Positions 1 to 64,000 of a stretch of 64,000 bases of DNA are shown piece after piece. The stretch's first letter is position 1. Every line of letters starts with the position of its first letter. The notes under the pieces are model-generated. The model worked only from the letters and a program-made list of their open reading frames with translations, was not told the DNA's origin and searched no databases. The stretch is from Leclercia adecarboxylata (GTDB lineage: Bacteria; Pseudomonadota; Gammaproteobacteria; Enterobacterales; Enterobacteriaceae). The stretch lies in assembly GCA_901472455.1 (NCBI GenBank), contig LR590464.1, forward strand, positions 1,736,001 through 1,800,000, written 5' to 3'. Made by a program: the position numbers and the translations under genes.

Positions 1-3925
<3,925 letters not shown>

Positions 3926-4000
3926 TACGCAGAGTGGCGCTATGCCTGACTGGCCTGTGAATCTGCAGGCCCGTGCAGGCGACGCGTCGCGGGGCAAATA

Positions 4001-4027
4001 AATACCGGCTCTCGAGCCGGTATTTTT
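4001..4027 (+). terminator. Rho-independent terminator after opgH
   Basis: Perfect 10-bp stem AATACCGGCT / AGCCGGTATT around a CTCG loop, followed by TTT, 75 bp after the opgH stop and just before the yceK ribosome-binding site. Confidence 0.75.
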
Positions 4028-4044
4028 ATCTTTGGAGGTACTGG

Positions 4045-4273
4045 ATGCGATTTTTCATCGTCATTACGATGGCGCTATTACTGAGCGGCTGCGGAAGTAT
4101 TATCAGCCGGACCATCCCTGGACAGGGACACGGCAATCAATACTACCCGGGCGTGCAGTGGGGATGTTCGCGACTCCGCATGGCGTTACCTGACGGTGCT
4201 GGATCTGCCATTCTCGCTGGTTTTCGACACCCTGCTACTGCCCATCGACGCTCATCATGGGCCCTATGAGTAA
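4045..4273 (+). CDS. yceK: YceK-like small lipoprotein (one apparent frameshift)
   Basis: Short lipoprotein of unknown function. The start MRFFIVITMALLLSGCGS has a hydrophobic signal and a lipobox (LSGC), so the mature protein should be lipid-modified at that Cys. GGAGG lies 6 bases before the ATG. An extra G near 4160 (TGGGGATG for TGGGATG) shifts the frame after YYPGVQW. With it removed the protein continues DVRDSAWRYL to HHGPYE and is 75 aa, the same as E. coli YceK. The stop abuts the convergent msyB stop with no gap. Confidence 0.88.
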
Positions 4274-4648
4274 TTAACGCTCATCCCACTCATCCGCTGC
4301 AGTTTGGCCCTCTTCGGTATCCAGCGGCGGCTCGAGCTGAAACTCACCCTCATCCCATTCGTGCAGGGTGTTCTCTTCAAGCCACTCCTGACGCAATTCA
4401 ATCTCGTCATAATCGCCATCAAACACTGCCTGGGCCGCTTCACCGGTCAGCACCGGCAGGCATTCGCCATCTTCACCGTCATCGGCAAAGAATTCGGCCT
4501 GCCACATAATGTCCCCATCCTGCATGACATATTTCTGAATATTGAGCTGCTCAATATTCGCGTCATCTTCCTCAATGCCGGGATTATCAGCGAGGAACTC
4601 CTCGCGCGCGGCATCAATCGCTTCCTCTAGAGTGGCAAACATAGTCAT
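4274..4648 (-). CDS. msyB: Acidic protein MsyB
   Basis: Very acidic small protein of 124 aa, identical in length to E. coli MsyB, which was found as a multicopy suppressor of secY/secA temperature-sensitive mutants. Rich in Glu/Asp (for example FFADDGEDGE and the C-terminal DTEEGQTAADEWDER). Start MTMFATLEEAIDAA chosen by homology and by GGGAGA upstream; an 8-residue longer frame exists but has no family support. Convergent with yceK. No frameshift. Confidence 0.93.
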   Translation of the reverse strand: MTMFATLEEAIDAAREEFLADNPGIEEDDANIEQLNIQKYVMQDGDIMWQAEFFADDGEDGECLPVLTGEAAQAVFDGDYDEIELRQEWLEENTLHEWDEGEFQLEPPLDTEEGQTAADEWDER

Positions 4649-4746
4649 CGGCGTCTCCCTGTGATTTGACATGGTGTTCAGGGAAAGAATAGCTGATTCT
4701 CCATGATTGCAAGTATGAAAGCCGTAAAAGCATTCACGGAGTTGTC

Positions 4747-5997
4747 TTAATCAGGCGCAGATACCTTATCCGGCGTAGCAACAGCCCGTGGCTGCCGGAC
4801 GGCGCGCGACAAACTGATCCAGGAGTAAAAAGCGTTAAACATCACCACGCAGGCGGTGACAATAAACACTGCGCGAAAGCCGTAGCTGGCAGCAATACCG
4901 GCCCCGAGAAGCGGGCCGGTGACGTTGCCGATATCACGAAACGACTGGTTATAGCTGAAGATACGCCCGGCAATCTGGTTGGTGGAGTTATAAACCAGCA
5001 AGGTCTGTACGGCGGGCAGCAGGGCACCGTCGGCTGCCCCGAGTAAAAAGCGCAGCACGCCCAGTTGCCACGGCGATTGCACGAAGGACATCGGGATAAG
5101 CAGCAGAACGGAGATCACCAGCGCGACAATCAGGATCCTTTCCGGGCCGATGCGATCCCCCAGTTTCCCCAGCCGCGGGGCGCTGATCAGGGCGGCCACG
5201 CCAGGAACCGAGGCGATTAGGCCGCTGATAAAGGCGATGTTGCTGACGTGGCCCGCAAGGTCACGGACGTACAGGGTCAGGATCGGCGCAATGGACCCGG
5301 TTGCCACCTGAATGATCAGGGTGGTGACAAACAGACTGAGCACCAGACGGGGATTTTTCAGCGAGGCAAACACCTGACGGGCGTGCAGCATCTCTTTTTT
5401 GGGTACGGGGGTGAAATTTTCCCGGATGCAAAAAAAGGTCAGCAGGAAGCAGGCAAACAGGACGACCGCCGTGATGAAAAATACCGGGCGCAGGCCGTAG
5501 CTGTCTGCCAGTAATCCTCCGGCCAGCGGGCCGAGCAGGGCGCCGCTTACAGCGCCGGTGGAGAGCGTTCCTAACGCCCAACCGCTTTTGTTGCGGGGAA
5601 TTTGCGTGGCGATAAGCGCATTGGCATTGGGCACAAATCCGCCCAGTAGCCCCAGCACGGCGCGTAAGATCAGAAACTGCCAGATGTTTTGCGCCATCCC
5701 CATCAGCAACATAATAATTGCCATGCCCAGCGCCGAACGCAGGAGCATAATTTTACGCCCTTTGCGATCCGCCAGCCCGCCCCAGAATGGCGACGCGATG
5801 GCGGAGAAGAGGAAGGTGATGCTGAACACCAGCCCGGACCACATGTTAAGGGCGCTGTGGCCGCTGACGCCCAGCTGTTCGACATACAGCGGCAGGAAAG
5901 GCATCACCAGGCTAAAGGCGGCTCCCGTAAGAAAGCAGCCCAGCCAGGCTACGATAAGGTTGCGCTTCCAGTTTATTGGCGTTTCTGAAGGAGACAT
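4747..5997 (-). CDS. mdtG: MFS multidrug efflux transporter MdtG
   Basis: Inner-membrane drug/proton antiporter of the major facilitator superfamily (DHA1 type), linked in E. coli to fosfomycin and deoxycholate tolerance and to the marA/soxS regulon. About 12 hydrophobic segments and the MFS A-motif [10 protein letters not shown] after segment 2 are visible, followed by the repeat-related GKLGDRIG in the second half. 416 aa against 408 in E. coli. Start set at [13 protein letters not shown] by family match; an upstream ATG pair at 6030 would add 11 residues. Intact. Confidence 0.95.
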
Positions 5998-6146
5998 AGC
6001 TACCCGCGTTATGATGCGCAGCGGCATCATTATTTGAAGGAATTAATAAGCCTGCTAATTATGCGCCTGGGTGATGGTTGCTGCAATGTGGGAAAGCATC
6101 ATACGTCAAAGGGGAGATGCGGCCGGTCAGGCCGCAGGAGAAGACA

Positions 6147-7073
6147 TTAATAGCGGGAAGGCACCCCTTCAGGGCGGGTTTTAAACCGGCGGTGCAGCCA
6201 CATATACTGTTCAGGTGCCAGCAGGATGCACTTCTCAACCACCTCATTCATCCACGCCGCGGTGGTTATCGCATCGTCCAGAGGCGGAGAACACTCAGGT
6301 TCCAGCATCATCAGCTCATAGCCTTTACCGTTGGCCTTCCGGCGCGGTACGAAGGGGACAATGGCTGCCTGTGACAAACGGGCCAGTGTCCAGGTGCCGG
6401 TGGTGGTGGCCGCTTCATCAACGGCAAAAAACGGAACAAAGACGCTGGCACCAGGGCCGTAGTCATGGTCCGGCGCATACCAGATCACCTCGCCGGATTT
6501 CAGCGCCCGGATCATCCCCTTAAGGTCTTTACGGTCGATCATGCTCTTGTTGGAGCGCATCCGACCCCAGGTTTGCAGCCAGTCGATCACCGGATTATCG
6601 TTCGGGCGATAGACACCGATGCCGGGAGCCTGCATGCCGAACATCCGCGCGCCGATCTCAAGGGTCAGAAAATGGACGCCAATCAGCAGTACGCCCGTTT
6701 TTTGCGCCTGAAGCTGATGCACTGGCTCCATTCCGGTGCCGGTCACTTCGGTCCAGCGCGCCATGCGTTTGTCGGACCAGAACCACGCCATGCCTGTCTC
6801 CATCAGCCCCATGCCGACGGATTCAAAATTCTTCACTACCATCTCGTGACGCTCTTGCTCGCTCATGTGCGGGAAACAGAGTTCCAGATTGCGTCGGGCA
6901 ATGTAGGCGCGGCGTGACATAAAGCGCATTGCCAGGCGACCCATGCCGCAGCCAAGACGGTAGATCACGGGATAGGGCAGATGCACCAGTAACCATAATA
7001 AACCGATGCCAGCCCAGGTCAGCCAGTAACGAGGATGTAATAGCGCAATGGAAAATTTAGGTAATTGAGTCAT
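6147..7073 (-). CDS. lpxL: Lipid A biosynthesis lauroyl acyltransferase
   Basis: Transfers laurate from lauroyl-ACP to Kdo2-lipid IVA, the first late acylation of lipid A, at the inner membrane. 308 aa (E. coli 306). One N-terminal membrane anchor (residues about 18-38) and the catalytic HX4E motif as H134-FLTL-E139 are seen, plus the family segment [18 protein letters not shown]. Divergent from trhO. The 221 bp between them hold the two promoters but no operator I could identify. Intact. Confidence 0.96.
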
Positions 7074-7294
7074 GTCATTCCTGTTTTTGATACGTCCTGT
7101 CGGCAGATTGTCGCATTATTCGTTTCATATCCAAAACGCATAGCAACGAAATGTTCATTGAAGCCGCAATTGTTATGCTCTGCGCATTTTGAGGTGAGAA
7201 ATGTAGCGCAAAATGAGGGGATGTAAATTCTCATTGTTTGCTATATGATGCCGCCCGATTTTCATTCTCACTACGATTGCAGGAACCGTACACC

Positions 7295-8344
7295 ATGCCA
7301 GTGTTACACAACCTCATTTCGAACGAAGAGCTGAAAGCGCGTATGTTGGCTGAAACCGAACCGCGCACGACGATCTCGTTCTATAAATACTTCACTATCG
7401 TTAATCCACAGGCGACGCGCGACGCGCTGTACAAGGCGTTAACCGCCCTGAACGTCTTTGGCCGTATTTATCTGGCCCATGAAGGCATTAACGCCCAGAT
7501 CAGCGTGCCGGAGAGCAAAGTCGACGCCTTGCGGGAATTTCTTTACGCCTTCGATCCGGCGCTGGATGGCCTGCGCCTGAACGTGGCGCTCGATGATGAC
7601 GGTAAATCCTTCTGGGTGTTGCGCCTGAAAGTGCGTGAACGCATTGTGGCCGACGGCATTGACGATCCGACGTTTAACGCCAGCGATGTGGGCGAATACC
7701 TGAACGCGGCCGATGTGAACGCCATGCTTGACGATCCCGACGCCGTGTTTATCGATATGCGTAACCACTACGAATATGAAGTGGGCCACTTTGAAAACGC
7801 GCTCGAAATCCCGGCGGATACTTTCCGTGAGCAACTGCCAAAAGCGGTTGAGATGATGCAGGAGCATAAGGACAAGAAAATTGTCATGTACTGCACCGGG
7901 GGGATCCGCTGTGAGAAAGCCAGCGCGTACATGAAACACAAAGGCTTCAACAAGGTCTGGCATATCGAGGGCGGGATCATTGAGTATGCCCGTCGCGCGC
8001 GTGAGCAAGGGCTGCCGGTACGCTTTATCGGTAAGAACTTCGTCTTTGATGAGCGGATGGGAGAGCGTATTTCTGACGATGTGATCGCCCATTGCCATCA
8101 GTGCGGCACCGCCTGCGATACCCATACCAACTGCAAAAACGACGGTTGTCACCTGCTGTTTATTCAGTGCCCGTCCTGCGCAGAGAAGTTCAACGGCTGT
8201 TGCAGCGAGCTGTGTAGCGAGGAGAGCATGTTGCCGGAAGAGGAGCAGCGCCGCCGCCGTGCCGGTCGCGAGAATGGCAATAAGATCTTCAATAAGTCGC
8301 GTGGGCGTCTGAACACCCGTCTGGGTATTCCTGACCCGGAATAA
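7295..8344 (+). CDS. trhO: tRNA uridine(34) hydroxylase TrhO (rhodanese family)
   Basis: Oxygen-dependent enzyme that hydroxylates U34 of certain tRNA anticodons to ho5U, formerly YceA. 349 aa (E. coli 350). N-terminal UPF0176 domain, then a rhodanese domain with its loop [12 protein letters not shown]200 being the probable catalytic Cys. A C-terminal Cys-rich region follows ([19 protein letters not shown], then [12 protein letters not shown]), probably metal binding. Start at ATG 7295 ([14 protein letters not shown]), after GCAGGAA. Intact. Confidence 0.95.
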
Positions 8345-8356
8345 CGCTAAAACCTT

Positions 8357-8382
8357 GCCCGGTCGCAGGATGCTGACCGGGC
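8357..8382. terminator. Hairpin between convergent trhO and yceI
   Basis: Inverted repeat GCCCGGTC / GACCGGGC separated by 10 bases in the 45-bp gap between two convergent genes. No clear T-run, so a stabilising or weak bidirectional terminator hairpin. Confidence 0.5.
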
Positions 8383-8389
8383 GAGGGCA

Positions 8390-8965
8390 TTACTTCTGCT
8401 GAACCCCTTCCACTGAAATAATCAGTTCCACGTCCTGCGACGCCGGGCCAAGATCGGTCGTGATGTTGAAGTCTTTCAGATGGATTTTACCTGTCGCTTC
8501 AAAGCCAGCACGTTTACCGCCCCACGGATCATCACCCTGACCAATCAGTTTTGCATCCAGCTTAACCGGCTTGGTCACGCCGTTCAGCGTCAGATTGCCG
8601 GTGATATCCAGATCTTCACCCTCTTTTTTCACCTCGGTAGAGGTAAAGGTGGCCTGCGGGTATTTCGCAACGTTAAGGAAATCCGCACTGCGCAGGTGCT
8701 TATCGCGCTCGGCGTGGTTGGTATCCAGGCTGTTGGTGTTCAGGGTGACATTCACCTTATCGGCCGCCGGATTTTTCTCATCAAACGTGAAGGACCCGTC
8801 GAAATCCTTGAAGGTGCCGTACAGCCAGCTGTAGCCCAGATGCTGGATGCGGAAGTTCACAAAGGCGTGCTGACCTTGTTTATCAATTTTGTAGTCGGCT
8901 GCTACCGCGGCACCGGTGGTGAACAGCAGAGAACCTAAGGTTAATCCCAGCAGGCTTTTTTTCAT
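8390..8965 (-). CDS. yceI: YceI-family periplasmic lipid-binding protein
   Basis: Secreted lipocalin-like barrel protein; relatives bind polyisoprenoid lipids such as ubiquinone-8, and the E. coli protein is induced at high pH and by osmotic stress. 191 aa, the same as E. coli. Signal peptide [15 protein letters not shown]... with cleavage predicted after AVA, before ADYKID. YceI domain over the rest. The ATG follows the yceJ stop by one base, so the two form one operon with a membrane cytochrome b. Intact. Confidence 0.95.
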
Positions 8966-8966
8966 T

Positions 8967-9533
8967 TTATGCTCCAGAGTCAGGTGACGCTTTGCCCAAC
9001 ATACGTGTCAGGGTGGCGTCTTTGTCGATAAAGTGGTGTTTGATGGCCGCAAGACCATGCAGTGCAGATAACGAGACCACGCCCCAGGCCAGCCACAGAT
9101 GAACTATCCCGGCCAGATCGGCCTGCGCTCCGGCATCGGCCAACAGGGCAGGGACGTCAAACAGACCGAAGACGCTGATTGGCTTGCCGTCAGCGGTGGA
9201 AATTAAATAGCCGCTGATGAGAATGGCGAACAGCACCGCGTACAGAGCAACATGCGCCGCAGCGGCGGTCAGGCGCGTGGCGCGCGACTGGCTTTTCAGC
9301 GCCGGGGGAACCGGGGAGTAGTGGCGCCACAGCAGACGCACCACCAGGGCCAGCATTAGCATAAAGCCGATGCTTTTATGCAGCTCCGGTGCCTGGTGAT
9401 ACCAGCCATCGTAATAGCTGAGAGTAACCATCCATAATCCAAGGCCAAACATGCCATATACCGCAATAGCCATCAGCCAATGTAAACTCATGGAAATAAC
9501 GCCATAGCGTGTGGGGGAATTACGCACCTGCAT
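8967..9533 (-). CDS. yceJ: Cytochrome b561-type membrane protein YceJ
   Basis: 188-aa inner-membrane di-haem cytochrome b561 family protein with four hydrophobic segments. Candidate haem-ligand histidines are at H18 (SLHWLMA), in the PELHKSIGF segment, and late in the protein ([13 protein letters not shown]). First gene of yceJI. The partner periplasmic lipid-binding YceI and a quinone-type cytochrome suggest electron transfer with a lipid-soluble carrier; that link is inference. The 260 bp upstream are AT-rich and hold no gene I can support. Confidence 0.93.
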
Positions 9534-9793
9534 TGTGAATACCGAAATTAATTAGCGAGCGCTAAAAATGGCGTGGGTGAAACATTAATGCAAATGATAT
9601 TTACAGATATTCATTATTAATTTTTGTTGTTCAGTATTTTCGAATGAATGTTGATATTGATAGTCAATGTGGTTGTTAATGGTTTGTAGGAAAGCTGCTC
9701 TGGGGCGGGTTATGACAAATTTATGATGTTCAAATAATTTATTCTGTAATTATAGTTATCTGAAGAATTGTCAATTTGTGTCAATATATCTCA

Positions 9794-9907
9794 TCAGAAA
9801 AATACAATGTACAGAATATCGAGGAGCGCCAGTAACGACCACAGCACAATATAGAGCATTAAATGCTCGCGAATATTATTGACCAGATAATTCACAATAC
9901 GACGCAT
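9794..9907 (-). CDS. yceO: YceO-like small membrane protein
   Basis: 37-residue protein MRRIVNYLVNNIREHLMLYI... ending in a hydrophobic helix. It matches the size, the NNIREHLMLY segment and the position (between yceJ and solA) of E. coli YceO. One membrane span; function unknown. A longer reading to 10045 would overlap the solA 3' end and lacks family support. The ribosome-binding site is weak. Confidence 0.75.
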   Translation of the reverse strand: MRRIVNYLVNNIREHLMLYIVLWSLLALLDILYIVFF

Positions 9908-9921
9908 GAGTTTACCGATAA

Positions 9922-9955
9922 TAAAAGGAAGAAAGGCTTCGGCAACCCGAAGCCT
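9922..9955 (-). terminator. Terminator after solA
   Basis: Stem AGGCTTCGG / CCGAAGCCT with a 4-base loop at 9934-9955. On the minus strand it is followed by a pyrimidine tract TTTCTTCCTTTT, directly after the solA stop at 9963. Confidence 0.75.
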
Positions 9956-9962
9956 GACAGCA

Positions 9963-11081
9963 TTATCGGCTAAAGCGCGACAGGGAGAAAGGCGTGAGAT
10001 CAAATGGCGGGGCGATCTGCTGAGAGAATTGCGCGGCAATCTCACCCAGTACGCTGGCGAATTTGAAACCGTGACCGCTCAGGCCGGTGATCAGCAGCGT
10101 ATTGTCGTGACCCGGCAGGGTGTCGATGATGAAATCTTCGTCCGGCGTGTTGTCATAGGTACAGGCTGCGCCATATAACAGGCCCCCGATACCCGGCAAT
10201 ATGTTGCGCAGGAATTTGAACGCTTCGGAGCCATCGCCAGGGTAAGCACCAAACGGCTTGCGCTCTTCCGGGGAGTTAATCACCTGCCCGCCGTTGTGTT
10301 TCCCAATCTTCAATGCATCTTTTTCCGACGGGAAGCCGTAGAACTGATCCCCGTCAGGCAGCTCGCCGGTGAACGCCGGGAAGTGATTCTGGTGGCTGTA
10401 ACGGCCGTCGGACTGGAACCAGGAGAAAACCTTGCGCACAGGCTGGATCGGCAGGTCTGGCACCAGACGCGACACCCAGGTGCCAGCACTCACCAGCAGG
10501 CGATTGGCGCGGTATGGGCCTTCGGGCGTTTCGACGGTGACGCCGTCGTCCTGATGCGTAATCGCGTTGACCGGACAGTTAAACAGCTGCGCACAGCCAG
10601 CCTCTTTCGCCAGTGCAATCCAGGTTTTTATCGCCAGTTCGCTGCGCAGCACACCGGATTCGGCTTCAAACAGACCGATATAGCCCTCGGGCACCTGAAT
10701 TTCAGGCCAGCGTTTCATCACCGCCGCCGCGTCAAGCCGCTCAAGGTTAAGATTGAACTGACGGGCGCTTTGCTCAACGTTTGCCAGGAAGGACGACTCA
10801 GACGGCCCGAGATTGACGACGCCGGTGCGTTCAAAGACCGGCTCACCGCTGATTTGGGCCAGTTCATCCCATAGCGCCTGCGCACGCAATACCAGCGGCA
10901 CATAGCGTTCACCTTCTCCGTAAGCATGACGCATCAGGCGGGTGTCGCCGTGGTGGCTGCCTTCGGTATGCGGCGGCATATGGGCATCAATCATTAGTAC
11001 GTTTTGCCCCGCCCGGGTTGCGTAATAACCTGCCGCTGCACCGACAGATCCGCTGCCAATAATAATTAGATCGTATTTCAT
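9963..11081 (-). CDS. solA: N-methyl-L-tryptophan oxidase
   Basis: FAD-dependent amine oxidase of the monomeric sarcosine oxidase family; demethylates N-methyltryptophan and related secondary amines to give formaldehyde and H2O2. 372 aa, identical in length to E. coli. The dinucleotide-binding fold is at the N terminus ([16 protein letters not shown]). The flavin-linking Cys region is present as [15 protein letters not shown]. Start MKYDLIII chosen by homology; the frame extends 20 codons upstream without support. Intact. Confidence 0.95.
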
Positions 11082-11156
11082 CTGGTTCTCTTTACGCGTT
11101 TCGTTGCTTAGCAGGGTAATTAAGACCGGACGGTTATACAAGGGCGAAATAAATGA

Positions 11157-11176
11157 GGCACCGTGAGGTGCCTTTT
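11157..11176. terminator. Candidate terminator between bssS and solA
   Basis: Stem GGCACC / GGTGCC with loop GTGA followed by TTTT on the plus side. It lies after the bssS 3' end; on the minus strand the following tract is only moderately T-rich. Confidence 0.45.
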
Positions 11177-11198
11177 GGGGTGAGAATGAGACATTACA

Positions 11199-11453
11199 TT
11201 AATGTCGCTGGTACTCATTTGCCTCGTAGTCACTGGATTCTATTTTTGCAATACCGGCTTCTAAAATAGAAATAAACTGACGTGCAACATCTGTCGTTAA
11301 CCATAGCGTCTGCCCAACCTCCGCTTCTTCGGTGTCAGGGTGGTCCGGGGTCTGGTAATGCAAACGCAGCATCAGTGCGTCGTAGCTATCTACAGTGCTG
11401 ATATCCCAGCCAACAAGTGGATGTGTCTGGATGACTTCATTATTCTTTTCCAT
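11199..11453 (-). CDS. bssS: Biofilm formation regulatory protein BssS
   Basis: 84-aa protein nearly identical to E. coli BssS (MEKNNEVIQTHPLVGW), a small regulator affecting biofilm formation through indole/AI-2 signalling. Two adjacent ATGs occur; the second (11453) has the better spacing from GGGGG and matches the family start. Divergence from E. coli is confined to the PDHPDTEEA stretch. Intact; stands alone. Confidence 0.95.
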   Translation of the reverse strand: MEKNNEVIQTHPLVGWDISTVDSYDALMLRLHYQTPDHPDTEEAEVGQTLWLTTDVARQFISILEAGIAKIESSDYEANEYQRH

Positions 11454-11676
11454 CATAACCCCCTGAATACGTGTTAAAAGACAACGACTGTGAGGTTCAA
11501 TGCGTGTTTTTCTGAAGCAATTTCAGTATATCAATAAATAAGGCTTCTGAAGGGAAAAAGAAACAGGGAGCAAGACATTTTTGTGTCTTTTAGGATTGTT
11601 TGAACATTAAAACATCATCTTGCAGATGATTTTTTGATGGAGTCAGTCAGATTATTCGCAGTTCCGTTATGAAAAC

Positions 11677-11709
11677 GAAAAAAAGCCGGGGCGACCCGGC
11701 AAAAAAAAC
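11677..11709 (-). terminator. Terminator after dinI
   Basis: GCCGGG / CCCGGC stem at 11685-11700 with a 4-base loop, flanked by A8 and T-rich tracts on both sides, so it could work in both directions. It follows the dinI stop. Confidence 0.85.
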
Positions 11710-11723
11710 AAAGAGGGAGAAAA

Positions 11724-11969
11724 TTAATCGGTAATAAACCAGTCGTCAGCGCTTTCCCAGGTTTCCTGTAAAATTTCGCTGATGCGTTCTTTATCTTCTT
11801 TGGCACCACCGATAACCGAAAGATTGTTAGACCCGGCATAACGCACGGTGACAGCACCTTCGCGTTCGGGAAAGGAGTCATTTATACGGCGGGAAAATTC
11901 ACCCGCCAGCGCGTCCAGCGCACCAGCAGGCAAAGCAGTTGTTCTGGCAATGGTGACTTCGATACGCAT
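11724..11969 (-). CDS. dinI: DNA damage-inducible protein I
   Basis: 81-aa SOS protein that binds and stabilises RecA filaments and moderates LexA/UmuD cleavage. Same length as E. coli DinI, with MRIEVTIART at the start and an acidic C-terminal helix (ESADDWFITD) that contacts RecA. A LexA operator sits 22 bp upstream of the start codon. Monocistronic, with its own terminator. Intact. Confidence 0.95.
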   Translation of the reverse strand: MRIEVTIARTTALPAGALDALAGEFSRRINDSFPEREGAVTVRYAGSNNLSVIGGAKEDKERISEILQETWESADDWFITD

Positions 11970-11990
11970 AGTTGCCCCCTGTGTAATATA

Positions 11991-12006
11991 CTGTTTATTT
12001 ATACAG
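11991..12006 (-). promoter_or_regulatory. LexA (SOS) operator of dinI
   Basis: On the minus strand CTGTATAAATAAACAG, matching CTG-N10-CAG with an A/T-rich centre. Position just upstream of dinI is as expected for SOS control. Confidence 0.9.
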
Positions 12007-12044
12007 TCATATTGTGGAACTTACAACAGGGGGGCCAACAATTT

Positions 12045-13092
12045 TTAACCTTTCACCGTCCAGTGCACGGTTTCACCCGCGAGGAACGGGATCAGCGTGT
12101 CATCCGTCAGCGCAATAGACTCCACCACGCGGCTCTCTTCACGCACCAGCTCAACGTAGGTCTCATTGACCGGCAGGCCGTAGAAGCGAGGGCCGTTAAG
12201 GGAGCAGAAGGCCTCGAAGTGCTGCAGGGCGTTCATCTCGTCAAACACCTGGGCGTAGCTGGCCAGTGCGGTAGGGGCGTTGAAGCAGCCTGCGCAGCCA
12301 CAGCTGGCCTCTTTGCGGTGACGGGCATGCGGGGCAGAGTCGGTGCCGAGGAAGGCGCGCTCAAAGCCGCTGGCGACCAGTTCACGCAGCGCCTGCTGGT
12401 GGATATTACGCTTGAGGATCGGCAGGCAATAGAGGTGTGGGCGCACGCCGCCTACCAGCATGTGGTTGCGGTTGAACATCAGGTGCTGCGGAGTGATGGT
12501 AGCGGCCAGCAGTTCGTTACCGTCGCGCACGTATTCGGCCGCGTCTTTGGTCGTGATGTGTTCAAACACCACTTTCAGACCCGGCAGGCGCTGGCGCAGC
12601 GGTTCCATCACAGACTCGATAAAACGCGCTTCGCGGTCGAAGATGTCGATCTCGGCATGAGTGACTTCACCATGCACCAGCAGCGGCATTCCCAGTTTTT
12701 CCATGCGCTCCAGCACCGGCATAATCGCATCAATGCTGGTCACGCCATGGCTGGAGTTGGTGGTGGCGTTGGCCGGATAGAGCTTGGCGGCGGTAAAGAC
12801 CCCTTCGTTAAAGCCGCGTTCGATCTCGTTTGGATCGAGCGTGTCGGTCAGATAACAGGTCATCAGCGGGGTAAAATCGTGACCGGCAGGCACGGCAGCA
12901 AGAATGCGCTGACGATAGGCAATCGCCGCGTCGACCGTGGTGACGGGCGGTACCAGGTTTGGCATAACAATCGCGCGGCCATAAATTTCACTGGTATACG
13001 GCACGACAGTGTTGAGCATATCGCCATCACGGAGATGGATATGCCAGTCGTCTGGGCGGCGAATTTTTCAAAACCTGGGATGGTGCAGTCAT
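12045..13092 (-). CDS. pyrC: Dihydroorotase (one apparent frameshift)
   Basis: Zinc enzyme closing carbamoyl-aspartate to dihydroorotate in pyrimidine synthesis. Restored length 348 aa equals E. coli. The N-terminal metal-binding HxH region ([11 protein letters not shown]) lies upstream of the frameshift: a T-run of five at 13064-13068 (plus strand) should be four. The rest is open, with [15 protein letters not shown] (carbamylated Lys region), [15 protein letters not shown] and GTDSAPH. The start at 13092 gives MTAPSQVLK. Its leader carries a CTP/GTP-sensing hairpin and a PurR site, described separately. Confidence 0.94.
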
Positions 13093-13099
13093 GGATAGG

Positions 13100-13140
13100 C
13101 TCCGGCTGAGTGAGATGATTTTTGCCGGACACAAAGAATA
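13100..13140 (-). promoter_or_regulatory. pyrC promoter and start-site-switch leader hairpin
   Basis: Minus strand: -10 TATTCT (13135-13140), then TTGTGTCCGGC. The 5' CCGGC (13124-13128) is complementary to GCCGG at 13102-13106, which overlaps the Shine-Dalgarno GGAG (13100-13103). In E. coli pyrC, high CTP selects an upstream C start so the hairpin forms and blocks translation; low CTP shifts initiation to a downstream G and frees the site. The same parts are present here. Confidence 0.8.
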
Positions 13141-13142
13141 GA

Positions 13143-13158
13143 GGGAAACGTTTTCGTT
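13143..13158. promoter_or_regulatory. PurR operator of pyrC
   Basis: GGGAAACGTTTTCGTT fits the 16-bp PurR consensus centred on CG with flanking AAAC/TTTC. It lies just upstream of the pyrC -10, as in E. coli where PurR represses pyrC. Confidence 0.75.
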
Positions 13159-13173
13159 TGCACTCTTTTCCGC

Positions 13174-13194
13174 AAAAAAAGGCGCCGAAGCGCC
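13174..13194 (-). terminator. Terminator after yceB
   Basis: GGCGC / GCGCC stem with a TTCG-type loop; on the minus strand followed by seven T. Separates yceB from pyrC. Confidence 0.85.
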
Positions 13195-13201
13195 TCAGAG
13201 G

Positions 13202-13764
13202 TTAATCGACGAAGGGGATAACAATCTCACCCGGTTTCACTTCGATCCCTTTTGCGTACTTTTTCGCCAGCGCTTCGCCCTTGCTGTTGTCTTCACGCAG
13301 GATGTAGGCCGGCTGGTGGTTGAAGTAGTTTTGCAGCGACTGATTCAGGTAGGGCATCAGCGTTTGCAGAACCGGTTTCATTTTATCCGGGGACACCACA
13401 GCGTCGGTAATCTCCATCTGCTGCAGATAGATTGCGCCCCTGGTCTTTATTGAAGACCGGCAGCGCTTTTAATTTCAGTTTGATATTGGCTTTCTGGCTG
13501 CCGAACAGCGAGTTCATATCCAGACTTGCATCCCCGGAGAGCATCACTTTGTTCGGCTCTTCACGGCCAATCTGGCTGGCGAGGTTGGTCAGGACAATAT
13601 GCGCATCGGCCACGCCCGGGACGCCAATATCTTTCGCAAAGTTATTGCGCTTTTGCAGGGCCTGATTTGATCTCTTGTTCACTGACGGTGTACTGGGTGA
13701 GCTGATTACAACCAACCAGCAGGCCGCTGACGATCAACGCAGTGGCAATAACAAATTTTTTCAT
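13202..13764 (-). CDS. yceB: YceB lipoprotein (two apparent frameshifts)
   Basis: DUF1439-type lipoprotein with a tubular lipid-binding fold. Start MKKFVIATALIVSGLLVGC with lipobox LVGC. Two single-base insertions are inferred: an extra A (minus strand GAGATCAAATCAGG) near 13667 and an extra G (GACCAGGGGCGC) near 13439. Correcting both gives 186 aa, exactly the E. coli length, ending GEIVIPFVD. Conserved core SQIGREEPNKV and SLFGSQKANIKL. In E. coli grxB separates this gene from mdtH; here the next gene upstream is mdtH itself. Confidence 0.88.
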
Positions 13765-13870
13765 GGTTTTCCTCGACATAGTGTCAGCGCTTCAATCCTG
13801 ACGCGCCAGTATGTCAGGGGAGAGAGTGGCAGACCAGCAGAAAAAACTGATATCTGCGTCTGCCCGTCGA

Positions 13871-15083
<1,213 letters not shown>

Positions 15084-15099
15084 TTCCCCTCCAGGGAAA

Positions 15100-15295
15100 T
15101 ATACCCGTCCATACTTCAAGTTGCCGGTGCGTTGACATGACTCGGCCCATGGCCTCGCCCCTTTGGGGCCAGCGCAAGCGCTGTTCAAAATGGCTATGCC
15201 AGTTTGTCTGCGCTCACCCCTGTCACTTACTTGAGTAAGCGCCTGGGGATTCGCTGCGTCGCCGCCTTCCTGCAACTCGAATTATTTAGGGTATA
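15100..15295. repeat. 196-bp element with terminal inverted repeats
   Basis: The left end TATACCCGTCCATACTTCAA and right end TTCGAATT-like sequence (minus strand TATACCCTAAATAATTCGAG) are imperfect inverted repeats of about 24 bp. The inner part has GCGCTCACCCCTGTCACTTA, ACTTGAGTAAGCGCCTGGGG, and CCTTCCTGCAACTCGAATTA. I recognise this style as a dispersed non-coding repeat seen in intergenic DNA of several Enterobacterales, MITE-like in form. It holds no ORF. It sits between divergent mdtH and rimJ. The remaining 15296-15512 holds only the rimJ promoter region. Confidence 0.7.
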
Positions 15296-15512
15296 AAGAT
15301 GATGAGCGCGCTAATATTCTGCGGCCTCGCCCGGTTTTTTCCCACAGCGCAGGCGACAATATTTTTTTATCAAAAAGGTACTTTGATTGAGGCTTTTAAT
15401 CGAAAAATGTGAAAAGTCTTCAAAATGGTATGTCACTGTTTTCCCAGACGGCAGCGGCGCAGGTATAGTAAAGCTAACGGGTCAAAGGTTGTAACTGGAA
15501 GGAGTTGTATCC

Positions 15513-16098
15513 ATGTTTGGCTATCGCAGTAATGTGCCTAAAGTGCGCCTGACGACTGACCGGCTGGTGGTTCGTCTGGTGCATGAGCGTGATGCCTGGC
15601 GTCTGGCGGACTACTACGCAGAGAATCGTCAGTTTTTAAAACCCTGGGAGCCCGTGCGGGATGAGAGCCACTGTTATCCTTCTGGCTGGCAGGCCCGACT
15701 GAGCATGATTGCCGAGTTTCACAAGCAAGGCTCGGCATTCTATTTTGCGCTGCTCGACCCCGATGAGAAAGAGATCATCGGGATCGCCAACTTTTCTAAT
15801 GTGGTGCGGGGATCTTTTCACGCCTGCTACCTGGGCTATTCCATCGGGCCAAAAATGGCAGGGGCAGGGGCTAATGTTTGAGGCCTTAACCTCGGCTATC
15901 CGCTATATGCAGCGCACCCAGCATATGCACCGCATTATGGCCAACTATATGCCGCACAATCAGCGCAGTGGCGATCTGCTGGCGCGCCTCGGATTTGACA
16001 AAGAGGGCTATGCCAAGGACTACCTGTTGATTGACGGCGAATGGCGCGATCATGTCCTGACAGCGCTGACGACTAAAGAGTGGAGCGCAGGACGCTAA
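15513..16098 (+). CDS. rimJ: Ribosomal protein S5-alanine N-acetyltransferase (one apparent frameshift)
   Basis: GNAT acetyltransferase modifying the N-terminal Ala of ribosomal protein S5; it also assists 30S assembly in E. coli. ATG follows GGAAGGAG. One extra A in AAAAA near 15856 shifts the frame at [14 protein letters not shown], which is the acetyl-CoA-binding loop. Restored length 194 aa equals E. coli. Downstream rimJ-yceH-mviM are tightly packed on the same strand and probably co-transcribed. Confidence 0.93.
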
Positions 16099-16761
<663 letters not shown>

Positions 16762-16763
16762 CG

Positions 16764-17692
16764 GTGACAAAATTACGTGTAGGCGTTGTAGGGCTGGGCG
16801 GAATTGCCCAGAAAGCCTGGCTGCCGGTGCTGAGCACTGCAACAGACTGGACATTGCAGGGTGCCTGGTCGCCGTCGCGGGATAAGGCGCTGCGCATCTG
16901 CGAGTCCGTGCGCATGCCTTATTATCCGTCGCTACAGGATTTGGCCCGCGACTGTGATGTGGGTCTTTGTCCACACCTCCACCGTCACTCACTATCAGGT
17001 TGTCAGCGAGCTGCTACAGGCAGGCGTGCATGTTTGCGTCGATAAACCGCTGGCCGACAACCTGGCCGACGCCGAGCGGCTCATTGATCTCGCTGCACAG
17101 AAGAAGCTTACCCTGATGGTCGGGCTTTAACCGCCGCTTCGCGCCCCTCTATCGGCAGCTCAAAACGCAGCTCACCGGTGCGGCATCGCTGCGGATGGAC
17201 AAGCACCGGGCCGACAGTATCGGGCCAAACGATCTGCGCTTTACCCTGCTGGATGATTATCTCCATGTGGTGGACACCGCGCTGTGGCTGGCGGGGGATG
17301 AGGCCCGGCTCACCGGCGGCACGTTGCAAACCAACGATCAGGGGGCGATGGTCTATGCTGAGCACCATTTCAGCGCGGGCAATGTGCAAATAACCACCTC
17401 CATGCACCGCCGGGCGGGCAGCCAGCGGGAGTGGATCCAGGCGGTGACCGACGGTGCGCTTCTGGATATTACCGACATGCGCGAGTGGCGTGAGGAGCGG
17501 GGGGCAGGGGTTTATTACGCCAGCCCATCCCGGGCTGGCAAAGCACTCTCGAACAGCGCGGCTTTGCCGGCTGCGCGCGTCACTTTTATCGAATGCGTGC
17601 AAAATCAGACGGTTCCTGAAACCTCCGGGGAACAGGCGATCCGCGCCCAGCGTATCGTGGAGAAGCTCTGGCGCGAGGCCATGAGCGAATAA
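16764..17692 (+). CDS. mviM: Gfo/Idh/MocA-family oxidoreductase MviM (several apparent frameshifts)
   Basis: Putative NAD(P)-dependent oxidoreductase (YceM). Rossmann motif VGVVGLGGIAQKAWLP at the N terminus, the family DKPLADN region, then a C-terminal substrate domain. Five surplus bases: G near 16963, G near 17127, two bases near 17520, T near 17584. Correction gives 307 aa, identical in length to E. coli, ending RIVEKLWREAMSE. Start ATG-equivalent is GTG at 16764 two bases after the yceH stop. In enteric bacteria it precedes murJ; a role with murJ is not established. Confidence 0.88.
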
Positions 17693-17829
17693 CTCGCTGT
17701 AACATCTGCCCATAGCAATTCCTATGTTTACGAGTAGACTAGGCGCGTTTTCAGTTTTCCAGGTCGGGTAAGCATCGCCGCCGCCCCGGCGAAATTACGC
17801 CTGCTCTGCAGGCGTTTTGTTTCAGGTAG

Positions 17830-19380
<1,551 letters not shown>

Positions 19381-19394
19381 AGCAAAATCTAAAG

Positions 19395-19425
19395 CAAAAA
19401 AGGGGAGTACCTGTCGGTACTCCCC
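19395..19425 (-). terminator. Terminator after flgN
   Basis: GGGGAGTACC / GGTACTCCCC stem with loop TGTC (19402-19425). On the minus strand it is followed by TTTTTTG. It lies between convergent murJ and flgN and would end the flgAMN transcript. Confidence 0.85.
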
Positions 19426-19451
19426 CGTTCTCTGTCTGTCCGTTCGGGCAA

Positions 19452-19888
19452 TTAGATCGAAAACTTCTTCCCACTACTGCGTGAGCTGGATGTCTGGCCA
19501 TTCGCGCCATACAGGGGCCGGTTCCTGGTGCGGCTTCAGCACGTCCAGCGCCTGCTGGTTGCGGCTTGATTTTGGTCCCTTTCAAGTAACCAGCCGTTGT
19601 TGCTGATTGAGGTCCGCGCAGATGCTGAGTTTTTTCAGTAATAGTTTGCCAGCGATCGGCCCACATCATCATTTGCACTATGGCGCGCAGATTGCTCGGT
19701 ACGTCGCTGCTGCTCCCCAGATAATCCAGAGTGGCCCAGCAGGGAGCTTTTATCTTCGGTAATGCGCTGCAGTGCGCTGCCGTTGACCATTCCCGGCAGA
19801 GAGCTGGCTGCTGCTCGGCGTCCATAACCGTTTTCAGGTCGTTTAATACGACCGTCATGTGATCCATTATTTCCGTCAGACGACTCAT
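19452..19888 (-). CDS. flgN: Flagellar export chaperone FlgN (many apparent frameshifts)
   Basis: Cytoplasmic chaperone that escorts FlgK and FlgL to the flagellar type III export gate. The N terminus MSRLTEIMDHMTVVLNDLKT, the middle WQTITEKTQHLR and the C terminus (minus strand reads SSGKKFSI-stop) match E. coli FlgN (about 138 aa). They lie in different frames: the region has many extra bases, about 437 nt where about 420 are expected. No single frame gives a complete protein. Follows flgM by 8 bases. Confidence 0.85.
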
Positions 19889-19896
19889 ACGGCGAT

Positions 19897-20190
19897 TTAC
19901 TCTAAGAAACTTTTGCGCATCCCTGGATCAGCGCGTCAGCGATTTTTACTGGTATCCATTTTTAGCTCACCGTTACGGATTCGCGGTTTTCAGCGCTTCA
20001 ACACGTTCCATGTTGATATCGTTGCTGCCTGGCTGCATCAGTTTTGCCTGGGTCATCGCTCAGCGTGACGCTGGTGCTGTTAGTCGCAGCAGATTTTTGC
20101 GTTGCGCGTTTTAGCTGGCGCAGTGTCATTCATTTCGCGAGGTTGTACAGTGCTAACCGGCTTCAGGGGCGATGTACGATCAATGCTCAT
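19897..20190 (-). CDS. flgM: Anti-sigma-28 factor FlgM (multiple apparent frameshifts)
   Basis: Binds and holds sigma-28 (FliA) until the hook is complete, then is exported. Starts [20 protein letters not shown] and, after several corrected indels, reads [20 protein letters not shown] then [17 protein letters not shown] then KIADALIRDA to FLE-stop. The sigma-28 binding C-terminal half is thus recognisable. At least five indels are needed. Preceded by a textbook sigma-28 promoter, followed closely by flgN. Confidence 0.87.
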
Positions 20191-20251
20191 TATGGTGTCC
20201 TCATCGAGGGTTGGCGGCGTTAGCGCCTGACATTTATCATTTGTTAATGAT

Positions 20252-20278
20252 TTATCGGCAGTCGCCGCATAATCTTTA
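20252..20278 (-). promoter_or_regulatory. Sigma-28 (FliA) promoter of flgM
   Basis: Minus strand TAAAGATT, 11-base spacer, GCCGATAA. This matches the class 3 flagellar consensus TAAAGTTT-N11-GCCGATAA at all -10 positions and most -35 positions, about 60 bp before the flgM start. It drives flgMN separately from the upstream flgA transcript. Confidence 0.9.
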
Positions 20279-20284
20279 AAAAGA

Positions 20285-20954
20285 TTATAAGGTTAATCAG
20301 AATATTTCCCATCAGAATCGACCGTGCCGGCTCACTACCTGGCCTGAAATCATCCTGACGCGGGCGTTTTGCGGCCACGGCCGCAATTGTTCAAACGCTT
20401 TCCCTTCGCTGTTAACGCTAAAGCCTTCAGCCGCTGGCGATCACCATGACTCGCTGTCCGGCTTTGATTCGCCATGACTGGCGCAGCATCGACAGTTGCA
20501 GAGGTTGCCCGGGCACCAGATCGCGCAAGCTAACGGCGTTCTGCGCCTGGTGAATATCCAGAATCGTGCGCGGCGGGGAGCTGATCCAGCCTGCCCGCCG
20601 TTTCAGCGTAACGCTGTCTGGCTGCAAGGCCGCACCCCGGGGGGATGTTCCGGGACGCGACAACATAATCGCCCGTCGCCTGAACTGCAACCTGTATAAA
20701 CCGTTTTCCCGTGTCACAACGTGCCGTGACGCTCACGTTACCCCACTGTCGGGTGTTGCCAGCGACGCTGAATTCAGGCGTTTCGCAGGTGGGGAGCATG
20801 TTGGGCTGGCGTGCGGATCTGAACCGAAACCTCATCGCTAAATCCAGCCAGTCGCTGGGCAAAAAACGCCGTCAGCTGAGCATTCAGATCCTGTGCCTGA
20901 GAGAGAGCGCTCCAGAGGAGCAGTGGTTGCGGTCAAACCACCTTTGAGTGCCAT
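20285..20954 (-). CDS. flgA: Flagellar P-ring assembly chaperone FlgA (multiple apparent frameshifts)
   Basis: Periplasmic chaperone for FlgI P-ring assembly, with a C-terminal SAF domain. Recognisable blocks in changing frames: [20 protein letters not shown], a central GNVSVTARC-like strand, [13 protein letters not shown], then an open stretch with [20 protein letters not shown] and [12 protein letters not shown], then the C-terminal [14 protein letters not shown] and ILINL. Start at 20954 is by homology (MALKG...). Length about 670 nt against 660 in E. coli; several indels. Divergent from flgB. Confidence 0.87.
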
Positions 20955-21015
20955 ATCGTCCGTTACCGTCGGATTACAGAATGAGCAGGATTCTACCTGT
21001 AGCCGGGTGGGCATC

Positions 21016-21055
21016 AACGCAATAAATAGCGACGCATTTTGCGCTTATTCCGTCG
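21016..21055. promoter_or_regulatory. FlhD4C2 binding box between flgA and flgB
   Basis: AACGCAATAAATAGCG, about 10-base spacer, then CGCTTATTCCGTCG. This resembles the inverted-repeat class 2 activator site (AACG..AAATAGCG and its mirror). Placed in the divergent flgA/flgB gap where E. coli has the same site. The surrounding sequence is indel-rich, so the spacing may be off by a base. Confidence 0.75.
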
Positions 21056-21118
21056 ATGACGGGAGACGGGTTGAGATTTAAGCTATCCACTGAAATTTTG
21101 GCCATCAGCGGAGGAGAC

Positions 21119-21547
21119 ATGCTCGATAAAACTCGACGCCGCGCTACGTTTTCAGCAAGAAGCCGCTCAACTTGGCGTGCCCAGCGTCAGGAGATTCTGG
21201 CCGCCATAATATCGCAAACGCCGATACCCCCCGGGTTTCAGGCGCGTGAATATCGATTTTTCCAGTGAATTCAAAGAAAGTGATGGAGCGTGGGTCGGGC
21301 CGAAAACAGCGGTGTTGCCCTTGCGCTGACCTCTGCACGTCATATTCCTGCAGAGACCGTCACGACCCCCCAATACCGATTTACTTTATCGCATCCCGGA
21401 TCAGCCATCTCTGGACGGTAACACCGTCGATATGGATCGGGAGCGTACGCAGTTCGCTGATAACAGTCTCAAAGTACCAGATGGGGCTGACCGTTTCTCG
21501 GTGGACAGATTAAAGGCATGATGAGTGTTCTGCAGGGAGGCAACTAA
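21119..21547 (+). CDS. flgB: Flagellar proximal rod protein FlgB (multiple apparent frameshifts)
   Basis: Rod component next to the MS ring. ATG after GGAGGAG. Translated blocks in changing frames match Flg[52 protein letters not shown], and the end [14 protein letters not shown]. The span is 429 nt where 417 are expected, so about a dozen surplus bases. The stop overlaps the flgC start region by 2 bases. First gene of the flgBCDEFGHIJ operon. Confidence 0.87.
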
Positions 21548-21549
21548 TA

Positions 21550-21954
21550 ATGGCCTTACTCAATATCTTTGATATCGCGGGTTCCGCGCTGACCGCGCAA
21601 TCCCAACGTCTGAACGTGGCCGCCAGTAACATGGCGAACGCCGACAGCGTGACCGGCCCGGATGGCCAACCCTACCGCGCTAAACAGGTTGTGTTCCAGG
21701 TGGATGCTGCACCGGGTGCGGCAACCGGCGGGGTAAAAGTGGCCAACGTGATTGAGAGCCAGGCCCCGGACAAACTGGTGTACGAGCCGGGCAACCCGCT
21801 GGCCGACGCCAGTGGCTACGTCAAAATGCCGAACGTGGATGTGGTGGGTGAAATGGTTAACACCATGTCGGCGTCCCGCAGCTACCAGGCTAACGTAGAA
21901 GTGCTGAACACCGTGAAGAGCATGATGCTTAAAACGCTCACTCTGGGCCAGTAA
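21550..21954 (+). CDS. flgC: Flagellar proximal rod protein FlgC
   Basis: 134-aa rod protein, the same length as E. coli. Begins [20 protein letters not shown] and contains the rod/hook N-terminal signature in AASNMANAD and the C-terminal helix [20 protein letters not shown]. Exported by the flagellar type III apparatus without a cleaved signal. Intact, marking the end of the error-rich zone. Confidence 0.96.
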
Positions 21955-21965
21955 AGGAGAGATCA

Positions 21966-22671
21966 ATGTCCATTGCAGTCAATGTAAATGACAGGACGGC
22001 TACGACTGGCGTCGGTGGCACTACTGGCAGTAACTCCCTCACCGGAAGCAATGCTTCCGATCTGCAGGGCAGCTTTCTGACGCTGCTGGTCGCCCAGCTG
22101 AAAAACCAGGATCCAACCAACCCGATGCAGAACAACGAATTGACCACGCAGCTTGCGCAGATCAGTACGGTGAGCGGCATCGAGAAACTGAACACCACGC
22201 TGGGTTCTATTTCCGGGCAGATCGACAACAGCCAGTCGATGCAGGCCAGCACGCTGATTGGCCATGGCGTGATGATCCCTGGTTCGACCGTTCTGGCGGG
22301 CACCAGCGGTGCCGAAGGCTCGACCACCACCTCAACCCACGCCATTTGGTGTTGAGTTGCAGCAGAGCGCAGACAAAGTGACGGCCACTATCACCGATAA
22401 GTCCGGTGCAGTGATACGGACTATTGACATTGGCGAGCTGAAAGCAGGCGTCCATACCTTTACCTGGGATGGTACTCAGACCGACGGCAGCACGGCACCA
22501 AACGGCTCTTACAACGTAGCGATTTCCGCCAGCAGCGGCAGCACGCAGCTGGTGGCACAGCCACTGCAGTTTGCAATGGTGCAGGGTGTGATCCGCAGCG
22601 GTGGCGGTAACACGCTGGATCTCGGCACTTACGGTACCACCACGCTCGACGAAGTTCGGCAGATTATTTAA
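21966..22671 (+). CDS. flgD: Flagellar hook assembly protein FlgD (one apparent frameshift)
   Basis: Hook cap/scaffolding protein required for FlgE polymerisation. N-terminal disordered part, then LTLLVAQLKNQDPTNPMQNN signature, then Tudor-like and Fn-III-like region. One extra C near 22339 (TCAACCCACGCC) shifts the frame at TTSTTPFGVEL. Corrected length 234 aa (E. coli 231). 11 bases after flgC. Confidence 0.94.
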
Positions 22672-22697
22672 GCCCTAACATTTACCAGGAGTAACTC

Positions 22698-23961
22698 ATG
22701 GCCTTTTCACAAGCGGTCAGCGGCCTGAATGCTGCAGCCACTAACCTCGACGTCATTGGTAACAACATTGCCAACTCCGCGACCTACGGCTTTAAGTCCG
22801 GTAGCGCGTCATTCGCGGATATGTTCGCCGGTTCCAAAGTCGGTCTGGGCGTAAAAGTCGCCGGGATCACCCAGGACTTTTCAGATGGTACCACCACCAA
22901 CACCGGTCGTGGTCCTGGATGTGGCTATCAGCCAGAGCGGTTTTTTCCGTATGCTCGACAGCAACGGTTCTGTTTTTTACAGCCGTAACGGTCAGTTCAG
23001 CCTGGACGAAAACCGCAACCTGGTGAACATGCAGGGCCTGCAGCTGACCGGCTATCCGGCAGCAGGTAGCCCTCCGACGGTGCAGACCGGTGCTAACCCA
23101 CAGGCGATTACCATCCCTAATGACCTGATGCCCGCGAAAGCGACCAGCACTGCGGCGCAGCAGATCAATCTGAACTCCACGGACAGCGTGCCGAACATTG
23201 CGTTTTGACGCGACCAATGCCAACCCGGATTCAGACAGCTTCAACAAGAAAGGCACTATCACCGTTTACGACAACCAGGGTAACGCCCACAACATGTATG
23301 TCTACTATGTGAAAACAGCAGACAACAAATGGGATCTCTACACCCAGGACGGTAGCGTGACGAACGGTAAAATTACCAAAGCTGCACAGATGAACTTCGA
23401 CAGCAACGGTAACCTGGCCGGTATCTACAACTACAACGCCGCTGGCGTGTTGAGCGCGACCCCAAATGGCAACCCGGCGATCAACGTGACGACCGATCCA
23501 CTGAGCGGTGCGCTGCCGGTGACCTTCTCCCTGAGCTTCCTGAACTCCATGCAGCAGAACACCGGGCGAACAACATCGTGGCAACCAACCAGAACGGCTA
23601 CAAGCCGGGCGACCTGGTGAGCTATCAGATCAACGATGACGGTACCGTGGTAGGTAACTACTCCAACGAACAAAACCAGGTGCTGGGTCAGATCGTCATG
23701 GCGAACTTCGCCAACAACGAAGGTCTGCAGTCTGAAGGTAACAACGTCTGGTCTGCTACCCAGTCTTCAGGCGTGGCGCTGCTGGGCACCGCCGGTTCCG
23801 GTAACTTCGGTACCCTGACCAACGGCGCGCTGGAAGCTTCCAACGTCGACCTGAGTAAAGAGCTGGTCAATATGATCGTCGCGCAGCGTAACTATCAGTC
23901 GAACGCGCAGACCATCAAAACGCAGGATCAGATCCTCAACACGCTGGTTAACCTCCGCTAA
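22698..23961 (+). CDS. flgE: Flagellar hook protein FlgE (three apparent frameshifts)
   Basis: Forms the universal joint hook. N-terminal MAFSQAVSGLNAAATNLDVI and C-terminal VAQRNYQSNAQTIKTQDQIL helices form the D0 core. Three lesions: extra C near 22914 (GGTCCTGG), extra T near 23205 (GCGTTTTGAC), and one missing base near 23566 (ACCGGGCGAAC). Net correction gives 420 aa, somewhat longer than the roughly 402 aa of E. coli, the difference lying in the variable outer domain. Confidence 0.93.
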
Positions 23962-23981
23962 GTAGCTGACGGGATAGCTTA

Positions 23982-25532
<1,551 letters not shown>

Positions 25533-25589
25533 GGTGTAGTCCGGTGCGGTTCGCGCCGCACCGGCTCCCTGTTTTCGAAGATGAAGGCA

Positions 25590-26287
25590 ATGCAAAAACT
25601 CGCGGCGATTCGTTATCCGATAGTGACCCTCCTGGCCGTTACCCTGACCGGTTGCGCCTGGATCCCGTCTCAACCTCTGGTGCAGGGTGCGACTTCCGCC
25701 CAACCCGTTCCTGGCCCGATGCCAGTCGCGAATGGCTCTATTTTCCAGACAGCGCAGCCGATTAACTACGGTTATCAGCCGATGTTTGAAGACCGTCGCC
25801 CACGTAATATCGGCGATACGCTGACCATCCAGCTTCAGGAAAACGTCAGCGCCAGCAAAAGCTCCTCAGCCAATGCCAGCCGCGACGGGAAAACCAATTT
25901 TGGTTTCGACACTGTGCCACGTTACCTCGAAGGACTCTTCGGTAATGCCCGCGCTGATGTTGAGACGTCTGGCGGCAACTCCTTTAATGGTAAAGGCGGC
26001 GCCAATGCCAGCAACACCTTTAGCGGCACGTTGACGGTGACCGTTGACCAGGTGCTGGCGAACGGCAATTTACATGTTGTGGGTGAAAAACAGATCGCCA
26101 TTAATCAGGGCACTGAGTTCATTCGCTTCTCCGGTGTGGTTAACCCTCGCACCATCAGCGGCTCCAACACCGTACCGTCCACCCAGGTGGCCGATGCGCG
26201 CATTGAGTACGTCGGCAACGGCTACATCAATGAAGCGCAGAATATGGCTGGTTGCAGCGTTTCTTCCTTAATTTATCGCCGATGTAA
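25590..26287 (+). CDS. flgH: Flagellar L-ring protein FlgH (one apparent frameshift, deletion)
   Basis: Outer-membrane lipoprotein forming the L ring. Signal with lipobox in [10 protein letters not shown]. Start [10 protein letters not shown] at 25590 gives 232 aa, the E. coli length; an upstream in-frame ATG at 25581 adds three residues. Here the lesion is a missing G near 26255 (AATATGGCTGG where AATATGGGCTGG is expected), so the end should read [13 protein letters not shown]. Conserved [12 protein letters not shown] and [17 protein letters not shown]. Confidence 0.94.
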
Positions 26288-26299
26288 GCGAGGTGACCT

Positions 26300-27397
26300 A
26301 TGTTTAAATCCCTCTTCGGGATCCTGTTGGTGCTGGTGGCAACTGTTGCCCAGGCCGACCGTATCCGCGATCTCACAAGTGTTCAGGGTGTGCGGGAAAA
26401 CTCACTGATCGGTTACGGCCTGGTGGTGGGGCTGGACGGCACGGGTGACCAGACGACCCAGACCCCGTTTACTACGCAGAGCCTGAATAACATGCTCTCC
26501 CAGCTCGGCATTACGGTGCCCGCCGGGACCAACATGCAGCTGAAAAACGTGGCGGCCGTGATGGTCACCGCCTCCTACCCGGCCTTTTCCCGCCAGGGAC
26601 AGACCATCGACGTGGTGGTCTCCTCCATGGGTAACGCGAAAAGCCTGCGTGGCGGTACGCTGCTGATGACGCCGCTGAAAGGGGTGGACAGCCAGGTGTA
26701 TGCCCTCGCGCAGGGTAACATTCTGGTCGGCGGGGCAGGTGCGTCCGCAGGCGGCAGCAGCGTGCAGGTTAACCAGCTTAATGGCGGCCGTATTACCAAC
26801 GGGGCGATCATTGAGCGTGAACTGCCGACCCAGTTCGGCACCGGGAACACCATCAACCTGCAGCTGAACGACGACGACTTCACCATGGCGCAGCAGATCG
26901 CTGACACCATTAACCGTGGTCGCGGCTATGGCAGTGCCACGGCGCTGGACGCCCGCACCGTGCAGATCCGTGTCTCCAGCGGCAACAGCAACCAGGTTCG
27001 CCTGCTGGCGGATATCCAGAACATGGAAGTGAACGTCACGCCGCAGGATGCCAAAGTGATCATTAACTCCCGTACCGGTTCGGTGGTAATGAACCGTGAA
27101 GTGACTCTGGATAACTGTGCCGTGGCGCAGGGCAACCTCTCGGTTACCGTCAACCGCTCGGCTAACGTCAGCCAGCCGGATACGCCGTTTGGCGGCGGTG
27201 AAACCGTAGTGACGCCACAGACCCAGATTGATATGCGTCAGAGCGGCGGCTCGCTGCAGAGCGTGCGCTCCAGCGCCAACCTGAACAACGTGGTGCGTGC
27301 GCTGAATGCGCTCGGCGCGACCCCGATCGATCTGATGTCGATTCTGCAATCCATGCAGAGCGCAGGCTGCCTGCGCGCCAAAGTGGAAATTATCTGA
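26300..27397 (+). CDS. flgI: Flagellar P-ring protein FlgI
   Basis: Periplasmic ring protein assembled around the rod in peptidoglycan with FlgA help. 365 aa, the same as E. coli. Signal peptide cleaved after AQA, before [11 protein letters not shown]. Two Cys residues (DNCAVAQG and [12 protein letters not shown]) can form the stabilising disulfide. Stop overlaps the flgJ start as TGATG. Intact. Confidence 0.97.
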
Positions 27398-28350
27398 TGC
27401 TGACCGATAGCAAACTGCTGAGCAGCGCGGCCTGGGATACCCAGTCGCTCAACGAACTGAAATCCAAAGCAGGCAAAGATCCGGCGGGTAATATCCGCCC
27501 GGTTGCCCGCCAGGTGGAAGGGATGTTTGTCCAGATGATGCTGAAAAGCATGCGTGAGGCGCTACCGAAAGATGGCATCTTCAGCAGCGATTCAACGCGT
27601 CTGTATACCAGCATGTATGACCAGCAGATTGCGCAGCAGATGACTTCCGGTAAAGGGCTGGGGCTGGCGGATGTGATTGTTAAGCAGATGGCGGCCGCTC
27701 AGGGCGTGCCGCCGGAAGAGACCCCTCAACAGGTCCCGATGAAGTTCGACCTGGAAAGGGTGACCAGCTATCAAAACCAGTCCCTGACGCAAATGGTGCG
27801 TAAAGCAGTGCCGAAAGTGCCAGAAAGTAACGATGAGCCGCTCACCGGCGACAGCAAAGACTTCCTGGCCCAGCTCTCGCTGCCGGCGCGTCTTGCCAGC
27901 CAGCAGAGCGGGGTACCGCATCACCTGATTCTGGCCCAGGCGGCGCTGGAATCTGGCTGGGGGCAACGGCAGATCCGTCGTGAGAACGGCGAGCCAAGCT
28001 TCAACATCTTTGGTGTGAAGGCCACAGGAAGCTGGAAAGGGCCAACCACCGAGATCACCACCACCGAATATGAAAACGGTGAAGCGAAGAAAATTAAAGC
28101 GAAGTTCCGCGTCTACAGCTCGTATCTGGAAGCGCTTTCGGACTATGTCGGGGTGCTGAGCCGTAACCCACGCTATGCGGCAGTGACTCAGGCCGCCACG
28201 GCAGAGCAGGGTGCACAAGCGTTGCAGCAAGCGGGCTACGCCACCGATCCGCAGTATGCCCGTAAGCTGACCAGCATGATCCAGCAGCTTAAAGCGATGG
28301 GTGAAAAAGTGAGCAAAGCATACAGCAACGATATCGAAAATCTGTTCTGA
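27397..28350 (+). CDS. flgJ: Flagellar rod assembly protein / peptidoglycan hydrolase FlgJ
   Basis: Two-domain protein: residues 1 to about 150 act as rod cap (VEGMFVQMMLKSMREALP), and the C-terminal glucosaminidase domain opens the peptidoglycan for the rod. The catalytic-Glu region is AQAALESGWGQRQI, with SFNIFGVKA further on. 317 aa (E. coli 313). Overlaps flgI by one base. Last gene of the flgB-J operon; a sigma-28 promoter follows. Intact. Confidence 0.97.
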   Translation: MLTDSKLLSSAAWDTQSLNELKSKAGKDPAGNIRPVARQVEGMFVQMMLKSMREALPKDGIFSSDSTRLYTSMYDQQIAQQMTSGKGLGLADVIVKQMAAAQGVPPEETPQQVPMKFDLERVTSYQNQSLTQMVRKAVPKVPESNDEPLTGDSKDFLAQLSLPARLASQQSGVPHHLILAQAALESGWGQRQIRRENGEPSFNIFGVKATGSWKGPTTEITTTEYENGEAKKIKAKFRVYSSYLEALSDYVGVLSRNPRYAAVTQAATAEQGAQALQQAGYATDPQYARKLTSMIQQLKAMGEKVSKAYSNDIENLF

Positions 28351-28356
28351 AAGTTC

Positions 28357-28383
28357 TCAAGTCCGGCTGGGGCCTGCCGATAA
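28357..28383 (+). promoter_or_regulatory. Sigma-28 (FliA) promoter of flgKL
   Basis: TCAAGTCC, 11-base spacer, GCCGATAA. The -10 is a perfect match to the class 3 flagellar consensus and the -35 is partial. It begins 7 bp after flgJ and 43 bp before the flgK ATG. Confidence 0.88.
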
Positions 28384-28425
28384 TCTCCAACAGGACTCGT
28401 GTCTGAAAGTATAAAAGGAACCCCC

Positions 28426-30073
28426 ATGTCCAGTTTGATCAACAGCGCCATGAGTGGCCTCAGCGCGGCACAGGCTGCGTTGAATACCGCCAGTAATAAC
28501 ATTTCAAGCTACAACGTGGCGGGATACACCCGTCAGACCACGGTGCTGAGCGCCTCAAACAGCACCCTGACAGGCGGCGGTTGGGTTGGCAACGGCGTGT
28601 ATGTCTCCGGGGTACAGCGCGAATATGATTCATTCATTACCAACCAGCTGCGCGCCGCGCAGAACCAGAGCAGCGCCCTGACCACCCGCTACCAGCAGAT
28701 GTCCAAAATTGACGACGTTCTGTCCGGCAGCACAAACAGCCTGGCGTCGACGCTGCAGGACTTCTTCAGCAGCCTGCAGACCCTGGTCAGCAACGCCGAA
28801 GATCCGGCGGCGCGTCAGACCGTGCTGGGTAAGGCCGCAGGCCTGGTGAACCAGTTCAAGGTGAACGATCAGTATCTGCGCGATCAGGATAAGCAGATCA
28901 ACATTGCTATCGGCACCAGCGTGGATCAGATCAATAACTACGCGAAGCAGATTGCGAACCTCAACGACCAGATCTCCCGTTTGACCGGCGTGGGTGCAGG
29001 GGCTTCCCCGAACAACCTGCTCGATCAGCGTGACCAGCTGGTGAGCGAGCTGAACCAGATCGTGGGCGTTGACGTCTCGGTCCAGGATGGCGGCACCTAT
29101 AACGTCTCCTTCGGAAACGGCTACAACCTGGTCCAGGGCAGCACCTCTAACCAGCTGGCGGCCGTGAAGTCCAGCGCCGATCCGTCCCGTACCACGGTGG
29201 CGTTTGTGGATGGCACCTCTGGCCCGGTCGAGATCCCGGAAAAGCTGCTGACCAGCGGCTCACTGGGCGGGATATTAACCTTCCGTACCGAAGAACTGGA
29301 CACTGCACGCAACACCCTAAACCAACTGGCGCTCTCCTTTGCAAACTCGATGAACAGTCAGCATGCAAAGGGCTTTGATCCTGAAGGCGATGCGGGAGGC
29401 AAATTATTCGATATCGGTGTCCCGGAGGTGCGGTCCAACAGCAAAAATACCGGTTCGGCCTCCGTCACCGCGGCGATTAACGTTGCAGATAGCACCAAAA
29501 GTACAGGCCACCGACTATAAGATGGAGTTTGATGGCTCCAACTGGAACATTACCCGCCTGTCAGATAAAACCACGGTTGCTGCCACCGATGACGGCAAAG
29601 GTAACTTGTCCTTCGATGGCCTGACGGTCAACGTATCGGGCGTGGCGAATAAAAAAGACAGCTTTATCGTTAAGCCTGTCGTCAACGCCATTGTGAATAT
29701 GGACGTGGCGATCAGTGATGAGTCAAAGCTGGCTTTAGCCTCAGAAGAAAAAGGCGGCGAAAGTGATAACCGTAACGGCCAGGCTATGCTGGATCTGCAA
29801 AGCAGCAAAGTGGTCGGCGGCAACAAAACGTTTAACGATGCCTATGCCTCTCTGGTCAGCACTGTCGGCAGCAAAACCGCGACGCTGAAAACCAGCAGCA
29901 CCACTCAGGCAAACGTGACGACACAGCTGAGCAATCAGCAGCAGTCCATCTCCGGGGTTAACCTCGATGAAGAGTATGGCAACTTGCAGCGTTTCCAGCA
30001 GTACTACCTGGCCAATGCCCAGGTACTGCAAACTGCCAGCACGCTCTTCGACGCAATAATTAATATTCGCTAA
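28426..30073 (+). CDS. flgK: Flagellar hook-filament junction protein FlgK (one apparent frameshift)
   Basis: Hook-associated protein 1, exported with FlgN help. Start MSSLINSAMSGLSAAQAALN; N-terminal SNNISSYNVAGYTRQT and C-terminal GVNLDEEYGNLQRFQQYYLA signatures. One extra A near 29498 (ACCAAAAGTAC) shifts the frame at DSTK|VQATDYK. Corrected 548 aa (E. coli 547). Class 3 promoter immediately upstream. Confidence 0.95.
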
Positions 30074-30087
30074 AGCTGAGGTCAACG

Positions 30088-31043
30088 ATGCGCATTAGCA
30101 CCCAGATGATGTATGAGCAGAACATGCGTGGGGTCACCGAATCCCAGAGCAAATGGTTTGAGTTACGGTGAGCAGATGTCTACCGGCCAACGTGTTAACC
30201 GTCCTTCTGACGATCCGATCGCCGCGTCGCAGGCGGTGGTTGTTTCACAGTCGCAAGCGCAAAACAGCCAGTATACGCTGGCCCGTTCTTTTGCTACGCA
30301 GAAGGTTTCGCTGGAAGAAAACGTGCTTGGCCAGGTGACCACCGCGCTGCAATCGGCGCAGGAAAAGATTGTCTATGCCGGCAATGGTACCCTGAGTGAC
30401 AACGATCGCAACTCGCTTGCTACCGATCTCCAGGGGATTCGCGATCAGCTGCTGAACCTGGCGAACAGTACCGATGGCAACGGCCGTTATATTTTTGCTG
30501 GCTATAAGACCGATGCTGCGGCGTTCGATCAGACCACCGGAGATTATGTCGGTGGTTTCTACGCCAATCAGCCAGCAGGTCGATTCTGCGCGTACCATGC
30601 AGATTAGCCACACCGGCAGCGATGTGTTTGGATCCTTTACCAGTAATGCCGCACCTGAGCCAGACGGCAGCACGCCAGAAAAAAATATGTTTAAAATTCT
30701 GGATAACGTTATTGCGGCGCTGAAAAAACCGGTTGAAGGCGATCAGGATAAGTCGGACCAGATGACTGCGGATATAGATAAGGCAAACCGCGGATTACGT
30801 AATTCTCTTGATAATGTGTTAACCGTGCGCGCTGATCTTGGGACTAAATTGACCGAACTTAGTTCGCTCGATTCACTGGGTAGTGACCGTGCTTTAGGCC
30901 TGACCCAGCAGATGAGCGATCTCATTGACGTTGACTGGAACGCAGCGATCTCGTCTTACACCATGCAGCAGGCTGCGCTTCAGGCCTCCTATAAAGCGTT
31001 CAGCGATATGCAGGGTATGTCTCTGTTCCAGCTCAATAAATAA
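30088..31043 (+). CDS. flgL: Flagellar hook-filament junction protein FlgL (two apparent frameshifts)
   Basis: Hook-associated protein 3, homologous to flagellin at both ends. MRISTQMMYEQNMRGVTESQ at the N terminus, SYTMQQAALQASYKAFSDMQ near the C terminus. Extra T near 30160 (TGGTTTGAG) and extra T near 30557 (GGTGGTTTCTACG). Corrected 317 aa, the E. coli length. The 3' UTR ends in a strong terminator. Confidence 0.94.
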
Positions 31044-31088
31044 CTGTCTTGACCTTTGGACATGACTTGAAACTGGTTATGTTCTGTG

Positions 31089-31121
31089 CCCAATCCGTTT
31101 GCGCGGATTGGGCTTTTTTTT
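31089..31121 (+). terminator. Terminator after flgL
   Basis: Nine-bp stem CCCAATCCG / CGGATTGGG with loop TTTGCG, then C and eight T. It ends the flgKL transcript and runs into the 3' end of the convergent MFS gene. In E. coli the flgL 3' UTR yields the small RNA FlgO; whether that holds here is untested. Confidence 0.9.
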
Positions 31122-32335
31122 CAGGAATTCTGCATCACTGAGGCGCTGGTGCGGGCGCTCTCTGCCAGACGAATGGCCAGGGCGATGGCTGCGGTCACCG
31201 TTGCCAGGGCAACCACACCCGGCCAGCCTGCCATCGTATACAGCTGACTACCCAGCGCTGAACCCAGCGCCATCCCGATAAACACGCCGGTAAAGAGCAG
31301 GGCGTTCAGACGACCACGTGCCTTCGGCTCGAGGCCATAAACCAGATTCTGGTGGGCAACCAGGCTTGACTGCAAGCCGAGATCAAATCCGACGGCAGAG
31401 ACCGCGATCAGGATCAGCTGGCCGTGTACGCCAAGAGCGGGCATCAGGAACATCAGGGCGAAGGAGACGGTCACCAGCGCGGCACCCAGTTGGGTGACTT
31501 TACCGGCGCCCAGTTTATCAGCCAGGCCACCTGCGAGCGGCGCTGCCAGGGCACCTGCGGCACCGGCAATACCGTATCCCCCCGCAACCGCACTGCCCAA
31601 CTGATAGTGCTCCATCAGCATCACTGCCAGCGTAGACCAGAAGGCGCTGAAGGCAATAGAGAGGAAGCCCTGCGCCAGAGCGGCCCGACGCAGCGCCGGA
31701 TAACGACGCCACAGGTGCACCACTGAGCGCATCAAATCTGGATAACGCAGGTTTGAATGCACCGCGAAACGGGGCAGAATCAGCCACATCACGGCGGCAA
31801 GAATGGCAATGCTGCCCGCCGCCAGTTGATACATCACGCGCCAGCCAAAGGCTTCACCCACGACGCCGCTCACCGTACGGGAGAGCAGGATCCCCAGCAA
31901 CAGGCCAGTCATGACCGTTCCGACGGTTTTCCCCTGTTTGCCTTCCGGGGCCAGAATCGCCGCCGCCGGAACGATATCCTGCGCCATGGTGGCCGCCATC
32001 CCAATCAGCAGGCTGACCAACAGCAGCGAGTGAATCTGCCCTGTCAGGCTACAGGCCAGCAGCAATCCCGCCAGCGCAATGCTTTTTACCACTATCAGGG
32101 TGCGACGGTCATAGCGATCGCCCAGTGGCAGAAGGAAAAGGATACCCAGCGCATAGCCTGCCTGGGTCAGGGTTGGCACCATCCCCATCCCTTCAATGCT
32201 GAGATGCAGATCGGTGCCCATCAGCGGCAGCAGCGGTTGGGCATAATAGATGGACGCGACGCTGAATCCTGCGCCGATGGCAAGGATAAAAATGACCCAA
32301 CGGCTGACGGCTGGGGTTAAGGTGCTGGTGTTCAT
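31121..32335 (-). CDS. MFS transporter, probable drug/metabolite exporter
   Basis: 404-aa inner-membrane protein with about 12 hydrophobic segments. MFS A-type loop LPLGDRYDRRTLIVVK between segments 2 and 3, mirrored by AGGLADKLGAGKV in the second half; the N-terminal ASIYYAQPLLPLMG is typical of a DHA1-like exporter branch. Substrate unknown. Divergent from a LysR regulator with a 109-bp shared promoter region, the usual layout of a regulator and its target exporter. Absent from this place in E. coli K-12, where rne follows flgL. Intact. Confidence 0.88.
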   Translation of the reverse strand: MNTSTLTPAVSRWVIFILAIGAGFSVASIYYAQPLLPLMGTDLHLSIEGMGMVPTLTQAGYALGILFLLPLGDRYDRRTLIVVKSIALAGLLLACSLTGQIHSLLLVSLLIGMAATMAQDIVPAAAILAPEGKQGKTVGTVMTGLLLGILLSRTVSGVVGEAFGWRVMYQLAAGSIAILAAVMWLILPRFAVHSNLRYPDLMRSVVHLWRRYPALRRAALAQGFLSIAFSAFWSTLAVMLMEHYQLGSAVAGGYGIAGAAGALAAPLAGGLADKLGAGKVTQLGAALVTVSFALMFLMPALGVHGQLILIAVSAVGFDLGLQSSLVAHQNLVYGLEPKARGRLNALLFTGVFIGMALGSALGSQLYTMAGWPGVVALATVTAAIALAIRLAESARTSASVMQNS

Positions 32336-32414
32336 ATGCAGTTCCTCATTTCGGGTGTGTCGCTATTCTTTACCAGCCCGGCTTGCGGTGGTAGCAGGCG
32401 CAGTGTTAAAACAC

Positions 32415-32433
32415 TTATACGTGTAACGTATAA
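32415..32433. promoter_or_regulatory. Palindrome in MFS/LysR divergent promoter region
   Basis: TTATACG-TGTAA-CGTATAA, a perfect 7-bp inverted repeat with a 5-base spacer, containing the T-N11-A arrangement favoured by LysR-type regulators. It lies 11 bases before the LysR ATG and 80 bases from the MFS start, so it could serve autoregulation and control of the exporter. Confidence 0.65.
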
Positions 32434-32444
32434 CCGGATAAATC

Positions 32445-33372
32445 ATGAAACGCTCAGAGCGTATAGACAGGGTCGAACTGATGCGAACCTTCGTGCGCAT
32501 CATCGAAACAGGCTCCCTTTCCGCTGCCGCCGTACAGATGGCCACCACCCAGGCCACCGTGAGCCGTCGCCTGCAATCGCTGGAGACGCTGCTTGGAGTG
32601 CGCCTGATCCTGCGCACCACGCATGCCATGAAGCTGACCGATGATGGGGAACGCTGCTACCAGCACGCCCGGCGGGTAATCGACAGCTGGCATGCGCTTG
32701 AGGACGACGTCGGGCAGACGGAAGATGAACCCGTGGGCGTGCTTCGTGTCCGTGCCCCTCATGCCTTCGGGCAGGAGCAATTGCTGGAACCGTTAACGGC
32801 GTTTCTGCTGCGCTATCCGCGGCTGAATGTGGAGTGGATGCTCAACGACCGCTCGGCCGATTTCCTGAGTGACAATATTGACTGCGCCATCCGTGTGGGA
32901 GCGGAGATCGACCCCGCCACGGTATCGGTGTTGCTTGCCGAGGTTCCGCGCAGTGTCGTTGCTTCGCCCGGGTTGCTCGCTGGTCACGCGCCTGTTGAGA
33001 AGCCGGAAGATCTCTCTGCGCTGCCCTGGGTGGCACTCAATACGTTTTATCGTGAGCACGTGGAGCTGTTCCGCGCGGGTACCCCGCAATCGCTGCGGGT
33101 GGCTATTTCTCCACGGTTAAGTACGGACAGCCTGTACGTGGCGCGTAAAAGTGCATTAACCGGGTTGGGGGGTGGTGGTGGTATCAAGCTGGACGGTAGA
33201 AGCCGATATTCGTGAGGGCAGGCTGGTGCACCTGGTACCCGACTGGCAGCCTGCCGCGTTGCCGGTTCATCTGGTCTATCCGTGGTCACGCTATTATCCG
33301 GCACGCCTTCGTCGCTTTCTGGAGATGATGCCTGAAATCGCCGGTATGCGCAGGCCAGAACAGAAGCAATAA
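32445..33372 (+). CDS. LysR-family transcriptional regulator (one apparent frameshift)
   Basis: N-terminal winged helix-turn-helix (VELMRTFVRIIETGSLSAAA, then QATVSRRLQSLETLLGVRL) and a C-terminal effector-binding domain. An extra G near 33166 (TTGGGGGGTGG where one fewer G is expected) shifts the frame; corrected reading is GLGVVVVSSWTVEADIREG and 308 aa in total. Probably regulates the divergent MFS gene. I cannot assign an effector or a named orthologue; it resembles the DmlR/YafC-like LysR group in general form. Confidence 0.87.
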
Positions 33373-33376
33373 AAAA

Positions 33377-33398
33377 GCCGACCCGAAGGTCGGCTTTT
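33377..33398. terminator. Bidirectional terminator between LysR gene and rne
   Basis: GCCGACC / GGTCGGC stem with loop CGAA, flanked by A6 on the left and TTTT on the right, between convergent genes. Confidence 0.88.
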
Positions 33399-33412
33399 GC
33401 GCTTAAGCGGGC

Positions 33413-36400
33413 TTATTCAGCCGGCTGTGGACGCGTGGCAGGCGCGGTCGCCTGGTGCGTTGCGCTGTGACCACCTGCTGAACCTTTACCCTCGAAATCA
33501 AACGCCGGGCGTACCCAGTCGCTGTGACGCGGGGCTTCCGGCACATATTCCGGGGCTGGCGCGCGGGTCATTGGCGCAGTGGCGTGGTGAACACCCGCGT
33601 TAACCTGAGCAACGGGCGCTGGTGCTGGTTTCACTTCCGGCGCTTTCACTTCAGCGACTTCAGGTTTCTCTTCAGCAACAGGTTCAACAGCAATCTCAAC
33701 TTCAGGTTGAACTTGCGTTTCCACTTCCACTTCCACTTCTACAACTGGCTGTGGCTCCACGGCTTCCGCGGTAATTTCAACCGGCTCGGCAGCCTTAACG
33801 TCTTCCACTACCTGCTCTGCGACAACCACATCTTCAGGAGTGATGATCTGCGGCTGTTCAGTAACAGGCGCGGCAATCACTTCCGGGTGTGACGTTTCCA
33901 CTTCAGCAGTCTGTGGCTGTGGCTCAGGGATGACAACTGCCGCAGCCTCGGTGATAACCTCATCAACCACTGGCGCGACTGGGGCAACCGCTTCGGCCGT
34001 CACGTTCTGCTCGTCAAACTGCTGCTCCTGAGGACGGGCAACCGGATAACGGATCCAGGCTTTGCCGGAGGCCATTTCTGGTGACGCACAGGCGATTGCC
34101 AGCGGCATTGGCGACTGCAGCGGATAACGCTCGTCACGATAACGGCGACGACGCTGACCGCTCACGCGCAGATGACGCGGGGAGCGACGTGAGCGACGCG
34201 GCATACCCGCATTGTCACGGCCTTCGGTGGTCTCTTCCTGTTCAGGGGCATTTTCGATGACCGCAGGCAGGTCGACTTTCGCCAGTTCGGTGCTCTGAGC
34301 GGGTTCAACCTGTGGCGCTACCGCTTCGACAGCTGCTTCGTCGGTCTGAGACTCGAAACGGACTTTCTGGCTCAGCTGACGCTGCTTACGGCGTGGCATG
34401 ACCTGAACACGCTCTTCCTGATCCGCATCCTGCACGGTCTCTTCTTCGCGATTCAGCGCTTTAACTTCCTGCTGCGCCTGGCGCTTGTCATCATTACGAC
34501 GGCGGTTGCGCTCGCGGCGTGGCTGCTGCTCATCACGCGATCTGCTCTTTTCAGACTCCTCGCCGGCCGGCTGGCGAATTTCACGATCTTCCGCGTTCTG
34601 CTGCGGCTTCTCACGGCGGTTGCGACGGTTATCGTCACGTCCTTCGCGGCGTTCACGACCCTCACGGCCTTCGCGACCTTCACGGTTATCGCGATTGTCA
34701 CGGCTTTCATTGCCTTCACGACCTTCGTTGTTGTCTGAACGGTTATCGCGACGCTCGTTGCGGTCACGGCGGTTGTTCTGACGTTTACGACGATCCGGTG
34801 AACGCTCCTGTTTCTCTTCTTTCTTCTCAACCGACGCCGGGGCAGGTTGTGGCTCTTCGCCAGCAAACATTTTCTTCAGGGCACTGAAGAAACGGCTCAG
34901 CAGGCCAGGCTGCGCTGCCGGTTGGCTGACGTCTGCCGCAGGTTTAGCTGCTGCTGGTTTGGCAACGGTGCTCTCCTGCGCAGGCGCAGGTGGGGCTTCT
35001 GGCATCACAAAGGCCGCCAGAGCAGGCTGTTCTGGAAGTTTACGCTCGGCGTACTCTTCTTCGGACGGCAGAGCCATCGCCTCTTCATGCAGCTTAGGCA
35101 GCATGTAGCTCAGGGTTGAAGTCTCTTCGCCTTTGCGCACGCGCAGCACGGAGTAGTGCGGGGTTTGCATCTGGTCGTTAGGCACGATCACGCAGCGTAC
35201 GCCGCTCAGACGGGCTTCGATAGCACTTACCGCAGCACGTTTTTCGTTCAGCAGGTAGGAGGCGACCGGCACAGGCACAATGGCGTGGACTTCTTTGGTG
35301 TTCTCTTTCAGCGCTTCTTCTTCAATCAGACGCAGGATAGAGAGTGACAAGGATTCGTTGTCACGCACGGTGCCAGTGCCGCTACAGCGTGGGCAGACGT
35401 GGTGGCTGGATTCACCCAGCGACGGACTCAGGCGCTGACGGGACATCTCCAGCAGACCGAAACGGGAGATATGGCTGATCTGAATACGCGCACGGTCCTG
35501 ACGCACCGCTTCACGCAGACGGTTTTCCACCGCGCGCTGGTGACGTACTGGCGTCATGTCGATGAAGTCGATAACGATCAGACCGCCCAGGTCGCGCAGA
35601 CGCAGCTGACGCGCAATCTCATCTGCCGCTTCGAGGTTGGTGTTGAACGCCGTCTCTTCGATATCGCCGCCGCGGGTTGCACGTGCGGAGTTGATGTCGA
35701 TGGCGGTCAGCGCCTCGGTGCTGTCGATAACGATAGAACCGCCGGATGGCAGACGGACTTCACGCTGGAAGGCGGATTCAATCTGCGATTCGATCTGGTA
35801 GTGGCTGAACAGCGGGATTTCACCGGTGTACAGTTTGATTTTGCTGGTGAAATCAGGACGACCCAGCGCGGCAATGTGCTGGCGAGCCAGCTCAAGCACT
35901 TTCGGGTTATCAATCAGAATTTCACCGATGTCCTGACGCAGATAGTCACGGAAGGCACGTACGATAACGTTGCTTTCCTGGTGGATCAGGGAACGGGGCA
36001 GGGCGGCTTTCAGCGGCTTTCTGAATCGCTTCCCAATGCTTCAGGCGGAAGCCGAGGTCCCACTGCAGCGCTTCGGCAGATTTGCCTACGCCTGCGGTAC
36101 GAACAATCAGGCCCATGCCGTCTGGCAGTTCAAGACTGGCCAGCGCTTCTTTCAGTTCGGTACGGTCGTCGCCTTCAATGCGGCGAGAGATGCCACCCGC
36201 GCGCGGGTTGTTTGGCATCAGTACCAGATAGCTGCCTGCCAGACTGATAAAGGTGGTCAGCGCGGCGCCTTTGTTGCCACGCTCTTCTTTATCGATCTGA
36301 ACGATAACTTCCTGGCCTTCACGCAGGACATCTTTGATGTTCGGACGGCCATGGGCGTTATAGTTAGAAGGGAAGTATTCGCGAGCAATCTCTTTCAGGG

Positions 36401-36605
36401 GGAGGAAACCATGACGCTCGGCACCGTAGTCTACAAATGCGGCTTCAAGGCTGGGTTCGATGCGGGTGATTTTGCCTTTGTAAATGTTCGCTTTTTTCTG
36501 TTCGTGTCCAGGACTTTCGATATCCAGATCGTACAGACGCTGCCCATCCACAAGGGCGACACGCAACTCTTCTTGCTGAGTTGCGTTGATTAACATTCTT
36601 TTCAT
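33413..36605 (-). CDS. rne: Ribonuclease E (one apparent frameshift)
   Basis: Essential endoribonuclease for mRNA decay and rRNA/tRNA processing and degradosome scaffold at the inner membrane. [20 protein letters not shown] start, S1 domain (residues about 35-125), DNase I-like catalytic domain with [15 protein letters not shown] and IVIDFIDM, and the Zn-link CPRCSGTGT. The C-terminal half is disordered, with Arg-rich RNA-binding repeats and PNPase-binding tail. One extra C near 35995 (CCGTTCCCTGATCC) breaks the frame at APF|LIHQESN. Corrected 1063 aa (E. coli 1061). An rne null would be lethal, so this is an error. Confidence 0.95.
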
Positions 36606-36990
36606 CGTAACTTACTCATTATTCTTACATTGACGACTAAGCTGCGGGCAAGGTGACGCTTTCCGGGGTATGAACCGATGGCCTCGTGTCTATTCACGTC
36701 GCCAACCTCACGGTTGTCGCTCGCTTAAGAGGCGCAAAGTGTCGGTTGCCTGTATTTCATACGGAAATACAGCGCGATTATCAGGGGAATAGCCTGGGTA
36801 AAACTCTCCAGAGAAGATTCCATTTACCGGTAAGTACTGCAACCCGCAGCCCGCTAACTGTCTGAAAGATCAATACGTCTTACGCCATTGCTGCGTGGAT
36901 GATCGGTCAGACAAAATTGGTCATTCCGTCGACATCCTTACTTAACCAGGATTTAACACGGAAAACAGCAGCATTATTCCATTGCTAACC
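36606..36990 (-). promoter_or_regulatory. rne 5' leader and promoter region
   Basis: The 572-bp gap between rne and divergent rluC has no gene. In E. coli rne has a 361-nt autoregulatory leader whose hairpins recruit RNase E to its own mRNA. Here a TATAAC-like -10 on the minus strand (36993-36998) would place the start near 36985-36988, giving a leader of similar length, about 380 nt. The rest (36999-37177) would hold the rluC promoter. Confidence 0.6.
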
Positions 36991-37177
36991 GGGTTATAGC
37001 AAGATGACTTTTGCCAATTATCACCCGGTTACTCACAGTTTTTTTCACTTCCTACGCAGGATTGGTTTAATAACCACCAAATCGATTGCGTGAACGAAAC
37101 ACTGACCGGGTAGAGCTAAATATAAGCATAGAAAAATGAGTGGCGCTAATGGCTGACGATAATTAGAATCGGCCCCC

Positions 37178-38125
37178 ATGAAAACAGAGACTCCAGCCGT
37201 AAAAATGGTTGCCATTACCGAAGATGAAGCGGGGCAACGCATTGACAACTTTTTGCGCACCCAACTGAAGGGTGTGCCAAAGAGCATGATTTATCGCATC
37301 CTGCGTAAGGGTGAGGTGCGCGTGAATAAAAAGCGCATCAAACCGGAATATAAACTTGAAGCGGGTGATGAAGTTCGCATCCCGCCTGTGCGCGTAGCCG
37401 AGCGGGAAGAGGAGGCGATGTCGCCGCATCTGAACAAAGTCGCCGCGCTGACGAATGTGATTCTGTATGAAGACGATCATATTCTGGTGCTCAATAAGCC
37501 CTCTGGCACGGCCGTCCACGGCGGCAGTGGGTTGAGCTTTGGCGTGATTGAAGGTCTCCGTGCGCTGCGCCCGGAAGCCCGCTTCCTTGAACTGGTTCAT
37601 CGTCTTGATCGCGACACCTCCGGCGTACTGCTGGTCGCGAAAAAACGGTCGGCGCTGCGTTCGCTGCACGAGCAGCTGCGTGAGAAAGGAATGCAGAAGG
37701 ATTACCTCGCGCTGGTGCGCGGACAGTGGCAGTCCCATGTCAAAGTGGTGCAGGCGCCGCTGCTGAAAAACATTCTGCAAAGCGGTGAGCGTATCGTTCG
37801 TGTGAGTCAGGAAGGCAAACCGTCGGAAACCCGGTTCAAGGTGGAAGAGCGGTATGAATTTGCCACCCTCGTGCGCTGCAGCCCAGTGACCGGACGTACC
37901 CACCAGATCCGCGTTCATACGCAGCATGCGGGCCATCCTATCGCCTTTGACGATCGCTATGGCGACCGTGAATTTGATAAACAGCTGGCCGGGACGGGTT
38001 TATCGCGTCTGTTCCTGCATGCCGCCGCGTTAAAGTTTACTCATCCGGGTACTGGCGAGGTGATGCGTGTCGAAGCGCCGCTGGATGATCAGCTGAAGCG
38101 CTGTCTGAGCATTCTGCGCGGTTAA
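37178..38125 (+). CDS. rluC: 23S rRNA pseudouridine(955/2504/2580) synthase RluC
   Basis: Isomerises three uridines in the 23S peptidyl transferase region. 315 aa (E. coli 319). N-terminal S4-like RNA-binding domain (RIDNFLRTQLKGVPKSMIYR), then the RluA-family catalytic motif HRLDRDTSG with D144, and RTHQIRVHTQHAGHPIAFDD. Divergent from rne. Slight shortening is at AGTGLSR near the C terminus. Intact. Confidence 0.96.
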   Translation: MKTETPAVKMVAITEDEAGQRIDNFLRTQLKGVPKSMIYRILRKGEVRVNKKRIKPEYKLEAGDEVRIPPVRVAEREEEAMSPHLNKVAALTNVILYEDDHILVLNKPSGTAVHGGSGLSFGVIEGLRALRPEARFLELVHRLDRDTSGVLLVAKKRSALRSLHEQLREKGMQKDYLALVRGQWQSHVKVVQAPLLKNILQSGERIVRVSQEGKPSETRFKVEERYEFATLVRCSPVTGRTHQIRVHTQHAGHPIAFDDRYGDREFDKQLAGTGLSRLFLHAAALKFTHPGTGEVMRVEAPLDDQLKRCLSILRG

Positions 38126-38127
38126 TT

Positions 38128-38155
38128 GCCGGGGCGCTGCGCTTAGCTGGCCTAC
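38128..38155. repeat. REP-like palindromic sequence
   Basis: GCCGGGGCGCTGCGCTTAGC followed by TGGCCTAC, close to the enteric REP form (GCCGG..GCGCTGCGCTTA..CCGGCCTAC). It lies in the convergent rluC/yceF gap. A degenerate second arm (GTAGG...GCGCC) follows to about 38190. Confidence 0.6.
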
Positions 38156-38202
38156 ACAGCGTAGGTCCGTGCAAGCGTAGCGCCGTAGGGCGAAGTCGAT
38201 GG

Positions 38203-38787
38203 CTACGCCATCAACGGGTTGTAATTTTCCCGACGCAGCATCTGGCACAGCGCAATCAGCGGTAATCCCACCAGCGCGTTCGGGTCTCGCCCGTCCAGTC
38301 TCTCAAACAAAGCAATACCCAGTCCCTCACTTTTAAAACTGCCCGCGCAATTTAATGGCCGCTCTTTTCGGACGTAGTCGTCAATTTCTTGTTCGCTGAG
38401 ATGGCGGAAGTGAACGTCAAACGGCTCGCATTCCGTCTGTAAATGGCCCGTAGACGAATTATAAAGTGCCAGGCCGGTGTAGAAGGTGACAATACTGCCG
38501 CGCGCTTTCAGTAGCTGCTGGCGGGCATTCTCTTCGGTGTGTGGTTTGCCGGTAATTATTCCATCCAGGACGCAAACCTGATCGGAACCTATAATTAAAT
38601 GATCGGGGAATCGCGCTGCCAGACTTTTCGCTTTTTCCTGAGCCAGACGGACCACCAGATGGCGTGGCGATTCACCGGGTTGTGGGCTTTCATCCACGTT
38701 CGGCGCGGCGCATTCGAAGGTAACTCCGAGCTTTTCCAGCAACACGCGGCGGTAAGGTGATGTGGAGGCAAGAATGAGATTTGGCAT
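38203..38787 (-). CDS. yceF: 7-methyl-GTP pyrophosphatase YceF (Maf family)
   Basis: Maf-type nucleotide pyrophosphatase that hydrolyses m7GTP and related modified nucleotides to monophosphates, preventing misincorporation. 194 aa, the same as E. coli. Signature [30 protein letters not shown] with the catalytic Asp, and [13 protein letters not shown]. Divergent from yceD across 141 bp. Intact. Confidence 0.95.
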
Positions 38788-38916
38788 ATTTTTTTCACCA
38801 GATATAGCGTATCGATGCCAGCCATTTTAAACTACAGGCCGCAATGTGTGCGAATAAATGGCAAAAGGCAGCCTGAGGTTGCCTTTTTCTTTGACTCTAT
38901 GACGTTACAAAGTTAA

Positions 38917-39450
<534 letters not shown>

Positions 39451-39454
39451 TTAA

Positions 39455-39641
<187 letters not shown>

Positions 39642-39720
39642 TCACGCGTTTGCGTGATTAGGCTTAGTGAGGGTTTCCCCGTGAAAACGGGGATATACCG
39701 AACCAGGCTGCGACGATACC

Positions 39721-40755
39721 TTGACACGTCTAACCCTGGCGTTAGATGTCATGGGGGGAGATTTTGGCCCTTCCGTGACAGTGCCTGCAGCATTGCAGGC
39801 ACTGAACTCTAATTCGCAACTCACTCTCCTTTTAGTCGGCAATCCCGACGCTATCACGCCATTACTTGCAAAAGCTGACTTTGAACAACGTTCACGTCTG
39901 CAGATTATTCCTGCCCAGTCAGTTATTGCCAGTGATGTTCGAGCCTCACAGGCGATCCGCAGCAGTCGCGGAAGCTCCATGCGCATTGCGCTGGAGCTGG
40001 TGAAAGAGGGTCGTGCCGAGGCCTGCGTTAGTGCCGGTAATACCGGCGCGCTGATGGGGCTGGCAAAATTACTGCTCAAACCTCTTGAGGGGATTGAGCG
40101 CCCGGCGCTGGTGACGGTATTGCCGCACCAGCAAAAGGGCAAAACGGTGGTGCTGGATTTAGGCGCTAACGTTGACTGCGACAGCGTGATGCTGGCGCAG
40201 TTTGCCGTAATGGGCTCGGTGCTGGCAGAGGAAGTGGTAGGGATTTCTCATCCCCGCGTTGCTCTGCTGAATATTGGTGAAGAAGAGACGAAAGGTCTCG
40301 ACAGCATCCGTGAGGCGGCCGAGCGGCTAAAAAATGAGCCATCCATCAACTATATTGGATATCTCGAAGCCAACGAATTATTGACCGGAAAAACGGATGT
40401 ACTGGTGTGTGACGGGTTTACAGGAAACGTTACATTAAAAACCATGGAAGGGGTGGTGAGGATGTTTCTTTCTCTGCTTAAATCGCAGGGAGAGGGGAAA
40501 AAACGGTCATGGTGGCTGATTTTATTGAAGCGTTGGTTACAAAAGAGCCTGGCGCGGCGATTCAGTCACCTCAACCCCGACCAGTATAATGGCGCCTGTC
40601 TGTTAGGATTGCGCGGCATTGTGATTAAGAGTCACGGTGCGGCCAATCAGCGAGCGTTTGCCGTCGCGATTGAACAGGCAGTGCAGGCGGTGCAGCGACA
40701 AGTCCCACAGCGGATTGCCGCTCGCCTGGGATCTGTATTAGCAAAAAGTGACTGA
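39721..40755 (+). CDS. plsX: Phosphate acyltransferase PlsX
   Basis: Converts acyl-ACP to acyl-phosphate, linking fatty acid and phospholipid synthesis. Starts at a TTG ([19 protein letters not shown]), as in E. coli plsX. Conserved [30 protein letters not shown] and [17 protein letters not shown]. 344 aa, 12 residues shorter at the C terminus than E. coli K-12 (356), ending [11 protein letters not shown]. Followed by fabH after 6 bases. Intact. Confidence 0.95.
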
Positions 40756-40761
40756 GCGTAC

Positions 40762-41716
40762 ATGTATACGAAGATTTTAGGTACCGGCAGCTATCTGCCA
40801 AAACAAGTGCGAACCAACGCCGATCTGGAAAAAATGGTAGATACGTCTGACGAGTGGATCGTCACGCGTACAGGTATCCGCGAACGTCGTATTGCCGCGC
40901 CAGATGAAACAGTTTCCACCATGGGCTATGAAGCCGCACAGCGTGCGCTGGAAATGGCGGGTGTCGATAAAGACGACATCGGCCTGATTATCGTTGCGAC
41001 AACTTCTGCAACGCATGCCTTCCCGAGCGCAGCGTGCCAGATTCAGAGCATGCTGGAGATCAAAGGTTGCCCGGCGTTCGACGTTGCCGCTGCGTGCGCA
41101 GGCTTTACCTATGCGCTGAGCATTGCCGATCAATATGTAAAATCTGGCGCGGTGAAAAATGCGCTGGTGATCGGTGCTGACGTGCTGGCGCGCACCTGCG
41201 ATCCAACCGATCGCGGGACGATCATTATTTTTGGTGATGGTGCAGGGGGCTGTCCTGTTAGGACAATCTGAAGAACCCGGCATCATCTCCACGCATCTGC
41301 ATGCTGACGGTAGCTATGGCGAACTGTTAACGCTGCCAAACGCCGATCGTGTTAATCCGGACAACGCCATCTATCTGACCATGGCCGGTAACGAAGTGTT
41401 CAAAGTGGCGGTCACAGAGCTGGCGCACATCGTTGACGAGACGCTGGCAGCGAACAATCTGGAGCGTTCCGCCCTTGACTGGCTGGTGCCGCATCAGGCG
41501 AACCTGCGCATTATTAGCGCCACGGCGAAGAAACTCGGCATGTCTATGGATAACGTTGTGGTGACGCTGGATCGTCATGGCAATACGTCTGCAGCATCCG
41601 TGCCCTGCGCGTTTGACGAAGCGGTGCGCGATGGACGCATTCAACGAGGCCAACTGGTCTTGCTCGAAGCCTTCGGTGGCGGTTTCACCTGGGGTTCTGC
41701 GCTGGTTCGTTTCTAG
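40762..41716 (+). CDS. fabH: Beta-ketoacyl-ACP synthase III (one apparent frameshift)
   Basis: Starts fatty acid synthesis by condensing acetyl-CoA with malonyl-ACP. Catalytic C112 in [13 protein letters not shown]; the His and Asn of the triad are in [11 protein letters not shown] and [12 protein letters not shown]. One extra G near 41248 (GCAGGGGGCTG) shifts the frame at [13 protein letters not shown]. Corrected length 317 aa, the E. coli length. Confidence 0.95.
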
Positions 41717-41731
41717 TATAAGGATAAAAAA

Positions 41732-42663
41732 ATGACGCAATTTGCTTTTGTGTTTCCCGGCCAGGGTTCTCAGGCCGTTGGAATGTTGTCCGGCTTAGCG
41801 GAGCAGTATCCAGTCATCGAAGCGACCTTCCGTGAAGCGTCGGATGCACTGGGCTATGATCTTTGGGCGCTGACCCAGCAAGGGCCAGCCGAAGAGCTGA
41901 ATAAAACCTGGCAGACCCAGCCTGCACTGCTGACCGCATCGGTCGCACTGTGGCGCGTATGGCAACAGCAGGGCGGCAAAACGCCAGCACTGCTGGCCGG
42001 TCACAGCCTGGGTGAATACTCTGCGCTGGTTTGCGCCGGGGTGATTGCGTTTGCTGATGCCGTGCGTCTGGTTGAGCTGCGCGGTAAATTCATGCAGGAA
42101 GCGGTGCCGGAAGGTACGGGCGGCATGTCAGCCATTATTGGTCTGGATGATGCTTCCATTGCAAAAGCCTGTGAAGAATCTGCAGAAGGTCAGGTGGTTT
42201 CTCCGGTAAACTTCAACTCGCCGGGCCAGGTGGTTATCGCCGGTCCATAAAGAAGCGGTTGAACGTGCAGGCGCAGCCTGTAAAGCTGCGGGCGCCAAAC
42301 GTGCGCTGCCGCTGCCGGTGAGCGTACCGTCACACTGCGCGCTGATGAAGCCTGCTGCTGAGAAGCTGGCGGTAGAGCTGGAAAAAATCACCTTTAACGC
42401 GCCAACCATTGCGGTGGTAAACAACGTTGATGTGCAGTGCGAAACCGCGCCAGAGGCCATTCGCCATGCGCTGGTTCGCCAGCTGTACAGCCCGGTTCAG
42501 TGGACCAAAACCGTTGAGTTTATGGCGTCCCAGGGCGTTGAGCACCTGTATGAAGTCGGTCCGGGTAAAGTTCTCCACCGGTCTGACCAAGCGTATTGTT
42601 GATACCCTGACTGCCTCGGCTATTAATGAGCCGGAAGCCCTGTCAGCGGCACTCACGCAGTAA
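41732..42663 (+). CDS. fabD: Malonyl-CoA-ACP transacylase (two apparent frameshifts)
   Basis: Loads malonyl groups onto ACP; essential. Start MTQFAFVFPGQGSQAVGM, with nucleophile loop AGHSLGEYSALV and catalytic His in SVPSHCALMKPAAE. Extra C near 42246 (GGTCCATAAAG) and extra C near 42574 (CTCCACCGG). Corrected 309 aa, the E. coli length, ending SAALTQ. Confidence 0.95.
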
Positions 42664-42676
42664 GAAGAGGAATACC

Positions 42677-43477
<801 letters not shown>

Positions 43478-43571
43478 TAAGACCTGCCGGGATTTAGTTG
43501 GCAAATTTTTCAACATTTTATACACTACGAAAACCATCGCGAAAGCGAGTTTTGATAGGAAATTTAAGAGT

Positions 43572-43808
43572 ATGAGCACTATCGAAGAACGCGTTAAGAA
43601 AATTATCGGCGAACAGCTGGGCGTTAAGCAGGAAGAAGTTGTGAACTCCGCTTCCTTCGTTGAAGACCTGGGCGCAGATTCTCTTGACACCGTTGAGCTG
43701 GTAATGGCTCTGGAAGAAGAGTTTGATACTGAGATTCCGGACGAAGAAGCTGAGAAAATCACCACCGTTCAGGCTGCCATTGATTACATCAACGGTCACC
43801 AGGCGTAA
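43572..43808 (+). CDS. acpP: Acyl carrier protein
   Basis: 78-aa carrier of growing acyl chains. The phosphopantetheine attachment motif [18 protein letters not shown] has Ser37 (counting Met). One substitution near the N terminus relative to E. coli (VVNSASF for VVNNASF). The 156-bp gap after fabG likely holds its own strong promoter, as in E. coli. Intact, flanked by a terminator. Confidence 0.97.
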
Positions 43809-43812
43809 GTGA

Positions 43813-45145
<1,333 letters not shown>

Positions 45146-45189
45146 GGCTGACAGCCGGGGCGGCCGATCGCCTTCCCCGGCAAATTGAT

Positions 45190-45219
45190 AAAAAAGGTCC
45201 GCTTGTCGGGCCTTTTTTA
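45190..45219 (+). terminator. Terminator after fabF
   Basis: A-rich arm then GGTCC...GGGCC pairing and CCTTTTTT, about 45 bp after fabF. A second GC hairpin GCCGGGG...CCCCGGC precedes it at about 45155-45182. Confidence 0.7.
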
Positions 45220-45288
45220 TTCGGTTTTATTCCCTTGTCCACAGCCCTCCTTCCTGCCAGACTATTCGCCCATTCAAAAGGAGCCATC

Positions 45289-46100
45289 ATGTTCTTGATC
45301 AATGGCATACCACAGGAAACATTGCCCGCGAGCGACAGGGCTATACAGTTTGGTGACGGCTGCTTCACGACGGCACGCATTGCTGCGGGCCAGGTCTGTC
45401 TGCTGGATGCCCATCTGCAGCGCTTGCAGATGGCCTGTGAAAAAACTGCTTATCCCTTTCGTTGCGTGGGCAGAATTACAGCGTGAGATGGTAGAGCTTG
45501 CGCGGGGAAACGAGCGTGGCGTGCTGAAGGTCATTATCAGCCGGGGAAGCGGCGGCAGAGGTTACAGCGCGGCGAACTGCCTGCATCCGGTCCGAATCCT
45601 CTCGGTGTCGGGGTATCCCGCCCATTATGATGGCTGGCGTCGCGAGGGCATCACGCTCGAGTTAAGTCCGGTGCAGCTGGGACGTAACCCGCATCTTGCC
45701 GGTGTTAAGCACCTGAACCGGCTTGAACAGGTGCTGATCCGCACCCATCTTGAACAGACCGATGCGGATGAGGCCTTGGTTCTTGACAGCGAAGGGTTCG
45801 TTACGGAATGCTGTGCGGCGAATTTATTCTGGCGTAACGGGAAAGATGTTTTTACCCCCCCGGCTGGATCAAGCAGGCGTTAACGGCCTGATGCGCCAGT
45901 TTTGTCTGCAACAGCTGGCACACTCCGGTTATCGCGTTGTCGAAGTACACGCCCGGGAGGCTGTACTGGCTGAGGCCGACGAAATGGTGGTCTGCAATGC
46001 GCTGATGCCCGTCGTGCCGGTTCGCCAGTATGGTTCTCAACGTTTTTCATCGCGTGAGTTGTACGCTTTTTTAGCCCCTCAGTGTGAGCAAATCAGATAG
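45289..46100 (+). CDS. pabC: Aminodeoxychorismate lyase (two apparent frameshifts)
   Basis: PLP enzyme forming p-aminobenzoate for folate. Start [20 protein letters not shown] after AAGGAG. Class IV aminotransferase features [11 protein letters not shown] and [20 protein letters not shown]. The PLP Lys lies in LAGVKHLNR. Extra A near 45443 (TGAAAAAACTG) and extra C in a C7 run near 45860. Corrected 269 aa, the E. coli length. mltG starts 3 bases later. Confidence 0.93.
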
Positions 46101-46102
46101 TC

Positions 46103-47127
46103 ATGAAGAAAATGTTGCGTTTTATTCTCCTCATCCTTGTCGTGCTGGGCATTGCCGCTGGGGTGGGGATGTGGAAAGTTCGCCAGCTGGCGGGCAGTCA
46201 AATCCTGATCGAGACGGAGACCATCTTTACCCTGAAACCGGGCACCGGACGGTTGGCGCTGGGTGAGCAGCTGTACAATGAGAAGATCATTAACCGCCCA
46301 CGGGTGTTCCAGTGGTTATTACGTGTGCAGCCGGAGCTGTCGCATTTCAAAGCGGGCACGTATCGCTTTACGCCTGGGATGACCGTCAAGGAACTGCTGC
46401 AGCTGCTGGAGAGCGGTAAAGAGGCGCAGTTCCCGCTGCGTTTCGTGGAAGGGATGCGCCTGAGCGACTACCTGAAGCAGCTGCGGGAAGCTCCTTACAT
46501 CAAGCACACCCTGCAGGATGACAGCTACGCTACCGTTGCTCAGGTTCTGAAGTTTGAGCATCCTGAGTGGGTGGAAGGGTGGTTCTGGCCGGACACCTGG
46601 ATGTATACCGCAGGCACTACCGATGTGGCGTTGCTGCAGCGTGCGCATAAAAAAATGGTCGCTGCGGTGGATAAAGCCTGGGAAGGGCGGATGGAAAATC
46701 TGCCGTATAAAGATCAAAACCAGTTCGTCACCATGGCCTCGATCGTCGAGAAAGAGACGGCAGTCGCGAGTGAACGGGATCAGGTTGCCTCGGTATTTAT
46801 CAATCGCCTGCGTATCGGCATGCGTCTGCAAACCGATCCGACGGTGATTTACGGTATGGGGGGAAAATTACAAGGGCAATATTTCACGTAAAGACCTGGA
46901 AACCCCGACCGATTATAATACCTATGTCATTAGCGGCTTACCGCCGGGGCCAATCGCCACACCGGGGCAGGCATCGCTGAATGCCGCCGCGCATCCTGCA
47001 AAAACGCCGTATCTCTATTTCGTCGCGGACGGAAAGGGTGGACACACTTTTAACACCAATCTTGCCAGTCATAATCGTTCAGTTCAGGACTATCTGAAGG
47101 CACGTAAGGAAAAAAATGCGCCAGTAA
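46103..47127 (+). CDS. mltG: Endolytic murein transglycosylase MltG (two apparent frameshifts)
   Basis: Inner-membrane lytic transglycosylase thought to end nascent glycan strands. One N-terminal membrane anchor ([18 protein letters not shown]), LysM-like part, then YceG domain with catalytic Glu in [18 protein letters not shown]. Extra G in ATGGGGGGAAAA near 46860 and an extra C near 47121. Corrected 340 aa, the E. coli length, ending KEKNAQ. Its last codons overlap the tmk start. Confidence 0.93.
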
Positions 47128-47760
47128 TTACATCGTCATTGAGGGGCTGGAAGGCGCCGGGAAAACCACCCGCACGTGACGGTGGTGGTCGAGACGCTCA
47201 AACAGTGTGGCATTGAAGAAATGATCTTCACCCGCGAACCGGGCGGCACTCAGCTGGCTGAAAAATTGCGTAGCCTGGTACTGGACATCAAATCGGTCGG
47301 GGATGAGGTCATTACCGATAAAGCCGAAGTCATGATGTTCTACGCCGCGCGTGTCCAACTGGTTGAAACCGTGATCAAACCCGCGCTGGCGCGGGGATGC
47401 TGGGTGATTGGCGATCGTCACGATCTCTCCACCCAAGCCTATCAGGGCGGTGGACGCGGCATTGATCAGCATATGCTCGGCACACTGCGCGATGCGGTGC
47501 TCGGGGATTTCCGTCCTAACCTGACGCTCTATCTCGATGTGACGCCCGAAGTGGGTCTGAAACGCGCCCGCGCCCGCGGCGAGCTGGATCGTATTGAGCA
47601 GGAGTCGCTGGACTTCTTTAATCGCACCCGCGCCCGTTACCGTGAGCTGGCCGCCGAGGACCCTTCGATCCGCACCATCGATGCGACCCAGCCGCTTGAA
47701 GACGTAATGAACGACATTCGCAAAACAGTCACTGACTGGCTGAAGGAACAACAGGCATGA
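47116..47760 (+). CDS. tmk: Thymidylate kinase (three apparent frameshifts)
   Basis: Essential kinase making dTDP from dTMP. The P-loop [11 protein letters not shown] is encoded at about 47136-47170, then [17 protein letters not shown] and the lid [14 protein letters not shown]. Extra C near 47121 (shared with mltG), extra C near 47169 and extra G near 47180 split the first 25 codons from the rest. Corrected 213 aa, the E. coli length. Start ATG 47116 overlaps the mltG end; the stop overlaps holB ATG. Confidence 0.93.
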
Positions 47761-48764
47761 AATGGTACCCATGGTTGCGCCCGCACTTTGAACAGCTGGT
47801 GAACAGCTATCAGTCCGGTCGGGGGCATCATGCGTTACTGATCCAGTCGCTGCCGGGCATGGGCGATGAGGCGTTGATCTACGCCATCACCCGTTTTTTA
47901 ATGTGCCAACAGCCGCAGGGATACAAAAGCTGCGGTCAGTGCCGTAGCTGTCAGCTGATGCAGGCAGAAACGCACCCGGATTATTACGCGCTGGAGCCGG
48001 AGAAGGGCAAGGCTACGCTGGGTATTGATGCGGTGCGCGCCATCAGGTGAAAAGCTGTACGAGCGCGCGCGGCTCGGCGGGGCGAAAGTCGTCTGGCTGA
48101 AGGATGCCGCCCAGCTTACCGAGGCAGCAGCCAACGCGCTGTTAAAGACTCTTGAAGAGCCGCCGGAAAATACCTGGTTCCTGATGGCCTGCCGTGAGCC
48201 TGGACGACTCCTGGCGACCCTTCGCAGCCGCTGTCGTTTGCATCATCTTAGCGTGCCGCAGGAGGCCCTGGGCTATCAGTTGGCTTGCACGAGAGGTGAC
48301 AACGTCACAGGAAGCGGCGTTAAGCGCGCTGCGCCTGAGCGGCGGAGCTCCTGCCGCGGCGCTGGCATTGTTGCAGCCCAACGTCCAGGACGCAACGGAA
48401 CAACTTTGCCAGGCGCTCGGCGGGGTGGCAGACAGCGGCGACTGGGCTGAGCCTGCTCCCGGCTCTCAACCATGATCAGGCACCCGATCGCCTGCACTGG
48501 CTGGCGGCTCTGCTGTTGGATGCCCTTAAAATTCAGCAGGGAGCAACCCTTGTCAGCAATGTCGATGCCTGGTCGCTCGTTAATAGTCTGGCGCAGCGCC
48601 TGCCAGGTGTGGCGTTGCGGGCTATCCTTCATGATGTCTGCCAGTGTCGGGAACAACTACTAAGCGTAACGGGGCTGAATCGGGAGCTTGTCCTGACCGA
48701 CCTGTTACTCACAATCGAGCATTACCTGCAACCGGGCACAACGCTGCCTGCATCCTATCTCTGA
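47757..48764 (+). CDS. holB: DNA polymerase III subunit delta' (three apparent frameshifts)
   Basis: Essential clamp-loader subunit. [20 protein letters not shown] start, degenerate nucleotide site [12 protein letters not shown], zinc-type cysteines [10 protein letters not shown], and [20 protein letters not shown] sensor region. Extra G near 48044 (ATCAGGTG), extra G near 48270 (CTGGGCTATC) and extra G near 48443 (TGGGCTGAGC). Corrected 334 aa, the E. coli length. Starts inside the tmk stop (ATGA). Confidence 0.93.
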
Positions 48765-48774
48765 GAGAGACATT

Positions 48775-49569
48775 ATGTTTTTAGTCGACTCACACTGCCA
48801 TCTCGATGGCCTGGATTATCAATCCCTGCATAAAAACGTCGATGACGTGCTGGCAAAAGCCGCCGCCCGCGATGTGAAATTTTGTCTGGCGGTCGCCACG
48901 ACGTTACCGGGTTACAAAACCATGCGTGAACTGGTGGGCGTACGCGACAACGTGGTGTTCTCCTGCGGCGTGCATCCCCTGAACCAGGATGAAGCGTACG
49001 ACGTTGAAGATTTGCGCCGTCTGGCGGCGGAAGAGGGCGTAGTGGCGATGGGTGAAACCGGCCTGGATTATTTCTACACCCCGGAAACCAAAGCCCGCCA
49101 GCAGGAATCGTTCCGCGACCATATCCGCATTGGCCGGGAGTTGAATAAACCGGTGATTGTCCACACCCGTGATGCGCGCGCTGATACGCTGGCGATCCTG
49201 CAAGAAGAAAAGGTGACGGATTGCGGCGGCGTACTACACTGTTTCACAGAAGACAGAGAAACAGCGGGTAAGCTGCTGGATTTGGGTTTTTATATCTCGT
49301 TTTCCGGGATCGTGACGTTCCGTAATGCTGAGCAGCTTCGTGATGCTGCGCGTTACGTTCCGCTCGATCGCCTGCTGGTGGAAACAGACTCTCCTTATCT
49401 GGCACCGGTACCGCACCGCGGCAAAGAGAATCAACCCGCGATGGTACGGGATGTGGCCGAGTATATGGCCGTTTTGAAAGGCGTCGACGTTGCAGAACTG
49501 GCACGCATTACCACCGATAACTTTGCCAGCCTGTTTCACATCGATCCCTCCCGCCTGCAATCTGCCTGA
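48775..49569 (+). CDS. ycfH: TatD-family metal-dependent hydrolase YcfH
   Basis: Putative metal-dependent deoxyribonuclease of the TatD family. 264 aa (E. coli 265). Metal ligands H7 and H9 in DSHCHLDG, Glu in MGETGLDYFYTPE, VIVHTRDA, VLHCFTED and the Asp in LLVETDSPYLAP. Intact, last of the mltG-tmk-holB-ycfH group. A hairpin at 49621-49640 (ACCGCC/GGCGGT) follows. Confidence 0.94.
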   Translation: MFLVDSHCHLDGLDYQSLHKNVDDVLAKAAARDVKFCLAVATTLPGYKTMRELVGVRDNVVFSCGVHPLNQDEAYDVEDLRRLAAEEGVVAMGETGLDYFYTPETKARQQESFRDHIRIGRELNKPVIVHTRDARADTLAILQEEKVTDCGGVLHCFTEDRETAGKLLDLGFYISFSGIVTFRNAEQLRDAARYVPLDRLLVETDSPYLAPVPHRGKENQPAMVRDVAEYMAVLKGVDVAELARITTDNFASLFHIDPSRLQSA

Positions 49570-49710
49570 TTAATCTATTTTTTTATGGCTCGTAATTAAT
49601 AGCCAAAACGAGTAAAGTTCACCGCCCATGTGGGGGCGGTGAAGCGCTTTCTTGAAACATTTGGCAATTAATTTTGTAAATATCTGAAAGTTTTTCAGCT
49701 GCCTTACGCT

Positions 49711-49732
49711 GAAACGTGATAGCCGTCAAACA
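49711..49732 (+). promoter_or_regulatory. CRP site of ptsG
   Basis: GAAACGTGATAGCCGTCAAA, with half-sites CGTGA and TCAAA six bases apart, identical in layout to the E. coli ptsG activating CRP site. Confidence 0.75.
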
Positions 49733-49745
49733 ACGCTACGCGGAT

Positions 49746-49770
49746 TTATTTTACTCTGTGTAATAAATAA
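49746..49770 (+). promoter_or_regulatory. Mlc operator / promoter of ptsG
   Basis: TTATTTTACTCTGTGTAATA followed by AATAA: T-rich and A-rich arms as in the Mlc consensus, overlapping the ptsG promoter as in E. coli. Mlc represses ptsG in the absence of glucose. Confidence 0.75.
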
Positions 49771-49838
49771 AGGGCGCTTAGATGTCCTGTCCACGGCACG
49801 GTTCTCCCCCCGGGCCAATGCGTGAAAACGTAAAAAAA

Positions 49839-49866
49839 GCACAAATACTCAGGAGCACTCTCAATT
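49839..49866 (+). promoter_or_regulatory. ptsG ribosome-binding region, SgrS pairing target
   Basis: ACTCAGGAGCACTCTCAATT directly before the ATG is the E. coli ptsG sequence that small RNA SgrS pairs with to block translation during sugar-phosphate stress. sgrS itself is not in this window. Confidence 0.65.
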
Positions 49867-51300
49867 ATGTTTAAGAATGCATTTGCTAACCTGCAGAAGG
49901 TCGGTAAATCGCTGATGCTGCCAGTATCCGTACTGCCTATCGCAGGTATCCTGCTGGGCGTCGGTTCTGCAAACTTCAGCTGGCTGCCAGCCGTAGTTTC
50001 TCATGTGATGGCCGAAGCAGGCGGTTCTGTTTTTGCTAACATGCCACTGATCTTCGCCATCGGCGTTGCGCTTGGCTTCACCAATAACGACGGTGTATCA
50101 GCTCTGGCTGCTGTAGTTGCATACGGCATCATGGTTAAAACCATGGCTGTGGTAGCCCCTCTGGTGCTGCATTTACCTGCTGAAGAAATCGCGGCAAAAC
50201 ACCTGGCTGATACGGGTGTTCTGGGCGGTATCATTTCGGGTGCGATTGCGGCATATATGTTTAACCGCTTCTATCGCATCAAGCTGCCTGAGTATCTGGG
50301 CTTCTTTGCAGGCAAGCGTTTCGTACCAATCATCTCTGGTCTGGCGGCGATCTTCACCGGTGTGATCCTCTCCTTCATCTGGCCACCGATTGGTTCCGCG
50401 ATCCAGACCTTCTCCCAGTGGGCTGCATACCAGAACCCGGTAGTGGCGTTCGGTATCTACGGCTTCATTGAGCGTTGCCTGGTACCGTTTGGTCTGCACC
50501 ACATCTGGAACGTTCCTTTCCAGATGCAGATCGGCGAATACACCAACGCAGCAGGTCAGGTCTTCCATGGCGACATCCCTCGTTACATGGCAGGCGACCC
50601 AACTGCAGGCAAACTGTCTGGCGGCTTCCTGTTCAAAATGTACGGCCTGCCGGCTGCTGCGATTGCAATCTGGCACTCTGCTAAACCAGAGAACCGTGCA
50701 AAAGTGGGCGGTATCATGATCTCCGCAGCGCTGACCTCGTTCCTGACCGGTATCACCGAGCCGATCGAGTTCTCCTTCATGTTCGTTGCGCCGATCCTGT
50801 ACATCATCCACGCGGTTCTGGCTGGCCTGGCGTTCCCAATCTGTATTCTGCTGGGTATGCGTGACGGTACGTCCTTCTCGCACGGTCTGATCGACTTTAT
50901 CGTTCTGTCCGGTAACAGCAGCAAACTGTGGCTGTTCCCAATCGTTGGTGCGTGCTACGCGGTGGCGTACTACACCATCTTCCGCGTGCTGATCAAAGCA
51001 CTGGACCTGAAAACACCAGGTCGTGAAGATGCGACAGACGACGTTAAAGCTGGCGCGACCAGCGAAATGGCTCCGGCACTGGTTGCAGCGTTCGGCGGTA
51101 AAGAGAACATCACTAACCTGGACGCGTGTATCACTCGTCTGCGTGTGAGCGTTGCTGATATCGCGAAAGTTGACCAGCCGGGTCTGAAAAAACTGGGCGC
51201 AGCAGGCGTAGTTGTTGCAGGTTCCGGTGTACAGGCTATCTTCGGTACTAAATCCGATAACCTGAAAACCGAAATGGATGAGTACATCCGCAGCAACTAA
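49867..51300 (+). CDS. ptsG: PTS glucose-specific EIICB component
   Basis: Glucose transporter that phosphorylates sugar during uptake. 477 aa, the same as E. coli. Membrane EIIC domain (about residues 1-385, many hydrophobic helices, with [11 protein letters not shown]) and the cytoplasmic EIIB domain with phosphorylated Cys421 in [13 protein letters not shown]. Receives phosphate from EIIA-Glc (crr). The N-terminal [20 protein letters not shown] is the SgrT/membrane-targeting part. Monocistronic with conserved CRP/Mlc control. Intact. Confidence 0.97.
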
Positions 51301-51320
51301 GTTGTGACCTGGGGAGACTA

Positions 51321-51346
51321 AGGCAGCCGAATGGCTGCCTTTTTTA
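51321..51346 (+). terminator. Terminator after ptsG
   Basis: GGCAGCC / GGCTGCC stem with loop GAAT, followed by TTTTTT. Confidence 0.9.
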
Positions 51347-51355
51347 TTGCCTGTT

Positions 51356-51431
51356 GCCTGGTGGCGCTGCGCTTTCCTGAGTAGACAACATTCAGGGCTC
51401 TGAGGTGGGTAAGGCACAGCCGTCATCCGGC
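51356..51431. repeat. Pair of degenerate REP-like units in inverted order
   Basis: GCCTGGTGGCGCTGCGCTTT at the left and, on the opposite strand, GCCGGATGACGGCTGTGCCT at the right, both near the enteric REP consensus, about 30 bp apart. Located between convergent ptsG and fhuE, typical of a BIME. Confidence 0.6.
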
Positions 51432-51444
51432 CAACAGCGCGCAT

Positions 51445-51472
51445 AAAAAAAGGGAGCCTTCAGGCTCCCTTT
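51445..51472 (-). terminator. Terminator after fhuE
   Basis: GGGAGCC / GGCTCCC stem with loop TTCA; on the minus strand followed by seven T. Confidence 0.9.
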
Positions 51473-51487
51473 GACGACAGAATATTA

Positions 51488-53675
51488 TCAGAACTGATAG
51501 CTTGCGGTCAGGCTCACGTTGCGCGGTTCGCCATACACAATTTCGCCTTCAACGTTGGTGTCGTAGGTCTTATCGAAGAGGTTATTCAGGTTACCCTGCA
51601 GGGAGAAGTTCTTCGTCACCTGGTAACGCGTGAAGAGGTCCACCAGCGCGTAGCTGCCCTGCGATGCACGCCAGGTGCCATAAGGCGTGTCCTGATAGGT
51701 ATACACGCTGTTTTGCCAGTTAACGCCGCCGCCAACGGTCAGCTCAGGCATCGCCGGCAGACGGTAGCTGGTAAACAGTTTTACGGTCGTGCGCGGCAGT
51801 TGCGGGTTCACCGCCTTGCCCTGATTATCTTCCGCAACGTAACGCGTTGCACCAAAGGTCATCTGCCAGTTATCGGTCAGCGCACCGTTGATTTCAAACT
51901 CAACGCCTTTACTTACCGTACCGTCAACGCTCTCGTAAGCCACATCGGTGGAGCCCTGAATGGTCCGGCCGGTGCTTTGACCCAGGTTATCCTGCTCAAT
52001 ACGGAACACGGACAGCATGGTGGTCAGACGGCTGTTCATCCAGTCGGATTTCAGGCCCGCTTCGTAGTTATTACCGGTGATCGGGTCAAGATATTTGCCG
52101 GAGCTGTCGCGGTAGTTCTGCGGCTGGAAGATAGAGGTATAGCTGGCGTAGGCAGACCAGTTGTCATTGATGTCGTAAACCAGACCCGCATAAGGCGTGG
52201 TGTGGTTTTTCTCCATGCCGTAGGTCAGGGTGTCTACACTCCAGTTGGTGTACCGGGCACCAAGAATTAAATGCAGAGGATCGGCCAGTGAAATGCGCGT
52301 CGCGGCGTACAGCGATTTCATATTGGTGGTGTCATCCTGAGCCAGCGACTGCGATCCCCAATTGGTTTCCGGGAAGTAACCGTTATAGTCGTAGAAACTG
52401 CCGAACTCATCCGGGTAGAAGTTAGCCCACGAGTTAGTGTAACGGTTCGTCTGACGGCTGAAGCTGCCGCCAATCATCATGGTGTGCTGGCGGCCTAACA
52501 GTTCATAGCCACCGTCAGCGAACAGATCCACCGCATCCACTTTACGCTTACCGCTGTTCCAGCCGGTGCCGCCAATGTAATCATAGCCTGGGCCATAGTT
52601 CGAATAGGGGCCTTCCAGCATGCCAGTGCTCTTATTCACAAAGGCATCGATGTACATCGCTTTACTGTCGAACTTCGCTTCGGTATGGGTCGCATTCAGC
52701 GTGGCCTGCCAGTCATCGGCAAAGCGCTGCTTCAGGGTGAAGAAGACCTTATTGAACTCTTTGTCGTTGTAGGCCCAGTCTGGCGACGTGCTGTGCGCGC
52801 GGTCGTAATGTTTGGTGCTGCCGTCGGTGTTCCAGCGCGGCAAACCGCCCCAGGTCTGGTTATTGATGTCGATACGCTGGTATTCGTAGCCGGCGGACAG
52901 CGAGGTGCTGGTGCCCAGGTCGGCGTCCAGAATCCCGGAGAAGAAGGTTCGCTTCTGATTGTAATTGTCGAGCCAGGAATCACTGTCCTGATAACCCGCT
53001 ACGATGCGGCTGCGCAGATTGCCGTCTTCCGTCAGCGGGCTTTGCATATCCATCACGTAACGCTGTTTGTTCCAGCTGCCGTATTCAGCCGACAGATTGG
53101 CCTTAAATTCGCGGCTGGTGGCATGTTTACGCACCATATTGATCGCCGCAGACGGGTTGCCTGTACCGGTCATCAGACCGTTAGCGCCGCGAACCACTTC
53201 GACCCGCTCAAACAGAGCCGTGTCTGACTGCGAATCGCCCAGATTCCAGCGTGACTCGAAATAGGTTGGGATGCCATCGACCATATAGTTGTCGATTTCA
53301 AAACCACGGGAATAAAAGTTGCTGCGATCGGAGTCAGTGGTGCTTTTGCTGATCCCCATCGTGTTATCCATCACGTCGCCCAGGGTTTGCAGCTGCTGAT
53401 CTTCCATGCGTTGTTCGCTGACGATGGTGACCGACTGCGGAATGTCACGCTGCACCATCTGCATTTTGGTGCCTACGGTCGTGGTTTTTACGCTGTAGTC
53501 CTGGCTTTCATCCGCGGTGTCCGACGCCGTTGAACCATCAACAATAACGGTCTCTTCGGCCGGAGCGGCGAAGGTGGCCACTGGGGGTCAACGCGAAGGC
53601 AATACAGGCTGCGAGCAGCGAAGGTTTAGCGACAGGCTGGCGCTGCCCGTCCCTGGTATAATTCATGAAAGACAT
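51488..53675 (-). CDS. fhuE: TonB-dependent ferric coprogen/rhodotorulate receptor FhuE (one apparent frameshift)
   Basis: Outer-membrane siderophore receptor driven by TonB. The first codons MSFMNYTRDGQRQPVAKPSL and a hydrophobic signal are followed by AAPAEETVIVDG. An extra base near 53583 (minus strand AGTGGCCACC) breaks the frame inside the signal peptide, so only the mature part reads through. Corrected 728 aa (E. coli 729). Plug domain motifs RDIPQSVTIVSEQR and MTGTGNPSAAINMVRK; C-terminal barrel ends NVSLTASYQF. The start at 53675 has AAGG upstream. Confidence 0.94.
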
Positions 53676-53772
53676 CAATAAACCTTTCTGAGTGAAGTGT
53701 GAATGTTATGCCTCAGTTCCGTAAGTACAGACTGAGATCGTTATCGGTTTTTGAAATGCGCATGTAAATGCA

Positions 53773-53791
53773 AATGCGAAATATACGCATT
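53773..53791. promoter_or_regulatory. Inverted repeat upstream of fhuE
   Basis: AATGCG-AAATATA-CGCATT, a perfect 6-bp inverted repeat with a 7-base A/T centre, about 100 bp before the fhuE start. fhuE is Fur-regulated in E. coli, but the match to the 19-bp Fur consensus is weak. The remainder of the 354-bp fhuE/hinT gap shows no gene. Confidence 0.4.
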
Positions 53792-54029
53792 GTGATTAAC
53801 CCTGTAAACAGACGTTTCAGCCGTATCTGAAATTCTGTTTTAAGATTTAAGGGGAGGGTGCAGTGGGCGACAGCGTATAAATTGCGCTATAAGGAAAGAA
53901 TTCGAGGGATAAGGTTGAAAGGATTGGAGAAAGTCGCTCATACTCTTGAGTCGTGTCACATAATAGTGCGCCTGCGACGGGGGGTTATCTCCGGGCACGT
54001 CGGCAGATTAAATGAACAAGGAAAATCTC

Positions 54030-54389
54030 ATGGCTGAAGAAACTATTTTCAGTAAAATTATCCGTCGCGAGATCCCGGCGGATATCGTCTATCAGGACGA
54101 TCTGGTTACCGCTTTTCGCGATATTTCTCCGCAGGCTCCTACGCACATCCTCATTATTCCTAATATTCTGATTCCGACGGTAAATGACGTGAAAACTGAG
54201 CATGAACTGGCATTAGGCCGTATGCTGACAGTAGCCGCGAAAATTGCTGAACAGGAAGGCGTGGCCGAAGACGGATACCGTTTGATCATGAACTGCAACC
54301 GCCACGGTGGTCAGGAAGTTTATCATATTCATATGCATCTGCTCGGCGGTCGCCCGCTGGGACCGATGCTGGCGCATAAAGGTCTCTAA
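54030..54389 (+). CDS. hinT: Purine nucleoside phosphoramidase HinT
   Basis: HIT-family enzyme hydrolysing AMP-NH2-type phosphoramidates. 119 aa from [18 protein letters not shown], the E. coli length. Histidine triad HIHMHLLGG near the C terminus. An upstream in-frame ATG at 54012 adds six residues, but the family start fits. First gene of the hinT-ycfL-lpoB-thiK-nagZ-ycfP run. Intact. Confidence 0.96.
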
Positions 54390-54390
54390 G

Positions 54391-54765
54391 ATGCCTGCAG
54401 GACGGATTGCGATACTGTTCATCATGATGGTGCTGGCGGGATGTAAATCTCAGCCAGCGATACCCGTCAATGATGAACAATCGCTGGTAATGGAATCATC
54501 AGTGCTGGCGGCAGGTATCACCGCCGACAAGCCTTCTCTAACGATCAGCGAAATTCAACCATCCGCTTCCTCTGTGCTATTTAATGAAAGAGATGAGGCG
54601 GTTACCGTCCATTACCGATTTTTCTGGTATGACGCCCGTGGCCTGGAAATGCATCCACTTGAAGCACCGCGTAGCGTAACGATCCCGGCGAATTCGTCGG
54701 TTAAACTTTACGGCGGCGCAAATTACCTGGGCGCGCATAAGGTCAGACTTTATCTATATCTCTAA
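54391..54765 (+). CDS. ycfL: YcfL lipoprotein
   Basis: 124-aa lipoprotein (E. coli 125). Signal MPAGRIAILFIMMVLAGCKS with lipobox LAGC. Conserved VNDEQSLVMESS, VTVHYRFFWYDARGLEMHPL and C-terminal GAHKVRLYLYL. Function not established. Starts one base after hinT and ends 10 bases before lpoB. Intact. Confidence 0.93.
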   Translation: MPAGRIAILFIMMVLAGCKSQPAIPVNDEQSLVMESSVLAAGITADKPSLTISEIQPSASSVLFNERDEAVTVHYRFFWYDARGLEMHPLEAPRSVTIPANSSVKLYGGANYLGAHKVRLYLYL

Positions 54766-54775
54766 GGGGTGAATT

Positions 54776-55426
54776 TTGATTAAAAACATCAGTCGTTACA
54801 CGCTTGTCACGGCTTTTGCACTGTTCCTGTCAGGCTGTATTAGCCGCACTGAGCAACCACCCGCACCGGTGGAAGAGGTGAAACCGGGTGTTGAGCAGCC
54901 GGTTCAACCGACCCAGCCTGTGCCAACCGTGCCTACTGTGCCGTCCGTACCTGAGCAACCAGGCCCGATAGAACATCAGGAAGAGCCCGCGCAGCCTGCG
55001 CCGCGTGAGCGTCATTACGACTGGAACGGCGCGATGCAGCCAATGGTCGGCAAAATGTTGCAGGCGCAGGGCGTCAACGCAGGCAGCGTACTGCTGGTGG
55101 ACAGCGTCAACAACCGGACCAACGGAAGCCTGAATGCCGGGGAAGCCACCGAAACGCTGCGCAATGCCCTGGCCAACAACGGCAAATTTACCCTCGTGTC
55201 GGCGCAGCAGCTGGCCGTGGCCAAGCAGCAGTTAGGCCTCTCTCCACAGGACAGCCTTGGCTCACGCAGTAAAGCCATCGGCATTGCCCGCAACGTAGGC
55301 GCGCAGTATGTGCTCTACTCCAGCGCGACCGGCAACGTCAACTCACCAGCGCTGCAAATGCAGCTGATGCTGGTTCAGACAGGTGAAATTATCTGGTCGG
55401 GCAAAGGTGCAGTTCAGCAACAGTAA
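54776..55426 (+). CDS. lpoB: Penicillin-binding protein activator LpoB
   Basis: Outer-membrane lipoprotein that reaches through the periplasm to activate PBP1b. 216 aa (E. coli 213). TTG start ([21 protein letters not shown]) with AAGGGG upstream; lipobox LSGC. Pro-rich linker (residues about 27-80) then the globular domain beginning [17 protein letters not shown] with [20 protein letters not shown]. The gene end overlaps the likely thiK start. Intact. Confidence 0.94.
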
Positions 55427-56231
55427 TCTGACGCGCGACACACTGCTGTCGCGCTTTTTCCCGCAATATCGTCTTATCGCGCCGCAGACCCATACCGGGT
55501 TGAGCGGCGCGAGTTGCATTATTGAGCATGCCGGACAGCGGCTGGTGTTGCGCCAGTATCACGCTGCACTGGCTACGCCAGCTCATTTTCGTCGCCAGTA
55601 TCATGCGCTCCGCCATCTTTCCGCCGACATTGCTCCTCAGCCGCGGTTTTACAGCCCCGACTGGATAGCCGTCGATTATCTGTCCGGCGAGATCAAAACC
55701 GGGTTACCTGCCGCACCTGCGCTTGCCGCAATGCTGTATCATCTGCATCAACAGCCCAGGTTTGGCTGGCGTATCACCCTGGCCCCACTGCTGGAGCAGT
55801 ACTGGTTGCAGGCCTCGCCGTCCCGGCGCACGCCGTTATGGCTACGATGGCATAAGCGGCTGCAAAAACGGGGCGAGCCGCGTCCGCTCCGCCTGGCGCC
55901 GCTGCATATGGATGTTCATGCGGGTAATATCGTGCATACAGAGACCGGCTGTCGGCTGCTGGACTGGGAATACGCCGGAGACGGCGACATTGCCCTCGAG
56001 CTGGCCAGCGTCTGGTCTGAGAGCGACGCCCAGCGTCAGCTGCTGCTCGCCGCGTACAGTGAGATCGCGCAGCTTGACCGCTTCCTGCTGCAACGCCAGG
56101 TGAATCGCTGGCGCCCGTGGGTGCTGATGCTGATGGCAGGCTGGTTTGAGCTGCGCTGGCAACAATCACAAGACAAACATTTTATTACGCTGGCCGATGA
56201 GATCTGGCGCCAGTTAGAAACAACAGAATAA
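55407..56231 (+). CDS. thiK: Thiamine kinase
   Basis: Phosphorylates thiamine in the salvage route. Choline-kinase-like fold: [20 protein letters not shown] catalytic loop and [20 protein letters not shown] metal-binding segment. GTG start at 55407, inside the end of lpoB, gives 274 aa, the E. coli length; an upstream GTG at 55383 is possible. Less conserved at the N terminus than its neighbours. Intact. Confidence 0.9.
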
Positions 56232-56242
56232 GAGAGGTTCGT

Positions 56243-57268
56243 GTGGGTCCGGTCATGTTGGATGTGGAAGGTTATGAACTGGATGCGGAGGAGCGCGAGA
56301 TTCTGGCGCATCCGCTGGTGGGTGGTCTGATCCTGTTTATGCGCAATTATCACGATCCGGCGCAGCTGCGGGAGTTGGTGCGTCAGATCCGTGAGGCCTC
56401 CCATCACCGTCTGGTGGTGGCAGTCGATCAGGAAGGCGGCCGCGTGCAGCGTTTTCGCGAGGGCTTTACCCGTCTGCCTGCGGCCCAGTCATTTGCGGCG
56501 TTACTCGGGCTTGAAGAGGGCGGCAAACTGGCGCAGGAGGCCGGCTGGCTGATGGCCAGCGAAATGATCGCCATGGACATTGATATCAGCTTTGCACCGG
56601 TGCTGGACGTGGGCCATATCAGTGCCGCCATCGGGGAGCGCGCGTATCACGAGGATCCGCAGAAGGCGCTGCAGATCGCCACCCGCGTTATCGACGGGAT
56701 GCACGAGGCCGGAATGAAAACCACCGGCAAACATTTCCCTGGGCACGGCGCCGTGACGGCAGATTCCCATAAAGAGACCCCGCGTGACCCACGCCCGCAG
56801 GCGGAGATCCGCGCCCGGGATATGTCGATTTTCAAATCGCTGATCAGCGACAACAAGCTCGATGCCATCATGCCCGCGCATGTGATCTACCCCGATGTCG
56901 ATCCGCGTCCAGCGAGCGGCTCGCCGCACTGGCTGAAAACGGTCCTGCGCCAGGAGCTGGGCTTCAACGGTGTGATTTTCTCTGACGATCTGTCGATGGA
57001 AGGCGCGGCGATCATGGGCAGCTACGCCGAACGCGGCCAGGCATCGCTGGACGCGGGTTGCGATATGATCCTGGTCTGCAATAATCGTAAAGGCGCAGTC
57101 AGCGTGCTAGATAACCTGTCGCCGATCAAGGCTGAACGTGTTACACAATTGTATCATAAAGGTTCTTTTAGCCGTCAGGATCTGCGGGATACAGCACGCT
57201 GGAAAACGGTGAATGCGCAGCTTGAGGCGCTTCATGAGCGCTGGGAAGCGCATAAAGCGGGGCAATAA
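56243..57268 (+). CDS. nagZ: Beta-N-acetylhexosaminidase NagZ
   Basis: Cytosolic GH3 glycosidase removing GlcNAc from GlcNAc-anhydroMurNAc muropeptides during wall recycling; supplies AmpR inducers. 341 aa, the E. coli length, from a GTG start after GAGAGG. Acid/base His176 in the [16 protein letters not shown] loop and nucleophile Asp248 in [13 protein letters not shown]. Intact. Confidence 0.97.
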
Positions 57269-57302
57269 CCCCTCCTGGCAAGCGTAGTGTGGCGAGGATA
57301 CG

Positions 57303-57845
57303 ATGATCATCTATTTGCACGGTTTTGATTCGAACAGTCCCGGTAATCACGAGAAAGTCCTGCAGTTGCAGTTTATCGACCCGGATGTACGGCTGATTAG
57401 CTATAGCACACGCCATCCGAAGCATGATATGCAGCATCTGCTGAAAGAAGTGGACAAAATGTTGCAGTTGAACGTTGACGATCGCCCGTTGATCTGTGGC
57501 GTCGGCCTCGGGGGATACTGGGCGGAGCGCATCGGGTTCTTGTGCGATATTCGCCAGGTGGTGTTCAATCCAAACCTGTTCCCGAACGAGAACATGGAAG
57601 GCAAGATCGACAGGCCGGAAGAGTATGTCGATATTGCCACCAAGTGCGTAAGCAACTTTCGCGAAAAGAACCGCGATCGCTGTCTGGTGATCCTCTCCCG
57701 CAACGATGAGGCACTGAACAGCCCACGTGCCGCGGAGCTGCTGCACCACTACTACGAAATTGTCTGGGATGAAGAGCAGACGCATAAGTTCAAGAATATT
57801 GCCCCCCATCTGCAACGTATCAAAGCGTTCAAGACATTAGGTTAA
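57303..57845 (+). CDS. ycfP: YcfP, alpha/beta-hydrolase-like UPF0227 protein
   Basis: 180 aa, the E. coli length. N-terminal [20 protein letters not shown] (hydrolase-like HGF), and [17 protein letters not shown], a nucleophile-elbow-like turn in which the usual Ser is replaced by Gly, so catalysis is doubtful. C-terminal region has [18 protein letters not shown]. Function unknown. Last gene before a terminator. Intact. Confidence 0.93.
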
Positions 57846-57862
57846 TTCCTGATTACAGCCTA

Positions 57863-57899
57863 AGCCCGGCCACGTAACGTGAGCCGGGCTTTCTTTTTG
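57863..57899 (+). terminator. Terminator after ycfP
   Basis: AGCCCGGC / GCCGGGCT stem with a 12-base loop and TTCTTTTT. Confidence 0.85.
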
Positions 57900-57930
57900 C
57901 TAAGCTTGTGTAAATTTTAAGCGGCAAAAC

Positions 57931-57944
57931 TTGATGCATATCAA
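57931..57944 (+). promoter_or_regulatory. FNR site upstream of ndh
   Basis: TTGATGCATATCAA is a perfect FNR consensus TTGAT-N4-ATCAA. FNR represses ndh without oxygen in E. coli, where a site occupies the same place. A second, AT-rich control region runs to the start codon. Confidence 0.9.
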
Positions 57945-58078
57945 TTTTGGTATGACCAATGCACCGAACATGTTATTCTCATGACAGTTGAATGGTTTCA
58001 GTGCTGTAACCTGTTGTTAATTAAAGGTTATTTTCATAACTTTTAGTTAACAATTGGTTAATAATTTAGGGGGTCACG

Positions 58079-59383
58079 TTGACTACACCATTGAAAAAGA
58101 TAGTGATTGTGGGTGGTGGTGCTGGCGGTCTGGAACTGGCTACGCAGTTAGGAAAGAAGCTTGGTCGCGGTAAAAAGGCCAAAGTAACACTCGTCGATCG
58201 TAACCACAGCCACCTGTGGAAACCGCTATTGCACGAAGTTGCTACCGGTTCTCTGGATGAGGGCGTTGACGCGCTGAGCTATCTGGCACATGCGCGCAAC
58301 CACGGTTTCCAGTTCCAGCTGGGTTCGGTGATGGATATCAACCGCGAAAGCAAAACCATTACCCTGGCAGAGCTGCGTGATGAGAAGGGCGAGTTGCTGG
58401 TACCGGAGCGCAAGCTGGCGTATGACACGCTGGTTATGGCGCTGGGCAGCACCTCTAACGACTTCAACACCCCGGGCGTTAAAGAGCATTGCATCTTCCT
58501 CGACAACCCGCACTAGGCGCGTCGTTTCCATCAGGAGATGCTGAACCTGTTCCTGAAATACTCCAATAATCTCGGCGCAAATGGCAAGGTAAACATCGCC
58601 ATCGTGGGCGGCGGTGCTACCGGCGTTGAGCTTTCTGCGGAGCTGCATAACGCGGTGAAACAGCTGCACAGCTACGGCTACAAAGGGTTAACTAACGACG
58701 CCCTGAACGTGACCCTGGTGGAAGCGGGCGAGCGTATTCTGCCTGCGCTGCCGCCACGTATCTCTGGCGCTGCTCACAACGAGCTGACCAAGATGGGCGT
58801 GCGTGTCCTGACTCAGACCATGGTCACCAGTGCCGATGAGCATGGCTTGCACACCAAAGATGGCGAATACATCAAAGCCGATCTGATGGTCTGGGCGGCA
58901 GGTATCAAGGCGCCTGATTTCATGAAAGAGATTGGCGGCCTGGAAACAAACCGCATCAACCAGCTGGTGGTAGAGCCAACGCTGCAAACCACCCGCGACC
59001 CTGACATTTACGCCATTGGTGACTGCGCCTCCTGCGCACGCCCGGAAGGCGGGTTTGTTCCTCCTCGCGCCCAGGCCGCTCACCAGATGGCCAGTCTGGC
59101 GCTGCATAACATCCTTGCGCAGGCGAAAGGCAAAACCCTGAAGAATTACGTCTACAAAGACCACGGTTCTCTGGTGTCGCTCTCAAACTTCTCTACAGTG
59201 GGTAGTCTGATGGGTAACCTGATGCGCGGCTCGATGATGGTAGAAGGGCGCATTGCGCGCTTCGTCTATATCTCGCTGTACCGTATGCACCAGGTGGCGC
59301 TGCACGGTTACTTCAAAACCGGACTGATGATGCTGGTTGGCAGCATCAACCGCGTGATCCGACCGCGACTGAAACTGCACTAA
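58079..59383 (+). CDS. ndh: NADH:quinone oxidoreductase II, with in-frame amber codon
   Basis: Single-subunit respiratory NADH dehydrogenase. TTG start ([20 protein letters not shown]), FAD motif at the N terminus and NADH motif [20 protein letters not shown]. The reading frame is intact for the full 434 aa of E. coli except for TAG at 58514-58516 in CAC-TAG-GCG, where the family has Gln (codon 146, HQARRFHQ). This is a single C-to-T change, unlike the indels elsewhere. Unless it is a read error or suppressed, Ndh would stop at 145 aa, before the NADH site. Confidence 0.94.
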
Positions 59384-59390
59384 GACCCAT

Positions 59391-59420
59391 GCCCCTCCGC
59401 ACTCGCTGGAGGGGCTTTTT
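59391..59420 (+). terminator. Terminator after ndh
   Basis: GCCCCTCC / GGAGGGGC stem with a 9-base loop, followed by TTTTT. Confidence 0.88.
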
Positions 59421-59580
59421 CAGCATATTCTTCTGTGTATCTCGCCCCTGGGGTCTAAGAGTCCTCCTAAACAGACCTTTTTTGTGTTTATCCCCACATT
59501 TTTAATCCTTTCTCTGATTTGCGGACACACCTCTTTAGTTGCAGAATTGTTACCAATAGCAACGAAAAGGAGAACGTCCC

Positions 59581-60120
59581 ATGAATAAATCCATGGTGGC
59601 AGGTATAGGGATTGGCGTGGTTGCCGCGTTAGGCGTGGCGGCAGTTGCCAGTCTTAATGTCTTTGAACGTGGCCCACAATACGCGCAGGTTGTTTCGGCG
59701 ACACCCATTAAAGAGACGGTGAAAACACCGCGTCAGGAGTGCCGTAATGTAACCGTAACGCATCGTCGTCCGGTGCAGGATGAAAACCGGATTGCCGGAT
59801 CTGTACTGGGTGCAGTGGCGGGTGGCGTGATTGGTCATCAGTTTGGTGGCGGGCGCGGTAAAGATGTCGCGACTGTTGTGGGTGCGCTGGGCGGCGGTTA
59901 TGCCGGTAACCAGGCTCAGGGAGCACTCCAGGAGCGGGATACTTACACCACGACGCAGCAGCGTTGTAAAACCGTTTACGACAAATCGGAAAAAATGCTC
60001 GGCTACGATGTGACGTACAAAATTGGCGATCAGCAGGGCAAAATTCGCATGGATAAAGATCCCGGCACGCAAATCCCTCTCAACGGTGATGGGCAGTTGG
60101 TACTGAATAATAAAGCATAA
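59581..60120 (+). CDS. ycfJ: YcfJ glycine-zipper 2TM-domain protein
   Basis: 179-aa protein, the E. coli length. N-terminal hydrophobic segment (MVAGIGIGVVAALGVAAVAS), then a glycine-zipper hairpin SVLGAVAGGVIGHQFGGGRG / VVGALGGGYAGNQAQGAL that can span a membrane, then a C-terminal domain with a Cys pair. Envelope protein of unknown role. AAAAGGAG precedes the start. Intact. Confidence 0.93.
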   Translation: MNKSMVAGIGIGVVAALGVAAVASLNVFERGPQYAQVVSATPIKETVKTPRQECRNVTVTHRRPVQDENRIAGSVLGAVAGGVIGHQFGGGRGKDVATVVGALGGGYAGNQAQGALQERDTYTTTQQRCKTVYDKSEKMLGYDVTYKIGDQQGKIRMDKDPGTQIPLNGDGQLVLNNKA

Positions 60121-60141
60121 AAAAATCTGTTCTCTGCGTTT

Positions 60142-60178
60142 AGCTCCTCATTCGCTCAGGCTGGGGAGCTTTTTTTAT
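60142..60178 (+). terminator. Terminator after ycfJ
   Basis: AGCTCC ... GGAGCT pairing followed by TTTTTTT. Confidence 0.7.
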
Positions 60179-60304
60179 TTATAAAAAAGACCTCAACTCC
60201 CGCAGCGATGCGTCAGGAATAAGGTCTTTCTTAAGGATAAAGCAGAGTTAACCGTGGTTACAGGTCAAATTCGTTATCCTGGCGCAGTAACATAAATCCT
60301 GTTA

Positions 60305-60412
60305 TCAGTACGGAAAGGAATGCAAATAAAACTGACCCACCACATAAAACCAGAGACCGAATAACAATGTAATGACCATTAACACCTTGAAAAATGGTAA
60401 TAGCAAAATCAT
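60305..60412 (-). CDS. Putative 35-residue membrane protein
   Basis: Small ORF MILLLPFFKVLMVITLLFGL followed by a short aromatic tail ending HSFPY. One strongly hydrophobic helix. A very good ribosome-binding site AGAAGGAG lies 8 bases before the ATG, and the upstream in-frame extension to 60493 has none. It lies between ycfJ and comR, where I know no E. coli gene. No homologue recognised. Similar in size and build to other enteric single-span small proteins; expression is not shown. Confidence 0.55.
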   Translation of the reverse strand: MILLLPFFKVLMVITLLFGLWFYVVGQFYLHSFPY

Positions 60413-60601
60413 TTTTATTCTCCTTCTGAATGTGAATAGCCAGAACATCTCCCTTATGACCACGCGTCTAATCATTAGCACGTCAATAATCACCCGTTAA
60501 GGATAGCAAGCGGCAGACATGTGGTGATAGTTTTTACCTATCTTTAAACAGATTTGTCTGAAAGTGGGGCAGAAGCAGGGCGGTAAACCGCCCTTTTTTG
60601 A

Positions 60602-61238
60602 TCAGGATTTCAGGAGTTCAGGCCACAGGCGCAAGGTGGTTTGCGTGATAGTCTGCAGTTTTTCCAGGCTGGCACCCTCCCGGGGCGCTGATTGACATTC
60701 CCTGCAGAATGCAGCTCAGATACTGCGCCAGTTTTTGCGGATCGCACTGGGCGGGGATCTCACCGCGCTGCTGACGTTGCTGTAAAAACCGGCACAGCGT
60801 CTCTTCCTGCATCGCATGGCGAGATTTAACCGTATGGGCAATCTCTTCTGACGACGCCGCCAGCGTCGCTGACGTGTTAATCATAAAACAGCCTGCGGGC
60901 GTGTCTTTGCTGGTAAAGCAGGTCGCCACTGCGGTGAAGTAGTCTTCCAGCGCGTCTTCAACGCGCTTCTCTTCGCAAAACAGCTGCGCTTCATGGCGGG
61001 CAGCGAATCGGCTGATATAGCGATCCAGCACCGCGCGGAACAGTCCTTCTTTATTGGTAAATTCTGCGTACAGCGTAGGCGCTTTGGCCCCGGTCGCTGC
61101 GACCAGGTCAGCCAGCGATGTGGCTTCATACCCATGCTGCCAGAACAATGTCATGGCCTTGTCCAGCGCCGCTTCCCTGTCGAACACTTTTGGTCGGCCA
61201 CGGCTTTTCTTAGCGCAACGCGTGTCATCGGTTGTCAT
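60602..61238 (-). CDS. comR: TetR-family copper-responsive repressor ComR (one apparent frameshift)
   Basis: Represses the divergent bhsA gene; copper relieves repression in E. coli. N-terminal HTH region GRPKVFDREAALDKAMTLFW and ATSLADLVAATGAKAPTLYA. Cys in AGCFMINTSATL. An extra base near 60683 (minus strand GCGCCCCGGG) breaks the C terminus; corrected end is LRLWPELLKS and 211 aa in total (E. coli 210). Shares a 240-bp control region with bhsA. Confidence 0.9.
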
Positions 61239-61366
61239 GAGCCGTTGTACCTCAATTGGTTTGTTGAATGACCATTATAAAAATAATCCCTTCTGGCAGC
61301 CAGCGCTGAATTCATAAAATAAATATCTTCATATCAACATGAATTTAAACGCTTTTAATTTTATTT

Positions 61367-61378
61367 TAACGATCGTTA
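61367..61378. promoter_or_regulatory. Candidate ComR operator 1
   Basis: Perfect 12-bp palindrome TAACGATCGTTA in the comR/bhsA divergent region. Confidence 0.6.
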
Positions 61379-61393
61379 TAAAAATAGTTTGAC

Positions 61394-61409
61394 CGTGATG
61401 GGGATCACA
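61394..61409. promoter_or_regulatory. Candidate CRP site in comR/bhsA region
   Basis: CGTGATGGGGATCACA has CGTGA-N6-TCACA, one base off the CRP consensus half-sites. Confidence 0.6.
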
Positions 61410-61421
61410 TTTATCATTTAG

Positions 61422-61435
61422 TTATCGATCGTTAA
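61422..61435. promoter_or_regulatory. Candidate ComR operator 2
   Basis: TTATCGATCGTTAA, a near-palindrome sharing CGATCGTTA with operator 1, 56 bp centre to centre and on the bhsA side. Confidence 0.55.
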
Positions 61436-61478
61436 GTTAATGCTTACGACATCCCATCACTTGCATAAGGTTCTCATT

Positions 61479-61735
61479 ATGAAAAACGTAAAACACTGAT
61501 CGCCGCAGCCGTACTAAGCTCACTCTCTTTTGCCAGCTTCGCTGCTGTGCAGGTTCAGTCTACCCCTGCGGATCAACAAAAAGTGGGCACGATTGCCGCA
61601 AATGGCGGGCCTAACCTGGGTTCACTGGAAAGCCAGTTGGCGCAAAAAGCCGATGAGATGGGTGCAAAATCTTTCCGTATCACCTCTGTTACCGGTCCAA
61701 ATAACCTGCACGGTACTGCGGTGATCTACAAATAA
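61479..61735 (+). CDS. bhsA: Multiple stress resistance protein BhsA (one apparent frameshift, deletion)
   Basis: Small DUF1471/YhcN-family secreted or outer-membrane protein; loss affects biofilm, copper and stress tolerance in E. coli. Start MKNVKTLIAAAVLSSLSFAS (after correction) with a signal peptide cut near FAA. A missing A in the GTAAAAC run near 61490 gives an early stop; the mature part from VQVQSTPADQQKVGTI is open. Corrected 85 aa, the E. coli length. Divergent from comR. Confidence 0.92.
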
Positions 61736-61767
61736 GCATGGCTTAACCCTCATTAATGCCACTGCGA

Positions 61768-61801
61768 AAAAAAACGCTCTGCAATTGCAGAGCGTTTTTT
61801 A
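61768..61801. terminator. Bidirectional terminator between bhsA and ldtC
   Basis: Twelve-bp stem AAAACGCTCTGC / GCAGAGCGTTTT with loop AATT, A-rich before and T-rich after. Confidence 0.92.
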
Positions 61802-61814
61802 TTTGGCTATCTGG

Positions 61815-62767
61815 CTACAGGGCCTGAACCTCAGCATGGCGGGTAACATCCACCGGCATTCCCGAGCGGGCCTCCATTGCACGCTCCATCACTGTTTCAT
61901 CTGCACTGGCTTTGAAGCTCTGCTGGGCACTATTCAACACAATCGGCAGGGTCTGGGGATCGTCATTCAGCTGCTTCGAGAGCGGTTGATGCACTTCCAC
62001 CAGCCGCACGCCGCCTGGCTCTTCTGACACCTTAACCGGCGTATTCATGATATTCACTTTGGTGCCGGGCTGTATGACGCGGAACAGCGTCTCGATGTCA
62101 TTATCACGCAGGCGGATACAGCCGGAGCTGACGCGCATGCCAATCCCGAAATCGGCGTTAGTGCCGTGCAACAGGTAGACACCACCGTAGGCGGCGGAGG
62201 CGAATCGCATGATGTCCCATCGGGTTTTCCGGCCCGGCAGGCACGACCGCAGGCAGATCGATGCCCTGGGCTTTATAACGGCGCGGATATTGGCGGTCGG
62301 GGTCCAGGTAGGGTTGGCGCGTTTGTCCGATACCGTGGTCACCATGGTTGGCGTCAGGGTATCGCCCCCAGCTGGCCAATGCCAATGGGATAGACCGTGA
62401 CCTCATTTTTACCCGGCGGGTAATAATAGAGACGCAGTTCGGCCAGGTTGATCACTATCCCTTCCCGGGGCGCGTCGGGGAGCAGGGTCTGTAATGGGAT
62501 GGTCAGCACGCTGCCGCGCGGGGAACATAGGGGTCCACCCCAGGGTTAGCCTGGAGCAGGGCCAGGAAAGCCGACATTATATTTTTTGGCAATCGCTTCC
62601 AGCGAGCCGCCGTCATTTTCCACCACATGAAAGCGGTTCTCGCCCACGAGACGGCTGCCTGACGGGGGCAAGGGCCAGGTATTGGCCCGGGCCGGCAGAG
62701 CAAAGGCCAGGGTCGAGAGCAGCGCAACCAACGATATCCAACGGGTAAAACGCGGAGTTGTCATCAT
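61815..62767 (-). CDS. ldtC: L,D-transpeptidase LdtC (five apparent indels)
   Basis: Periplasmic enzyme that attaches Braun lipoprotein to peptidoglycan (YcfS). Signal peptide ending [12 protein letters not shown], LysM-like part ([20 protein letters not shown]), then the YkuD domain with [20 protein letters not shown] containing the catalytic His and Cys. Lesions: extra T near 62573, missing G near 62517, missing G near 62366, missing C near 62287, extra C near 62202. Net correction gives 317 aa (E. coli 320). Deletions dominate here, unlike upstream. Confidence 0.9.
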
Positions 62768-62891
62768 CACCAGAATCCATAGCAATAAAGATTATTGTTA
62801 TCTGAAAGTTAATTGATAATTATGGCGAATGGACGTGTCGGGAAATCCAGGCGTATTGCAAAGAGTTGTAAATTGCGCGGGGAAATATCAG

Positions 62892-62917
62892 GCCGGGCGA
62901 TCGTAGGGTCGCCCGGC
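62892..62917. other. Hairpin after mfd
   Basis: GCCGGGCGA / TCGCCCGGC stem with an 8-base loop just downstream of the mfd stop; no strong T-run. Confidence 0.5.
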
Positions 62918-62923
62918 AGTGGG

Positions 62924-64000
62924 TCAGGCGACGGCGTTCTCTTCGAGCTGACGCATAAAGTTACGCACCCATTCCATGCGGGTTTTCCGTTCCGCCAGAT
63001 CCTGGGTGAATTTCAGACGCGTTGGGCCGTCCAGGCGATAGTGCTGAGGCTGCTTTTGCAGCAGGCTAATCAGCCACATAGGATCGACATGGTTCTTCTC
63101 GGCAAACTCAATCATGCCGCCTTTATCGTTCCCTTCCAGTTTGCGGATCCCAAGTTTTTGCGCCTGCTGACGTAACCGGGCGATATCCAACAGGTTACGC
63201 GCCGCATCCGGCAGCAGACCAAAGCGGTCGATCAGCTCCACCTTGATCTCGTCGAGGCTCGCTTCGTCTTTGGCGCTGGCAATGCGTTTATAGAATGACA
63301 GACGGGTATTAACGTCCGGGATAAAGTCATCCGGCAGCAGGGCGGGCATCCGCAGTTCAACTTCTGTTTGCTGGCTGGTGAGATCTTCCAGTGATGGCTC
63401 ACGGCCTGCCTTGAGGGCATCGACGGCGTTCTCCAGCAGCTCCATATACAGCTGGAACCCGATGGTCTCCATCGATCCGCTCTGATCTTCACCAAGCAGT
63501 TCACCCGCGCCGCGGATCTCGAGGTCGTGCGTCGCCAGCGCAAAGCCAGCCCCCAGATCTTCCAGCGAGGCGATAGCTTCAAGACGTTTTTGCGCATCGG
63601 TGGTCATTGCCTTCGGATGCGGGGTCATCAGCCAGGCATAGGCCTGATGGTGCGAACGCCCGACACGACCACGCAGCTGGTGAAGCTGCGCCAGACCAAA
63701 GTGATCCGCCCGCTCAATGATGATGGTATTGGCGGTAGGAATGTCGATCCCGGTTTCAATGATGGTGGTACACACCAGCACGTTGAACCGCTGGTGGTGG
63801 AAGTCGTTCATCACCCGTTCCAGCTCGCGCTCGCGCATCTGCCCGTGGCCGATGGCGATCCGCGCTTCCGGTACCAGTTCCGCCAGCCGGTCGGCCGCTT
63901 TCTGGATATTTTCCACGTCGTTGTAGAGATAGTAGACCTGGCCGCCGCGCAGGACTTCACGCAGGATCGCTCGCGTACCACCAGATTATCGTATTCACGT
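62924..64000 (-). CDS. mfd: Transcription-repair coupling factor Mfd, C-terminal part (window edge)
   Basis: ATP-driven translocase that removes stalled RNA polymerase and recruits UvrA. The window holds the last 350 or so residues: helicase domain 2 with VLVCTTIIETGIDIPTANTI and QLRGRVGRSHHQAYAWL, then the C-terminal UvrA-gate domain to QLEENAVA. A missing G near 63970 (minus strand CGCGAGCGATCC for CGCGAGGCGATCC) breaks the frame at VVRE|AILREVLRGG. The gene continues beyond 64000. Confidence 0.95.

What the first reader, a model, noticed from the sequence alone, without database searches (positions are those of the whole stretch)
58514..58516. In-frame amber codon in otherwise intact ndh
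TAG replaces the CAG expected at codon 146. It is a substitution, not an indel, and nothing else in the 1.3-kb gene is disturbed. It may be a true nonsense mutation (loss of NDH-2, tolerable because NDH-1 exists), a suppressed amber, or a rare substitution error.
Basis: partly seen in the sequence, partly recalled or inferred. Interest (0 to 1): 0.6.

Follow-up and report, generated by a model that had tools for sequence, protein, structure and literature searches.

The report
Lone amber codon in ndh
A single-letter change puts a stop signal in the middle of a respiratory gene that is intact in every close relative examined; it is either a recent ordinary mutation or a base error in a poor-quality genome assembly, and nothing found suggests the stop is read through.

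Summary
In detail: ndh (58079-59383, +, TTG start) has an in-frame TAG at codon 146 (58514-58516) and is otherwise open to its natural stop. None of the 60 other genomes of the genus searched has a stop in ndh; 29 of 29 aligned have CAG there. None of 84 tRNA genes found has a CUA anticodon, so a suppressed amber is not supported. But ndh lies in a 6.2-kb stretch without such indels, and in rRNA operons substitutions are no more frequent than in a relative. The change is C to T at the inner C of a CCAGG (Dcm) context, a reported mutation hotspot. A genuine, very recent nonsense mutation (0.50) is barely favoured over a consensus error (0.45); only reads can decide. Either way it is ordinary.

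The parts
58079..58516 (+). ndh, 5' part: TTG start to the in-frame TAG (145 aa), with the N-terminal glycine-rich stretch of the FAD fold (motif role recalled)
   Evidence: PF07992 profile positions 1-126 of 291
58514..58516 (+). in-frame TAG, codon 146; CAG in 29 of 29 congeners aligned
58538..59383 (+). rest of ndh from the first downstream ATG (281 aa), without the N-terminal part of the fold
   Evidence: PF07992 profile positions 143-291 of 291
54011..60208. stretch without a one-base indel specific to this genome (by the criterion); ndh lies inside it
   Evidence: neighbouring events at 54010 and 60209; nearest to the TAG is 1695 bases away

Best explanation
An ordinary type II NADH dehydrogenase gene (ndh) with a recent nonsense mutation. 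A C to T transition at the inner C of a CCAGG site (the cytosine that Dcm methylates) turned glutamine codon 146 into TAG. The product would stop at 145 aa, without the NADH-binding and C-terminal parts, so NDH-2 activity would be lost; the cell would rely on NDH-1. Shown: the TAG, the open remainder, CAG in the relatives aligned, the CCAGG context in most of them, no CUA tRNA found, nuoG present. Inferred: that the base is real, the deamination route, loss of activity, tolerance.
For: The gene has no indel and lies in a 6.2-kb stretch without any, while 119 one-base indels specific to this genome were called in the window. In eight rRNA operons (first 5 kb of each) this assembly has 13 singleton substitutions against 76 inserted and 31 deleted columns (spacers included); a congener's eight operons have 11, 4 and 0. 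Besides ndh I found no nonsense substitution inside a credible gene among 140 compared ORFs, some judged by position only. In 29 indel-free ORFs changes at conserved residues are not in excess (69 per 339 third-position changes; relatives 58/197, 37/146, 42/199, 59/242, 231/700). The site reads CCAGG in 22 of 29 congeners; the genome has vsr and a dcm homologue, in two pieces. A review (PMC9520237, passages seen) reports an 8-fold higher C to T rate at that cytosine in E. coli and Salmonella. Of 220 one-base insertions, 198 double a neighbouring base; the T here matches neither neighbour.
Against: The assembly is demonstrably poor. ndh is without a stop in 60 of 60 other congeners, so loss is rare. 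The rest of the gene shows no decay: 95 synonymous and 4 nonsynonymous codon differences, the stop included, from the nearest relative, so a real mutation must be very recent. A paper on long-read assembly errors (PMC12007338, passages seen) lists substitutions as a large share of gene-fragmenting errors in some assemblies (517 of 951 in one Citrobacter). The 13 rRNA substitutions are spread over 7 of 8 operons, whereas the congener's 11 sit in 3, which would fit some being errors. No second sequence of this strain or species was in the collections searched; the nearest ndh is 92% identical.
Confidence: 0.5

Rival explanations
1. Consensus base error in a poorly polished long-read assembly; the strain has an intact ndh.
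For: Completeness 78.15% on one 5.06-Mb contig; 275 frameshifting indels in 90 of 140 compared ORFs against 23 in 22 of 140 for a congener; three tRNA genes with two- or four-base anticodons; no stop in ndh in the 60 other congeners; no decay elsewhere in the gene. One stop in 140 ORFs is within what a modest substitution error rate would give (inference). Substitutions can be a large share of long-read assembly errors (PMC12007338, passages).
Against: No excess of substitutions is seen in rRNA operons or indel-free ORFs; the local stretch is indel-free; a transition at the inner C of CCAGG fits mutation better than a random error. A systematic miscall at Dcm sites is not seen: of 103 CCWGG sites conserved in five relatives 12 differ in this genome, 1 of them by a transition at the inner C of either strand (the ndh site is not among the 103, as two of the five relatives read ATCAGG).
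Confidence: 0.45
2. A suppressed or read-through amber: the stop is decoded as an amino acid and full-length NDH-2 is made.
For: The rest of the frame is intact and conserved.
Against: 0 of 84 tRNA genes found has a CTA anticodon; no other in-frame TAG inside a credible gene in the ORFs sampled; no stop in ndh of relatives.
Confidence: 0.03
3. Translation restarts at the downstream ATG (58538) and a shortened 281-aa protein does something useful.
For: An open frame of 281 aa with AGGAG just before the ATG.
Against: AGGAG abuts the ATG with almost no spacing; the product lacks the N-terminal part of the fold (PF07992 positions 143-291 only).
Confidence: 0.02

Closest known systems
Enterobacterial ndh (type II NADH:quinone oxidoreductase, NDH-2)
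   Same: 98% protein identity over 434 residues to a congener's Ndh; about 81% DNA identity to E. coli ndh; the congener's Ndh matches solved NDH-2-type structures such as 5na1 and 4nwz
   Different: in-frame TAG at codon 146
Amber hotspots at Dcm sites (CCAGG to CTAGG; the lacI work is recalled, no call)
   Same: same base change; the context is CCAGG in 22 of 29 congeners
   Different: whether the change happened in the cell is not established here
Gene-fragmenting errors in long-read bacterial assemblies (PMC12007338, passages seen)
   Same: the assembly shows an indel-rich pattern in every region sampled
   Different: this change is a substitution in an indel-free stretch

Membership tests
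NDH-2 (ndh) | two-dinucleotide-binding flavoprotein fold (PF07992) over the gene | tested here: met
   both pieces match PF07992, positions 1-126 and 143-291; no NCBIfam model passed its cut-off among the 25 rows shown for the congener's Ndh
NDH-2 (ndh) | uninterrupted frame | tested here: not met
   TAG at codon 146
NDH-2 (ndh) | NADH:quinone oxidoreductase activity | not testable with these tools
   needs a biochemical assay
Suppressed amber | tRNA with CUA anticodon | tested here: not met
   0 of 84 tRNA genes in the regions around the 82 Rfam matches; the list is not surely complete: the selenocysteine tRNA I would expect is not in it
Dcm-site deamination mutation | C to T at inner C of CCWGG, with Dcm active | tested here: inconclusive
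   CCAGG in 22 of 29 congeners, CATCAGG in 7, so the ancestral context is likely but not certain; dcm homologue in two pieces, vsr present without a stop; methylation not tested
Assembly base error | reads disagree with the consensus | not testable with these tools
   no reads held

The most novel reading that the evidence does not exclude
The TAG is real and tolerated because readthrough without a dedicated suppressor tRNA (for example by a near-cognate glutamine tRNA) yields a low dose of NDH-2.
Probability: 0.02. Interest if true: 0.5.

Novelty: already known. Interest (0 to 1): 0.08.

Why it matters
Little in itself. If real, it is a simple natural ndh null in a Leclercia-like strain. The practical point is wider: this genome record carries frameshifts in 90 of 140 ORFs compared, so gene losses read from it should not be believed without reads.

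Tried and rejected
Systematic miscall of Dcm-methylated C: not supported, 1 of 103 conserved CCWGG sites has an inner-C transition. Raised substitution error: not detected in 29 indel-free ORFs or rRNA operons. Amber suppressor: none among 84 tRNA genes found. Widely read-through TAG: the other in-frame stops flagged in this genome lie, on inspection of nine ORFs, in ORFs that look antisense or spurious (mostly nonsynonymous differences, in the relative too) or upstream of a credible start. Three were judged by position or company only: codon 5 of the ORF at 8967-9566, codon 3 of a 410-codon ORF in the nuo region, and an ORF with 14 indels whose two stops are shared by G059.

An excess of C to T over T to C among changes private to this genome (573 to 170; ratios 1.7-2.7 in the five relatives, my division) was seen. 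In indel-free ORFs 208 of 262 such C to T changes are at third positions, which fits lineage mutation. In indel-bearing ORFs only 95 of 189 are, a lower share than in G032 (65 of 103); the reading frames there are unreliable because of the indels, so I could not tell error from divergence. Not followed further. Literature listings on ndh/nuo double mutants and Dcm hotspots were seen as listings; only PMC12007338 and PMC9520237 were looked into, by passages.

Rows dropped: 8 of 61 ORFs and 22 of 162 not aligned over 90% in all genomes compared. The ORF sets are mechanical (120 aa or more) and contain some antisense ORFs. One search used the 29 best-matching of 59 other genomes. The family search matched 212 of 295 genomes and printed only part of them; every printed row other than this genome read 'none' for stops.

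Full report
What is there. Window 58079-59383 (+) is ndh. It begins TTG, and codon 146 (58514-58516) is TAG. The frame then runs on to TAA. A congener's Ndh aligns over all 434 residues at 98% identity with one TAG inside. The stop splits the PF07992 match into profile positions 1-126 and 143-291.

Is it unusual? Yes, for this gene. Of 61 genomes of the genus searched, this one included, only this one has a stop in ndh (G033 matches over residues 1-246 only, being split over contigs). Of 30 loci aligned, 29 have CAG and this one TAG; among 388 residues invariant in the other 29 it is the only difference in this genome. Against the nearest relative the gene shows 95 synonymous and 4 nonsynonymous codon differences, the stop included. 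So the gene was under ordinary selection until very recently, or still is. In the wider family every other printed row had no stop, but the print-out was cut. The organism belongs to a Leclercia/Enterobacter group: some congeners' contigs have the lengths of named records, such as Leclercia adecarboxylata UBA3338 and Enterobacter mori LMG 25706 (my matching by length).

The assembly. The genome is one contig of 5,062,884 bases yet 78.15% complete by the tool's figure. Aligned with five congeners, the window has 119 one-base indels specific to this genome, 103 insertions and 16 deletions. In 53 of 61 window ORFs that could be compared with G039, this genome has 86 frameshifting indels; G032, G059, G020 and G052 have 1, 3, 0 and 5. 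In four regions, 140 of 162 ORFs compared with G032, it has 275 in 90 ORFs and G059 has 23 in 22. Three tRNA genes have two- or four-base anticodons, and the dcm homologue is in two pieces. Of 220 one-base insertions 198 double a neighbour. This looks like an under-polished long-read assembly (inference; the platform is not known).

Does that explain the TAG? Not directly, because the recognisable errors are indels. In the first 5 kb of eight rRNA operons, singleton columns in this genome number 13 substitutions, 76 insertions and 31 deletions, spacers included; in eight operons of G032, 11, 4 and 0. The 13 are spread over seven operons and the 11 sit in three, so some of the 13 may be errors. 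In 29 indel-free ORFs, changes at conserved residues are not in excess relative to third-position changes. The indels are patchy, and ndh sits in a stretch without any from 54,011 to 60,208. Apart from ndh I found no nonsense substitution inside a credible gene in the sampled regions (three cases judged by position or company only). On the other side, one stop in 140 ORFs is about what even a low substitution error rate could give, natural ndh stops are evidently rare, and a paper on such assemblies lists many substitution errors (PMC12007338, passages). The two readings have similar weight.

What tips it slightly. Twenty-two of 29 congeners read CCAGG across the site and seven ATCAGG. CCAGG is the Dcm recognition sequence, and the change is C to T at its inner cytosine. 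The genome has vsr and a dcm homologue. A review seen in passages (PMC9520237) reports an 8-fold higher C to T rate at that base in E. coli and Salmonella genomes. A transition there is what a real nonsense mutation would most likely be; a random error would be so less often (inference). A systematic miscall at methylated Dcm sites is not supported: 1 of 103 conserved sites has an inner-C transition.

Suppression. The regions around all 82 Rfam tRNA matches hold 84 tRNA genes by ARAGORN, none with CTA. The list may not be complete; a selenocysteine tRNA, which I would expect, is not in it. If the TAG is real, full-length product is not expected in useful amount. The downstream ATG at 58538 would give 281 aa without the N-terminal part of the fold.

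Consequence if real. NDH-2 would be lost. NDH-1 is represented by nuoG, apparently shortened in this assembly (782 against 915-920 aa). That E. coli tolerates loss of ndh when nuo is present is general knowledge, not from a call.

Verdict. Observation confirmed; a recent nonsense mutation (0.50) or a consensus error (0.45); suppression or restart unlikely. Ordinary in either case.

Noticed in passing
window 13000-23300, 41200-48500, 60200-63970: Clusters of one-base indels specific to this genome (119 called in the window, 103 insertions): the assembly is under-polished in patches.
   Followed up: yes
L183 (G000:C1:368700-369400) and L187 (G000:C1:1268700-1269700): Three tRNA genes with two- or four-base anticodons (cc, ggcc, ccat), probably assembly indels.
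   Followed up: partly
G000:C1:3198017-3199373: dcm-vsr locus with the dcm homologue in two pieces in this assembly, one piece in G032 and G059.
   Followed up: no
whole window: Changes private to this genome are rich in C to T (573, against 170 T to C), more so than in five congeners; lineage mutation bias or, in indel-bearing parts, possibly error.
   Followed up: partly
G059 stretches L115-L118, L216, L217, L222, L223, L228, L229: Congener G059 has 23 frameshifting indels in 140 ORFs against G032, nearly all one-base insertions, so it may also carry residual errors.
   Followed up: no
G000:C1:3463741-3465696: nuoG open frame of 782 aa against 915-920 aa in three relatives.
   Followed up: no
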